Assembly (NCBI RefSeq): GCF_000004825.1
Contig: NW_008805075.1
Coordinates: forward strand, 373,788 to 437,787
Reading direction: 5' to 3'
DNA length: 64,000 nucleotides
From: Heterostelium album PN500
Taxonomy: Eukaryota > Evosea > Eumycetozoa > Acytosteliales > Acytosteliaceae
The position numbers were made by a program, and so were the translations under genes. The notes beneath the pieces are model-generated. The model had not been told where the DNA came from, made no database searches, and saw only the letters and a program-made list of their open reading frames with translations. The stretch's first letter is position 1. Each line of letters starts with the position of its first letter. Positions 1 to 64,000 of the stretch are shown here, one piece after another.

Positions 1-412
1 CAGCTGACTCCTCTTTTCTCTTCTTCAATGGCAGTTCTTTGTTCAACCATGGCAGGTCATGATAATACTCGATAATACGCTTCTCTTTGTTCTCCTCTTC
101 TATCTGATCTTCATTCACCTGATCATCATCAACCATGGAGTCATCATCATCAGATGACATGTATAAATGATTATCACTGGCCTCTGGATCACATGTATTG
201 GTGACAACAGGTCTTGGCAATTTAATCACTACAATGTCATCAACTTCAACAAGTATGTCATCAATAACATGCTCAACCTAGTCTGTTTCCTGATTTGTTG
301 TCGATGACCTGTGTTCCCAACATAGATTGTTATCCATGTTCTTGAAATGCCTGGTACATCTATTTCCTTTGTTCTTTCCACGTTTAAAAACATGCTGGCA
401 TACATTTGCCTT
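1..412 (-). CDS. partial gene at window edge: C-x2-H zinc-binding and acidic protein
   Basis: On the minus strand a reading frame runs leftwards out of the window. From about 412 to 300 it encodes VCQHVF, then RCTRHF and LCWEH, a C-x2-H ... C-x2-H spacing typical of small zinc-binding modules. From 277 to 1 the frame is rich in Asp and Glu and ends in a basic stretch. An interruption near 278-280 separates the two parts; a CTAG there could be a splice acceptor, so two exons or a decayed gene are both possible. No start codon is convincing and the 3' end lies outside. I do not recognise the family; such fingers occur in transposon-derived and in host proteins. Function unknown. Confidence 0.35.
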
Positions 413-934
413 TCCTACACCAACCAATCAACAGCAAATAAAAAAACAATCCAATCAATATCACTTCATCACCATACATTCCAATTTGAACGACTTCCAA
501 TAGTTTATTACATATTCTTCTCGTATAAATTGGAGAAGAATATATTGATACAACCAATAAATCATCATCAAAGATATCTACCTTACCAATCTTTCATTTA
601 TTATAACACTAATTCCAATATTGGATTCTCTGTAATAGAACAATCAGTATTGAATATATTAATTTTCTTTCATAGTAAATCTTTGTATTTGAAATTGTAG
701 AATCATGATTCAATAATATATATATATAATGAAATAGAAGAAATGAATAAGAGTATTCAAATTGTTTATACAAACATCAAATATTTAGATTTTCTCAAAT
801 AAATTAAAACTACAAATATATGCTAATTAATTTTTTGTTAAACTCTATAGAATTCAAAAGTTTATTAAATGGAATTCGGGAACCATTTAGAGAGTGAAAG
901 TTGTGACTAAATTATTCGTAAATACTTCAACAAT
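413..934. other. AT-rich non-coding stretch
   Basis: Between the edge fragment and the esterase stop codon I see only AT-rich sequence. An open frame at 347-700 (plus) has no protein-like composition and overlaps the fragment on the other strand, so I do not call it. Confidence 0.6.
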
Positions 935-2542
935 TTAGTAGGCTTCAAGGTATTGTCTCCAGTTCTCACAGATAGCCTTGGAGTATGGACGCTTGTCATT
1001 GTAGTTCATGACATCTGGACCGTAGTACATGGCATCTGGGTAGGTTGGCCATCTTGAGAATGGACCAGAGGGGTTACCATTGTCAGCATAGTCAGTCCAT
1101 GAACGGGTCATACGATGGGCCAAGACGGCATCGGCTGGGGCGAATGGGTAGGGAGTGTAGACATCTTGGAAGAAGACGTATGGCAATTCGTTACCGTGGG
1201 AGGCAGCCAAGAACCAATCGCTGGATGGGTAGTTTGGTGAGGAGTAGTTGAAGATGTAGTTGTTGAACTTGACACCTTGTTGGAATAAGTACTCAGAGGC
1301 CATGATGGAACCACAGTTGATGTAATAGTCACCAAAGAATTCGGAACCACCCATCCAGTTACCGATTTCACCGGCGACTGGCAAGTACCAAGAGATGATT
1401 TCGTCACGTTGAGCTGGGGTAAAGTAGACGTTCAAGTATTTAACGAGGGAGTTGTAGAGGGTGGTGTTGGTGACTGTGGTGGTTGGTGGGACGTAACCGA
1501 GACGGGCAAAGGCCATGTAGTGACCCTCATCGTAGTTGTGACCGATGATAATGTTGGCACGCTTGTTGTACTTTCCTTGCTTAAAGGCAGTGAGCAATTG
1601 AGTCTTGATCAAGTTACCGTCGACCATTGGAACAAAGAAATCAGAATTACCAACGGTTGGGGTGATATCGGCGGCTGGCTTGGATTGCATACATCTCAAG
1701 ATGGCGTTGTAGTCTGGGGCTCCGGAAGAGGTGACGTTGGCACAACCCTTGGTGGCGGCGTAAGCGGCAGTCTTGACCTTGGAGGTGGCGGCGGTTGGGA
1801 CAACCCATTGCCAGGCAGAGTGGGCAACGATACGGTTGTACAAGTTGTATGAGGATGGCATGGTCAAATGGTAGAGGGTAGCAGAACCACCGGCAGATTC
1901 ACCATAGATGGTAACACGCTCGGGATCACCACCGAATGAACGAATGTTGTCTTGGACCCAACGGAGAGCCATTTGTTGATCTTGGAGACCGATGTTGGTG
2001 TTACCATCGAACGATTGGAAACCGAAAATGTTCAAACGGTATTGGATGACGACGTGGATGACATTTCCGACGGCAGCGAGATGATCACCTTGGAAGTCGG
2101 TGGCGGCACCAGTCCAGTAACGACCTCCGTGCAAGAAGACCATAACTGGCAAGTTGGAGTAGTATTGAGTTGGATTGACGTTGTGGATGTTCTTTGGGGT
2201 GAAAACATTCAAGTAGAGACAGTCCTCAGACATGATGTAACCGGTTGGTTTACCTGATTGCCAACATGATGGTGGCATTTGGGTGGCGTAGGTCATACCC
2301 CAGTTGTACCAGAGTGATTGTGGTGGCTTGAAACGGAGGTTTCCAGTGGGTGGTTGGGCGTATGGAATACCGAGGAAAGCACGGGACTCATTCATGTAGA
2401 TACCAGTGTACATACCGGAACGAGAGTTTACGGTCAATGGGTAGGTGTTGGATGGACTACCCCATGAAGATTGACCATCGAATTGAGCGTTGGCAAGCAA
2501 ACCACTCAATAAGATGATAGTGGCTAAATAGAAGATTCTCAT
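935..2542 (-). CDS. secreted type-B carboxylesterase (crystal-protein-like)
   Basis: Single-exon gene of 535 residues. The first ATG in frame is at 2542; the frame stays open a few codons upstream but only with TTG. The N-terminus (MRIFYLATIILLSGLLANAQ) is a signal peptide, so the enzyme is probably secreted or lysosomal. Type-B carboxylesterase/cholinesterase marks are clear: SEDCLYLNVF, the oxyanion loop FLHGG, the nucleophile elbow GESAGG near residue 215, a likely acid Glu in GHNYDEG and the catalytic His in HGNELPYVF. The family hydrolyses carboxylic esters. Dictyostelids have several such proteins, including the crystal protein and D2 esterase; I cannot say which this is. Codon use is much richer in G+C than the flanks, suggesting strong expression. 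Confidence 0.9.
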   Translation of the reverse strand: MRIFYLATIILLSGLLANAQFDGQSSWGSPSNTYPLTVNSRSGMYTGIYMNESRAFLGIPYAQPPTGNLRFKPPQSLWYNWGMTYATQMPPSCWQSGKPTGYIMSEDCLYLNVFTPKNIHNVNPTQYYSNLPVMVFLHGGRYWTGAATDFQGDHLAAVGNVIHVVIQYRLNIFGFQSFDGNTNIGLQDQQMALRWVQDNIRSFGGDPERVTIYGESAGGSATLYHLTMPSSYNLYNRIVAHSAWQWVVPTAATSKVKTAAYAATKGCANVTSSGAPDYNAILRCMQSKPAADITPTVGNSDFFVPMVDGNLIKTQLLTAFKQGKYNKRANIIIGHNYDEGHYMAFARLGYVPPTTTVTNTTLYNSLVKYLNVYFTPAQRDEIISWYLPVAGEIGNWMGGSEFFGDYYINCGSIMASEYLFQQGVKFNNYIFNYSSPNYPSSDWFLAASHGNELPYVFFQDVYTPYPFAPADAVLAHRMTRSWTDYADNGNPSGPFSRWPTYPDAMYYGPDVMNYNDKRPYSKAICENWRQYLEAY

Positions 2543-4551
2543 CTTGTTCAAAAAAAAAAAAATTGTAATGTGTGATTTACTAGGGATACAAAAATTTTAA
2601 TTAAACTAAATATGGCAATTGATTGATATGATTATTATTATTATTAATGAAGTTGATGATGGTACTGATGTGGTATTTATCTTAATGTGATAAATGTAAT
2701 GTTACACAGTAATATTAATTGTACAGTTGATGTTTGAGTTTTGACTGAATTGTAGAGTGCACGTGACTTCCTTTTTATATCATGTCATGTCCATATGAAA
2801 AAATATACGGAAATAAGAAATTAATTATTTTTATTATTATTATTTAAAAAATTAAAAAAAACACAAGAATTACTTCAAAATATCAGATAAACCGTACACT
2901 CACCTGATTAGATGGACCAAATTCTTTGATTTAATTCGTCAAGACGAAATCAATCCCAAATTTAGAACGACTGAAAATTTGTTTTTTGATGTCCTCAAAT
3001 TTCGTTTTCAATATATCTCGTGGGGGGACTAGGGGGAGTTTTTTCATATTGATCAATAAAATTGATTTTGATAAGAGTGAAAAATATTTGATCAAATAGA
3101 AAAAAAAAGTGGGTGAAAAAGATTTTTTTACAAAAAAACAACGACTAAAAAAATAAAAAAACCATGATATGGTGAGAACAGACAAGTTCTACTCCTATGA
3201 TTGACTTTTTTGTAATGCAAACAATGTGCACTCTTAGCAACTAAACAAGTTAATTTTTTTGTGTTTGGTACTCAAAATTTTTTTGTTTTGCGTGTCGAAT
3301 ACTTTGAAAAATCTAATTTTTTTTAACCAGTGAGAAGAATAGAATAAATTGCTATTTTTTTCAGCCAATTCTTTTTGTTTTTGTTTTTTTTTTTTTTTGT
3401 TCTTGCTTTCAGATTATTGGTTACTCTTTAATCTTTTTAATCCACAACCAGATGCAAACAAAACTAAAATTTTTCGATCGATCGTTGTTGTTCAAAGACT
3501 ATTTTTATATTTTTTCGATTCCAAATTGACGGATGAGTTCAGATTAGTCTATATTTTAACTATTCGATCAAATTTTCTTCTCATTCCAAGAAGATGTACA
3601 CGTTTTTAATATTATCTGCTAAGCAATGTCTGATCGATTTTGATCGAAATCATCCTGGCGGTTTAAAACTATAACCTATGACCAATGTGATCCACAATGA
3701 ACAAAATAAATTAAAAATTAAAGTTTATCAAACTTTTATTTTATTTTATTTTATTTCTTTTTTCTTTCTTATTAAATGATCCCCATTTCGTGATTTAATA
3801 TTGAATTATCATGGATGGCTTAGAAATCTCTATCAAATTTATTGATGGTGAAAAAGTTTTGGATATAAAAAAAAAAGAATCAAAATTCTCGTTTCAAATA
3901 AACCGTTTAGGATTTTTTAATTTGAATGTTCCTAGTGATTTCATTGGTTGTGATCAAATGAGGGAGGATGAGATTTTGCAATTCAACCACACAAACAAAA
4001 ACAGTGCTTTTTTAATTAAAAAATCAATAAAATTTCTTAATATCATCATCTCGAAACTATCTCCCACGACTCTCCCAGAATTGATAGGTCAGAGACATGC
4101 AATATGCAAACTTACCAACTTAAATCAAATCAAATGAGATTTATTGATAGCTGATGAAATATGATCTTAAAAAAATTTGCAGTGTGACAACCTTTGTTGA
4201 TGCAACATCAATTAACATCATTATTCTATAAAACATTAAAGTATTAAATAATACATTACACTACCCCATTAATTATTTTTTTGGCACTATCTTCACAATT
4301 CATTGTAAGTTGACATTAAGTTATTAATCTTTAAAGCAATCAAATGATTGTGCGCAAGTGACATGTCACATATGATAGGTTGAAACCATTTAAATATTGG
4401 GGTAAGTGATAAAATGAAAGTGACCACGTTGTCAATTTAGTTATTTGCATAATAAAATAACAATACATAAACATAAACAATCGTTTCGTTTCGTTTTCTT
4501 TTTTTTTATTATTATTATTATTATAAAATATTTTCTATTTATTTATTTAAA
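2543..4551. other. AT-rich intergenic region with one weak ORF
   Basis: Two kilobases between the esterase start and the sec63 stop, containing poly-T and poly-A tracts and short TTA repeats. Apart from the doubtful ORF listed separately at 3811-4137 I see no gene. Frames at 2931-3185 and 3349-3609 are low-complexity Phe/Lys/Ser strings and were left out. Confidence 0.5.
3811..4137 (+). CDS. doubtful small ORF, 108 aa
   Basis: An ATG-initiated frame of 108 codons with mixed composition (MDGLEISIKFIDGEKV at the start, then DFIGCDQMREDEILQF). It is less low-complexity than the other small frames here and lies between genes on the opposite strand. I recognise no domain, see no intron, and the context gives no hint. 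It could be a lineage-specific gene, a remnant, or chance. Confidence 0.25.
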   Translation: MDGLEISIKFIDGEKVLDIKKKESKFSFQINRLGFFNLNVPSDFIGCDQMREDEILQFNHTNKNSAFLIKKSIKFLNIIISKLSPTTLPELIGQRHAICKLTNLNQIK

Positions 4552-6932
4552 TTATTGTAGTTTCTTTTGTTTTTTTTGTTCTTTTAATTCCTTTTTGGTT
4601 GGTGGTTGTTGAGGTTGTTGATGTTGTGGTCTTGGTGGAAGTTGAATTGGATTTGGATTTTGAACAACTTTGAAATTGATTGAGTATTGTGAATCCAATC
4701 CAATGTATCCATCACACATCAAGTGCAAAGAGTAGTTGTAGGTACCGGGTTTCTCAGGTGTCAAGAATTGCATTTTGATTGTGTTACCGGCTTCCCAGCT
4801 CTCAGACTTTCCGATTGCTACCAACTCATTCTTGAGACGGTCACCAAATACGACCCACCAACAGATAGGACGTTCCTCATTGACAAATGGAGCGTGATAG
4901 AAGTTCTCGGATGGCTTGGTGGTCTTCTTGACTGGAGCTTCCCAGTCACTGTCAGAGTCACTCTCACTGTCGGAACCAGAGGAGAGCATTTCGTCGTCGT
5001 CATCACTCTCAGAGAGATCGTCTAGCTCATCTTCGTCTTCGAGCTCGGTTCCATTGTCGGCGGCTTCTTTTTTCTTTAATTCACGCTCGGTTTGCTTGGC
5101 CAAACGCTTCTTTTCTTTCTCTTCCTTCTTCTCCTTGGCTTCACGTTCTTTCTGGAGTTGTTGTTGACGACGCTCCTCACGTTCCTTTGCCTTTTGACCC
5201 TTCTTGCTAGCCATTCCCTTTTGCTTCTTTGGTTTTGCGGTTAGTTCTTTCTCGATTTGTTTATTCTCCTCTGATAGTTGTTGTTGTTGTTGTTGTTGTT
5301 CGGCACCATTGTTTTCAGATTTCTTATTCTTCTTTGGTGTCTTGTCAACAAACTCTGCTACCAAGGTACAGATAGCAGTTGAATAGATAGTACCATCCTC
5401 CTCACCAGAGACAAGCTTTATATTAATACCAACCTCTGTTGGAATCTTTTGTAAAACATTTTCAATATCTCTAATCTTTTCATTTGGAATAGATTGAGCT
5501 TGTAAATATTCTTTTCTAGCTTCTTCACTAAAACAAGTTGATTATAAAATATATTATTAGTTTTCTTTCTTACTATTATTATTATTATTATTATTATTTT
5601 AATAATCAACTTACCCAATTCTATTAAATTTAACAATATCAAATACTTTTCTATAGTTTAGTGATGAAATGTTAAAGGAATCTAAATATGGAATTTGTTT
5701 GAGTGATTGATCTTCCCATGCAGCTTGAGTAACGCATTGATTCAACTTTAAGAGTTCAATGATTGAATTTAATTGTCTCTTCTCCTTACAGATTTGGAAT
5801 GCACCGTTGATCAACATTCTAACCTTCTTTAGCACCTCTTGGAGATCCTCTTCGAGCTTTGCTGGAATCTGTTGGTGAATTCTCGAGATGTGAGCGTACA
5901 ACAGTGTAGTCGCCTTGATGATATATGGATGATTGAATCTGAATTTCTTGATCTTGTGTGCATCTGGTATGGCCTTTGTCAGTGCCTTGAGTGATTCCTC
6001 ATCAGAGGTACGCTCTGGCAGCGCATCCTTATACTCTTGTGAAGCACCAATAATCTCAACCAACTGTGTCATTCTCGTCTTATCATCGATGACATGATAG
6101 TACAACGCCAAACTGTTGTTCTGTACAGTGTTGGCCGGTTGTTTAGATTTCTTATTCCAAAAGTAAACACCTGTTGGAATTAAAATAACCAAAGCAACTA
6201 AATAAACAGATAATACTAAAGGTAAAGAAAAAAGAAAGAAAAATGATAATAATAATAAGTTGATTAATAAACAAATGTAATGTTGTTTAAAAGTATATTA
6301 TATATATGTATGTATATATTAACAACATTGTACTTACCAATGGATGAATTGTTACGATTAACTAACCATGATGGTAGTGCAATACCAACAGAGACGGGTT
6401 GTGGACCGTCGGGATTTCCGTACTTTTCAAACTTCTCACGAATTGCAGGATCTGTGAGTGATTCGTATGCCTTTGAGATTGCAATGAAGATCTTTTCGTC
6501 ACCGCCCTTGTCGGGATGGTGTTGTCTACTGAGTGTACGATAGGCCTTTTTGATCTCGTCTTCGGTTGCACCGGTGGTGAGACCGAGTACCGAGTAAGGG
6601 TTGTACGGTTCGTGCTCTTGAATTCCATTCTTGATGACACTGAACAACATCACCAGGAACACACACCACAACAATGCAATCACAGCAAACTTTACATAGT
6701 TGACAACGTTGTAGTTAGCACGCTTCGTCTCCTCTTGCTTCAACTTTGCTTTGTGTTCGCAGCCGGTGCAGTTGCAATCGACCGACTTCTTCAGTGGACG
6801 TGGCAGCAGTTTTCGGTAGGCCCACAGAGTGCATGGCAATAGCACCACCAACAGCGAGAACAACAACCAATATTGGAATGCACTGTCATTGTAATCCTCT
6901 GAACCCTGTTGTTTTGTATTATGTTGTGACAT
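4552..6932 (-). CDS. sec63: SEC63, J-domain subunit of the ER translocon
   Basis: Three exons by splice sites and phase: 6932-6338, 6215-5615 and 5527-4552, giving about 723 residues. Two membrane segments (near residues 20-41 and 77-103) precede a J domain (NPYSVLGLTTGATEDEIKKA ... HHPDKGG, with the HPD triad that stimulates BiP ATPase). A third membrane segment (VLSVYLVALVILIPTG) follows. Next come the helical Brl/Sec63 region and a Lys/Glu-rich coiled stretch with a Gln run. After an acidic Ser/Asp/Glu block the C-terminal beta-sandwich (WWVVFGDRL ... PGTYNYSLHLMCDGYIGLD) closes the protein. This matches SEC63, which works with Sec61 and Sec62 in post-translational import into the ER. It is divergent from frataxin across a 616-bp gap. 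Confidence 0.93.
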
Positions 6933-7548
6933 CTTTCTAAATGTACTACTACTACTACTACTATCACTTAAATAATAATAATAACAACAACTAAATTAAT
7001 ATTAAATAAAAACAGTCGACGCTTTTTTTTTTTTTTTAAAATTAAAAAAAACATGTGAACTCTCTAAAAAAAAATGAAAAGAAAAAAATGAAAAATTGAA
7101 AATTAAAAATTTAAAAAAAATATATTGACTTTTGATTTGACTTATAACAAGTCATTATAATTTGTAAGTAGTTAGTCTAGTGAGTCAGTGATATGATTAT
7201 TTAACTTAATCTTATATGTATATTATCATTAATAATTTGATAAATCTAAGATATTTTTCGTTGAAAACTAGCTAGATTTATTAAACTTTTTAAAAAACTA
7301 AAAAATTAAAATAAAATAGTTAAAATTTATTCAAATAAAATAATCAAAACACATAACTATCATACAAATAAACATATATATATTTATTTTGATTCTTGTT
7401 AATATTTAAATGACGTTTAACTTTCGTTTTTTTTTTTGTTTTTTTTTTTTTTAATTTTCATAAAATTGCAATTTAAAACTGATTGGTTGATTAATGATTG
7501 ATTCAAAGATTACATATTAAAGGGTGATCAGCGACTCGACTATTAAAG
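6933..7548. promoter_or_regulatory. shared 5' region between sec63 and frataxin
   Basis: This 616-bp AT-rich gap separates two divergent starts and must hold both promoters. It contains several T and A tracts, as usual upstream of dictyostelid genes. I see no specific operator-like motif. Confidence 0.4.
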
Positions 7549-8267
7549 ATGATTTCATCAACAACAAGAAATATAATATCAAGATTGACAGTAAACACAA
7601 ACTATCAATATTCATTTAGATCAATAGTATATAGTAAGAGTATAGTCATCAGAGATTCATCATCATCACAACAATCATTACAACACCGTTCATCATCCTC
7701 ATTTTCATACAACCAACTAAATAGATTCAATAATAATAATACTTTAAATTATATTAAACGTTACTATTCAAGTGAAGAGTAAGTAAATATATATAGTATT
7801 ATATTTCTAATCATATCAATGATATTGACAAATTAATCAATTATAAAAGATTACCATTACCAATATATCATACTATTGTAGATGATGAATTAGAGTTATT
7901 TTCAGATAGAATAGAGGTATTAATTCAATCGTTTGAAGATAAAGGTGCTGATGTTGAAACTTCAGTAAGTTAAGTTAATATTATTATTTTGTTTTACAAC
8001 TAGATTACTGATATATTTCTTATGAAAATATCATAATAGGATGGAGTATTAACAATTAATTTAGGAAAAAATGGTACATATGTAATTAATAAACAAACAC
8101 CGAACCGTCAGATATGGTGGTCATCACCTATTAGTGGACCAAAACGATTCAACTATGACACAATATCAAAGCAATGGATAGATAACATCGATGGTACACC
8201 TCTAAGAAATCTTCTTCAATCTGAAATCAAGACTTTATGTAAATATGATTTGAATCTTGATAATTAG
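7549..8267 (+). CDS. fxn: frataxin, mitochondrial iron-sulfur assembly factor
   Basis: Three exons: 7549-7778, 7850-7964 and 8040-8267, in phase, 190 residues. The first exon is a Ser/Arg/Asn-rich presequence with no acidic residue until its arginine; it ends KRYYSSE, a good matrix-protease R-3 site (RYY^S). Exons 2 and 3 give the frataxin/CyaY fold: the acidic first helix (VDDELELFSDRIEVLIQSFED), the strand DGVLTINLGKNGTYVINKQ and the signature QTPNRQIWWSSPISGPKRF. The protein binds iron through acidic helix residues and stimulates the cysteine desulfurase NFS1-ISCU complex in the matrix. Length and order match the eukaryotic family. Its 3' end converges on GRASP with about 155 bp between them. 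Confidence 0.95.
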
Positions 8268-8421
8268 ATTTGAATAGATTGGATTACTTGGATATTCAAA
8301 CTATTAAAATATGATGATCATCAATACTGACTGCAATAGAATAAAATTTATAATAATAATAAGATTTTATTTACAATTATTTTATATTTTTATATATCTA
8401 CTTTTATCTTTCTTTCTTTCT

Positions 8422-9574
8422 TTATTCCAGTGGTATTTGTTGTAGTTGTTGTTTATTAAGTTCATCTTCAAGATTGATATTGTTATTTATATTATTATTA
8501 TTATTACTATTGTTATTTGTATTATTATTGTTGTTGTTTTCTGTAATTTCTAATTGATCAAAGTTTAATTTAATTGGTGTATTGTCTATTGGTTCAACTG
8601 GATTATCTATATAGTTTGTTTGAGTGTTGTTGTTGCTATTGTTACTATTAGCAGAGTTTGTTGTTGTTGATTTATATGGTGATTCTTGTTGTTGTGATGT
8701 TTGCTGTTGATTTATCATAGGTTTCAATTGATCTATTGAGGGTGTTATCATTTGTGATGTCATAAGTTGTTTGGTTGGTATGCGATGGAGTAATCCATAG
8801 CCGATGTCACAACCCAAGCTACCGCTACCACCCCAATTCTTGTTGGGTGTAATGGTGACGAGACGTACTTGCTCTGACAACGAACTGTAGATATACAACT
8901 GAATCGGTCGATACATATTGTTGTTGATCAGCGTAAAGAAGTCTTCTTGTTCGTTCATGATCAAGTCTGGTGTACCAACGATATAGTCGGTTCTCGTCTG
9001 TAGACCGGCTTCGTGTGCAGGTGAATTCAAATAGACATCCAGAATATGCCATACATTCTCCAATGTCTTTGACCAAGAGCAATATCTAATGCTTATACCC
9101 GCCAAACCATTACCTCCCCATGTATTACTTGGTACAATAACTTGTTCTAAATAAATAATAAACAATTAAAAAAAGATTAATAAAATAAGTATGTATATAT
9201 CTATATATATATATATATTATTATTATGTATTTTCTATTAAATTACCTCTTGTTGTATCAGATTTTATATTATAAACAATTAGATGAACTTCTTTTTCAA
9301 TGTTTTCCTTAAAGGTGTCAGAGAATCTAGAGTCTTCTTTGTCAAAGACTACTTGGTTGGCAGCGACAATAAAGTCAAAGAATGGTACGAGTCTACCGCA
9401 TGCCGGTGAGTTTGGTTGTACCTGTAGAACATGATAACCAGTACGATTGTAGAGATCTTGTTGACCTGGTTTCGACGATGTACCAGATGAAACAGGTGCA
9501 CCTCCAATATTTAGTTGTTGACTCTGTGAGTTTGGTCCACCTACACCAACATTACCAGATTGTGCATTTCCCAT
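8422..9574 (-). CDS. grasp: GRASP, Golgi reassembly and stacking protein
   Basis: Two exons, 9574-9247 and 9146-8422, 350 residues. The N-terminus MGNAQSG supplies Gly2 for myristoylation. Two PDZ-like halves follow: GYHVLQVQPNSPACGRLVPF with DFIVAANQ, then WHILDVYLNSPAHEAGLQ with DYIVGTPD. Between and after them lie the WGGNGLAGISIRYCSW and WGGSGSLGCDIGYGLLHR blocks typical of GRASP55/65. The C-terminal third is a Gln/Asn/Ser/Thr-rich disordered tail, as in animal GRASPs where it is phosphoregulated. GRASPs tether Golgi cisternae and take part in unconventional secretion; the dictyostelid GRASP is known from AcbA release. A dot-perfect match of both PDZ halves makes the call firm. Confidence 0.93.
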
Positions 9575-10252
9575 TATTTATAATATAATAATAATAATAT
9601 ATTTAATATAAAAAACAAACAATGAAATAAATATATATGTATAATTTATTTGGTTATTGTAAAAAAATAAATACACTTTCAATCAATAAAAGTCAAAATT
9701 TTTCAAAATTATTTATATTTTTCGGGGTAGTGTAATCAATCATCTTTTCATGATCATCAAAAAATTAATTAATAAAAATAGATTATATTTAAAAATTATA
9801 TTAAAAAATACCTACAAGTCAGAGCCTCTCTATATATAATACTAAAATGTTATTTTTAGAACACCATTGATTAATATTTTCCCTTCTTATGTTGGAATGG
9901 AAAGTTCAGACAGGTTAATCTGTGGATAGACATCAGTCATTGAGATGGTTGTGCCGTTGGGAAGCTTAAATTGTACCTCTTTAGCCTATAAATTAGCAAA
10001 TGTAGTCATAGATTGATTGAAAAGGAAGAAGTAATTTTAAATTAAATATATTCTTTACTTTTAAATAATGTATTCAAATTATTATTAATGTGGAATAGAT
10101 CTTTCAGTTGTTCTCTGACCTGTTGTAGTAGAACAATGGATTTTACACTGTAGAGATGTCTGCCTACGATAGTTCTTAAATTAAATATTTAAAAAAGATT
10201 CTATTTTTATTAATTTTTTGATTGATATAAGTGTTAAAACGTTTTTTTTGCT
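9575..10252. other. intergenic, with exon-like pieces on the minus strand
   Basis: The minus strand around 10175-10040 encodes a piece beginning TIVGRHLYSVKSIVLLQQVR and continuing through QLKDLFHI. The stretch at 9988-9890 encodes KEVQFKLPNGTTISMTDVYP and ends in a stop after SELSIPT. Both look more protein-like than chance, but I could not join them with phase-compatible splice sites and I recognise neither. They may be remnants of one gene. Confidence 0.3.
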
Positions 10253-10804
10253 TCAAAATGTTCCGTCTTCAACATACACCTCCATCTTTAAATAAGGATA
10301 TTGTTTATAAATTATACGAAGAAGGTGAGAGTTGTTTGTTTTGATGATAAGTCTCTCCAAGTTTGGAAGACTATCGATTGTTTCTTTGAATTCGATATCT
10401 TGTTCGTCATCCTCTTGAGGACAAGTATATAAACCCTTCAAGTACAAAGTGTGAATGTTTTGTTTGTTGTACAATGAATACTGACTATCTTTATTCATCG
10501 ATGTAGGTATTTCAAAGAAATGAATATCATTATTGGAACTTGTCTCCAAATATAAATATATTCGATTTGTTTGCATAGATATAAATTTGAATCAATTCTT
10601 ACAAACCAATGATAGTTCGACATGTGATGAATTTAGATTTATCATCTCGAAATAAAATGAGTCAATGGCTCCTTCATTTGGATGGTTTCTAATGTATGGT
10701 ACAATGTATTCCTTCAATGTCGATGGAATTCGATTTGACAACAAGTATGTCAATATTTTTGTTGAAGTAGTATTGATAATATTTGCATGTAAATGTGTAT
10801 ACAT
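10253..10804 (-). pseudogene. F-box/LRR-like gene interrupted by an in-frame TGA
   Basis: From ATG 10804 the frame reads through SYVELSLVC-type sequence (HVELSLVCKN), meets TGA, then continues in the same frame as FKFISMQTNRIYL to a stop at 10253. In dictyostelid F-box-like families the motif is LSLVCKNWFKFIS, so the TGA sits exactly where Trp (TGG) is expected: a single G-to-A change. The rest has leucine-rich text such as LPNLERLIIKTNN. With about 180 codons it is also much shorter than full-length members (several hundred residues). I infer a decaying copy of a large F-box gene family; a two-exon reading is unlikely because no acceptor follows. Confidence 0.5.
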
Positions 10805-11169
10805 TTTTATGTGATTTATATAATTTTAGCAAATAAATAGTAATAAAAGATATTCTATAAAATGTTGTTAACTTATAAATAGACATGTCAGATTTGTTCT
10901 ACTGAATTTACTTCAATTAAAGAGTTTCAACACCATGCAGTTGAAAGCTGCATACCATGCGTATTAGATTACTTTGGACTTTCAAAAACAATATTTATTG
11001 AACTATTGAAAGAAGAATGAGAAGTTAGAGGAGCAAATAGCAGCATTAAAATTGGAGGCACAAAAGAATGAGCAGTTAGAGGAACAAATAGTAGCATTAA
11101 AAGTAACTCTGTTAATTTTTTTTTTGTTTGATCAAAAGTGTGAACTTTTTTTTTTTTGCAAGTCCAAAA

Positions 11170-11204
<35 letters not shown>

Positions 11205-11268
11205 GGAACAATATCATTCAAAAAGTTTGACATGACGATTCACTTTTAGATTTAAGTATGATCCCTTC
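10805..11268. other. gene-remnant stretch with zinc-finger-like and coiled-coil text
   Basis: On the plus strand 10882-11019 encodes CQICSTEFTSIKEF...HH...C, a C2H2/C2HC-like finger, ending ELLKEE and a stop. From 11012 a second frame encodes KLEEQIAALKLEAQKNEQLEE, a heptad coiled coil. A run of 28 T lies at about 11176-11203. The pieces are in different frames and lack good splice sites, so I read them as remnants. Confidence 0.3.
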
Positions 11269-11752
11269 GTTTTACTGGCGTCATTAAATTTATATGGCGG
11301 TTAAATAGTAAAATAAAGAAAAATCTGTTGTGTAATTATATATTCTAGTACAGATGAATACAATACCTTTTAGTAAAAATAGTTTCTTTTGTAAATACTG
11401 TAATATAGTTCATACTTCAAACAAAAAGAAAATCCAAATTGGAGGAAATGGCAAAGAAGTACAGCAAACCAATCGATGAAATCATTAAATTACACAAGGA
11501 GCGAGGATGCTTCATCTGCAGTAAACCCCGTGCTAGTTGTGGCAGCTCCAAAGAGCGCACAACCACCTCCAAGTAGATCAATTACTAGTATCATCATTGA
11601 GAAGACCTCACCTAGGTATATCAAGATCAAATACCTAGAGAGCTCTTGGTATGGAAATTGATACAGCAGTGGCATTGGAACACAGTGAGCCAACAGATTT
11701 TTCTTTATTTTTCTATTTAACCGCCACATAAATTTAATGACGCCAGTAAAAC
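11269..11752. mobile_element. short element bounded by 62-bp terminal inverted repeats
   Basis: The left arm (11269-11330, beginning GTTTTACTGGCGTCATTAAA) matches the reverse complement of the right arm (11691-11752, ending TTTAATGACGCCAGTAAAAC) at 60 of 62 positions. The interior of about 360 bp holds two short plus-strand frames. One reads FFCKYCNIVH, the other KLEEMAKKYSKPIDEIIKLH followed by CFICSKPRASC. Both have cysteine pairs; they are in different frames and neither is long. This has the form of a non-autonomous, MITE-like DNA transposon or its remnant. I do not see a clear target-site duplication. A diverged direct copy of the right end lies just outside at 11783-11815. Confidence 0.6.
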
Positions 11753-11782
11753 ACCCCCCAAAAATAAAAATAAAAAAATTTT

Positions 11783-11815
11783 CCACCATATTAATTTAAT
11801 ATCCCCAGTAAAATA
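11783..11815 (+). repeat. diverged extra copy of the element's right end
   Basis: The sequence CCACCATATTAATTTAATAT followed by CCCCAGTAAAATAC resembles the right arm CCGCCACATAAATTTAATGA / CGCCAGTAAAAC in the same direction. It may be an older nested end or an end duplication. Confidence 0.4.
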
Positions 11816-14636
11816 CTTAATTTTTTTTTTGAACCTAAATTTTGTTGAATCGTAGTAAAAAAAGTATCCCTTTTGTTATTTGTTGTATCATTTGTATCAT
11901 TCTATACCCTGTTATTTCATCTATATCTTTCTTTTAACTAAATTTATTTTAAAAAATGAATTAGAAAATGCCTCAGTTTGTTTTAACTACTGGTATATTG
12001 TTATCAATCAATGATATGTTCTTTGCATCTATGAACAAAGACAAAAATTATTTTTAGTAAGTTTTCAATGTGACATTGACATTTATTGTTTAATTATAAG
12101 TTCTTTTAATTAATAATGATTTACAATTTAAATTTTTTATTTTAAATGTTAAATTTTTTTCGATGATAGTGGTTGTGGCTGTTTTTCACAATTTTTTTTT
12201 CTAAGTTTTTGCAATAGAGATTAATATTAAAAAAATAAAATAAAATATCAAACCTTGTTAGATTTTAATAAAAATTAGATAAATAGAAAGTATTTTTATA
12301 GTAGATTTAGAATATAAAGTTTGATTTATTCTTTAAAAAAAATTTGAAAGAGTTTGGCCTCTGTTTTTCGATGGGTAAAATGAGTTTTCCAATCTGCATC
12401 GGAGTTCGGAGCAAGCTACAACAAACCCGAGAGATCAAAGAATACAGGGACAGACATATTTATCAATGTTATGAAAGATTCAATCAATTTCTCAAAGATC
12501 TTCAATCAAAAATTGCTGTTCAAAAAATGGTTATTGTAATATGGGAAATTTATATGAGAAAATCAATGATAGGCAACTAGCGAAATAGATATTAAACAAT
12601 GGACCCTACTGATTAAATAAAGCACATATATCAAATAGAAATGGTTCAACACACGATATGTGATCTTGAATTTCTATCGATTCCTTGAATAGTGGATATA
12701 AGCTGGTATCTTTCACTTTGCCAATCTTCACTAAATATTAAATTTTTGGTTTTTATTTGAATCAAACACAATCAAATCAACAATAACCATATAAAATTCA
12801 ATTGTATAATGTTAGCGATACGAAAAAGCAACTTTGTATTATAGTAGATTGACAAGAAAGTGAGTTAATAAATGAATAAATGAATAAATATAATATATAT
12901 GAATATAAATATATAAATATATAAATATATAAATATATAAATATAAATAAATATAATATTTAAATAAATATAAAAAATATAAATAAATATAACACTGAAA
13001 ATAAATATAAATATTAAGATAGATATAAAGATAAATATAAATAAATAAATATAATACATATATTGATATATAGAGAAATAAATAAATTACTGGATGAATA
13101 AATAAATGTATGAAAGGAAGAAAGAAGAATGGGTGGATGAAAGATTGAAAGAAAGAAAGAAAGAAAGAAAGAATGGATGAAAGGAAGAATGAAAGTGAAT
13201 TAGGTGCTAATTCACTGCAGTGCAAATAAATAGAAATATAGTGTAAGAATATAAATATGTAAAGCGTTGAGCACAATGTGCACTGGACTAATACAGTACT
13301 TATATTGTATTACCTATATCTATTTATTTATAGAATGATACATACCATATAAACAAATTAAAGGCAAAACTAACCTATACTTTTTTGGAGAAAAAAAAAT
13401 AAATTTGAATTAGTTATCTTGAATATACTTGATTATTTACCCACCCTGCACTGAGTGTGCTCCTGGTAATCCATTCTATTATTATTCACGACTATCATAT
13501 CAAAATGGAGAAAATCTACATGATAACCGGGTGGCTCGTTCGATGCACCTTTATTGTTGTTACTCAACAATATTTTTCTATTTAAAACAAAAAAGTTAAT
13601 AAGTAAGAATGTTTATCCAAATTGATTTTCAATTACATACATTTTATTTTTAAAGATTGTAGCTGAGTCGATATAATAACTTGACCACCTTAGTTAGAAA
13701 TATTGACTAGTTGGCCCTTTATATATTCTAAAGTGGTGCATTTTAAAATATATAGTTTTATAGTGTGCCTACCATATAATGCCGGATTGGTCTGTATCAA
13801 ATAAGTTAGTAAAACATTAATTGAATAATGTATACTAGACATTATTGAGTGACAGCCAGATGGGAGTCTTCATCTTTTACATTCGGTAATACCAGAATAA
13901 TTTGTCGTAGGCATACAAAATTATCTGATATGTTGAACATAAATTAATGACATACGAAATATAATAAAGAAGTAAATAAAATTTATATTAATAAAATTAT
14001 ATGCGTATACCTTTATTGGACTATTCTCTTGATTAAAAATACAAATAAAATCTAGAAAGATCACATTCTTTGTATGAATTGACCTTTGTATAATAGAATG
14101 AATTAGTTAAGTACATTCACAACTGCTCAGCTGCTATATAAGGAACTTATACTTACAATGAACTAAAACATAATATAAAACAAAATTTACTACTACCAAA
14201 TCAATATGCTTCAACATTCAAACACTCCAGATAATGAATCAGGTTGAAAGCGTTATTCTAAAATAATATAGCAAAGTGCTCACATGTTGAATTGTGTTTT
14301 TGTTAATAACCAAAATCACCTTATTCAATGTTGAAATAAATTTGATTTGAAATGTACTAGACCAGACTCCCATCCGAATATATACATAGCTTCATCAAAC
14401 CCATAACAACAAATGAAAAAATAGGCGAATTGATTGCAAAATTCTTTACACACTACTGCATATACTATTTCAAAACAAGCAATCAAAAATTATTGAATAA
14501 TTATGATCCACTAAAGATATGTCAAAGAAATAAAAATAAGTAATCTGTATTCATTAAAATAAAACAATTATTTACTTACACTATCTTTTATGCCTAAACA
14601 TCTCCACATACCAAAAAGATTATAATAAAATTTGAA
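11816..14636. other. long decayed intergenic region
   Basis: No intact gene. The AAATAT-rich tract at 12880-13075 and the GAAA/GGAA tract at 13106-13195 are simple repeats. Minus-strand islands are protein-like. At about 12740-12612 one encodes KVKDTSLYPLFKESIEIQDH and on to a stop. At about 13660-13610 one encodes WSSYYIDSATIFKNK, followed by a GTATGT donor. At about 13575-13448 one encodes ASNEPPGYHVDFLHFDMIVV and QEHTQC. The last two would join in phase and suggest exons of a secreted or adhesion-type protein, but I could not find a start or end. A plus-strand frame at 12344-12580 (78 codons) has a plausible stretch, YRDRHIYQCYERFNQFLKDL, but no context. Confidence 0.4.
12880..13195. repeat. 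low-complexity AAATAT and GAAA repeats
   Basis: Imperfect AATATAAATA units fill roughly 12880-13075, then purine-rich GAAA/GGAA units run to about 13195. Long minus-strand frames across them (Ile/Tyr/Phe strings) are artefacts of the repeat. Confidence 0.8.
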
Positions 14637-17600
14637 TTATAAAAATGATTTTAAAACATTTCCAATCATATTTTGAATTGGTCTTATTACCAGGTTTGAT
14701 AATGGGTTCTTAATAAGTAGAGTGGAGAAGAGCTGTCCATAGTCCGCTATGGCTGTGAGGCATGGAATTCTTATAATAAGTTCTCGTAGAGATGGCCAAT
14801 TGGATAAGAAGTCACCGGCATTGTTCATGTTTTCGTCTTCTTCTGCGGTATTCAACTGGTCCTTGATCTTTTCATATGGAATACAGAATCGATCGATCTC
14901 CATTGCATCGTCAGTTTCCTCAACTTGTTCCATGATAGGATCTTCATGTGATGTCATTTCTACATCATTTGATGCTGCTGCTTCTGACTGTGGTGGAGAT
15001 TGTTGTTGCAGTATTTGTGAAAGTTGTTGTAAATAGTTGATTTGTTGTTGTCTATAATCTTGAATCTGCGAGTTGTAATTGTTATCGATTTCAAAGATTA
15101 CGACAATTTCTTTTGCTGGTTTTGATTGTTCCGTTGATTGAACTGTAGTGTTGTGTTGAATAGGAGTATGGAGTGGTGTTTGGGTTGGAGTTTGGATTGG
15201 TGATTGAGATGGAGTTTGGATTGGTGTTTGGGATTGTGTTGGAATTGGTGTTTGGATTGGTGTTTGGGATGGTGTTTGAATTGGTGTTTGGGATGGGGAT
15301 TGGATTGGTGTTTGACTATTTACATGAGTTGATTTGTGATGTTTTTGATTGTCCATTGATTCTTGATTATTATCTTCTTCTCTTATTCTTTTTTTTGTTG
15401 AATTGTTATTATTATTATTGTTATTGTTATTTATTTGGTTATTTATTTGGTTATTTATTTTTTTATGTTGACTATTATTGTCACAATCATCCTCTCTTTC
15501 TTTTCTTTTACCACTATAAATCAAGCTCGATCCGATATCATGATCATCGTCACCAAAATCAATCGATTCGATATCAAACAATGGTTTACTTTGGGTATTT
15601 TGTGTATTATTATGTGTATTATTATGTGTATTATGTGTATTATTCTGTGTATTATTCTGTGTATTAATTTGTTTATTATTTTGTGTACTATTTTGTATAT
15701 TATCTTGTGTATTATTCTGTGTATTATTTTGTGAATTAGTCTGTTTTGTTTTCTTTGTTCCTCTGTAGCCTCTTCTTCTTTTGTTTGTACCAGAGAGTGT
15801 TTGGTCTGGTGTAGTTGTGGTAGCTGGTTTTGGTGAAGATTGAGATGAAGTAGAAGCAGCTTGTGAATTTGAAAGTGTTGGTTGAGATGGTGACTGAGGT
15901 GACGAAACAATTTGTTGTGTTCTTGAAGGTGTGGGTTGTGGAGCTAATTTAGATGTTACATTGGCATAAGTATTTATAATATCGCTCATCTCTTTTGCCT
16001 TTTCCTTATTTGATTCGTCTACATTCTTGGCAATCTCATTCATTTCTATCATGGTGTTTAGATAGGTGGTATGTGCCTTATCTCGAGCTGGTTTCCAAGA
16101 CTGTGCCTCCTCCTTGGTGGTCGATTCGTAGCCTCTGGAAATTGTAGTCTCTTTACCAACTTGACTTTTCATAGCAGAATATTTGTAGATAGTCATTTTG
16201 TCAACTTCATTTCCACCCATGAATTTAATGTAATGTTTATTGGCACGCATCTTTTTTTTATAAAAAAATATTGATTAATAATTGTTTTGAATACAAATTA
16301 TATAATTGATTAACTTACTGATCTATTATCTAAAAACTGGAAACGATGATACTCTGTAAAACCAGGAAAGATCTTTATTTCTTTCTGTTTCAATTCCTTT
16401 GGGTTATGAATTTCGACTGTTACTTTGATGGTAACAGCTTCCTTCTCTGATTCAGAGGTCAATTTGTATGTTCTTTGATAGTTGTTGTTGTCAGTGGTAC
16501 TCTTGATTGCATTGATAACATCTTGATCTGTATAGATTGAATCTTTGAAACTCGACTTGTCTGCTATCGCTCTAGAAACCATTGAAAAATGTTGATCGCA
16601 TTCACTCTTTCCGTGATAGGGTGCAAAAGTATTCAATTCGACGAGATACTTTCTTTTGGTTTTGTTTGGAGTGTTTGGATCAGCTACTTGCAACTTTGAC
16701 AATGTATGCATATATGAAAGTATTTCATTTGACTTGAAGTGTCTAGCATTATCACACCAAAATGTAATTTTGTTGATATTTAGACTGGTGAATAATGGAT
16801 CATTGATTAATTTGTCGAGACATGAAATTGCAAATGTCGAACAGTGATTAAGTACTTGTGAAAGACAGTCATAGTAGTGAGTCTTCAGCTTGTCACCTTG
16901 CTTATAGAAGAGGACCATTCCAAAGAAGGTACGAGCAGGTTGTTGGTAAAATTCATGGCTTACTTGCACTTTGGATTTACCTAATGATATATTCTCTTTA
17001 AAATCACAGAGAATAATACACTCTCCTGCCTTTAACTCATTTTTCTAAATAAAAAAAAAAAAAAATTTCATTAATAAATCATTAACTAAATGTATTAATA
17101 AAATTATAATTACACATGTCAAATAATCATTCTTTCTTTGCTGAACAAACATCTTGTGAATAGTCAAGATTTCAAACAGTTTATGATCTTGATCTGAAAG
17201 TTGCCCAAACTTAATTCGTTTTGACTCGAGAGCCTGATACTGAACACACATTGGACACATGTCGGTTCGATTCTTCATTTCTCTGACATACTCTGGTACG
17301 AAACTGTAAAATGCACTTCTACCCATGAGTGGATACTTGACTTGATCAACTTCACTCTTCTTGAGGTAATCTGTAAAGCAGGTATTTATGTTTCCTAAAG
17401 CAAGGTTCTTGATTGGCACCAACTCGAATGCTCGTTTACCATCTGCGTCGAGTTCTTTGCTGTACAACCTCATGTTTTTACTTGATTCTTCAGTTATATC
17501 TTTCATATTGAAGTAACCTTCGACCGCTGTCCTTAGCATCGTGGTTCTTTGTCTTCTTGTCATTTGTCCATTGTGTGTAAATTTAGATCTCCAATTGCTG

Positions 17601-18378
17601 ATCTCTTCTGCATTAATCAGTCTACCTGCACCATACTTATGTACGTGTTGAATTGCACGATTCCACGCATTATTATCTATTGTGATTCCAAACTCTCTGA
17701 TTTCCTTAGAAGTGTAAAAAGGAACTAAACTTGATAACAATCTAGATTGGGAATATTAGTATCAATGATATACAAAATCGCGAGCATTACAAAACACTTA
17801 CCTTGTTTTTTCATATCCATCTCTATCTGTATATTGGCCACTCTGAAGTGATGAAATAACATATGACAACGCAACAGCATGTGTGGTTGCTCCAGGTATC
17901 TCTTCATATATCTCCTTATATCCCTTTCTGAATTCTTCTGTTGTAGTAATACTACCATCTTTCTTTAATTCTTCAAGAACCTGAATATATTTATAGTTAA
18001 AAGTATTAACAATAATCATTCAAAACAACAGTTTATGATATGTATAGTTGTCAATAGTGTACCTGCTTTCTAGTGGTATTCTTTGTTAACCAATCTTTCA
18101 TTAAATGTGTCTGTTGATCAATCGTTACTTTGTTATGTTTTTTTGGTGATGCTATTACATTGCACTGAAGTTGTTATTAAATTTAAAACTTTACTTTTAT
18201 TACCAGACCTCTCTGATAATTCACTATAGTCCTTATAACGATTACTCTTGACTGGTTTAGTGTTTGAATCACTAACTGATTTTATTGAATTCAATACTCC
18301 TTGTGTATAATTATTGAAATAGGGAGCCAATGATGGACTATTATTACTCTTATTTTGTGTAGTTAATCTGCTTGCCAT
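14637..18378 (-). CDS. transposase-derived protein with DDE/RNase H-like core
   Basis: Exons: 18378-about 18200 (donor unclear), 18164-18063, 17980-17802, 17741-17114, 17044-16319 and 16250-14637, about 1,150 residues. Exon 4 carries a CPMC pair and a conserved helical region. Exon 5 has the three acidic spots expected of a DDE/RNase H-like transposase: ILCDFKENISLG, then KITFWCDNARHFKSNE, then APYHGKSECDQHFS. The last exon is a disordered Gln/Asn/Ser/Thr tail with N runs and a 15-unit QTPIQTPSQ-type repeat near 15165-15315, ending in a short hydrophobic helix. No terminal repeats or target duplication are visible around it, and it has introns and long host-like repeats, so I infer a domesticated or old transposase gene. 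It is divergent from the Fanzor-like gene, starts 1.4 kb apart. The frame change between exons 1 and 2 is not fully resolved. Confidence 0.65.
15165..15320 (-). repeat. coding tandem repeat, Thr-Pro-Ile-Gln units
   Basis: Imperfect 12-18-bp units encode TPIQTPSQ and variants inside the last exon of the transposase-like gene. They sit between an Asn run and a Gln-rich stretch. Such repeats are usually length-polymorphic. Confidence 0.75.
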
Positions 18379-19795
18379 TTTAAAATAAAACTTAATTAAA
18401 ATAACGAATCAAAAATCAAATATAAATAATTAAAAAGAATCAGTGATTTTTAAAAAAAAAAGCAAAACACAAAAAAGCATAGCCACATGATAATAAGTAT
18501 TAGTTTGATGCACCTCTTTAACAATATTTCTATTAATGATTAAATCTATAGATTGTTTTATTTTTTTCTTTATTATTAAATTTTAAATACATATATTGTG
18601 TTTTGTTTTTTAAATAACTCTCTTTTGATCCATGTATAACCACATGACCAACAGTCTACCTGTTTGTAGAATAATACCAAAGAGGTTACGAGGGGTCATA
18701 ATGTTCACGAATTGATGAACATTATATTTCCTCGATATATTTTCTTTGACATTCGAAACAATGTTGAATTGCTCTAAGCATTATTAGTTAGCTAAAATAA
18801 AACCATTGGTTTTCACCAAATCTTGACAATAATTAAAAGGTTCACGTTTCTCAGCTGCTCTTCTCCTATAGAATTCTCTGAATGATGATGATGGTTTAAC
18901 CAGTCAGTTAATTAAAGTTGTTTAAAAGTGAAAAAATAAAATAAATCTATATCTTTATAAATATTACATCCACTATCCTTTTTAGCCAATCTATGATTAC
19001 ATGTGCTTGTTTATATGTTTATTTTACTTTTTAGTTGAGCAATAGAACTAATTCTGTTATTGAACTCAAACTTTGTAATTGTTTCTGTTATTGAAACGCA
19101 TGCTAATCGGTCATTGTCCAGTAATTAACCTTTATTTACTAATTTACTACATCTCGTATATCTTGGTGATAAATATTCAAATAATAATTAAATTATAACT
19201 ATATTTTAAAAGAATGAATTAAGATGTCTGTTTTCTTTTGTTTTGAGTGCAAAAAAAAAAAAACCAAACCCAAAATATAAATAAAAAAAAAAGTTATTTT
19301 CAAATGATCCAAACTACCTTGGATATTAGAAAAAGAATCTTTTTTTTCTTTATCCTCGATTCTTGGTAAAAAACTTTTGGAATTAAGTTTTCAACCTCTT
19401 TTTTAATATGGAGAGAATTTGACGCATTACAACTAAACTATTCTTTTTTGTTTTGACAAAACCAAATTTTTTCATTTTAATTTTTTTACTTTACAAACCT
19501 TCAAAATAAAACAACAAATACAATCTTCAAATTTATTTAATAGTTACTATTTCTTTTTTTTTAATATTATATCTATTCTTTTTTATTCTTTATCTTTTCT
19601 TTATATTATTATTTATTATTTATTTTATTTGTTTATATATAGTTTTATTAGTTCAAAGTTATTTATTTATAATTTTTATTTATTATTATTTATTTATATT
19701 TATATTTTTATTTATTATTATTTATTTATATTTATATTTTTATTTATTTTCTATTTATTTTCTATTTATATATTTTTTTATTTATTTTATCAAAT
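18379..19795. promoter_or_regulatory. 1.4-kb divergent intergenic region
   Basis: The region lies between the divergent starts of the transposase-like and Fanzor-like genes and should contain both promoters. It is AT-rich, with dense T tracts in the last 300 bp before 19796. I see no terminal inverted repeat and no RNA gene in it. Confidence 0.4.
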
Positions 19796-21708
19796 ATGTC
19801 AACATATAAAACTATTAGTGATTTAAAACTAGAGGATTTTATCAATAATGAAACTTTTTCAAGTAAATCAAAAATAGAATCACAAGACGCAACCAATCTT
19901 CTTTTCCATCTTCATAATATTATTCATAGTTTTTATTTAAAAAATATTAATAATTTAAATAATAGTAATTTTAATAATATATCTATTTATATAGAAAAGA
20001 ATCTTAATAATATAAACTCTAAAGATATCTATAATCAATCAGATTCAATAACAATCAATTATCAAACTTTACAATATATTGTAAATAGATTATGTAATAA
20101 AAAAGATAGAGATGAAACAAAAGGAATAAATAAAATATTGGGAAAGGGAGAAATATCTGTATTGGAAGTATATAAAAAAATATCTCTAGAAAATACAAAG
20201 TGAGTATCATTAAAGTTTTAAAAATAAATTTTGTTTTAAAATCAAACTAATAATAATTTTATATCCAGGAAACAACTTAAGGTGTTTATTAAGGAATACA
20301 GGGAGAGTAAAGTTTTCCAATTATTACCAGTCGATCAAAACAGCAATTATGATACTACTCAAGTTGCAAAACAACTCACAACCAATATAGTAAATCACCT
20401 CTCAGTTCAACTTTCAAATCATATTAGAGATATAATGAAATTATACAATGCAGCAATTAAAGAGCTCCTTCCAGATCCAGAGATAGATCGTACAGAGACC
20501 CTTCGATTTCTTATTAAATACAACATTGTAAGTTTATTTTTTTATTATTTATCAATAATAGAAATATAATTAATATTGTTTTTTTTTACAATTATTTTTT
20601 AGGCATCAATCTTACCAAATAAAGAAATTAATAAATTGTTGGCAGACAATAAGTTAGAAAATACAGATCCAACTGAGAATATTATAAGAATTATAAATAA
20701 CAATTTAGATTATTCAACTCTCAACCTCAGCAAACTATACTCATTTTTTAATGGATATGATTTTGAAAAGCTTCAACAAATGGAGAAAGGTGTATTCACC
20801 AACAGCTGGAAATTTTTTTCAATTGGATTGGGCAGTGTTTTTTTTAAATTTCAAAAAAACATTGAGGAAATAGGGCATCAAGTGGAATTTGCACAGCTTG
20901 TTAATTCTCTGAACCAACATATCGAACATTCTAATTTATTACAAGGTATGTTTAAATATATTTATAAACATTTCTATTAATGATTAAAATTAACTTTTTT
21001 AATTATTTTTTTTAATAAATAGTTGTAAAAGATGGTAAACAACTCTTGGATGTATTAGGCAAACAAGAAGAGCCATTGTTGGTAAACACGTCTGCTCCTA
21101 GAGATATCAAATTTACCAACTCGGAAAGCCATTTGGTTATTTGGGTTCGATCAATCTTTAAGAATATCTCAAAATATGGAGATCAGAATTTGGATAAAAT
21201 TCAAAAGAGATTATCGTTCTTTATACCAGCAGCACCAACCTCATCAACAACCACAACTGCAACTACTCCAACAACAACAACAACAAAAGTGAGTTTTTTC
21301 AATTGTAATTCCAAGCATCACGAGGCACTTGGATTAGCGAAGCCAACACCGGTAGTAGACAGATATCGAGATTCAAATATTTGCAGTACATGTCAGTATC
21401 ACACCAATAGCAGAAGAAAAGAAAATCGAAAAGACATTTTAGCAACAGATATAATTAAATCTTTAGGCGATTTAAAACAAGAAGATAATAGTAAAGTAAA
21501 TCAACTTTTAGTTATAGTAAAGGATATAATAGTAGAAGTTTTTAAATCAGAGATAAATGACAATTATAATATAGATACTTTAATAGAGATATTAAAGATA
21601 GAAAAGGAGAAGTATGATCATCGCGATAGTAAAAAGAAAAACAAGAAGAATGAGAAGAAGAAAGAGAAGAAGAAGCAAAAGCAAACAAAGTTTAAAAAAT
21701 CTACAACC

Positions 21709-21758
<50 letters not shown>

Positions 21759-21864
21759 CCAACAGTAATCAACAACCTTCTCTACGATCTATATTTGATG
21801 ATAATGATGATTTCGAATTTAAAAGTGATGATCCAATAGCAGCAACAACAACAACAGATTCAAC

Positions 21865-21900
<36 letters not shown>

Positions 21901-22655
21901 TTTAGAAGGATCAGACCAATCCTATCACCCAGAAGAAACCACTGCCAATGGTTTTTTTGATATCTTGAATTATTTCTCCCGAATGCCACTTCCATCAGGT
22001 AGCTCCAAAGATACTAGTGCTAGCCGTGCAGATCAATTGCAAGATCTGCAGATGACTGAAAAACCAATCTCTCCGTATTCTCTCAGTGAAGGACCACCGG
22101 ATCCAGATGTAATATTCGTATCAGACCACCTTGATTCAATGGTTCACCAAAAGAGAAGGTTGAATGAGAATACCATATACTACGATATTAAAAGTTGCTC
22201 TTGGCTTTTTGTAGATCCATCCAACTCAAAGGATTTGTCTGATGAGCAGCTCCTATCAATCAAGGTGAACCGTATAAAGCAAATCCTACAACTTGGTAAA
22301 GGTACCTTCTTTCTTTGTGGTATAGCATTATGGAAACTTCTCCGAGTTCTTATCACGAATGAAGAGGTCAATATCACTAATAGAGATCATTGGTATACAT
22401 CAATGAAATTGACTTGTAGCTTTGCCGGTCGCTCCATCACATTATTTCTGTTATCAGATCCTTGTCATTCATCAACAATAACAAAACAAGGATTCCAACA
22501 TTATTCAAACTGGAAAAAGGATACAGCTATAAATATCATCGACTCGGAGGTAAAACCAACTACAACCACCACCATCTCCAAATCTCCTCATATCAACAAA
22601 AGCAATAGAAATAGGAGATTGATATTTATCAATAACAAGGTTGTAGAGAGTGATG

Positions 22656-22688
<33 letters not shown>

Positions 22689-22887
22689 TTTCAACTCAAT
22701 ATTGTAGTGGTGATGATAAGATGATTCATGAAGATAAAGAAACATTAGGTACCGATCAATGTATGGAGGATGATGTCTCTAACGATACTTCAAATGAATC
22801 TATTATTTCAGCTAATGACCCACCAACACCAACCACTACTACCACTACCACTACTACCACTACCACTACTACCACTTCCACTACTAC

Positions 22888-22962
<75 letters not shown>

Positions 22963-25900
22963 CTATTACAAATTCTTTAATATTCGTAATAGATCAATGT
23001 CATTCACTCTATTTCCTAGTGTAGATTTGTAAGTATACTTTTTAATTATTCAAAGATCTAATATTCACTGACATTAATTTTTTTTTTTTTTTTTTTTTAA
23101 ATAGATTTAATCCATTCAGTTTGATGTATTCTGCCAAAGACATTAGAAGAATCATCAAAGCCGAGGATGGTATGACTGATATCCAAGTTATAAGATCTAT
23201 TTTAAAAGTAGATTTCCTCAGGAGAATATTTGAAGCCAATCCGATCGATGTACATATCAGAACAAACGGTTATTCAGGTGGTGTTGTGTTTAAAAGCAAA
23301 TCAAAAAAAGTTCAAAAACAATACGAATTGAGTAAGTTGATAGATATTTATAATCTAGATTTGTATTTATTTTTTACTAATCATTTTTTTATTTTATTTT
23401 TTTTTAAAGTTGGTTTAAAAGACATAAAAGATAAAGATGTACTTACTGAAGAACAATTTGAACAACTTGGTGTAGTAGTTTGTGATCCAGCACCAAACCA
23501 CAATGTTTGGTTAAATAACAAACATCCGTTTGCAAACGGTGATTATTCTTTCCGAAAGAGATGTCATTGACGTGAAGTCTTCAACGCATCACTTTCAATC
23601 CGAGTCTGGTCTGAACAAACACAAAAAGAATAAGCTACTTGGTCACGATTTAATGAAATGGCAGTCTGACATACCTTCAGTCAATGGTAATATCTTTTTT
23701 TCACAAGATTATCAAATTTTGTTTATCTTACTAACTATAAATACTATTTATTTTGATTTTTTTTTATCATAGGGTCCAGTACAAACGATATTACAGATCT
23801 TGCAATATATGAAAAACGTTTGGAATTTATATTCAAATCGGTTTTTTTACCACCAGAACAAAGAAGTTCAGATATCAAACCATATGGTATTCTAAGGGCA
23901 GTCGGAGAAGAGAAAAAGAAAGAGCAACGAGTCTGCCTCTCAAACAACACCACCATTCCATATCACTCAAACCAGCATAAATCCGTCTTCCATCAGTATC
24001 GACAATGTCATGGTGATGCGTGGCAAAAGGTTGATTTGGATCGATCGCGATCAAAGAAGCACAGTGAATCATTAAATTCGAAAAAATTGTTCAACTTTGC
24101 ATTGCAATCGATTCCTATCAAGCAGTTAACTCATGATCCAATGCAGATCGATTCCACCGATCCCAATGATCCAAAGCAGATCGACTCCACCGATTCCAAT
24201 ACTCCAAAGCGCGTGCCAAAGTTGGTATTCAAGGGTAACAATGTACCCATCCAATCCGACAGGGAATCATCTCAAGAGAAAAGTGGTGCCAATAAGATGA
24301 AGCTACGACGCGTTGGATCTCCCATCAAAGTGAGAAAAGTATATATTCACTTACTTCGAGAACACCTCGGCAAGCTTGACGATGGCTCACTGGAGCGATT
24401 CATGGATCGATTCAAATTTGTGCTAGATATAACCTATTTGCAAGATGATTTTACGAATCTACAGAAAGAAGCATTGCTAAAGTTCCTCAAGGATCACAAA
24501 CTCGAGTTCCTCGAACCAATCGACGAGTCCAATGTACGATTAAATGATATACAGACTGCAATTCACTATTATGGAGTGGAGCTCATCCAACAAGCAATGG
24601 ATATATGGAAATTCTTTAAGTTTACCGAACCATTACCAGGTAATCAAGGTGTGGAAAAAGAAGTACATTTCAAAGATGGCATAAATAGAGTCGAACAAAT
24701 TACAACAACTTTCAGGAACCAAGCGTTTCAAAAGTTTTGGTTCAGACGTATTCATTTCGAACGGTGCAAATGGCTAAAGGATCATGGAATTAAGATCATG
24801 CCAGATAGTGTCGGAGGTCACTGGATTAGACCAAATCAATCAAAAGTGGACGCCAATGAAGACAGTATTTACCAACTATTACCAGTCTTTAACGGCTTGA
24901 CAATTTTGGTCATGGTATCTAACGGTACAGATGAAGGAAAAAAGGTAGAAAGAACATTAATCGGTCGAATTAAATTGAATGGTGGAAAGTACACTAGGGA
25001 TGTAAATGGCACATTCAACTTTATGGTTACTGACAAGGAAGATTGGGACAGCACACCAAACAAAAAGGCGAGAGAGATCTGTAAGGTGAAGAATATTCCA
25101 GTAGTTTCCAATGCCACTTATATTACAGAGTGCCTGAGACAACATGTGTATCTACCTCTACTATCGTATGATCTGTCGTCAGCTGCCAACACTACCAGTA
25201 GTGCTGCGAAGGTTTCACCAAGCAAGAAGAGTGGTTCCAAGACAGCTACCAACACTACCAGTAGTGCTGCGAAGGTGACACCAAGCAAGAAGAGTGGTTC
25301 CAAGACAGCTACCAACACTACCAGCGGTTCAACTGTTGCACCAAGCAAGAAGAGTGGTTCCAAGACAGCTACCAACACTACCAGTAGTGATGCGAAGGTG
25401 ACACCAACCAACAAGCGTATCGACTCACCCGCTCCCTCCATACCGGATCTTCAAACAAAAAAGAAGTCCAAGAAGACCGACAATACCGACAAGAAGTCTA
25501 TCGATAGCGATGAAGACAAAGACAATCATCCGAAATCCCGAAAGAAATCAAGTAAGTAATTAACTTTTTGTTATTTTTCAAATTAAAACAGTTCATTAAT
25601 ACCAATATAAACACTTTCATTCTTCATAGAGAATAAGAAAAGAGGTAGATGGAAGTGTTTATGTTGTGGAAAAACCAACAATTTCAAACGATTTACTGAT
25701 GTACATTACAAAGTTCTCCACTGCAATCACTGTTTATTGGTACACATCCCTTTTAAAGATCGAAAAGCTGCCAAAGAATCAGTTGATAAAACTAGAGTCG
25801 GTAAGTATCATAGTTGAAAAATAAAAAATAAACAACTGTTTTTTGATTAATCTTTTTTTTTTTCACACATTTAGTTATTGGTGCTGGTTGTGGTAATTTA

Positions 25901-26533
25901 AATCATATTCAACGAATGAAAGGTGTGAAATATAGTCCTGCCACGGAAAGAATCACCGAATCTCTCCAAAGATACAGTTTCAGTGTTTCGAAAACAAACA
26001 TGAAAATATCAATTTCCAACGAGTTCAATACATCACAAGTAGGTTTTAACTGTTTAATATCAATTGTTTTTTTATATTTTTACTAATAAAATAATTATTT
26101 TTTTTTAAATTTTTAGGTGTTTGGTCCAAACATCGATAAACTAGAAAATGACTTTGTTTCAGCAATCAACAAACCAGTTTCAAACGAGTGGACGCAGGCA
26201 AAGAAAGATGAAGAGCTCCATTCGTTATATAACCTAGCCAAGGTCAAACCCCCAGGAGAGAGTAAATCATATAAACCAAAAGATACCAAGAGGGTATATA
26301 ACAAGTCATTCTCTGTTCGGTTGTACACTGGAAAGGATGACCAAGGCCAGCCTAAAGATATTTTTATCAATAGAGATATTCTTGCATGTACAAACATGAT
26401 GGCAATTGCTAAGGCCTATTTTTGTGGAAAGCAACGTCCACAACTTTTAGCACCATTCACCAGTCAACCTATTATTAATACCCCGGGCAAGGAATGTCCA
26501 CGACAAAATTTGATTTCTGCGTTTACAAATTGA
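19796..26533 (+). CDS. Fanzor/TnpB-like RuvC protein with inserted BRCT domain
   Basis: Exons by phase: 19796-20199, 20269-20527, 20603-20945, 21023-23028, 23105-23331, 23410-23686, 23773-25551, 25630-25800, 25875-26038 and 26117-26533, about 2,000 residues. Order of parts: helical N-terminus (exons 1-3); Thr/Asn-rich linkers around an unassigned block (22100-22550); TNGYSGGVVFK then VVVCDPAPNHNVWL (RuvC-I-like Asp, codon 23483); ITDLAIYEKRLEFIF helices; BRCT (24880-25137); Ser/Lys repeats; zinc ribbon CLCC...CNHC (25651-25740); VIGAGCGN (RuvC-II-like); NEFNTSQ; INRDILACTN (RuvC-III-like Asp, about 26366). This is the motif order of Fanzor, the eukaryotic relative of RNA-guided TnpB. The usual Cys pair after TSQ is gone. 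Two frame changes break the reading, one in the CAA repeat near 21700-21768 and one near 23550, so it may be decaying, mis-assembled there, or host-adopted. Confidence 0.6.
21700..21768 (+). repeat. CAA trinucleotide repeat at a frame change
   Basis: About 20 CAA units. The upstream frame reads them as Asn and soon stops; the downstream coding frame reads them as Thr. The repeat is thus where the Fanzor-like gene changes frame, a common place for indels or assembly error. Confidence 0.8.
22827..22963 (+). repeat. ACT/ACC then AAT repeat, coding Thr and Asn runs
   Basis: An ACT/ACC run followed by roughly 24 AAT units, read in frame as poly-Thr then poly-Asn within exon 4 of the Fanzor-like gene. 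Shorter AAT runs lie at about 21873-21903 and 22658-22689. Confidence 0.85.
25170..25405 (+). repeat. four-copy coding repeat after the BRCT domain
   Basis: Units of about 63-66 bp encode KKSGSKTATNTTSSAAKV with small changes (PSKKSGSKTATNTTS is the core). Copies are nearly identical at the DNA level, so the expansion is recent. The peptide is basic and Ser/Thr-rich, like a flexible, phosphorylatable linker. Confidence 0.85.
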
Positions 26534-26714
26534 AATTTTTTTTTAAAAAACAAAAAGCACAATTTACTAATTTTTTTCTGTTTTTCAAGAGAATAAATCA
26601 AATCGGAATGGTACCCCAATTTTTTATGACCGTCAAAAAATAATAAAATAAAAAATGAATATAAAATTAATTTATTTTTAAAGATAGAATATTTAGTAGT
26701 AGTAGGAGTAGTAT

Positions 26715-27800
26715 ATGGAAGATTTATTTATTGTAAAAGTACCTGCTACAACAGCTAATTTAGGATGTGGTTTCGATACTTTATCGATTGGTGTCCAACT
26801 TTATATGTTGACAAAAGTATCGGTTGAAACTTTTTCTGACAACCATTTGGAGAACGATTCCAACAATGTAGATCGTTTGGCTTTTAGATATAGAATGAAG
26901 ATTCATAATGATAAACCTTATAATTTGAATTTCGATGTATCCGATTGTCCGAGTAAGAATCTTGTGGTGGAGGTCATCGATAACCTCTTGGAGACAGAGT
27001 GTGAAGGTGGTGCCGATTCCATCATCAAGAGAGGCGAGCAACGATTGGTATTGGAGGTGTGGAATAACATTCCTATTGGTCGTGGCATGGGAAGTTCTGC
27101 CGCTGCCATTGTCACTGGCTTATTGATTGCCAATGAAATCGGAAAGTTGAAACTCAGTCACAAACAGATATTCGATCGATCGGTGGCGTTGGAACCATCG
27201 GCCGACAATTTATCGGCAGCAGTCTTTGGAAACTATAATATAGTGATGTCACTACCTCAACAACAACAACAACAAAATCAAGCTGCAGCTGTTACATCAT
27301 CTGTTATGTGTGATACTATAAAGATATCGAGTGACACCAGACTAAAGGCAACCGTTGTCATTCCACACTTCCAGGTGTTGACCTCGGAAGCGAGAACGGT
27401 GTTGCCTCTAGACTACTCGAGGTCGGATTTCGTCTTTAATTTACAACGTGTGGCAATGGTGAGCAATCGTCTCGCAGAGGTACTTCAGAATCGCAGTGGA
27501 GCACAGGATATCTTGGCTCAGCCAACCTCACAGCTTCTGGCGATGTTTGACGACAGACTCCACCAGCCATACCGCCAGAAACTCATACCGGGTTTCAGTG
27601 ATATCGCAGCGATGAAACCGATCGACGGAATGTTTGGACTGTGCATAAGTGGCTCGGGATCAACAATAATCTGTCTATCATTCGACAATCATGAGAAAAT
27701 AGCTCAATCAATCACATCAATATTTGAAAATCACAACATAAAGTGTAATTCATATGTTATCGACTTTGACACTGAGGGTGCAACATTAGTAAAGTTTTAG
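26715..27800 (+). CDS. thrB: homoserine kinase
   Basis: Single exon, 361 residues. GHMP-kinase marks are in order: the N-terminal VPATTANLGCGFDTLSIGV, the ATP-binding loop IPIGRGMGSSAAAIVTGLL near residue 120, LEPSADNLSAAVFG, and the C-terminal glycine motif LCISGSGSTIICL. Together they fit homoserine kinase, which phosphorylates L-homoserine to O-phosphohomoserine for threonine synthesis. Length matches bacterial and fungal enzymes (about 310-360), with a short Gln run near residue 180 as the only insert. It begins 180 bp after the Fanzor-like stop, on the same strand, in ordinary codon use, so it is a resident gene and not cargo. Confidence 0.92.
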   Translation: MEDLFIVKVPATTANLGCGFDTLSIGVQLYMLTKVSVETFSDNHLENDSNNVDRLAFRYRMKIHNDKPYNLNFDVSDCPSKNLVVEVIDNLLETECEGGADSIIKRGEQRLVLEVWNNIPIGRGMGSSAAAIVTGLLIANEIGKLKLSHKQIFDRSVALEPSADNLSAAVFGNYNIVMSLPQQQQQQNQAAAVTSSVMCDTIKISSDTRLKATVVIPHFQVLTSEARTVLPLDYSRSDFVFNLQRVAMVSNRLAEVLQNRSGAQDILAQPTSQLLAMFDDRLHQPYRQKLIPGFSDIAAMKPIDGMFGLCISGSGSTIICLSFDNHEKIAQSITSIFENHNIKCNSYVIDFDTEGATLVKF

Positions 27801-30671
27801 AAACAAAAACAAAATCATAATGATGATGATGATGATAATGATAAAGATGTATAATAATATAATATTATATTATTATCATCATATATATAATAATGCACAT
27901 ATTCTTAATTTGGAAGTTGGTATTGTTTTTTTTTTTTTTCATTCATAAAGATAAATTAATTAATCTATAGTAATAAAACAAGAAAAATAATTATGATGTT
28001 TAACATATTTTTTTTATATTTCAAGTTGCTACCTTATATAACCACATACTATTACTACTACTATACTATTAATACTAATACTAATAGTACCACTACCTCT
28101 ACTACCTCTACTGCGACTACTAATTGATTTAGGGGTATAGTGGGGGTTAATGTAATTTTAATTGTATTGGTGTGTTGCGTGTTGTCTGACAAGTGTTGTT
28201 GAATAAACAAAAATATCAAATATTTATAGGTCAAGTTGTTAAATCTAAAGCATAATCAATAAAAAATCTATCATAGGAATAACACTAAAACATAAAGGGA
28301 TTATCGTTTTTTTTTCCAACAACACAATTCCCCACACCACCCATAATTAATATTACACTCCACACACACCTCTCAACCTTTCAACAACTCATCACCAATA
28401 AAAAAAACAAAACAAACAAATAAAATGAATTAAAAAAATACTTATTGAAATAACCCACACCTTGCAACAACATCTCACAATAACAATAATAATAATAATA
28501 ATTATTATTATTATATTAACTCTATTACCTATAATAATCAATACACACATACAATACAATAACAAAAAAAAAACAATTAAAAAAAATAAAATAAAAAAAT
28601 AAACAAAATTGGTTATAATTAATATAATGAGTGAGTGAGTGATGTGATATTATTTATTAAACAAATTAAATTAAAATAAATTATATTATATTGCTTTTAT
28701 AGTAACTAAACAATATTGATATATGTGTATTATCAATGTACTATACCTAGTATCAGTTTTTAGAATTAATAACCAGAATAAAACAAAACACTCAATTTAT
28801 CAAATTTTTCTATTAATTTGATTAACAATCATTTCATCATCTTCATCATCACCAAACTTAGATATAATAAAATATCAATTAAATCTTAAATTTATATATA
28901 GAAAACGAAAAAGATATCAAATCTAATTTTATAAAAGCTAAAGAGAGAGAGAGAGAGAGAATCATTGAATGTTGTGTTACCAACCAATTTAATTAAAAGG
29001 GGTAAAGTTCAACAATCATCTTTAGGATTTTATTTTTTTGGAAACCAACCATTTTTTTTTTCTTTTTTTGGGAGCTCCCAATTTATTTTGGAAACACGAT
29101 CAATTGAACAGAAATTTCTGTTGATTAATCTTTTAACGAACCATAAAAAACTATTTGATTTCAACTTTATTGTTGTTTTTTCTTTTTTATCTAAGTTAAA
29201 CAGATAAAAAAAGGTTTGTTTTAATTATTTGTTTTTTTTATAAAATGGACAAAATATTGTTAATCTTAGAAACAAAAAAAACTAGTTAACAATGATCATC
29301 AAAATCATCATCATTCGCCAACTTATTTAATTATCATATGAAAAAACAAAGCCCAATATCATATTTAATCAAAAAAAAAAAAATAAATCTTTTTTAAATT
29401 AAATAATTTTTTTCATCATGGATGAAAAAGGTCACAAAATTTTTTAATTAAAATTTTAATTTAATCTTTGGACTTGCAAACACACTCCCAAAAAAATAAG
29501 CACATCATATTTATTGAATCAGTCCACAAAAAAAAAAAAAAAAAAACAGCTATCTTTTGAACTAAATTGAAATTCAACACGCTCTAATTTTATAAACAAC
29601 AACAAATAATCTCCATCTTCCACAAAGTAACCCTTTACTCACGAGTTTATCAAAACAATAATAAATAATATCAAAAAGCCTTAGAAACAAAACAAAACAA
29701 AACAATCAATAAATATAAAAAAACATATAATATTAAAATAATAACATTTAATCTTTCTTTTATTCTGTTTTTCATTTAAACAATACAATCAATCTATCAA
29801 TCAATCTATCAATCAATCAAATAATCAATCAATCATTAAATTTAATATAGAATTGATTTGCAATAGAATAATAGTTTTAAAATACCTTGTTTCTATTTTT
29901 TGTAAGGTAGGACCAATTAACAAAAAAAAACACAATTTATAAGTTTGGTTGTCATCATTATCACAACGATCAACATCATCACCCTTTAAGAAACAACAAC
30001 AACAAACCCTCTTTCTTGAAAGAAGCTTTAATAGGTTGATCAACAACAATAAACAAAACATATGCACTCTTTTTTCTGATATTATTATATAATCACACAC
30101 CATCGAAATTCCAACTACTAAAACAACTGTGTGTGGGTCCACAACTACATCCACAATTTCTACTTTAAATTTATTACAATAGATTTTCAGACAATTTTTA
30201 TTAAATTATTTTATTGTTATCATTAACTACTACTATAACCAACATAGAGACTATATTTGTTTGTATTAATAGTATTGTTTTTGTTTTGTTTTTTTTTTAT
30301 AAAACTGCCTAATTATAATTATTCCCCACACTGTAATATATTTAAATCAAGTGGCAAAACACATTATATGTACTTAATGCTATATTAAATAATATATATT
30401 ACATACACACATACACTCACTCAAGCACACAAACACACACCAAAAAACTATTTAAATATTTAGTTATATAAATTGTTGTTTTTTAATTTAAATCGATAAC
30501 TTTTTTTTTCTTTTATAAATTAAATAATCATATCATCAATTCAATTGAAGCTTAACTAACAAACCATTGATATTTTATCAAACAATCAGTCAATCAATCA
30601 GCATATTATAAATATAGAATTTGTATTTTTTATTTTTATTTTTTTAAAGGGAAATTATAATTTGGTTTACC
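27801..30671. other. 2.9-kb AT-rich region without a convincing gene
   Basis: Very AT-rich, with a GA repeat at about 28938-28961, CAAT/ATCA units at about 29775-29835 and long A and T tracts. Frames at 28965-29207 (plus) and 29825-30154 (minus) have low-complexity or intron-like text. Much of it probably serves as the long 5' region of the Asn-rich gene that follows. Confidence 0.5.
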
Positions 30672-31028
30672 ATGGATGTAACTCCAACTTATTCTCCAAC
30701 AATAAGACCTCATTTGCAACAACAGGCAGTACCTCCTTTTATTTCTAGTCATGATTTTGGTGGACCATCTCCATTGTCATCACCATCGATGTTGTCCTTA
30801 ACGCCAACAGCCGCCACCACTCCAATTCCACCAGTATTCCTTCTAAATATAAATACACAACCAACCCCTGCATTTGTTCATGTAGTCGATGCTCAGCCAC
30901 CTGTAATTCAATTCCAACTTCAGCCTAATAATAATAATAATACAAATACACATACAAATACAAATACAAATACAAATAATAATAATAATAATAATACTTT
31001 AAATACTAATAATAACAATACAAATATA

Positions 31029-31062
<34 letters not shown>

Positions 31063-31458
31063 GTAACAATAATAATAATAATAGTGGAAGTATATCACCT
31101 ACACCTACACCCAATAGTTTAAGTGTACCATCAACGCCATCAGTGACACCACTTTCAGGAAATCTGAGTAATTTTACAATCAATTCACCAGCAACGTCGA
31201 CCACAACTACAGCCTCTGCAACAACAACTACATCACAAAATCAATCAGGTGTTTTACGTAGAATTGCTGTTAGTAACAATGTACAAAGATCAAACTTGGT
31301 AAGTAAAGATATAATTAAAAAAAAAAGGGAAAATAATAATAATTCTTATATTACCTATTTTATTTATAATACAGACAATAGAAGATGAACAAGTCGTACC
31401 AAGAGATTCAAATTCACCTCTAATAGCATCATGCAAAAAGAGGGTAAAACTTTGGTGA
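30672..31458 (+). CDS. Asn/Ser/Pro/Thr-rich protein of unknown function
   Basis: Two exons, 30672-31298 and 31375-31458, 236 residues. The N-terminus has Pro-rich text (PTYSPTIRPHLQQQAVPPFI, LTPTAATTPIPPVFLLNI), then an Asn/Thr run of some 60 residues, then PTPNSLSVPSTPSVTPLSG. The second exon is short and basic at its end (SCKKRVKLW). No known domain is visible. Disordered composition of this kind is common in dictyostelid regulators and kinase tails, but that is not evidence of function. The gene follows an unusually long non-coding stretch, which often goes with developmental control. Confidence 0.65.
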
Positions 31459-31872
31459 CATCAAGCTTTTAAGAATACTAACACTTATAATAATAATAAT
31501 AATAATTATATACTATGTCCGATTATTTTAAATCAATAATGATAATCTAATTTTTTTTTTTTGTATATAGAGAATATAATAATATTGCTATAATATAAAT
31601 ATATATCCAACTTCAATGTATCATAAATATGATTCCTATCAGTTTAATTAAATATATTATAAAAATAAAAGAGTGGATTTGAATGAGCAATGTAAATCTA
31701 GATTAAATGTTAAATAATGTTACACAATCAATTTTATTGATTGATTGGTTTGTAATTACTATTGTATTAATTAACAAGACTTTTGAATTAACTATAAATA
31801 GTAAAATGTTGTTTGGTTGTTTTGTTTTGTTTTGTTTTGTATTGTTTGACTGTCTGATTGTTGAAAGTAGAT
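31459..31872. other. convergent 3' spacer
   Basis: AT-rich spacer between two convergent gene ends, with a TTTTG repeat at about 31820-31842. Nothing else seen. Confidence 0.6.
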
Positions 31873-33640
31873 CTACTTTATGACAGGAAGTTGTTGTAGT
31901 TGTTTTGATGATTGAATATTATTTGAAGTTACCAAAGCGATTAATCTATGAAATGATTCTTTAAGAATGTTGACATTAGTGTCTTGATTTCCTCTGTTAT
32001 TAAGAATGATAGTAGGAGAAAGGTATAAGGTTAACAAAAACAAATTCTTTCTTTTAAAATAAAAAAGTAAATGAAAAAGCAAATAGTTATCTAGATAGTT
32101 ACCATTGATTTCCAATAGACTTGTTGTTTTGGTATCAAAGATAACGTAAAACTCTCTTGAATCTGTTTTTCTTCCGACTATCCACCGATCGTTTTGAGTC
32201 TTGACAGTCGATTCCGATATATCCGGTCTATTCTCAAAGTCTGCGTGCATTTCATTCAGTATCTTTAGTGTCTCCTTTGTAAGTTCTACACCCTTTAACT
32301 TTAACGATGCTTTGATAGCAAGATTCATTTGATTGAAAAATATATATTTATATTGCTCTTCCATACTAAACAAAGATATTAAATTGATCAAATTGATATT
32401 AGTATTATAAAATGATTATTTCTATTGGTTTTCTTAAACACTTACAATGATTTCTTTGAATAATTTGTTTCTAATACTGGATAAATATAATCGATGTGTG
32501 ATGAAATGGATTCACGTACTTCCTCTAGTTTCAATTGATCTAAATCTTCTTCGTTCACCAGGAATACACAAACAGTATCTCTTTGTTCATATATAATCAT
32601 ATAACACAGTTGTTCTCCAATATGTATAACAGGTAATGTTGTCTTTACACTACTCATTGATTCCGTAAAGTATCCACTCTTTGATTTTTGACTAACAATA
32701 ATAATAATAAAGTATTAGTTAGTATTATTTTTAATATGAATAGATGTTGTTTGTTAAGTTACCCTTTTGTTGACCAAACAACTTCATGATCACCAGTGTT
32801 GATAACCATTATAGAGTTTACAGCGGATCTATCTACACCGATCTTTACCAGTTGTATTAGATAGTGGTTGAGTGAACGTATGTGATTCTGTTGGAGCGAC
32901 GACCAGAGCAGGTTGTCTTTGTAGTAGAGTGCACCGAATCTAAACGATGGACACGCCGATTGGAACGCTATTTCAGTGCCATTGATCATTGCCAGCAGTT
33001 TCAGATAGACGTTCTTGTCGACCGGCAAGAATTGAATTCCGTCGAGCGATGTGAAGAGATCCAGCTGATCGAATGCAATCTGCTCCAAGTACGGTTTGAT
33101 AAAGGCATCCAATCGCTTCTTGAGATGATCGTACGAGGTGCGCTTAACAATCTCTGACATTGGGCCATTGAACAGCCGCCAGATATCATAGAGCTGCTGT
33201 AGCGTCGTCTGCAATATGATATCGTCAATCTCATTCTCCAAATACTCTTTCTTGTTGTTGACGACACCACTGGTATTGTTGAGAGCAATCACCATCCAGA
33301 TATCAGGTTCAACCTGACGCAATGCAATCGTATGTTTCATCGTATGAATTGCTTCACATGGTTTATCCGGTGAGAATTGTCTATATATATATAGATTAAA
33401 TTAGAAAGTTTGCAAAGTTAAGAATATATATCGGAATTACTAATAACACAACCAAACATACTTTGTACATAATACATAGGCTTCAGTTAAACCTACGAAA
33501 TTTGTTTGAATACCAATCGAAAAGTTTGCTTGTGGATAGAAATATAGAATCTTTTCATGTTCACGACCTTCTTTCTGTCCTAACTTTGGATTGAATATAT
33601 AAAAGTAATGTAACGATGCATCTTCTATTGTACCTGACAT
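31873..33640 (-). CDS. ccz1: CCZ1, subunit of the MON1-CCZ1 Rab7 exchange factor
   Basis: Four exons in phase: 33640-33462, 33380-32763, 32691-32446 and 32365-31873, about 511 residues. The N-terminus has the longin-like CCZ1 start HYFYIFNPKLGQKEGREHEK with ILYFYPQ and IQTNFVGLTEAY. Exon 2 holds the CCZ1 signature WMVIALNN and a helical stretch (LYDIWRLFNGPMSEIVKR). Exon 4 has KASLKLKGVELTKETLKILN, then WIVGRKTDSREFYVIFDTKT. With MON1 it activates Rab7 on late endosomes, phagosomes and autophagosomes. The last 60 codons include a hydrophobic insert that could hide one more intron, so the C-terminus is uncertain. Confidence 0.85.
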
Positions 33641-34005
33641 TCTTTACTCTTACTCTTACTCTTACTTTTTCAAATAATCTAAAAGAAAAGTAAAGGTAAA
33701 CAAACAATCAATGTAACTAATAAATAATATTAAGAAAAAATAATAATAATAAAACTCTCAGGAAATCAAAAAATTTAGTTTTCAGATTTTTTTTGATGCA
33801 AAAATTAAAATATATTTTGAATTTGGAAAAGTAGTTATAAATACATTTCATATTATAATTAGCACTGGTAATAATATTTTGATTGTTTTGTTTTGTTAAT
33901 GTTTTTTATTATAATCGATTTGAGACTATCATACAAAAAGAAAAATGAAAATTAAATATTATTTTTTTATATATTCTTGATTTTAAACAATATAAATAGT
34001 AAATC
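33641..34005. other. AT-rich spacer
   Basis: 365 bp between the ccz1 start and the ist1 stop, both minus strand. It should contain the ccz1 upstream... that is, the region 3' of ist1 and 5' of ccz1 lies here. No feature seen beyond AT tracts and CTTACT repeats near 33645-33665. Confidence 0.5.
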
Positions 34006-35178
34006 CTAATTATTATTTTGTCGTTTTAATGCTTCGAATCTGGCTGTTAGTTCATCGAAATCGGGAAAAGCAGAGTCGTTGGCGTTTGGTGTGTAGGCTG
34101 GTGGTGGTGATGGTGATGAAAATTTAGAGTTATTAAAGTTATTGTTTGGTTGTTGGCTTGGTGCCGATGGAAATTGTGGTGGTGAAGATACAGATGGCAT
34201 GGTTGGTGATGGTGTGTAGGCAGGTGGTGGTGGTTGAGGGAATTGTTGTTGTGGTGTTGGTGTATAATGTGGTGGTTGTTGCATTTGCTGTTGATGTTGT
34301 GATGGTGGTGTATAATGTTGTGGTGCTACAATAGTTGGGAATGGTGGTGGTGATTTCATCATCGGTGGTTGTTGTTGGTGTTGCATTTGTGGTGGTGGTT
34401 GTTGAAACATCATTGGTTGTTGCATTTGTGGTGGTGCAGTACCTGGTTGTGGCATTGGTATTGGTAGTACAGAAGCAGAGGTGGGTGCAGCGACAAACAT
34501 TGGTTGCTGTGGCATTATCATTGCTGGCTGCTGTGGTGGTAGGATTGGTTCTACCGACCAGTCCACCTTGAACTGACAGGCAATGTCATTGAGATACTGG
34601 AATACCAAGAATGGCTCCGGTGTTGCATAGCTGAGTTTGTGAACGATCTTTGGGTTGACGTGAACCTGGCAGTTGCAATTCACTTCATGCTCCAATCCCT
34701 TGCCATACTTGGCGAGCAACTGTTTCTTTATCAACTCCAACTCTGGTATTTGTACTCTCTGAGCTGCATATATTAATGTATAGATTGCTTCTTTAATCTC
34801 TGGTGGCATATCACTGTTTTAATAAAGATGATAATTAGTAAACTTTAAAAGAAGAAGAAGAAGAAGATTGATTGTTGTGGTCGTCGTCGTTGATATTTAC
34901 TGTGAACATGCAATCAATTGTAATCTGGCGAATAACATTTCACAGAGAACCTCTATGATTGAGTAACATTCGATAAGAGCTTCGTCTCTGATGACTGTCT
35001 CCACTCTGATTCTAGCGGCATCTTCACTTCTGTTTCTGAGTAGCTCGGCAATGTGTCGCTTTTCATCTCTTACCAAGTTTGCCTTTTTGTTTCTCAAAAT
35101 TTGTATTCTACTGACTGCCAACTTTAATTGTACCTTGAGTTGATTGGGATCGAAATGTGGACCAAATAATGACATCAT
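34006..35178 (-). CDS. ist1: IST1, ESCRT-III-like regulator
   Basis: Two exons, 35178-34901 and 34813-34006, 361 residues. The N-terminal IST1 domain is plain: LKVQLKLAVSRIQILRNKKA, LLRNRSEDAARIRVETVIRD, ECYSIIEVLCEMLFARL, then PPEIKEAIYTLIYAAQRVQI and PELELIKKQLLAKYG. The following HKLSYATPEP block is also conserved. A Pro/Gln/Met-rich linker leads to a C-terminal MIT-interacting motif, FDELTARFEALKRQ, which in IST1 binds VPS4 and other MIT-domain partners. IST1 acts with CHMP1 and VPS4 in multivesicular-body sorting and membrane tubule scission. Human IST1 is 364 residues, so the length fits. Confidence 0.93.
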
Positions 35179-36867
35179 TCTCTACTCTTACTCTTACTTT
35201 TTCTTTTTTATTTCAATACTAAAGAAAACTCTATAAATTACTCTTTACTAACTAACTAACAAACAAACAAACTAAAATACAAAAAGAATATTTCGTATCT
35301 TTATCTTAACTTTAATTATTATTTGATTTATCTATATATATTATGTTTAATAAAACTAACAATGATTGATTCAAAATGAAGTAATTAACTACATCAAAAA
35401 CAACAACAAAATAAAATAAATTATGATAACAACGGTGATAAACAAAGAAAAATAAATAGAGAAAATCAAATAAACTTAGGAATACAGTATTTTAATCACA
35501 TAATTCTCATTTAATCAAAATTTTGTCTGAGAAACTTAGGAATGTTTTGTTTTCTTTTGTGAATGAATGAGGCTTTTTTCACTCATCACCCCCACCTTTT
35601 TTGTTTGCAAAAAAAAATAAAAAAATCTGAGGTTTCTTTTTACACAATAAAAATACATTTAAAACAACAATACTCATTCTTATGAATTTAATACCAATAC
35701 ATGTTTATGAATTTTAATGTTGTGTGTATGTAACATGTTTCAATTTCCATTCTCTCATTTGTAGAAATGAAATCACAAAAACAAGTTATAATTTAAATTA
35801 TAACTGTGAATAGAAATTATTATTTCGTTATTATTATTTTTATTTTATTATTGTTTTTTTTTTAAAAAAAATAAGAAGAACAAACCAGGTTAGTTTATGT
35901 AAAATGACAACAAAGCTTTTGGTGCAACAACTTCTTAAATAAGACATCTTCTTGTTACTTCATCATATACAACAATGTTACTTCAAAGACCAGATCTTCT
36001 GAGGAGTTCGAGACATTGGTTAAATCAAAATTACTCTTATAATGTAAGTATCTTAACTATTATTCTTAATTCAAAACCTTTCTGATCAAGTTACATAGTA
36101 AAATACACAATTTATACATTTTTGATCAAACTACCAATAACATATAACGATCTGACTGATTGTTGATCGATTAGAAGCAATAAGATCAAACCATCTAAAA
36201 TCAGACATACCATTCTCAAGTATAAGTTTGATCATAATTATTTCAAAATGTTGTTTGTTTTAGAAAGGACCAGCATAAAATTTAACATTATAAGGTTGAA
36301 TTAAGAGGTTATGTAAAAAATATGGACATAAAAATAGGTATTATTTTGTTTCTAAAACTCTTTAAATGATAGTTATATTATTCACCGAAACCATTCATTT
36401 CTGCAGAAATCAGTGAAGCAAGGGCGTAAAGTGATTCTCAGCACTGAAATAAACAACCAAAAAAAAAAAAAAAAGGAATCATGACATGAAATGACTTGGT
36501 TTGATTTTTTGATTTTCAATAAGATCTTACTTATTGTATTTCTAGATCTGGACAATCTGGTTTTTTCAAATCAGTTGACACCAAAAAATCAACAAGCAAA
36601 AAAAGATTCAAATAAAAATTTTTTTTATCAAATTATAATAATTTAATTAAATTTTAAATTAAAAAGGCTTTATTAACAATAATATTTATTTTGTACCAAA
36701 AAGGTTGATTGACTCCAAATTTCAAAACCGCTAGCTACTAATTGCTAACCACCAAAAACTTTTCTTCATTCACTCTTCATCAACTCAAAAAAAATCTATC
36801 AAATCAATCAAATAAAATAATCTTTTATCTATTTTAAATATTTATATATAACAAACAAATAAAAACA
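35179..36867. promoter_or_regulatory. divergent upstream region of ist1 and severin
   Basis: 1.7 kb of AT-rich DNA between two divergent starts. Apart from the two-exon micro-ORF listed at 35975-36278 I see no gene. The last 100 bp before severin have A/T tracts and a TATATATA-like box at about 36841-36850. Confidence 0.45.
35975..36278 (+). CDS. candidate two-exon microprotein, 27 aa
   Basis: ATG at 35975 opens MLLQRPDLLRSSRHWLNQ then NYSYN, followed directly by a strong GTAAGT donor at 36044. The first acceptor with a good T-rich tract (TTGTTTTAG, to 36263) is in phase and gives KGPA and a stop. The basic, Leu/Arg-rich start could be a mitochondrial or membrane microprotein. The intron of 220 bp is long for this genome, and I recognise no family. 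Confidence 0.25.
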
Positions 36868-37971
36868 ATGATTAAACAATCGAAAATAAATATTGCTGAT
36901 ACCAATGTCGCTTTGATCGGTTCCGACTTGGATAAGAAATGTAGATTGGAGAAAGCTCAACTCGAAGAGCAATGGAAAGTCGCCGGTAAGAAAGAGGGAG
37001 TGTTGATCTGGAGAATCGAGAACTTCAAAGTTGTTCCATGGCCAACCGCCGAGTACGGAAAGTTCTACGACGGTGACTCCTACATTGTGCTCCACTCACA
37101 AAAGACTGGATCCGCCAACTTGAAGCACGATATCTACTTCTTGTTGGGTACCTACACCAGCCAAGACGAAGCCGGAACCGCTGCCTACAAGACCGTCGAG
37201 TTGGACGACTACTTGGGAGGTTTGCCAGTGCAACATCGTGAGGTGATGGACTACGAATCACAGAGTTTCCTCAACCTCTTTGGTGGAACCATTTTCTTGT
37301 TGTCCGGTGGTGTCGACTCTGGATTCAACCACGTCAAGCCAGAGGAATACAAGCCAAGATTGCTCTGGATCGTTTCCGACGAGAGAAAGAAGGTTCGTGT
37401 TGAACAAGTTGCATTGGCTACCAAGTCATTGAACACTGGTGACTGTTTCCTCTTGGATGCCGGTTTGGTTATCTACCAATTCAACGGTTCGAAATCCCAA
37501 GGTTCCGAGCGTATCAAAGCTTCCCAACTCGCCACACAAATCAAGGACGAGCGTAAGGGACTTCCAAAGGTTCAAGTTTTCACCGACGGTGACAGCGATA
37601 TCCCCGATGAGTTCTGGAAACTCTTGGGTGGAAAGGGACCAATCGGTTCGTTTGTACACCACGACGACGGTCCCAAGATTGAAAAGACTTTGTTCAAGTT
37701 GTCCGATGCTAGCGGTAAGCTCATTTTCTCCCAAGTCGCCAAGGGTAAGATCTCCAAGAAATCATTGGATACCAACGATGTCTTCATCTTGGATCTCGGT
37801 TACGAAGTATTCATCTGGGTCGGTTTGAAATCCAATGCCAACGAAAAGAAGAGCGCTTTCAAGTTTGCCACCGATTATTTACAACAAAACGGTAGAAATC
37901 AATACACCCCAGTCTCCCGTATCATGGAATCTGGTGAGAATGAAGTATTCAATGGTTCATTTGATAATTAA
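36868..37971 (+). CDS. sevA: severin, calcium-dependent actin-severing protein
   Basis: Single exon, 367 residues, close to the 362 of Dictyostelium discoideum severin. Three gelsolin-type repeats are visible: [16 protein letters not shown] with [15 protein letters not shown] and [18 protein letters not shown]; then [20 protein letters not shown] after NTGDCFLL; then [20 protein letters not shown] with [14 protein letters not shown]. The helix around residues 25-40 before repeat 1 matches severin. Severin cuts and caps actin filaments when Ca2+ rises. Codon use is strongly biased to G/C-ending codons and the frame is free of runs, as expected of an abundant cytoskeletal protein. Confidence 0.96.
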
Positions 37972-38380
37972 ATTATCAAAACAAAACAAAACAAAACTAA
38001 AAAATAATATGTATTCTATTCTATTTATATATTAAATAAATTAAAGTTATAAAACCTTTATAAATACCTCCTTTTTTTCTATTCTAATTAGTAGATAAAT
38101 TTTATGACTTGACATTTGTAAACATTAATGATCAGATTCATTAAATGTTAATTCGTTTATTTATTGTTATTGTTTATTGTTATTAGTTAAAAAGAATTGT
38201 ATTTAACATATCTATCCAACATCTTTAATTGATTCTTTAACCAATGAACCACAACTTACACATGGTTAAAAAATTTTTTTACAAAGAAATCAATCGTTCG
38301 TTTTTTTCGCAAAAACTGATGAAAATATTTAATTAATTCAATCATATCTTTTAGTATAAAGATAGATAACTATACTAAAT
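37972..38380. other. AT-rich spacer
   Basis: 409 bp between the severin stop and the EttA-like start. It contains the severin 3' end (AAATAAA-type signals near 38030-38045) and the next promoter. Nothing else seen. Confidence 0.5.
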
Positions 38381-40426
38381 ATGTTATCATCAAAATTAAA
38401 TATAAAAACTATTTTAAATAGTAGTAATAGATTTAGATCAACAACATCGTCATTACTTTGTAAATCATATCATAATAGTAGTTCAAGTTTATTGTTAAAT
38501 TCAAATCAACAAAATAACAATGCAAATCAATCTCTTGGCTATTTGAATAGATATAATAATGTAAATAATAATAAAAATAGTAATAATGTATTAGTTTCTA
38601 CATTTTTATTTAATAATAATAGTGATCAAGAAAATAAATCATTATTTCAGAGATATTATTCAAGTATATATAGAGTTTAAAATATGTTAACAATTGTTGA
38701 TACCTTCAAACTAATTATATATGTAGAGAAACAACAAGCAAATGTAGGTGAACCAAAAGTTGTAATGTCATTGGTAGATGTTATGAAAAAGTTGGATGAT
38801 GGTAGAATTTTGTTAAAGGAGACTTCGCTCTCGTTTTTTGCAGGATCGAAAATTGGTTTGTTAGGTTCGAACGGTTCTGGTAAATCGACACTCATGAAGA
38901 TTATGGCAAGTGAAGACACTGAGATTGAAGGTGAAGTATTACTCTCAAAAGATATTACAGTTGGTTATTTACATCAGGAACCGGAATTAGATCCAGAGAA
39001 AGATGTCGAGGGTAATATATTCGATGGATTGAGCGAGGAAAAGGAGATACTCGATGAATACGAAGAGGTAACGGAAAAGTTGGAGGCAATGGATGAGAAG
39101 GATCCACAGAGAAGACAACTACAGATCGCTCAGAAGAAGCTGTCCGAGCGTATCGATCGTGAGAAACTCTGGGATTTGAAGAGAAAGATTGCTATCTCGA
39201 TCGATGCATTGCGTTGTCCACCAGGTGATTCCGATGTCACTACGTTGTCGGGTGGTGAGCGTAGACGTGTTGCGCTGGCTCGTCTACTCATTACCAATCC
39301 AGATATTCTACTGCTGGACGAACCCACCAATCATTTGGATGCAGAGTCCGTTGCTTGGTTGGAGCGTTTCCTAAAGGAGTACAAAGGAACGGTTATTGCA
39401 ATCACTCACGACCGTTATTTCTTGGACAACGTTGCCAATTGGATCTTGGAAGTGGATCGTGGTAATTTGATACCGTTCAAGGGTAACTATAGCGGTTGGT
39501 TAAAACAAAAGGATTCGCGTCTCTCACTGGAATCCAAGAAGGAAGAGGGCAGAAAGAAGGCAATCAAGCGTGAATTGGAGTATCTATCGGGTGGTGCAAA
39601 AGCACAGACTAAAAAGTCAAAGTCACGTATCCAGAAATACAATGAATTGGTTGCGGCTGCTCCCGAAAAGTACAGAGAACCAGGCAAGATTGCTATACCA
39701 CCGTGCCCGCGTTTGGGTAATGTTGTGATTCGTGCCCGTGGATTGAGTAAGGAGTTTGACGGTCGTCAACTCTTTGATAATCTCGATTTCGATATTGAAC
39801 CGGGTTCAATCGTTGGTATCATCGGTCCAAACGGTACTGGAAAGTCGACACTCTTTAGAATTATTGCTGGTGACTTGACGCCGGATGCGGGTTCCATCAA
39901 GATTGGTGAGACCGTGCGTATGGGACACGTCGCTCAATCGAGAGCGTCGCTCGACGACGACAAAACCATCTTTGACGAGGTGTCGGCAGGCACCGATTTC
40001 ATTAATATGGGTGGTTATCAAGTTCACGTGAGAGAGTATCTCTCGCAGTTCAACTTTAAAGGTGCCGAGCAAGACAAGTACATCGGTGCGTTGTCGGGAG
40101 GTGAGCGTAATCGTGTGCACATTGCCAAGATGATCAAACGTGGATGCAATGTTCTCTTGCTGGATGAACCTACCAACGATCTCGACGTCGACGTCCTCAG
40201 AAATCTTGAAAACTCATTGGAAGACTTCCCCGGGTGTGCAGTGGTAATCAGTCACGATCGTTATTTCCTCGATCGTCTTTGTACTCATATCATTTCATTC
40301 GAGTCGGAAGGCAAAGTAGTAGTGTTCGACGGTAACTACACAGAGTACGAAGAGGACAGACAGCGACGAACCGGAAAGAAATTCGATCCACACAAATCGA
40401 AATTCAAAAGAATTCATACAGTTTAA
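38381..40426 (+). CDS. mitochondrial EttA-like ABC-F ATPase
   Basis: Two exons, 38381-38663 and 38727-40426, 660 residues. Exon 1 is an Asn/Ser-rich presequence with basic residues, ending FQRYYSS, an R-3 type matrix cleavage site. Exon 2 has two ABC modules. Module 1: Walker A GLLGSNGSGKST, signature TLSGGERRRVALAR, Walker B ILLLDEPTNHLDAES, His switch AITHDRYFLDNV. Module 2: GIIGPNGTGKST, ALSGGERNRVHIAK and VLLLDEPTNDLDVD. The linker between them and the arm region agree with bacterial EttA, which binds the ribosomal E site and gates the first elongation step according to ADP/ATP. I infer a mitochondrial translation factor of bacterial origin. Confidence 0.9.
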
Positions 40427-41156
40427 TTATTATAATAATCAATCAATCAATAGTAATAATAGTAATTCTAAACACCACAATTGCACACACAACAACACAA
40501 TACAACACAACACATATCTTTCATTTCTTTTAAAATTTCAAAAGAATATAGAAAGCTTTTTATAATATATAATTAAAAAAAGATTATAATATAACACAAA
40601 TAGAATAGAGAGTATGTTTTTAAGTTTATATCTTGAGAAAGAAAAGTGATCATACTCATTTTCTTATCTTTAAATTAATCTTGTTATTTTTAGATGAAAT
40701 AAACACAATCTTGAACACACGAAAAATAAAAAACTAATCAAAAATAAACAACACTTGCTCAAAATCATGTGTTTGCAAACTCACACAACATGCAAACAGG
40801 GAAGCCCTGTGACACAGAAGATGTGTGTCAAAACTTTATAAAAAAAAAAACGTCTTCACACACAGAGGTTCAAATCTTTAAAATAGACACAAATAGGAGG
40901 TTTGTTTAGTTTATCACCAACATCATTGTAAATAGTATTTTTAATCACCCCCTTTAAAGGTTTAAAACGAAGTATATTTAATATTGTTATTTAAAATCTT
41001 TGAAAAATTGGTTGCGGGTTTGTGGGGTTTGGGGCAAAAATTATTAAAAAAAAAAGTTATTTATATATTTTAAGACTTTTAGTTTCAATTCATTAATTAT
41101 TCTTTTCACACTTAAATATACATATATAGATATATTTATATATAAATATATATAAA
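40427..41156. other. intergenic region upstream of the first psi gene
   Basis: 730 bp, AT-rich, with CACACA-type patches at 40470-40510 and 40780-40870. G/C-rich patches within AT-rich upstream DNA are often regulatory in dictyostelids, but I cannot name a factor. Confidence 0.4.
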
Positions 41157-43451
41157 ATGTTAAAATATTCAATTATTTTATTTCTATTTTTAATTATATC
41201 AATTGTTTTGGCTCAGGAAAAGCCACGTATGTTATTTTAACTTATCATTTTCAATTTATAAAATTTTAATATATTAATTTTTTTTTTATAAATAAAATTT
41301 AATAGCTACATTAAATGTAGTATGTACTATATATGATCAACATCCATCTAAAAATACAAATTTTGAAAATAAGGCTATCGGGAGCTCGAGTACAGGAGTT
41401 GTTAAAGGTATAGTAAAACAGACTCTTAATTCTACAACAAAAGTACCAGAGCTCAGTGGAAATTCCGATGCTGCCTACAAGGCATTCATCAGAGACCCGA
41501 GTTTATTTAAAACATTTTTCCTTCCAGACGATGTGAACAAACAAATTCAATACAATTTAACTTTGAAATTAACAGATGGTATATACTCTGTCTCCATACC
41601 ATCATTCTTTCCAATTAACTATCAAGGATGGGTATGTATTAAAAAATTTTAGAATCTATTTATTATTTATTAATCAAATTTAAATTTAAAAAGGATGACA
41701 AAGTATATAATTTGCAAAAATATGCTGATGGTAAGGGAGTATATCAAAATTTTCATTTTTGTGTTGTCAGCAACATGTACTTTACCTACCAAGGCTATGA
41801 GAAATTCACTTTTAAGGGTGACGATGATGTATGGGTATACATTGACAATAAACTAGTTGTCGATATAGGTGGAGTTCATTCTGCTGAACCTGGTGAAGTC
41901 AATGCTACTTTCATGAGTACATTGGTAAAAGGAAATACCTATCCATTGGATTTCTTTTATTGTAAGTTTGAAAATATTAATTTAAACAAATTAAAATAAT
42001 ATTAATTTAATTTTACCTAAAAAAAAGGTGAGAGACATGTTACTCAATCTACATTGCAAATGGAAACCAATCTACCATTGTTCTGTCCAATCATAGATTA
42101 TTGTGGTGTTTGTAGTGGTGATGGATCTACATGTTGTGACTGTAACGATGGTGATCCATGTACTACTGACATTTGTCCAAAACCAGCAGAGGGAATTACC
42201 AACAAAAATTATAAAGAATTTTGCCAACATATTCCTAAAACCTGTGATCAGATCGATACTTGTTTCAACTATGCTTGCCAAAAAGACAAAAATGGAACAT
42301 GTGCCAAGACGACTCCAATTGAATGTGAACAAAAGAGTTGCAAAAAGGCTACTTGTACCAATGGATCCGGTTGCCAATATACCGATCTTTGTGTTGCCCA
42401 AGATAAATGTCATACCACTACCTGTGTGAATGGAACTTCCTGTAGTCCACAAAAACCAAAGCAATGCGATGAAGGAAACAAGTGTAAGAGCTATGGATGT
42501 GATCCAGACACAGGTTGTACTTCGAGTCTTAAGAATTGTGCCAATGCAACCGATACCAATCCATGCAACCAATATTACTGTGAAGCCGGCACCGGTCTTT
42601 GTAAATTCAATACTCTCAGCGCCACAGATTGTGCATGCTGCAAGGATGCCAAACCAAATCTTTGTCAAACTGCTACTTGTGATTCCAATTCCGGTAAATG
42701 TATCATATCAAACATCACTGTCGATGACAACAACTCTTGTACCAACGATCAATGCGATCCAAGCACTGGAAAGATAACAAACACTCCAATCGTTTGTTCA
42801 GGTTGTCAGAATTGTGTTGGTGGATCATGTGTTGGAAATGATACTGTTTGTAACGATTACAATGAATGTACTAATGACAAATGCGGTGCCAACAAGACAT
42901 GTGAATACTCAGAGAATTCATGTGACGATGGCAATCCTTGTACCGACGACTTTTGTCATCAAAACACCGGTTGCTACCATGTAGATACTGTATGTCCTGG
43001 TGTAGGAGATTGTCAAGTTGGATACTGTCAAGCCGGTGTAGGTTGCCAGACCAAGAAACGTGATTGTTCAACCGGTTTGTTCTGTACTGATGCCATTTGT
43101 ATTGAAGGTGTAGGTTGTGCCAATTTCACAAGAAATTGCGTTGGTGACAATCCACAGTGTGAGAAAGGTACTTGTAACACAGAGACTCAGCTGTGTGAAT
43201 ATCATGAATATTCACCAAAGCCATTCGGTTGTAATAAGGCAGCGGTGATCTCCACTGGTGTTGTAGCAGGTGTGGTTGTGGCGGGTGCAGTCGCATTGGC
43301 TATCGCTGTTTTCGGTGGTAAGAAAGGTTACGATGCATGGAAGAATAGACAAGCCAGTGGATTAACCAATGTAAACAACAACCCACTCTACCAAGAGAAT
43401 CCAAACAACCAAGAGAATCCACTTTATATCGACCATGGTGGTGTAAATTAA
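41157..43451 (+). CDS. PA14-domain cysteine-rich membrane protein, Psi family, copy 1
   Basis: Four exons: 41157-41226, 41306-41631, 41694-41961 and 42028-43451, 695 residues. Signal peptide [20 protein letters not shown]. The PA14 domain spans exons 2-4: [40 protein letters not shown] and [13 protein letters not shown]. Then come about 20 Cys-rich repeats ([20 protein letters not shown] and C-x-T/D-D-x-C units). A C-terminal membrane helix ([20 protein letters not shown]) precedes a short basic tail with [10 protein letters not shown]. This is the prespore-cell-inducing factor family; in D. discoideum PsiA is a secreted signal that promotes prespore differentiation. Which of the many psi paralogues this is, I cannot tell. 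Confidence 0.88.
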
Positions 43452-44570
43452 ATCAATCAATCAATTGGAAGTGTGATCCAAAAAAATCTTTTCTCCAAAA
43501 AAAAAATAAGACCGATCTCATTTTTTATTTATTGTATTTTACAAAAATTTTTAAACTCAAAACTAATTAAAATAAAATGTGTAACAAATTATTTTTTAAT
43601 TTTTAACCAATTAACAAATAATTTTCTTTCTTGTAACATCATTTTTCAGCTATTTTTTTAAAACTCAAAATAAATAAATAATTTTTATATTTAAAAATAA
43701 AAACAAATAAAAAATTGTCAGTTGGAAAAAAACCACACATTTTATAAAAATTACAACTACAGAAAGAATTTGATTTTTTTTTTTTCTATCCATTTTTATA
43801 TATCGAGTAAAATTGGATCAAATTGTAATGTCGATCAATATTGTGATTACATTAATAATTGATTGCAAACATTGTAATAATTTGTTCATTCATTGTATTT
43901 TGATTTAATCCCTCACCATTTTATAATAAAAGCTAGAAAACAACAACAATTTAACTCAAACATTAAATCCATACAGACAGATCGACATGTCGATACTGTT
44001 GGAAATTTAATATTCTATCGTTGATCTATTTTTGTGAGAGTATCATGTGAAAATCAAATTGATTTTCTAACCACTGTTGTCAATTTTAATTGTTTAAAGG
44101 GGTGTGTTACCACCAATCAAATGATTTTCAATTGATCAATCTTTTTTTAAGTTGGCAACTCTGTGTTGAAAAAACAAATATTAAACCTGTGGCATTATAT
44201 ATATATAGGTGATTGGCTAACTTTTATAAAGATGGGTCTTAAAGAATACACTTGGAACATATGGGTTTGTGGTTTCGTTTTTAAAATAACTATAACTTAT
44301 TTGATGGGTTAACAAATTAAATACATGATCACAAATCTCTTTTTAACTCTCAAAAACTTGTGATTGATTTTAATTTATTCTACATTTTTGTTTTTATTCT
44401 TTTTTACATTCCGATATATAAAAACATTGGCTAGAATTAAACCTTATCCATTTAAATAAATACCAACTTTATACTTTTTTATAAAATAAAAGAATTGTTT
44501 TTTAAAGTTGAAAAACAATAATTTGTAAATATAATATATATCTAATAAGAAAACTATTATTTATTTGAAA
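43452..44570. other. spacer between the tandem psi genes
   Basis: 1.1 kb, AT-rich, carrying the first gene's 3' end and the second's promoter. A frame at 43473-43661 is low-complexity and not called. No RNA gene or repeat recognised. Confidence 0.5.
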
Positions 44571-46907
44571 ATGTATAAATATATATTTTATATTTGTTTA
44601 ATAGTAATCTCTATATCTTGTAATATAGTTATTTCTCAAAATAATGCACAACCATGTAAATATTTCTAACAAAAATTAAAAGAATAAGAATAATTATATT
44701 AATTCTAAACTATTTTTTCTTTTTATAACAATATTAGCAACATTTACAATTACCTCAAGAATATTCGATCAATTGCCTAGATTGAATCCTAATTTCGAAA
44801 CACCTGAATATGGACAGCTTACTCCAGGTCTTATCAACAATATCTTAGATCCAATCAAAAGAGTTCCACAACTAAACTATGCAAATCCAAATTGGCAAAA
44901 TACTTTTGCTCATGGTATGATTAAGAATGCCACCCTCTTCAACACATTCTTTATCAATACTCCAGGTATCAACAAACCTTTGACATTTAATATTACTCTT
45001 ACTCTTAATCCAAGTGCTGGTACCTATGGTTATGATAACCAAACATTCTTCCCAATTAATCGTTTAGGTTGGGTAATGTATAAAATTTAAAATTCACAAA
45101 TATTAAATTTTAATATTAATACTTATTTGTATTCAAATATTTTAGGATTCAACTCCGTCCAATTATTTAGATAGCAATGGTCAACCATTGTACAAAGATA
45201 CCAATGGAAATTATGAAAATTTCCATTTCTGTTTAGTTAGTAATATGTTCTTTACTTACCAAGGTTATGAGGTCTTCAACTTCAGAGGTGACGACGATGT
45301 TTGGGTGTTTATCAACAATGAATTGGTTGTGGATCTTGGTGGTTTGCATCCAGCTGCACAAGCATCTGTCAATCTCCAAACCGATTTAAAGACCAAATTG
45401 GTTGTTAAACAAACCTATACATTGGATTTCTTTTACTGTAAGTTGTTTATATTAAATTAAGTTCAACTTTGTTCCCTCAAACTAACTATTAATTAATGAA
45501 CTAATAGGTGAAAGACATACTGATACATCAACAATGAAAATGGATACTAATATTCAAATTTTCTGTCCAGCTTATGATTATTGTGGTGTTTGTGGAGGTG
45601 ATGGAACTTCATGTTGTAATTGTGATGATGGTAATCCATGTACTGACGATTCCTGTCCTAAACCAGCTCCAGGAATTACCAAGGATAATTATAAAGACTT
45701 TTGCAATAACATACCAAGAACTTGTGCATCCGATACCTGTAACAATTATGTATGTTCTAAAGCTAACAACGGTCAATGTGTCCAATCAGGAAGTGCTTGT
45801 CCCAACCAAGATTGCAAGGTTACCAGTTGTACTCAAAAAAATGGATGTCAATACACCGACTTGTGCGTCGCCCAAGACAAATGTCATAGTACACAATGTG
45901 TCAATGGAACATCGTGCACACCACAAACAGCGATTCAATGTGACCAAGGAAACAAGTGTATGAACTATGGATGTGATCCAAACACCGGTTGCACTTCGAG
46001 TCCAAAGAACTGTGCCAATCCCTCAGATACCAATCCATGTAACCAATATTACTGTGAAGCCGGTACCGGTCTTTGTAAATTCATTACCCTCTCTGATTCT
46101 GACTGTGCATGCTGCAAGGATGCCAAGCCAAATCTCTGCCAAGTTGCCAAGTGTGATTCCAGCTCCGGCAAATGTAATGTATCGAACATCACCGTAGATG
46201 ACAACAATCCATGTACCACCGATAGTTGTGATCCAGCAACCGGTCAAATCACAAACAAACCAATTCCATGTGCCGGCTGTCAAAACTGTCAAGGTGGAAC
46301 ATGTGTTGGAAACGATACTCTCTGTTCCGACGGTAATATGTGTAGCATCGACAAGTGCGCATTGAACAACACCTGTAGCTTCACACCGGTCAACTGCGAT
46401 GACAACGATCCCTGCACAGAAGACACCTGTGATCCAGTACATGGCTGCCAACACAACAAGAAAGTATGTCCAGATGTCGGTGATTGTCAAGTAGGTGTAT
46501 GTGTTGCCGGTGTCGGTTGTTCGACCGTCGAAAGAAACTGTTCGACCGGATTGTTCTGTACCGACAGTCTGTGTATCCAGGGTATTGGATGTGCCAACTT
46601 CACAAGAAACTGTGTCAGCGACAATCCAAAGTGTCAGAAGGGTACTTGCAACATCGAGAAACAAGAGTGTGAATTCGTCGACTACTCACCAAAGCCATTC
46701 GGTTGTAACAAAGCAGCGGTTATCTCTACTGGTGTAATTGCCGGTGTTGTAGTGGCAGGTGCAGTTGCATTGGCGATCGCCGTCTTTGGTGGAAAGAAAG
46801 GTTACGACGCATGGAAGAACTCAAGAAACAACGCAGTCACCAATTTAAATAACAATCCACTCTATACTGCCAATCCAAATGGTGGTGCCAATCCATTATA
46901 CGAATAA
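44571..46907 (+). CDS. PA14-domain cysteine-rich membrane protein, Psi family, copy 2
   Basis: Four exons: 44571-44655, 44738-45072, 45146-45437 and 45508-46907, 703 residues. Intron positions and phases are the same as in the upstream copy. Signal peptide near residues 1-25, then the PA14 domain (NFHFCLVSNMFFTYQGYEVF, RGDDDVWVFINNELVVDLGG), the Cys-rich repeats (DYCGVCGGDGTSCCNCDDGN) and a membrane helix almost identical to copy 1 ([20 protein letters not shown]). The tail NNNPLYTANPNGGANPLYE is also shared. Divergence is greatest before the PA14 domain and in the first Cys repeats. The two are a tandem duplication. A ligand-binding cell-surface or shed glycoprotein is likely from the family. 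Confidence 0.88.
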
Positions 46908-47698
46908 TAATTCATTCACACATAAATAATTATGAACGAATATATGTAAAGTTGATCAACTAACTGTTAGATCAAAACAAAAACAAAAAAAAAAAACAAA
47001 AACAAATATAGATATATAATCATTAATTTTCCGATCAAGTTATTTATTCTAAATCATTGTTAAAACACAAAAAAAAAAACAAAATAAAATGTATAAAATT
47101 TAAACAAAACAATCAATTCTTAATCAAAAATTGAGATTTATAAAAAAAAAAGTATTAGTAAATGTAAATTAATCTTTGGAATCTTCAAAAAAACAAGAGT
47201 CCCATTAGTAAAAAAATCTCCCTTATGATTTTATGGATTTTATTTAATATCGTGATTTTTTTTTATAAATTTATAAAAATTGATGATAAAAATTTTAAAA
47301 AAATTGCCGAGATTTGCTCTTTTTAAGAAAATTATGATGTTAGTATTGTAAGAATTGTGTTGTATTATTTTTTATATTTATTTTTTAAAAAATAATAATA
47401 TTTTTATTACAAAGTCAACATAATATATAAAATATAAAAATTAAAAAACACTTAACCACTGTTTTTTTAATATATAAATTATAATTATTTATTCGAATTA
47501 CTATTGTTGTTGTTATTGTTACTGTTTGTTGAATTTCAAGTAGTTAACTAAACAACACACACACACACTAATATATTACAATAATTAATTCCAATATTTA
47601 TTTTTAATTTATATTTATAAAATTTGTAAAAATAATATTTTTAAACAAAAACAAAAACAAAAAGTAGTAGTAGTCTTTTATAATAAATATTTGAAAAC
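46908..47698. other. intergenic region before the desaturase fusion
   Basis: 790 bp with many A and T tracts and a short CA run at about 47555-47568. I see no gene; a minus-strand frame at 47604-47798 overlaps the next gene's first exon and is low-complexity. Confidence 0.5.
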
Positions 47699-49899
47699 AT
47701 GTCTTCTCCAATGGTCTCTGTTCAAGAGGCTTTGAAGGATATGGTTTCTTCACTACCAAAAGATGTAAGTTAAAATTTGAAAATCTACAAAACAACAACT
47801 ATTTAAAATTAATTATTGTTTTAATATATTATGTTATGTTATATTATATTATTTTTTAGTTATTTGAAAAAAATACAACTAAAGCTACTCGTAGATTATT
47901 GATTTCTATTGGTTTAGTATCTTTGGGTGCCATGATGGTTTATTGGATGCCATGGTATTTGCTACCATTGGGATGGTTCTTTATGGGTACAGCATGTTGT
48001 GGATTGTTTTCGATCGGATATGCCTGTGGTCGTAATCTCTACTTCCAGAATCGTATTATCAATAATATAGTTGGTACCATCTGTATGCTCCCATTGATGT
48101 ATCCACTCGAGTATTTCAAGGAGAAGAGCTGCTCTACCAAGGAGCAAGTTCGTGACTATGTGGTCGAGTTGGCCAGCAGCAGATTCTGGTGGTTGTCATC
48201 GCCATTCCAATGGGTGAATTCCAATTTCAATCTCCGTAATTTCTCGGGTCGAATGATTATCAGTGCATCGTTTATCTATTTGTTCGTTGCCATCTTCTTG
48301 CCTCTGATGACCTACGGTCTCGGACTCTGGGGACTCTTCAAATTCTATTTGATCCCACTGTTTGTCTACCACTTGTGGATGTCCACCTTCCTCAAGGCCA
48401 GCTGCCTTCAATTCGATAGTGACAAGCCAACTTTCCTCCAATTGCCCAAGTTGATGGAGTATCTCACTCTTGACTTTAATATTGGTGTCACTCTCAGTCG
48501 TATCCAAACCGCTTCCAACGGAATTATCCCAGCATACAAATGGAAGGATGCTTATAATCTCTTGAAAAAGGAGTATAAGGGTATCTCTGAGCAATCGTTC
48601 TCCTCGTTGATCACCAAGGTTTCACCTGCCGTCACCAAGCAAATCCAATCATTGACCACCTCTGGATCGGAATCTACCACTACCGAAACCGATGAATCAG
48701 TCGAACAAACCGAACAACCAGAGACAAAGAAGTCCAAGTTTGATGGTAAACCATGGTATGAAAGAATCTATTGGGTAACAACACTCTTCTTGTTTGGCAC
48801 TCCATTGCTTTCACTCTATGGAATTTTGACCACTCCATTCAATGCCAAGACCTACATCACTGCTTTCCTTGCTTATTATATCGCTGGTATTGGTATTACC
48901 GCTGGTTACCATCGTCTCTTCTCTCACCGTTCCTACGAAGCATCATGGCCAGTCCGTTTAGTATTGATGTTGATGGGTACATCGACTTTCGAAATGAGTG
49001 TAATCAACTGGTGTCTCGATCATCGTGCTCACCACCGTTTCACAGATACCGATAAGGATCCATATAACATTAAGAAGGGATTCTGGCATGCTCATATGGG
49101 TTGGATGTTGTTCAAGCGTGACGAAGAACCCGATGCCGATGTCTCTGACTTGATGGCCGATCCAATCCTTGCATTCCAACATAAATACTATGCCCCGATG
49201 GCTTTGACTTTGGGATTCGGTGTACCAACTCTAATTTGTGGTTACTTCTGGGGAGATTGGAAAGGTGGTTTCTTTATTGCCGGTATTGCCTCCAAGGTAT
49301 TGATGATGCAATGCACCTTCTGTATCAATTCGCTGGCTCACTACTTGGGTGAAGCTACATTCACCGACCAACGTACACCACGTGACTCCCCGATCACCTC
49401 GTTGGTTACCTTTGGTGAGGGATATCATAACTTCCATCACGAATTCCCATACGACTACCGTAATGGTGTTCATATGAGCGCCTACGATCCAGGCAAGTGG
49501 TTGATCTACTTCCTCTCATTGTTTGGTGCCACCTATAATTTGAAGAGATTCCCAGATGAATTGTTCTCCAAGGGTAAAATCCAAATGGCCGAAAAGAAGA
49601 TTCAAAAGGAAAAGGAAGCGCTCTTCTGGGGAACTCCATTGACAATGCTACCAACCTACGACACCGAAGAATTCAAGGCTAAGACCTCAAAAGAAAACCA
49701 AAAGTGGTTGATTATCAATAACATTGTCTATGATATTGCACCATTCATCCATAAGCATCCAGGTGGTGATCGTTTCATCCTCGACTACATCGGAAAGGAT
49801 GCCACCAAAGCATTCAATGGTATTGTTTATAATCATTCGGTTGCAGCTCGTAATATATTAGATACATTAAGAGTTGGTATTTATAAACCAAACAAATAA
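47699..49899 (+). CDS. fusion: dead FAD6-like desaturase + stearoyl-CoA desaturase + cytochrome b5
   Basis: Two exons, 47699-47764 and 47860-49899, 701 residues. Residues about 310-630 are a delta-9 acyl-CoA desaturase with intact boxes: H373-RLFS-H378, H410-RA-HH414 and H545-NF-HH549. Residues about 630-701 are a cytochrome b5 domain (HPGG at 655-658, second haem His 681) that would pass electrons to the di-iron site, as in fungal OLE1. Residues about 45-290 resemble a methyl-end (FAD6/DesA-type) desaturase: WYLLPLGWFFMGTACCGLF, NDIVG-like INNIVGTICMLPLMYPLEYF, VYHLWMSTF and GIIPAYKW. Its His boxes are replaced: YACGR for HDCGH, KSCST for HxxHH, VTLSR for HIPHH. I infer a catalytically dead membrane domain kept in the fusion. 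Codon bias suggests high expression. Confidence 0.85.
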
Positions 49900-50025
49900 A
49901 TTTAATGAATCAACTATCAAACAAACAAACAAAATCATATAAATTTAATAAAAAAAACAAATATCGTTTGATGATTCAACTTTTAATTATTGTAATGATT
50001 TAGTATAGTATAGTTTTGTTTAGTT

Positions 50026-50986
50026 TTATTTATTTGTTATAACAGTTCCAACTGATGAATGATCATTGTTAAGTAGATTTGGTGATTCTAATATTGATTT
50101 TGAATCACCACCGATAATAACTACATCAATGTTCATATTGGCGATATTCAATGCCGATTGAAGTTTAGCACGCATTCCACCGGTTACATCATGCTCTGAT
50201 TTAGAGTTTGAAACTGAAATATCGTTGTTTGTAAGTGATGATGATGAGATGTTTGATATGATGATAGCATTTGGTTCGTTTGGTGGTCTATCATAAACTC
50301 CGCTGACATCGGTTATGAATATAGCTCGGGTTGGTTGTGGTTTAAGTTGTTCACAGAGAACCTGTATGATAGTGTCACCACTCAAGATGGTACAACCTTT
50401 CGATCGGTCAAGACATACATCTCCGTGTAGCACTGGAATGATTGATAGATCGAGCATCGATTGAATGGAATCTGCATTGTGTTTGATCACTACATTGTTA
50501 TCTGTCATCCAACCATCAAATGGCGAACAAGGCATTGCTGATATCGATCGTTTCTGACATTCCAGACAGACCAGATTCAACAATTTCAAAACACTGAATC
50601 TAGTTGCAATCATTCCTTTTCTTGAATCAACAACATCATTTACCTCATCAAAGTTATAATTAAAACCACCAGTTATTTTATATTGTTTCGCTTCATGATG
50701 ACCAAAACTACCTTTTTTTTTATTATATAATATATACAAATATATCAATATCAGATATTCTATTAATAGCTTTAAATTTTCGAACTAATGAATAATAGGT
50801 TAAGTAGACAATAGACATACCAGCACCAATGATCAATATCAATTTATAATTTTTCTTTAATAATGAATCTAGAATATCGAGTAAACTATTAAAGTTATCT
50901 TGATTCAATTGTTGGTGTTGATCCTTTTTCGTAAGGTAAGCACCTCCACATTTAATTATTAATAATTTATAATCTTTTCTATTCAT
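50026..50986 (-). CDS. ipk: isopentenyl phosphate kinase
   Basis: Two exons, 50986-50821 and 50711-50026, 283 residues. An amino-acid-kinase fold: LLIIKCGGAYLTKK at the start, LILIIGAG joined across the intron to SFGHHEAKQYKI (the His of this motif binds the substrate phosphate in IPK), then PVLHGDVCLD, CTILSGDTIIQVLCEQL, IFITDVSGVYDRPP and the C-terminal VTGGMRAKLQSALNIA. The enzyme makes isopentenyl diphosphate from isopentenyl phosphate in the archaeal-type mevalonate route and in plants recycles IP. Its presence suggests that this amoeba can salvage IP next to the classical mevalonate pathway. The gene is convergent with the desaturase, stops about 130 bp apart. Confidence 0.9.
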
Positions 50987-51033
50987 GTTAACTAAGCTAA
51001 ACTGTAAACTTTATTTAAAAAAAAACACCTTCA

Positions 51034-51207
51034 ATAGTTTTAATTACAACAACGAATATAAATTTTTTTCACAACGCACTTAAGCAAGTGTGAACATTTC
51101 AAATTAAATCTTTAAATTAAATTAAATCTTTGAATTCAAATTTAAATTGATTTAAATATATTTAAAAGAGATACAATATCCATATTCGTTGTTGTAATTA
51201 AAACTAT
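51034..51207. repeat. inverted repeat with perfect 26-bp arms
   Basis: Left arm 51034-51059 (ATAGTTTTAATTACAACAAC + GAATAT) is exactly the reverse complement of right arm 51182-51207. The 122-bp interior is AT-rich with AAATCTTTAAATTA-like short repeats. It may be a small MITE, or a hairpin-forming transcript. It lies upstream of the IPK gene. Confidence 0.55.
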
Positions 51208-51539
51208 AGATTTTGGTTATCGAGTACTGGAGACACCAATCAAGAATACGCAGCAACACTCACGTGCGACTGATGTCTCTTTGCCATTCTGGAAGCAAAT
51301 AGTGTTATCAAAATCGTTTTCGATTTCAATAAAATCCTATAAATATGAAAAAATGGTAGTTTAGTAACATGTTGATGATAGCTCAATTGGTGATTAATTT
51401 GTAAAGGTTTACCGCGAAGAAATGAACATACATATTACAAATTTTTATTAAGATCTTTCAAGTTTACAGCTTACAATATATGAAATTTGAAATCTGAATT
51501 AACCTATATTGTTTATAATTCTATTCTACTTCTATACAT
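51208..51539. other. intergenic with one exon-like piece
   Basis: On the minus strand 51340-51270 encodes DFIEIENDFDNTICFQNGKE and TSVA between a plausible acceptor (ATAG) and a GTGAGT donor. No partner exons could be found, so I do not call a gene. Confidence 0.3.
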
Positions 51540-52250
51540 CCTTTTCTCTTTCATCTTATATCACTATTGACCACAAATAGGTTCCCATTATCCACTACAA
51601 GCGTCGGTGCAGGTGAGGTGAAGTCTGACGGTTTCATCATTCCTTTTGACACCATGTCGTCTATGAACTCGTTGATTACCTTGCTATCTTGCGTTGAGTA
51701 TTTAGGATAGTAGATCTTGCCAATCTCCTCCTTCAATTCAATTTTGAACTCTACTTTTCTTTCTGGTGGCATTCTAAAGAGATATTTGATAAGATTTCTT
51801 TGAACTTATCCATTAATTGTTTAGCGAGATCATTCTCTCGTTCTTTTTTACTATCGGAACGGATTTGGTGGTCCAGTTCTTCCAGTTTATCTTTTGTCAA
51901 CCCATCACACTCAAGTTGAGGATGTCTAGTTGGTGTTGTAATCTGTTCACTAGTAATGCTATCTGATTGTGAACGATTTCGTTCTTATAGTACATTGGGT
52001 ACTTCTTACTATGATCATTTTTATTGAATACATTGTGGATATAGTCTATTTTCATATTACGTATGATTGGCATTCCTATTATTGATTCGCAACCATGTGT
52101 ACTAAGTAATCTTTTTAACAAGTAAAACTTTATTGTCTGTGTGGTATCTGTTACCGTCACATCCAACTCGACATATTCATCGATGGTAACTGTCCCTTCA
52201 ATGGCCCTAGCTACTATCTTCTCTTTCCTTCTTTTTATTTAAAGTGATTA
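51540..52250 (-). mobile_element. Ty3/gypsy-type LTR retroelement fossil (pol fragment)
   Basis: A minus-strand remnant with text like the end of a retroviral-type protease and the start of a reverse transcriptase of the Ty3/gypsy (Skipper-like) kind. It is a broken internal fragment: no LTRs, no integrase and no gag are visible, and it carries several breaks. Likely an old insertion. Confidence 0.55.
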
Positions 52251-52464
52251 AATTTTAAAAAAATATGAGAAGAATGATTAAAATTTTTATCTTTTTTAGC
52301 TCATCTTTTAAACAACTAAGAACCATCTGGTTCATGTAACAAATCGATAAAGTCAATTTTATTCATTTTATTTAAACTTTAAAAAGTTAATATTAATAAG
52401 AATAGTTTTTGATTTCCTCTACTTTAATCATTTAATAAATGGTCTTTTAAAAATCAATAGTATT

Positions 52465-54188
52465 TTATTGTTGTTGTTGTTGTCTAGTTGATTTGGTGTT
52501 AAAGTTAAAATAGTTTACATTGATTGATTGACCTAAGGAAGATGGATTCGATGCAACAACCAATTTGTGGTGGCTATCAAAGAAACCTGGATTGGCAATA
52601 AGAGCAGCACAGTGGAGAGTACTAAGGTTGATATCCAAGACAAGTTCGTCGGTGGTAGGGTCAATCAAGCTGGAATCTACACTCCAAACAGATGATGTCG
52701 ATGTCTGGAGTGTCGAGGTGGAAAGTGGCTCGAGTGGACGGATTTGTCCTTGGTCGTATGCTTCTGCCCACCAAGTACCAAAGTTCAAGTAGCCGAGAGT
52801 ATAGATGTCAGTTGGCAACTGTTGGTGATAGACCCAACCGGTTGACATCGATGCCGGATCGGTTTGTTCATTCACACCCCAGTCTGAGACTTGTTGTGTC
52901 GACGATGTCTTCTCAGTCCATGTCTCTGAATAACTACCACCGCCACTGCCAGTGCTCGAATCAATACTGAAACTGATAGTAATGGTTGTAGAGGTAGTCT
53001 CCACATTGGTAATGACGTGTGTTTGGTCGACAGTTGGTGGCGAAGTCGATTGCAAATTAAAGTTTGTATCCAACGGTTCACCATTGTAAGTCATCTCATT
53101 ATTAAAAGAGAATTGATACTGAGAGAATCCCAAAGCATTATTCGGATCATTAACAATCATAGAACTACCAGGATATACAAATCCATCTAGAAATTAAAAA
53201 TAATAATTAATATTAGGAACTAATTAGTTTTGTTTAGTTTTAGCTCAATTTTGGCATTTGACCTACTTTGAATTAAAGCGAAATTATTAATCTTATTGAC
53301 GTTATCTTTGTAGATGTAATAGTTGTTGTCGAGACGACGAGAGAATACTTGTTGTTGACCGTTGTAGCTACTTCCAGCGATGGTTATGGCGAATTGCGAT
53401 ACCTCGACGGTTTGAATGTATCCGAATGGTATGGTGGTGTTTGATGGTGGGATAAGCGAGGGAACAGGACCATCATCATCTCCATTCGATGTTAGTTTAC
53501 CAACTAGATGTTTAACTATTGGTTCACTGCTGACTTGTTGATCATCACCATCATCGACCAACTTTACAAAAGTAACATTGTTATTACCAACCAAACGAGA
53601 TTCAAGCTCACCACTTTGCTGTTGTTCAACCCAATTAAAAACAACATGATAAGAGATACCCATTGATGTTTTCTTAGGAATGAAAGCCATCACTCTATGA
53701 TTACCAACTTTACTACAACCATTAATAATAGAACAAATAATTGATTTTGATTCTTGATCTACATCACTAAATATATTATTAATAGTTTATAGGTCGTTAA
53801 TAAGAATCTTAAAAATAAAAAGATAATCTTAAAAATCTTAAATAAAAAACAAACATAAAACTTACACCAAGATAATTGATTTTCTTTGTTGATGATAATG
53901 ATGAATGATTTCTTTGTTTTTAGCTAGTGATTTACCACCAATGATCGATTTAATTGAATGATGGTCGTTAGCGCTAAAGAGTAAGGTGGTTGGATCCAAG
54001 TCGACTTGATGGCTATGGTCATAATTGGCCTGAAGATGCTTAAGTATTTCAATGTTGAAAGCGTTGTTCAACTCGTGGTCAGTGAATGCATTGGCTAATC
54101 CATCTATCATAATCTCTGTAGCTACGGAATAAGCCAAACAGATATTTAATGAAATGATAGTAGTAATAATTAAAATATATTTATTCAT
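52465..54188 (-). CDS. secreted protein of unknown function
   Basis: Three exons in phase: 54188-53866, 53766-53267 and 53186-52465, 514 residues. Signal peptide MNKYILIITTIISLNICLAY. Exon 1 resembles a propeptide with His-rich text (HHSIKSIIGG). Exon 2 is beta-rich, with ISYHVVFNWVEQQQ and TVEVSQFAITIAGSSYNGQQ. Exon 3 has long Ser/Thr/Gly-rich alternating strands (TTSTTITISFSIDSSTGSGG followed by SYSETWTEK) and Trp-rich text (LGYLNFGTWWAEAYDQGQIR), ending in a Gln run. No catalytic motif stands out and I do not recognise the family. The alternating, glycine-linked strands suggest an all-beta extracellular protein. Codon use is that of well-expressed genes, so it is probably functional. Confidence 0.75.
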
Positions 54189-54404
54189 AAAGATAATAAT
54201 TATAATAATACAAATAAGTAAAGTAAAGATTTGTAAATAATACTAAATGATTTGATTATATATATATTCTTTGTGATCACATCTTTTTATACTTTTTCTA
54301 TTTCTTTTCTTTCCCCTTTCAAAATGATAGATATCTATAAATTATAAAGAATCCATGATTTATTATAAATTCACATGTTGTTTTTTTTTAATCTTGAAAC
54401 AACC

Positions 54405-54669
54405 TTTTGCTTTTGATAGATGTTACTTTAATGTCTAATCGATCATTGCTGTGTGTGATAAGTTAATGGGTATTCGTTGATAGATTGATGTTGATTAATT
54501 AGTTAATTAAAAACATTTTCTGTTTTTTTTTGATAGTTTTTGATATGATATTATTTTATTTAAAAAAACATATCTATCTTTATCTGTTTGTTATATTAGT
54601 TTAGTATATTGAATTGTAACTGGTGTATATTCTTTTAAAAAAATTGATGATATATTTCTTTAAAGGTAG
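54405..54669. repeat. 265-bp direct repeat, copy 1
   Basis: Nearly identical, apart from small indels, to 56120-56384 and in the same direction. Copy 2 includes the last codons and the 3' flank of the MRG-domain gene, so copy 1 looks like a duplicate of that gene's end. Confidence 0.85.
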
Positions 54670-55085
54670 CTTTGTTTTTACAACTCAACTCTGTCCCATA
54701 ATGCATAGTCCCAATTGTTATTCTTCCGTTTTGGAAGAACATACTTTAGATCGTCTGGACTTCGAATGTAAACTCTATTGAATACTAGTTTTGTAATTAA
54801 TTTCATCACCAAACATTTCACAGGACAGCGCCTGCAATAACGAATGTACTATAGAAGCAGTAAGGTGGGTGTCCAAATTAATATTTCCCACAACTAAATA
54901 TTCGACTTTCAACTACTTTCAAAGACTTTCTCTTTTTTTATAAAAGTTCAAAAGGTACATCGGTTTCTTCAATACTTTTCTTATTCTTTTCCTTTGGCTC
55001 CAGAGAAAAGTCATCGAGTGACTTTGGAGGAATAATTATTATTTTTGACTGTAGGAAATTTAAATTATAATTTATAATATTAAAT
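54670..55085 (-). pseudogene. terminal exons of an unrecognised gene or gene fragment
   Basis: Two protein-like pieces on the minus strand. About 54836-54680, after a TTATTGCAG acceptor, reads RCPVKCLVMKLITKLVFNRV, then YIRSPDDLKYVLPKRKNNNW and DYALWDRVEL before a stop. About 55047-54942, after TACAG, encodes KIIIIPPKSLDDFSLEPKEK and EETDVPFELL. Their order and splice signals fit the 3' end of a gene, but the phases do not join cleanly and I find no 5' exons. It abuts copy 1 of the duplicated segment, so rearrangement may have cut the gene. Confidence 0.35.
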
Positions 55086-55646
55086 AAAAAAATTAAATCA
55101 ATCGGATATTGTAGATTCTATAGTCCATTAATAAACTTGACAAAAATACTAAATATATTAAAACATTTAAATAAATATTTATTTTGGTATGGAGTTTAGC
55201 TAGATAGGCTCACTTGTATTTGAACTAACCACCCAGGTGACTGGACCTGCGTTGTTATATATCGTGGATTTTTTTAAATCTATGAATTGCCCATTATTGA
55301 TTTAACCTGTGTGCATACGTGCTATTTCATTTTATAGGTTGGGTTTTTTTTTCAAAATGCATACAAAAGCTGTGCAAATTGTTTTCATTTTTTAGGGGAG
55401 GCTTAAATTGAAATTACTCATACCTGGATGATCTAGATGAAAAATCATTGAATCTGTGATTGAGAGAATTTCAAAAGAAATGACTGATCAACTGCGCAGT
55501 TGGCAAAAAAATCTATTATTTCATCCCTCATTTGGGTATGACAATTATTTAAGAACAATGTTTGTTCTCTCCCTTTAAAGTTACGCCAATCAATCAAACA
55601 ACTACGTCATTACTAGATCTATCTATAAATAAAATTTACAAGTAAA
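55086..55646. other. intergenic region
   Basis: AT-rich spacer with the promoter of the small gene at 55647. A minus-strand piece at about 55253-55205 reads NNAGPVTWVVSSNTSEPI, isolated and without splice support. Confidence 0.4.
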
Positions 55647-55898
55647 ATGTCCTCATTCAATTACACAGATTCAGAGATTAAAGCTAGACAAGAAGTCATT
55701 GGATATGCCGTTGAACAATTAGCCGTTTACAATGAATCCCGTATCGATATTGGTGAGAAACCATTTACTAATCTCTCACAAGTAGTAAATGATTTACGTC
55801 AAGGTGGTTCCGACAGTGATACTGTTAATTACTACAGAGAATTAAACAATCAACAAAACCAAGCTAAACACGATTTCACCAAAAACTACAAGGATTAA
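55647..55898 (+). CDS. small hydrophilic protein, 83 aa, unknown function
   Basis: A clean single-exon ORF with balanced composition and the G/C-ending codon choice of expressed genes here. It starts FNYTDSEIKARQEVIGYAVE, continues EQLAVYNESRI and ends AKHDFTKNYKD. Charged, mostly helical, no signal peptide or membrane segment. An A-rich leader precedes the ATG and an AATAAA signal follows at about 55928. I know no family for it. It sits between the two copies of the 265-bp repeat, so it may itself have been moved or flanked by the duplication. Confidence 0.7.
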   Translation: MSSFNYTDSEIKARQEVIGYAVEQLAVYNESRIDIGEKPFTNLSQVVNDLRQGGSDSDTVNYYRELNNQQNQAKHDFTKNYKD

Positions 55899-56119
55899 CT
55901 TTATAACTAAAACTGTTAAATTAAACCAATAAAAGTCTACAATGACTCAAATCCTTAATTCATGTTATCACATGAATAATTAATTAAAGAATTATAATAT
56001 ATTATTAATATTAAAATGTTTTGTTCAATTAATACCTTGTTTGCGTTAATTTAACAAGAATTGTTTGGTAAAACCATTTCTTCTTGTAGTTGTTGTTTTT
56101 CTTGTTCATCTTTCACCAC

Positions 56120-56384
56120 ATTTGCTTTCGATAGATGTTACTTTAATGTCTAATCGATCATTGCTGCTGTGTGTGTGATTAATGGGTATTGGTTGATTGA
56201 TTGATGTTGATTAATTAGTTAATTAATAACATTTTCTGTTGTTTTTTTGATAGTTTTGATATGATATTATTTTATTTAAAAAACATATCTATCTTTATCT
56301 GTTGGTTTATATTAGTTTAGTATATTGAATTGTAACTGGTGTATATTCTTTTAAAAAAATTGATGATATATTTCTTTCAAGGTA
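56120..56384. repeat. 265-bp direct repeat, copy 2
   Basis: The partner of 54405-54669. Its right end overlaps the last codons of the MRG-domain gene (stop at 56351-56353, minus strand); the rest is that gene's 3' flank. Its presence here in the gene context suggests that this is the original copy. Confidence 0.85.
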
Positions 56385-57403
56385 CCTAAAATAATAATAA
56401 TAAGAGGAATATCTGTTAGTTCAACAATATGTTTAAAGTTGTAGTTATTAATTATAGTCTTATGTTGAATATTATACTTTATAAATTCTTCGAGTGCTTT
56501 TGTTATAATTATTACAGTTTTTTCATCCATATCAGAGGATTGTATGAGTTCAGGCATTTTAACTAAGAGAGGAATGATAATGATTGTTAGCAATTGCAAT
56601 TGCAATTTAGAAAGGATTTATAAAACCAATAGCAATCTTACCAAATAATCTTAACAAGTGCTCTGCACCATATATCTCTGACATTGGCTTATTCGGATAA
56701 CACTTTAACATTTCACCATATTGCGGTCTTTCGAATTTGTATAATAGTAGCACACCTACTGCTTTATTAAAATAACTTTCTATGCCATCTGCAACTTGTT
56801 CTATATTTTCAATACTTTTTTTTTTTTGAATTGAAATTAAAGGATCATCATTAGTTAGGAAGTTAAGTTAAACATGATTGATTTGTGATTTGTGATTGTG
56901 ATAAATACTGTTCATTCTGACTTGAAAAGTCTTCTAATAGTGATTTGATTGAAGGATTTCTTGGTAGTGAAACTATCTGTTGAATTGTTGTTCATTGATA
57001 AAAAAAGTTAGTTAATTTGTTGATTTGTTTGCTTGTTTGCTGTGGAGATCGAATCAGAAGTTTAAAAGTAACATGTATACATTACAGATTTATCATTATT
57101 TACACTTGCCCAATCATCTACCAGTTGTTTCTTGAGGATGTCGGGTATCACTATATCAATACCATTCAAATGTGAAGGTGTATTGGAAGAGTCGGAAGGT
57201 ATTCTCTTTCTTTTGTTGGCAGCACTACTACTACCACTACCACCACCACCACTGAAAGCATTACTGGCATTGCTTGTAGTTGTTGTTGTAGTTGTAGAAT
57301 AACCCATTCTTTCATCTTCATCGTGATCCCTTGGTTTCTTCTTCAACGAAGACAATGGTTTAGGTCCAACTTTCTTTGGTAAATCTTTATTCTTTTCTGT
57401 CAT
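56351..57403 (-). CDS. MRG-domain protein without chromodomain
   Basis: Four exons: 57403-57086, 56976-56909, 56814-56642 and 56562-56351, 256 residues. After a basic, Ser/Thr/Gly-rich start comes the MRG fold: DIVIPDILKKQLVDDWASVN, then IVSLPRNPSIKSLLEDF. Next are GIESYFNKAVGVLLLYKFER, PQYGEMLKCYPNKPMSEIYG and AEHLLRLF-VKMPELIQSS. MRG proteins (MRG15, Eaf3, MORF4) are subunits of NuA4-type acetyltransferase and Rpd3S-type deacetylase complexes. The N-terminal chromodomain of MRG15/Eaf3 is absent; the first exon is disordered instead, as in MRGX. The C-terminus (IVELTDIPLIIIILGTL) is odd and may be truncated, and its last codons lie in the duplicated segment. The exon 2 donor (GTATTT) is weak. 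Confidence 0.75.
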
Positions 57404-57745
57404 CCTTGTATCTATCTATATCCAATATATATATATCTAATACATATATATATCTTATCTCTTTTTAAAGAAAAAATAATCAAAAAAATTAATCAAAAAA
57501 AAAAAAAAAAAGCAGGGTTGGTCAGTCCAAAAACTTTTTAAATTTAAATTAAATTTATTGGTTAACTTGATGCATCAAACAATTTGTTATTACATTGTTG
57601 ATTCTATTAATATAATATATACATATATGTATTGGGATGAGATGATAATAGTACATTTAAATTTATTTAAATTTTTATGTAATATTGTTGTTATTATTAT
57701 TATTATTTTTACAAAGGTGAGGTGGAGAAAGAAAATTGGATTGGT
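57404..57745. other. AT-rich spacer
   Basis: 342 bp between the MRG gene's start and the PHP gene's stop, both minus strand. TATATA runs at 57420-57455 and an A18 tract near 57495. A plus-strand frame here is an artefact. Confidence 0.5.
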
Positions 57746-59002
57746 TTATAGGTTCATGTTAAGTAGTGGAGTATCGGCTACACCAAATTCATTGTCCCAT
57801 TCCTTCACGTATCGGTCGTGGATTTTTTTTTTTTCCTGTTTGATGTTTCTTTTTTTCTGGATTCTCTTGATTCCCAGAGTGATCAGTCGTCGGAGGAGTT
57901 CGCAAATTAAGAATAGACCGAGGAACCATAAAACGGTGGCGGTGATACCACCTCTCTGAATGGTTACTTCTTGGTTACCGCAGTTCTCGCCGTCGACAAA
58001 GCTGTAGACACCACGGTTCAGTGAGTAGAATGAATGGAAGAATTGACCCATTTGAATCCAGGGGAAGAGACGCTCCCATTTCGGATTGATTCCACCGACC
58101 GAGTATGGGTCGTTGCCATGTCCGACCACATCGTAGATGAACGAGGTCTGCGCTGTTTTGAAGGTGTTCCAGAGGAGTTCGTTGGTAAAGTAGGAAGCGT
58201 TGATTGGCGCACTCTGATTGTAGTTGATATTCGGTATTTCAAAGACGGTCCAGCCTGTAGCGCCCAGACCGCCACGATGGTAGTCGTTGGCGGACACCAC
58301 GCGAATTCCTTGCGACCGCGCGAACACCAGTGTTTGGAAGTCGAAATAGATTCCGTTGGCGACATCAAAAAAGTCGACACCCCAGTCGGCAAACTGCTGG
58401 ATTGTCGGCATGTCGAGACCGGACCAATATGCCCAGGGTCGGTGATTCATCACCACCATGCCGCCGAGCTCATGAGTACGGTTGATAGCCAACTGTATCT
58501 CCAAGTCGGTCGGATTCTTTATTGGTGTGATCGACTCGTTGATTCCGATGAAATTCAAGTGGCAACGGCAATTCGACCATTCGAAACCGGCGATCACCTT
58601 GATCTGGTCGTTGTACTTCTCCTCGGCGATCTTTTGCGCGGCGAGCGCACCCGCTATCGTATTGTGATCGGTTACGATCATCGCGTTATAGCCATTGGCA
58701 ATGTGCCATTGGATGTTTTGCTCGGGTGTGAGTGAGCCGTCCGAATAGGTGGTGTGACAATGCGTGTCCATCAAGACGTTGTAAGTGAAATTCGAATCGA
58801 ACGTGGCCATCGAACGTGGATCGAAACTCCAATTCATCTGAACGTTGACCGCTGTATATGGATAGGGTGGACTGTTGTAGATGATAACACTGACCACCGC
58901 TACTATTCCAACGATACAACAGGTGATCAACAACCTAACGAAAGAAGGTAGCAAACAGCATCCTACTTTTTTCTTTACTACATCCCAATCTATTTGTACC
59001 AT
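57746..59002 (-). CDS. membrane-anchored PHP-domain metallophosphoesterase
   Basis: Single exon, 418 residues. A membrane helix near residues 20-44 (LLITCCIVGIVAVVSVIIYN) is followed by a PHP domain: MDTHCHTTYSDGSLTPEQNI (metal ligands H-x-H and Asp), MIVTDHNTIAGA, VIAGFEWSNCRCH, GGMVVMNHRPW and VVSANDYHRGG. A second membrane helix (ATVLWFLGLFLICELLRRLI) lies before a Lys/Arg-rich tail. PHP proteins hydrolyse phosphoester bonds with two or three metal ions. The closest functional guess is a nucleoside-phosphate or oligonucleotide phosphatase, but substrate is unknown. N-glycosylation sequons (NWS, NFT, NES, NRT) suggest that the domain faces the lumen or outside. The G/C content is the highest of the window. 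Confidence 0.85.
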   Translation of the reverse strand: MVQIDWDVVKKKVGCCLLPSFVRLLITCCIVGIVAVVSVIIYNSPPYPYTAVNVQMNWSFDPRSMATFDSNFTYNVLMDTHCHTTYSDGSLTPEQNIQWHIANGYNAMIVTDHNTIAGALAAQKIAEEKYNDQIKVIAGFEWSNCRCHLNFIGINESITPIKNPTDLEIQLAINRTHELGGMVVMNHRPWAYWSGLDMPTIQQFADWGVDFFDVANGIYFDFQTLVFARSQGIRVVSANDYHRGGLGATGWTVFEIPNINYNQSAPINASYFTNELLWNTFKTAQTSFIYDVVGHGNDPYSVGGINPKWERLFPWIQMGQFFHSFYSLNRGVYSFVDGENCGNQEVTIQRGGITATVLWFLGLFLICELLRRLITLGIKRIQKKRNIKQEKKKIHDRYVKEWDNEFGVADTPLLNMNL

Positions 59003-59462
59003 ATTTCTTCTATTTCTATTATAATATTTTATTTATTTATCTATAGATAGATTAGATAGATTTATAAATATATTAAAACTTCTCAAATCTTGATCCTAAA
59101 CTCATATTGGTCGGTTGATTTTTTTTTAATTTTTTAAAAATAATATATTTTTTTAAATTAAATTTGAGGGGTTAGAATTTCACACACACCCGATAACTTT
59201 AACAAATCTTATATCTTTAAAAACCTGACATTTTTAAAAAACAAAAGAGAAGAAAGGTTAGAAATGCATTATTTAAGTTGATATTTAAAGATAAATAAAT
59301 AAACAATTTCAAAAATATTATAACCTTGTTTTAATCAAAATGTTGAAGTATGTCGTTGCACAAATAAAGAAAATCTAAAGAGTATAAGAATAATAATTAA
59401 AAGACATATATTGATATATTTTTAATTTTTTAAATTATAATTTTAAAAAAAGAGAATATTTA
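59003..59462. other. AT-rich spacer
   Basis: 460 bp between two minus-strand genes, holding the PHP promoter and the end of the GluRS gene. Nothing else seen. Confidence 0.5.
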
Positions 59463-61362
59463 TTATATTTGATTTAAAGAATGATTGATTCTTTCCAATG
59501 TTTTCGATTTACCAAGTGTTTCGATGGTTAGTGGTAAATTACCACCGGTCGGATTAGCAGTAATCAAATAACGTAGGACAGACATAAGTTGGTTGGTTTT
59601 TCCAGTGATTTCTTTGTCGGTTTTTAACTCTGGGTATAATGTTCTTGCAGTGGATTGAAGTGTTTGATAGATTACATCGGATTGATATTGTGATTCATCC
59701 AATTCACTTAGATTTTGTAATAGCTGGTTTGCTTGTGCAGGTGACACGTCTGACTTCCAAATCTTCTCTTTCATCTTCATTGCTTGTTCACTGTTCATCT
59801 GTGGATGTACGAAAAACGGTGCCAACAGTGTATAGGATTCATCGATCTTCACAATACGCTCCTTAATACAATGAATCGCTCTCTTTAGATATCCATCATC
59901 AATAGACGATTCATCGATAGCCAACCGTTGAACCAAACTATCTTTAATCTGTTTTGCCAACACCAAATAACTATCGTCGTTTGCCAGCAACAATCTAATA
60001 TGATTAACATTCATCCAATCTAATCTCTCAATATTAACAACACTACCAGATTTATTAATCGATTCCAAAGTAAACTAATAATAACAAACAAACAAACATT
60101 AGTTAAAGATAAACATAATAACTTTATATATAAAGTAATAAACAACTTACACCATCAACTAATTCATCCAATGTAAATATCTCTTTGTTTGATTCAGAGG
60201 GTGACCAACCTAATAGTGCAACAAAGTTAACTAATGCTTCAGGTAAATATCCTTTATTCTTTTTAAAATAGTAATAATAGTAATAATAATAAGTAAGTAT
60301 TAAATTTGTTATTATTACAATGTATATATTGTTTTTTTTTGAATAGCGCTAAATACATACTATATAACTATCAACAGAAACATCACCTTGTCTTTTCGAT
60401 AGTTTTGATTTATCAGAGTTTAAGAGTAATGGTAGATGTGCAAATACAGGTGTTTTCCAACCGAAATACTCGTAGAGTAGAATGTGTTTTGGTGTGCTGT
60501 TTAACCATTCTTCACCTCTGATGATGTGTGTTATACCCATGAGATGATCGTCGACCACCGATGCCAAATGATAGGTTGGAAATCCGTCGGATTTCATCAG
60601 AATCTGATCGTCTATCTGTTGATTACTGAATTGTACGTTTCCTTTGACGACATCTGTGAATTTTGTTGTCTTATCGCTCGGTACCTTCATTCTAATGGTG
60701 AATTCACCGGGTTTCGCCTCCGCTCGGATCTTATCTTGCATGCTGGCACACGAGCATCGCTCCGGCATGATTGCACCTTTCTTTGCCTTTAGATTACGTG
60801 CATTCTCTAGTTCCTCCGGTGTACATACACATCGATATGCATAGCCTTGTTCAAGGAGACGGTCGGCATGCTGCTGGTAGATAGCGAGTCGTTCGGATTG
60901 CACATACGAAGGTATGTCGATGTGAGTGGCTGGACGAGCAGGTCCTTCATCATAGGGAATACCTGCCCACGTTAAGCAATCCTCTAGATTCTTTGCTGAA
61001 CCCTCTACGGTTCTCGCTCTATCGGTATCCTCTATTCTCAGAATAAAAGTACCGTTGTTCTTCTTTGCGAATAGATAGTTAAAGAGAGCGGTACGCAAAC
61101 CACCCAAATGCATCATACCAGTCGGACTCGGTGCATATCTAACTCTAACTTTATTATCTATTGTTGTTTCATTACTTTTACTACTATTGTTACTATTAGT
61201 ACAATATCTATTTGAAAATAATGATAAAGATGATAGTTGTGAAAATGTTCCTATACCACTACTACTACTACTATTATGTTGATTTAAAGTGGTAGTTAAA
61301 AATCTGTTATTAATAACACTTTGACTGTTATTATATAATTTAACTATATTTAATCTCAACAT
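59463..61362 (-). CDS. ears2: mitochondrial glutamyl-tRNA synthetase
   Basis: Three exons: 61362-60361, 60258-60151 and 60074-59463, 573 residues. The first 70 residues are a Ser/Asn-rich mitochondrial presequence ([20 protein letters not shown]). Then come the class I HIGH-like motif [49 protein letters not shown], the insert with Cys residues [29 protein letters not shown] and the KMSKS-type loop [15 protein letters not shown]. Exon 2 continues [20 protein letters not shown]. This is the bacterial-type, discriminating or non-discriminating GluRS of organelles, charging tRNA-Glu in the matrix. The C-terminal anticodon-binding helices are complete. Confidence 0.94.
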
Positions 61363-62103
61363 TCTTTGTGAAGATTAAAATGGTAATTAATTATAAGAAA
61401 ATTAAACAAAAAAAACGAACAAACTATTTTTTTTTTTTTTTTTTTTTTTGATCAAAGATATTATGATCATCGACAGTAACAATCATCATTATCATTACAA
61501 CACTATCACAAAACAAGTAAATACAAAACAAACAGAATCAATTCACAACCACCACCACCACTCATGAAGAACTATCCTATAATTGTATTAGATTTTTAGT
61601 TTATTATAATACATTGACAAAGAATGTATTCGAGATTCAGCTAGATATTCAGGTACAAACAAGAGAAAACTAAACTAAACATCAAGTACTTTTTTTATAT
61701 GAGTCGAGAAGAGACATAATCGTGTAACAAACTATTATTAAGAAAGATTTTTTTATGAATGATGAAGTAGATTTCCTGGTTAAGAAACATAATCATGGAT
61801 AATATATATATATATATATTTGGTACAACCTGTTTTATTGAATTTGTTTTTAGAATGCTGGTCTGAGTCCTTCTAGAATGATTCATTCATTGGGAACCGA
61901 CTACGGAATTAGAAAAAAGATATTTTTTATTTATAGAATTTTTGAATGATTTTTCGCAAATTAATTAATAAAGTAAAGTTGTAAAATCAATCAATCAAGT
62001 TATTATTTATTTATTTATTCCTAAATACATTATTTTTTAGTAGTTAGTTTTCTTGTAAAATATATTATTTATTATATTTTTATTAAATTTTAGTTTTAGA
62101 GAC
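61363..62103. other. intergenic, divergent promoters
   Basis: 741 bp between the divergent GluRS and ankyrin genes. A T30-class tract lies at 61421-61449 and a TA run at 61801-61819. The minus frame at 61695-61886 is not protein-like. Confidence 0.5.
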
Positions 62104-62700
62104 ATGACATATCACGCAGCAGTAAGTTCATCTAATTTGGAGGAACTAAGAAGATTGTTGGTTGAACAACCACAGAATATCGATGAATTGAATGAGAAAA
62201 AAGAGACTCCACTGTTGGTAGCGGTTCACAACAACAATGTGCCGGTAGCACAGATCCTTATTGAAGCCGGTGCCAATCTGAATATTCAAGATCAAATTCA
62301 AGATAGTCCCTATCTGTACGCAGGTGCTCACGGTCGTTCCGACATCCTCAGACTGATGTTGAAGCGTAGTGATATCGACTTTACCGTTTACAATAGATAC
62401 GGTGGTAACTGTATCATTCCAGCCAGTGAGAAGGGTCACCTGGAGAACGTTCGTATCCTGCTGGCCGACGGTCGTGAGAACATCAACCATATCAACCGAT
62501 TGAATTGGACTGCCCTGCTGGAGATCGTCTACTACGACAACGACGATCAACTCTATCAAGACATTGCACGTGCCCTCCTCGAAGGCGGTGCCGATCCAAA
62601 CATCCGCTGTGGACACGGTAAAACAGCGTTACAATATGCCAAGGAAAAAGGTTTCAAAAATTTAGAACAACTCATTATTGATTTTGGAGGAAAAGAATAA
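62104..62700 (+). CDS. ankyrin-repeat protein, 198 aa
   Basis: Single exon made almost wholly of ankyrin repeats: NLEELRRLLVEQPQNIDELN, KKETPLLVAVHNNNVPVAQI with LIEAGANLN, IQDSPYLYAGAHGRSDILRL, YGGNCIIPASEKGHLENVRI, NRLNWTALLEIVYY and RCGHGKTALQYAKEKGFKNL. The motif order with PASEKGH...HINRLNWTALLE is what I recall from stand-alone bacterial ankyrin proteins of the YahD kind, so a bacterial source is possible. No signal peptide or other domain. Such proteins act as binding scaffolds; the partner is unknown. Its 3' end converges with the asparaginase gene 115 bp away. Confidence 0.85.
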   Translation: MTYHAAVSSSNLEELRRLLVEQPQNIDELNEKKETPLLVAVHNNNVPVAQILIEAGANLNIQDQIQDSPYLYAGAHGRSDILRLMLKRSDIDFTVYNRYGGNCIIPASEKGHLENVRILLADGRENINHINRLNWTALLEIVYYDNDDQLYQDIARALLEGGADPNIRCGHGKTALQYAKEKGFKNLEQLIIDFGGKE

Positions 62701-62741
62701 ATAAGTTATTTGTTTTTGTTTTGTTATTATTATAGTATCTG

Positions 62742-62777
62742 TTTGTTTTGTTTTGTTTTGTTTTGTTTTGTTTTGTT
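62742..62777 (+). repeat. TTTTG pentanucleotide repeat
   Basis: Seven TTTTG units in the spacer between the convergent ankyrin and asparaginase ends. Confidence 0.9.
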
Positions 62778-62815
62778 GTAATAGTAATTCATAGGTTGGT
62801 TGGTTGTTTGCACCA

Positions 62816-63991
62816 TTAATGATGATTAAAAGTTAATATTTTACTTGAGGTTTTCGAAATGGTTAGTTCACCTCGTAGATCTATTTCCATGAGTTGACGA
62901 ACTTGTTCTTTGGAGATGCCGAGCGAGAGCAGCCATCCAAGTTTACTGGCGGCAGCTTCCACTGTCATGTCGTGTCCGCTGACAGCTCCGGCGTCGAGCA
63001 GTGTTTTTCCGGTTTCATAGTGTTTGAGATTGACGGTGCCGTGAACACATTGACTAGTAACAACAACGACCACTCCACGCTTGACGGCAGCGACAATCAA
63101 GTTGAGGAAATGTTTCTTTTTGGCTGGCGCGTTGCCGCTTCCATACGATTGGATGATCAAACCCTCGAGCGGTTCTCTCAGCAGGTTCTCTACGCAGTCA
63201 TCAGAGAATCCCGGTACGAGATGCAAAACCAACACATTCTTATTCATCGTTTCGTGCACACGGAAACGACCTTTTGGTTGTCGCAGCACGATGTTTGTAT
63301 TGATATCGAAATCCATACCGAGCTTACCGAGAGGGTCGCAATTCGGTGATTCAAAGGCAGCCAAACTCCAGGAATCGATCTTCCGACAACGATTGCCACG
63401 CAGCAGCTGATTGTTAAAGAATACACAGACCTCGGGAATATCGAATTTACCGGCAAACATTATCGCCGTCACCAGATTGCGTTTCGCATCGTTTATAACA
63501 TCGCCAATCGGAATCTGGCTACCCGTCAGAATCACTGGTTTACCTAGATTCTCCAACATAAACGAGAGTGCCGATGCAGTGTAAGCCATAGTATCGGTAC
63601 CATGAATAATAACGAATCCATCGTAATCATAGTAGTTCTCTTCGATCATCTTGGCTATTTTAACCCAATCTTCGTGATCCATATCCGAGCTATCAATAGG
63701 TGGATGAAACTATATATATATATAGTTAATTGACCAAACCAATGTTTTGTTTTTAGTTTTAGTTTTAGTTTTAGTTTTAGTATTGTTATTTATTGGTCGG
63801 TTATTTACCTCTGTAAGTTTATAAGATGGCATTTCAGGTGATTTCATCTCTGGTAGCATCTCTAGTTGCTCTACTATGTAGTTTGGTTCGGGACGGAGTG
63901 TACCGTGAATGGGGTCACGTTTCATACCGAGCGTACCACCTGTATAGATAATGAATACACTTGCTTTCAAGACTTTGGAGATCGATGACAT
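62816..63991 (-). CDS. L-asparaginase (type I, cytosolic)
   Basis: Two exons, 63991-63809 and 63709-62816, 358 residues; the ATG at 63991 lies nine bases from the window edge and fits the family start. Both catalytic Thr motifs are present: VFIIYTGGTLGMKRDP and VIIHGTDTMAYTASALSFML. GSQIPIGDVINDAKRNLVTA, SYGSGNAPAKK and TLLDAGAVSGHDMTVEAAAS are further family blocks. The enzyme hydrolyses L-asparagine to aspartate and ammonia. Animal relatives (ASPG) carry an ankyrin C-terminus, which is missing here. The intron holds five TTTTAG units. Confidence 0.92.
63751..63780 (+). repeat. TTTTAG hexanucleotide repeat within an intron
   Basis: Five perfect TTTTAG units (CTAAAA on the gene strand) in the asparaginase intron. 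Confidence 0.9.
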
Positions 63992-64000
63992 TGAAGTTCT

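Follow-up and report, generated by a model that had tools for sequence, protein, structure and literature searches.

Fanzor1 genes in Sola2 elements of Polysphondylium pallidum have been known since 2013, when Sola2-Fanzor1 chimeras with a nearly identical left part and different Fanzor parts were described (PMC3627910). The locus studied here lies in a stretch of 64,000 nucleotides (the window). It resembles the chimeras PPa-1, 4 and 5 in its near-identical left part, its differing right-hand Fanzor part and its AT-rich 4-bp duplications including AAAT. The accessible sections of PMC3627910 do not mention BRCT, whereas a BRCT-like domain was found here. An extra domain within a Fanzor1 RuvC is likewise present in PpFz1, whose Fanzor RuvC Insertion (FRI) of ~100 residues folds into three helices and three strands with a loop and binds cyclophilin (PMC11423790). 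Here, in contrast, 769 residues separate the RuvC-I Asp from the RuvC-II Glu in the model of copy C21, and they include a BRCT-like fold. The RuvC-III pattern NRD-x2-(A/S)-x2-NM...G-x2-RP of SpuFz1 (PDB 8gkh), LaTranC and TnpB aligned with the protein encoded at this locus, but these proteins carry their zinc ribbon between RuvC-II and RuvC-III and have no BRCT, whereas here the ribbon precedes RuvC-II and a BRCT-like domain is present. For that domain, the BRCT of PARP4 was the top sequence match, a weak one, and also the top fold match; PARP4 and other proteins with single BRCT domains of this kind are host repair proteins, whereas the domain described here sits in a transposon nuclease. In open-licence PMC full texts no paper was found that joins BRCT to Fanzor or TnpB. 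The anatomy that we consider probable is a Fanzor-like transposon nuclease in which RuvC-I and RuvC-II flank a BRCT-like domain.

The transposon, its copies and its reading frames

The gene belongs to a multi-copy DNA transposon of 14.45 kb, of which it is the right-hand gene (Table 1). Two near-identical copies are found elsewhere in the genome (C21 and C25), one of them cut by a contig end. The exons of the nuclease gene are repeated at two other places with 97-100% identity, and diverged versions occur at further places. Elements on C2, C4, C8, C9, C14 and C17 combine the shared left-hand stretch with other right-hand modules, and the element on C25 has the same module. Since the element is multi-copy and its ends are shared between copies, a host gene was rejected. 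In the preliminary description a BRCT domain had been set into a Fanzor-like core; a BRCT-like domain that lies past RuvC-I and ahead of RuvC-II, in the same exon as a conserved neighbour, is supported, but the gene is that of a transposon.

AAAT stands on both sides of the window copy and of C25, in agreement with the AT-rich 4-bp duplication of Sola2. The same four bases adjoin the right end of the C21, C8 and C17 elements, with ATTA at C2:1392k, and the left flank of C17 does not match; thus, AAAT may partly be element sequence. When the inverted ends were compared by hand, 12 of 21 positions paired, which is weak in AT-rich DNA; the corresponding Sola2 feature is a 21-bp imperfect inverted end. 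Three pieces of the left gene lacked a Pfam match, an Rfam search of 11900-26900 returned nothing, and folding of the right end gave no guide-RNA-like structure.

Table 1. Positions of the element, its genes and their parts in the window
Feature	Position	Strand	Remarks
Left AAAT flank	12144..12147		putative 4-bp target-site duplication; AAAT at both ends of copy C25 too
Whole element	12148..26599		14,452 bp; left end GTTAAATTTTTTTC, right end GAATAAATC; ends common to copies, flanks differ
Stretch common to other elements	14128..19305		93-100% identity; on C2, C4, C8, C9, C14, C17, C25
Left gene, several open pieces	14637..18408	-	putative Sola2 transposase, labelled after PMC3627910
Leader ahead of nuclease gene	19322..19732	+	~78-84% identity across three element types
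Exon 1	19796..20199	+
Exon 2	20269..20527	+
Exon 3	20603..20945	+
Exon 4, two frames	21023..23028	+	one open to 21768, the other 21602-23032
Exon 5	23105..23331	+	holds TNGYSGGVVFK; compare TDG motif of Fanzor1 WED domains
Exon 6	23410..23686	+	RuvC-I, VVVCDPAPNHNVWL; one-base frame break near 23560, window copy only
Exon 7	23773..25551	+	1,779 bases; insert between RuvC-I and RuvC-II
Helical region	24294..24810	+	common to sister type; part of BLASTP match, E 8e-8
BRCT-like domain	24876..25178	+	between RuvC-I and RuvC-II
Coding minisatellite	25180..25415	+	63-bp unit (KSGSK repeat), 3.8 units
Exon 8	25630..25800	+	C-x2-C ... C-x2-C ribbon (CLCC/CNHC), ahead of RuvC-II
Exon 9	25875..26038	+	VIGAGCGN ... 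NEFNTSQ, RuvC-II of alternative-Glu type
Exon 10	26117..26533	+	INRDILACTN, RuvC-III; Asp codon 26375-26377
Right AAAT flank	26600..26603

The exon borders used are GT..AG at introns 1-9, those of introns 7-9 having been read by eye. A single open gene spanning 19796-26533 was not confirmed: the window copy has broken frames. The two parts of exon 4 lie in different frames both here and in C25, and in exon 6 the window copy has one base that is absent from C21 and C25, both of which are open there. Such breaks, and silent/replacement counts in which selection was not evident, would fit a transposon relic with all copies dead, whose frames, including BRCT, yield no working protein. We regard this as unlikely. 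The copies differ by only 0.6%, which indicates recent movement, the D, E and D residues are retained, exons 5-10 are open in C21, and no stop interrupts exon 7 in any of the three close copies (window, C21 and C25). As the same exons recur in the copies and exon 7 has stayed open in them, a chance origin is unlikely as well.

The Fanzor-like nuclease core

Judged by its motifs and profile matches, the nuclease core is Fanzor-like and appears to be a divergent derivative of Fanzor1. TNGYSGGVVFK, VVVCDPAPNHNVWL, the BRCT-like domain, CLCC/CNHC, VIGAGCGN, NEFNTSQ and INRDILACTN follow one another on the + strand in the order first reported. The RuvC D-E-D is kept, as DP, NEFNTS and NRD aligned with DEYNTS, NEYCTS and NRD in a set of seven sequences, the Glu being the alternative one beside the TS motif. 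RuvC-I reads DPA in all three BRCT copies and DPG in a sister type without BRCT, DPG being the Fanzor1 hallmark (PMC10711439). At the position of the TDG motif carried by the Fanzor1 WED domain (PMC10711439), TNG was found here and SNG in the sister type and in L062.

In PMC3627910 the Fanzor1 pattern is given as D-X(125,275)-[TS][TS]-XX-[C4 zinc finger]-X(5,50)-RD. Here, D102 and T874 are 772 residues apart (C21 model), C4 is absent between TS and RD, and no zinc finger follows six residues past the Glu as the Fanzor1 rule has it. The CLCC/CNHC ribbon precedes RuvC-II, an order shared by other members of the family; in Fanzor proteins its place is past TS and ahead of RuvC-III. Because the strict pattern is not matched, we name the gene Fanzor1-derived or Fanzor-like and not a strict member.

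Absence of any TnpB/Fanzor profile match had been named as a refutation of the first interpretation. Single sequences gave no Fanzor or TnpB match in the PDB, but family profiles gave weak ones. When the core was combined in one profile with canonical Fanzor-type genes of the genome, SpuFz1, two TranC chains and TnpB took ranks 1-4 in the PDB, with weak scores (best E 0.028). For Pfam PF07282 the best value, E 0.93, came from the sister type. In a protein library seemingly without such proteins, the joined core yielded 7,704 candidates, of which none reached E 0.001, and a canonical Fanzor-type composite from amoebae yielded 2,611, of which none reached 0.01.

The BRCT-like domain in exon 7

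In each of three libraries BRCT was the sole or first match for the BRCT-like stretch. The domain call fell short of the curated Pfam cut-offs with two BRCT models (19.9/27.3 and 16.2/21.3 bits), but it held with a profile built from the genome's own BRCT domains, in which the three copies ranked 1-3 of 875 frames and shuffles and the 872 other frames scored far lower. A structure model for which 8 BRCT rows were supplied was confident over residues 1-80 and had a beta-alpha-beta-beta-alpha-beta-alpha fold, and 48 of the 50 chains listed in a fold search with it were BRCT chains; a single-sequence model was poor. Hallmarks of BRCT domains are a Gly-Gly after helix 1 and a Trp in helix 3, of which the GG is present in this stretch and the Trp absent.

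Alternatively, the stretch could resemble BRCT by chance, or be a spacer that has decayed and binds nothing, the insert being only a linker in a Fanzor-derived transposon gene. The low Pfam scores agree with this, as do chance matches of similar E obtained alongside the BRCT searches, the confinement of the segment to three near-identical copies, and the sister type, where only Ser/Thr/Lys-rich sequence without a BRCT match occupies the place. Given the agreement of the three libraries, the low scores of shuffles and other frames and the confident model, we consider it improbable. That exon 7 is a gene of its own, nested within the transposon gene or overlapping it, is highly improbable even though the exon is long and open by itself, as its start continues Fanzor-like past RuvC-I (SSTNDITDLAIYEKR here, IYEKR in the sister type) and in C21 it connects to exons 6 and 8 without a change of frame. 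This reading was rejected because the exon also carries the conserved helical region of the sister gene. The 'PARP-like basic repeat' of the preliminary description is actually the minisatellite, 123 bases shorter in C25.

A possible link to break repair

Slightly better than even, in our judgement, are the chances of the whole explanation, namely a transposon of the Sola2-Fanzor1 kind, a Fanzor1-derived nuclease with BRCT, and repair coupling. A DNA transposon of the chimera type would bear the divergent nuclease gene, and in one subfamily, of which three copies were found, a BRCT would have entered the large insert that separates RuvC-I from RuvC-II. By analogy with the Fanzor/TnpB literature, the protein may be a nuclease directed by RNA to cut at sites that match the right flank of the element. 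The BRCT, a type of module that senses DNA breaks, might bind a protein of the host's break repair, perhaps in phosphorylated form, and could keep either the nuclease or the repair proteins at the site of the cut; such tethering would perhaps favour repair that copies or retains the element. Repair coupling via BRCT is put forward tentatively and is itself doubtful, and a mobile RNA-guided nuclease with a built-in reader of break signals, where one protein cuts and recruits repair and the element steers the mending, seems unlikely.

Why transposons retain TnpB/Fanzor nucleases, and how a cut becomes retention of the element in eukaryotes, are open questions. If the explanation is true, these questions could be tested on a naturally occurring Fanzor whose RuvC carries a repair-type module, and the insert would be the second that binds a host protein, after the cyclophilin-binding FRI domain.

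The transposon and its right-hand modules

The gene under study belongs to a transposon on C14, the contig that contains the window. When the genome (32.9 Mb, 39 contigs) was searched with exon 7, which carries the BRCT-like domain, and with exons 8-10, two further near-identical loci on contigs C21 and C25 were matched, along with more diverged ones. The window and C25 copies are alignable over 12139-26603 in blocks that are 97-99% identical. Over 13,814 aligned bases they differ by 82 substitutions, besides indels that include 599 additional bases at 14124 and 393 fewer at 17780 in C25. The C21 copy begins within exon 4, at the first bases of its contig. The right end GAATAAATC is common to the window, C25, C21, C8, C17 and a locus on C2 (C2:1392k), with different flanks, and the left end GTTAAATTTTTTTC to the window, C25, C4 and C17, there beside a deletion; it was not found in the C8 stretch examined. 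Because AAAT flanks both of these shared ends in the window and in C25, the element was delimited as tabulated.

Features of the element, its module types and repeats in the window
Feature	Window position	Occurrence	Remarks
Whole element	12148-26599	window, C25	AAAT at both ends
Recurrent left DNA	14128-17780; 17500-19305	C2, C4, C8, C9, C14, C17, others	93-100% identity
Type 1 module		C2, C4, C14	weak PF07282 match at RD motif
Type 2 module		C8, C17, C9	without BRCT
Type 3 module		window, C25, C21	with BRCT
62-bp inverted repeat	11269-11330 / 11691-11752		97% identical; immediately left of transposon
Direct repeat, ~1.65 kb	41742-43390 / 45212-46864		72% identical
Direct repeat, ~300 bp	54376-54671 / 56091-56387		91% identical

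For the two recurrent left stretches, the initial comparison took in 40 out of 68 and 40 out of 84 candidates; only C25 was compared at full length with the first 2 kb of the element. Past 19305 identity falls to about 78-84%, fading out where the nuclease gene starts. The PF07282 matches of type 1 had E values of 0.0018-0.0072, none above the cut-off, and the NCBIfam guided TnpB match one of 0.0015.

Fanzor1-bearing Sola2 chimeras of P. pallidum are already known: Bao and Jurka (2013, PMC3627910) describe PPa-1, 4 and 5 with a near-identical left 7 kb encoding a Sola2 transposase, entirely different right parts carrying Fanzor1, and target duplications ATAT, AAAT and ATTT. Judged by that description, a common left part with differing right modules is the same arrangement as here.

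Probable kinship of the nuclease core with Fanzor1

The motifs named in the preliminary description were all found in the order claimed, on the plus strand. AVDPGRNH, VYGKGAGP, DEYNTSQ and YYINRDFNACLNM of type 2 have the type 3 counterparts VVVCDPAPNH, VIGAGCGN, NEFNTSQ and FINRDILACTNM; type 1 and L062, a further gene, have IDCGRSSH/VDPGRSSH, NECYTSK/NEYCTSR and HRDKNAARNI/NRDVNAARNI. Loci L056, L057 and L058 form a further Fanzor-like subfamily, with INRDVNGANNIL, VDEYNTSQ and a ribbon before RuvC-II.

For the claimed Fanzor-like character of the core, family profiles gave weak matches, and single sequences gave no Fanzor match, including in PDB. When five members of the type 2/3 kind were combined in a profile, LaTranC was the top PDB match (E 0.20, 0.22), followed by a G protein (0.39). 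After addition of two canonical rows, SpuFz1 (0.028), LaTranC (0.044, 0.056) and TnpB-like L79 (0.66) were matched, followed by two MHC chains (1.3-1.4). The type 2/3 profile scored 81% over 28 columns against the canonical group in profile-profile comparison. No single match is strong, and common descent with Fanzor1 is the best reading of the sequences because of motif order, shared element frame and shared leader.

Unlike in Fanzor1, the type 3 ribbon (CLCC..CNHC) is placed before RuvC-II, an order also seen at C8, C17, C2:1377k, C2:1009k and C12. Compared with the published Fanzor1 motif (PMC3627910), C4 between TS and RD is missing, and RuvC-I reads DPA instead of the DPG signature (PMC10711439); since neither description is matched, the type 3 nuclease is, by sequence, not a strict Fanzor1 member. 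Its D-E-D residues are retained. The RuvC-II to RuvC-III linker (25875-26533) resembles class Ib ribonucleotide reductase (E 0.001, NCBIfam; 0.013, PDB), which was taken as chance because the rest of the family does not share it.

Possible role of the BRCT domain

The proteins that BRCT domains are known to bind suggest a link with break signalling and repair. Searches of one open-licence library found no paper on Fanzor or TnpB with BRCT, nor on a transposon-encoded transposase with a BRCT domain. Fanzor proteins are described as RNA-guided DNA cutters (PMC10432273; PMC11423790), and PpFz1 has a RuvC insert that binds cyclophilin, a host protein (PMC11423790). By analogy with this insert, the type 3 BRCT would bind a host protein, whose place would be in break signalling or repair; such binding would benefit a transposon whose retention hinges on how the cut is repaired.

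State of the copies and neighbouring repeats

Near 23560 the window is one base longer than C21 and C25. The exon 4 frame change, present in the window and also in C25, may be due to decay, to an intron that was not recognised or to the presence of two genes; exons 5-10 are open in C21. Silent/replacement differences (window-C25 9/20, window-C21 6/5, C25-C21 8/14) are too few for a verdict on selection.

GTAAGT occurs at or near the stop codon in the C25, C21, C2:1392k and C8 copies (loci L040:8330-8416; L041 and L048, right ends) and is absent from the window copy (26520-26599). The right end before GAATAAATC resembles a branch site and pyrimidine tract, then CAAG/AG. Perhaps there is a last small intron, with an AATAAA signal at the element's extreme end, so that transcripts would extend into the flank. 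The 62-bp inverted repeat is possibly a small separate element, and the longer direct repeat is probably a tandem gene pair.
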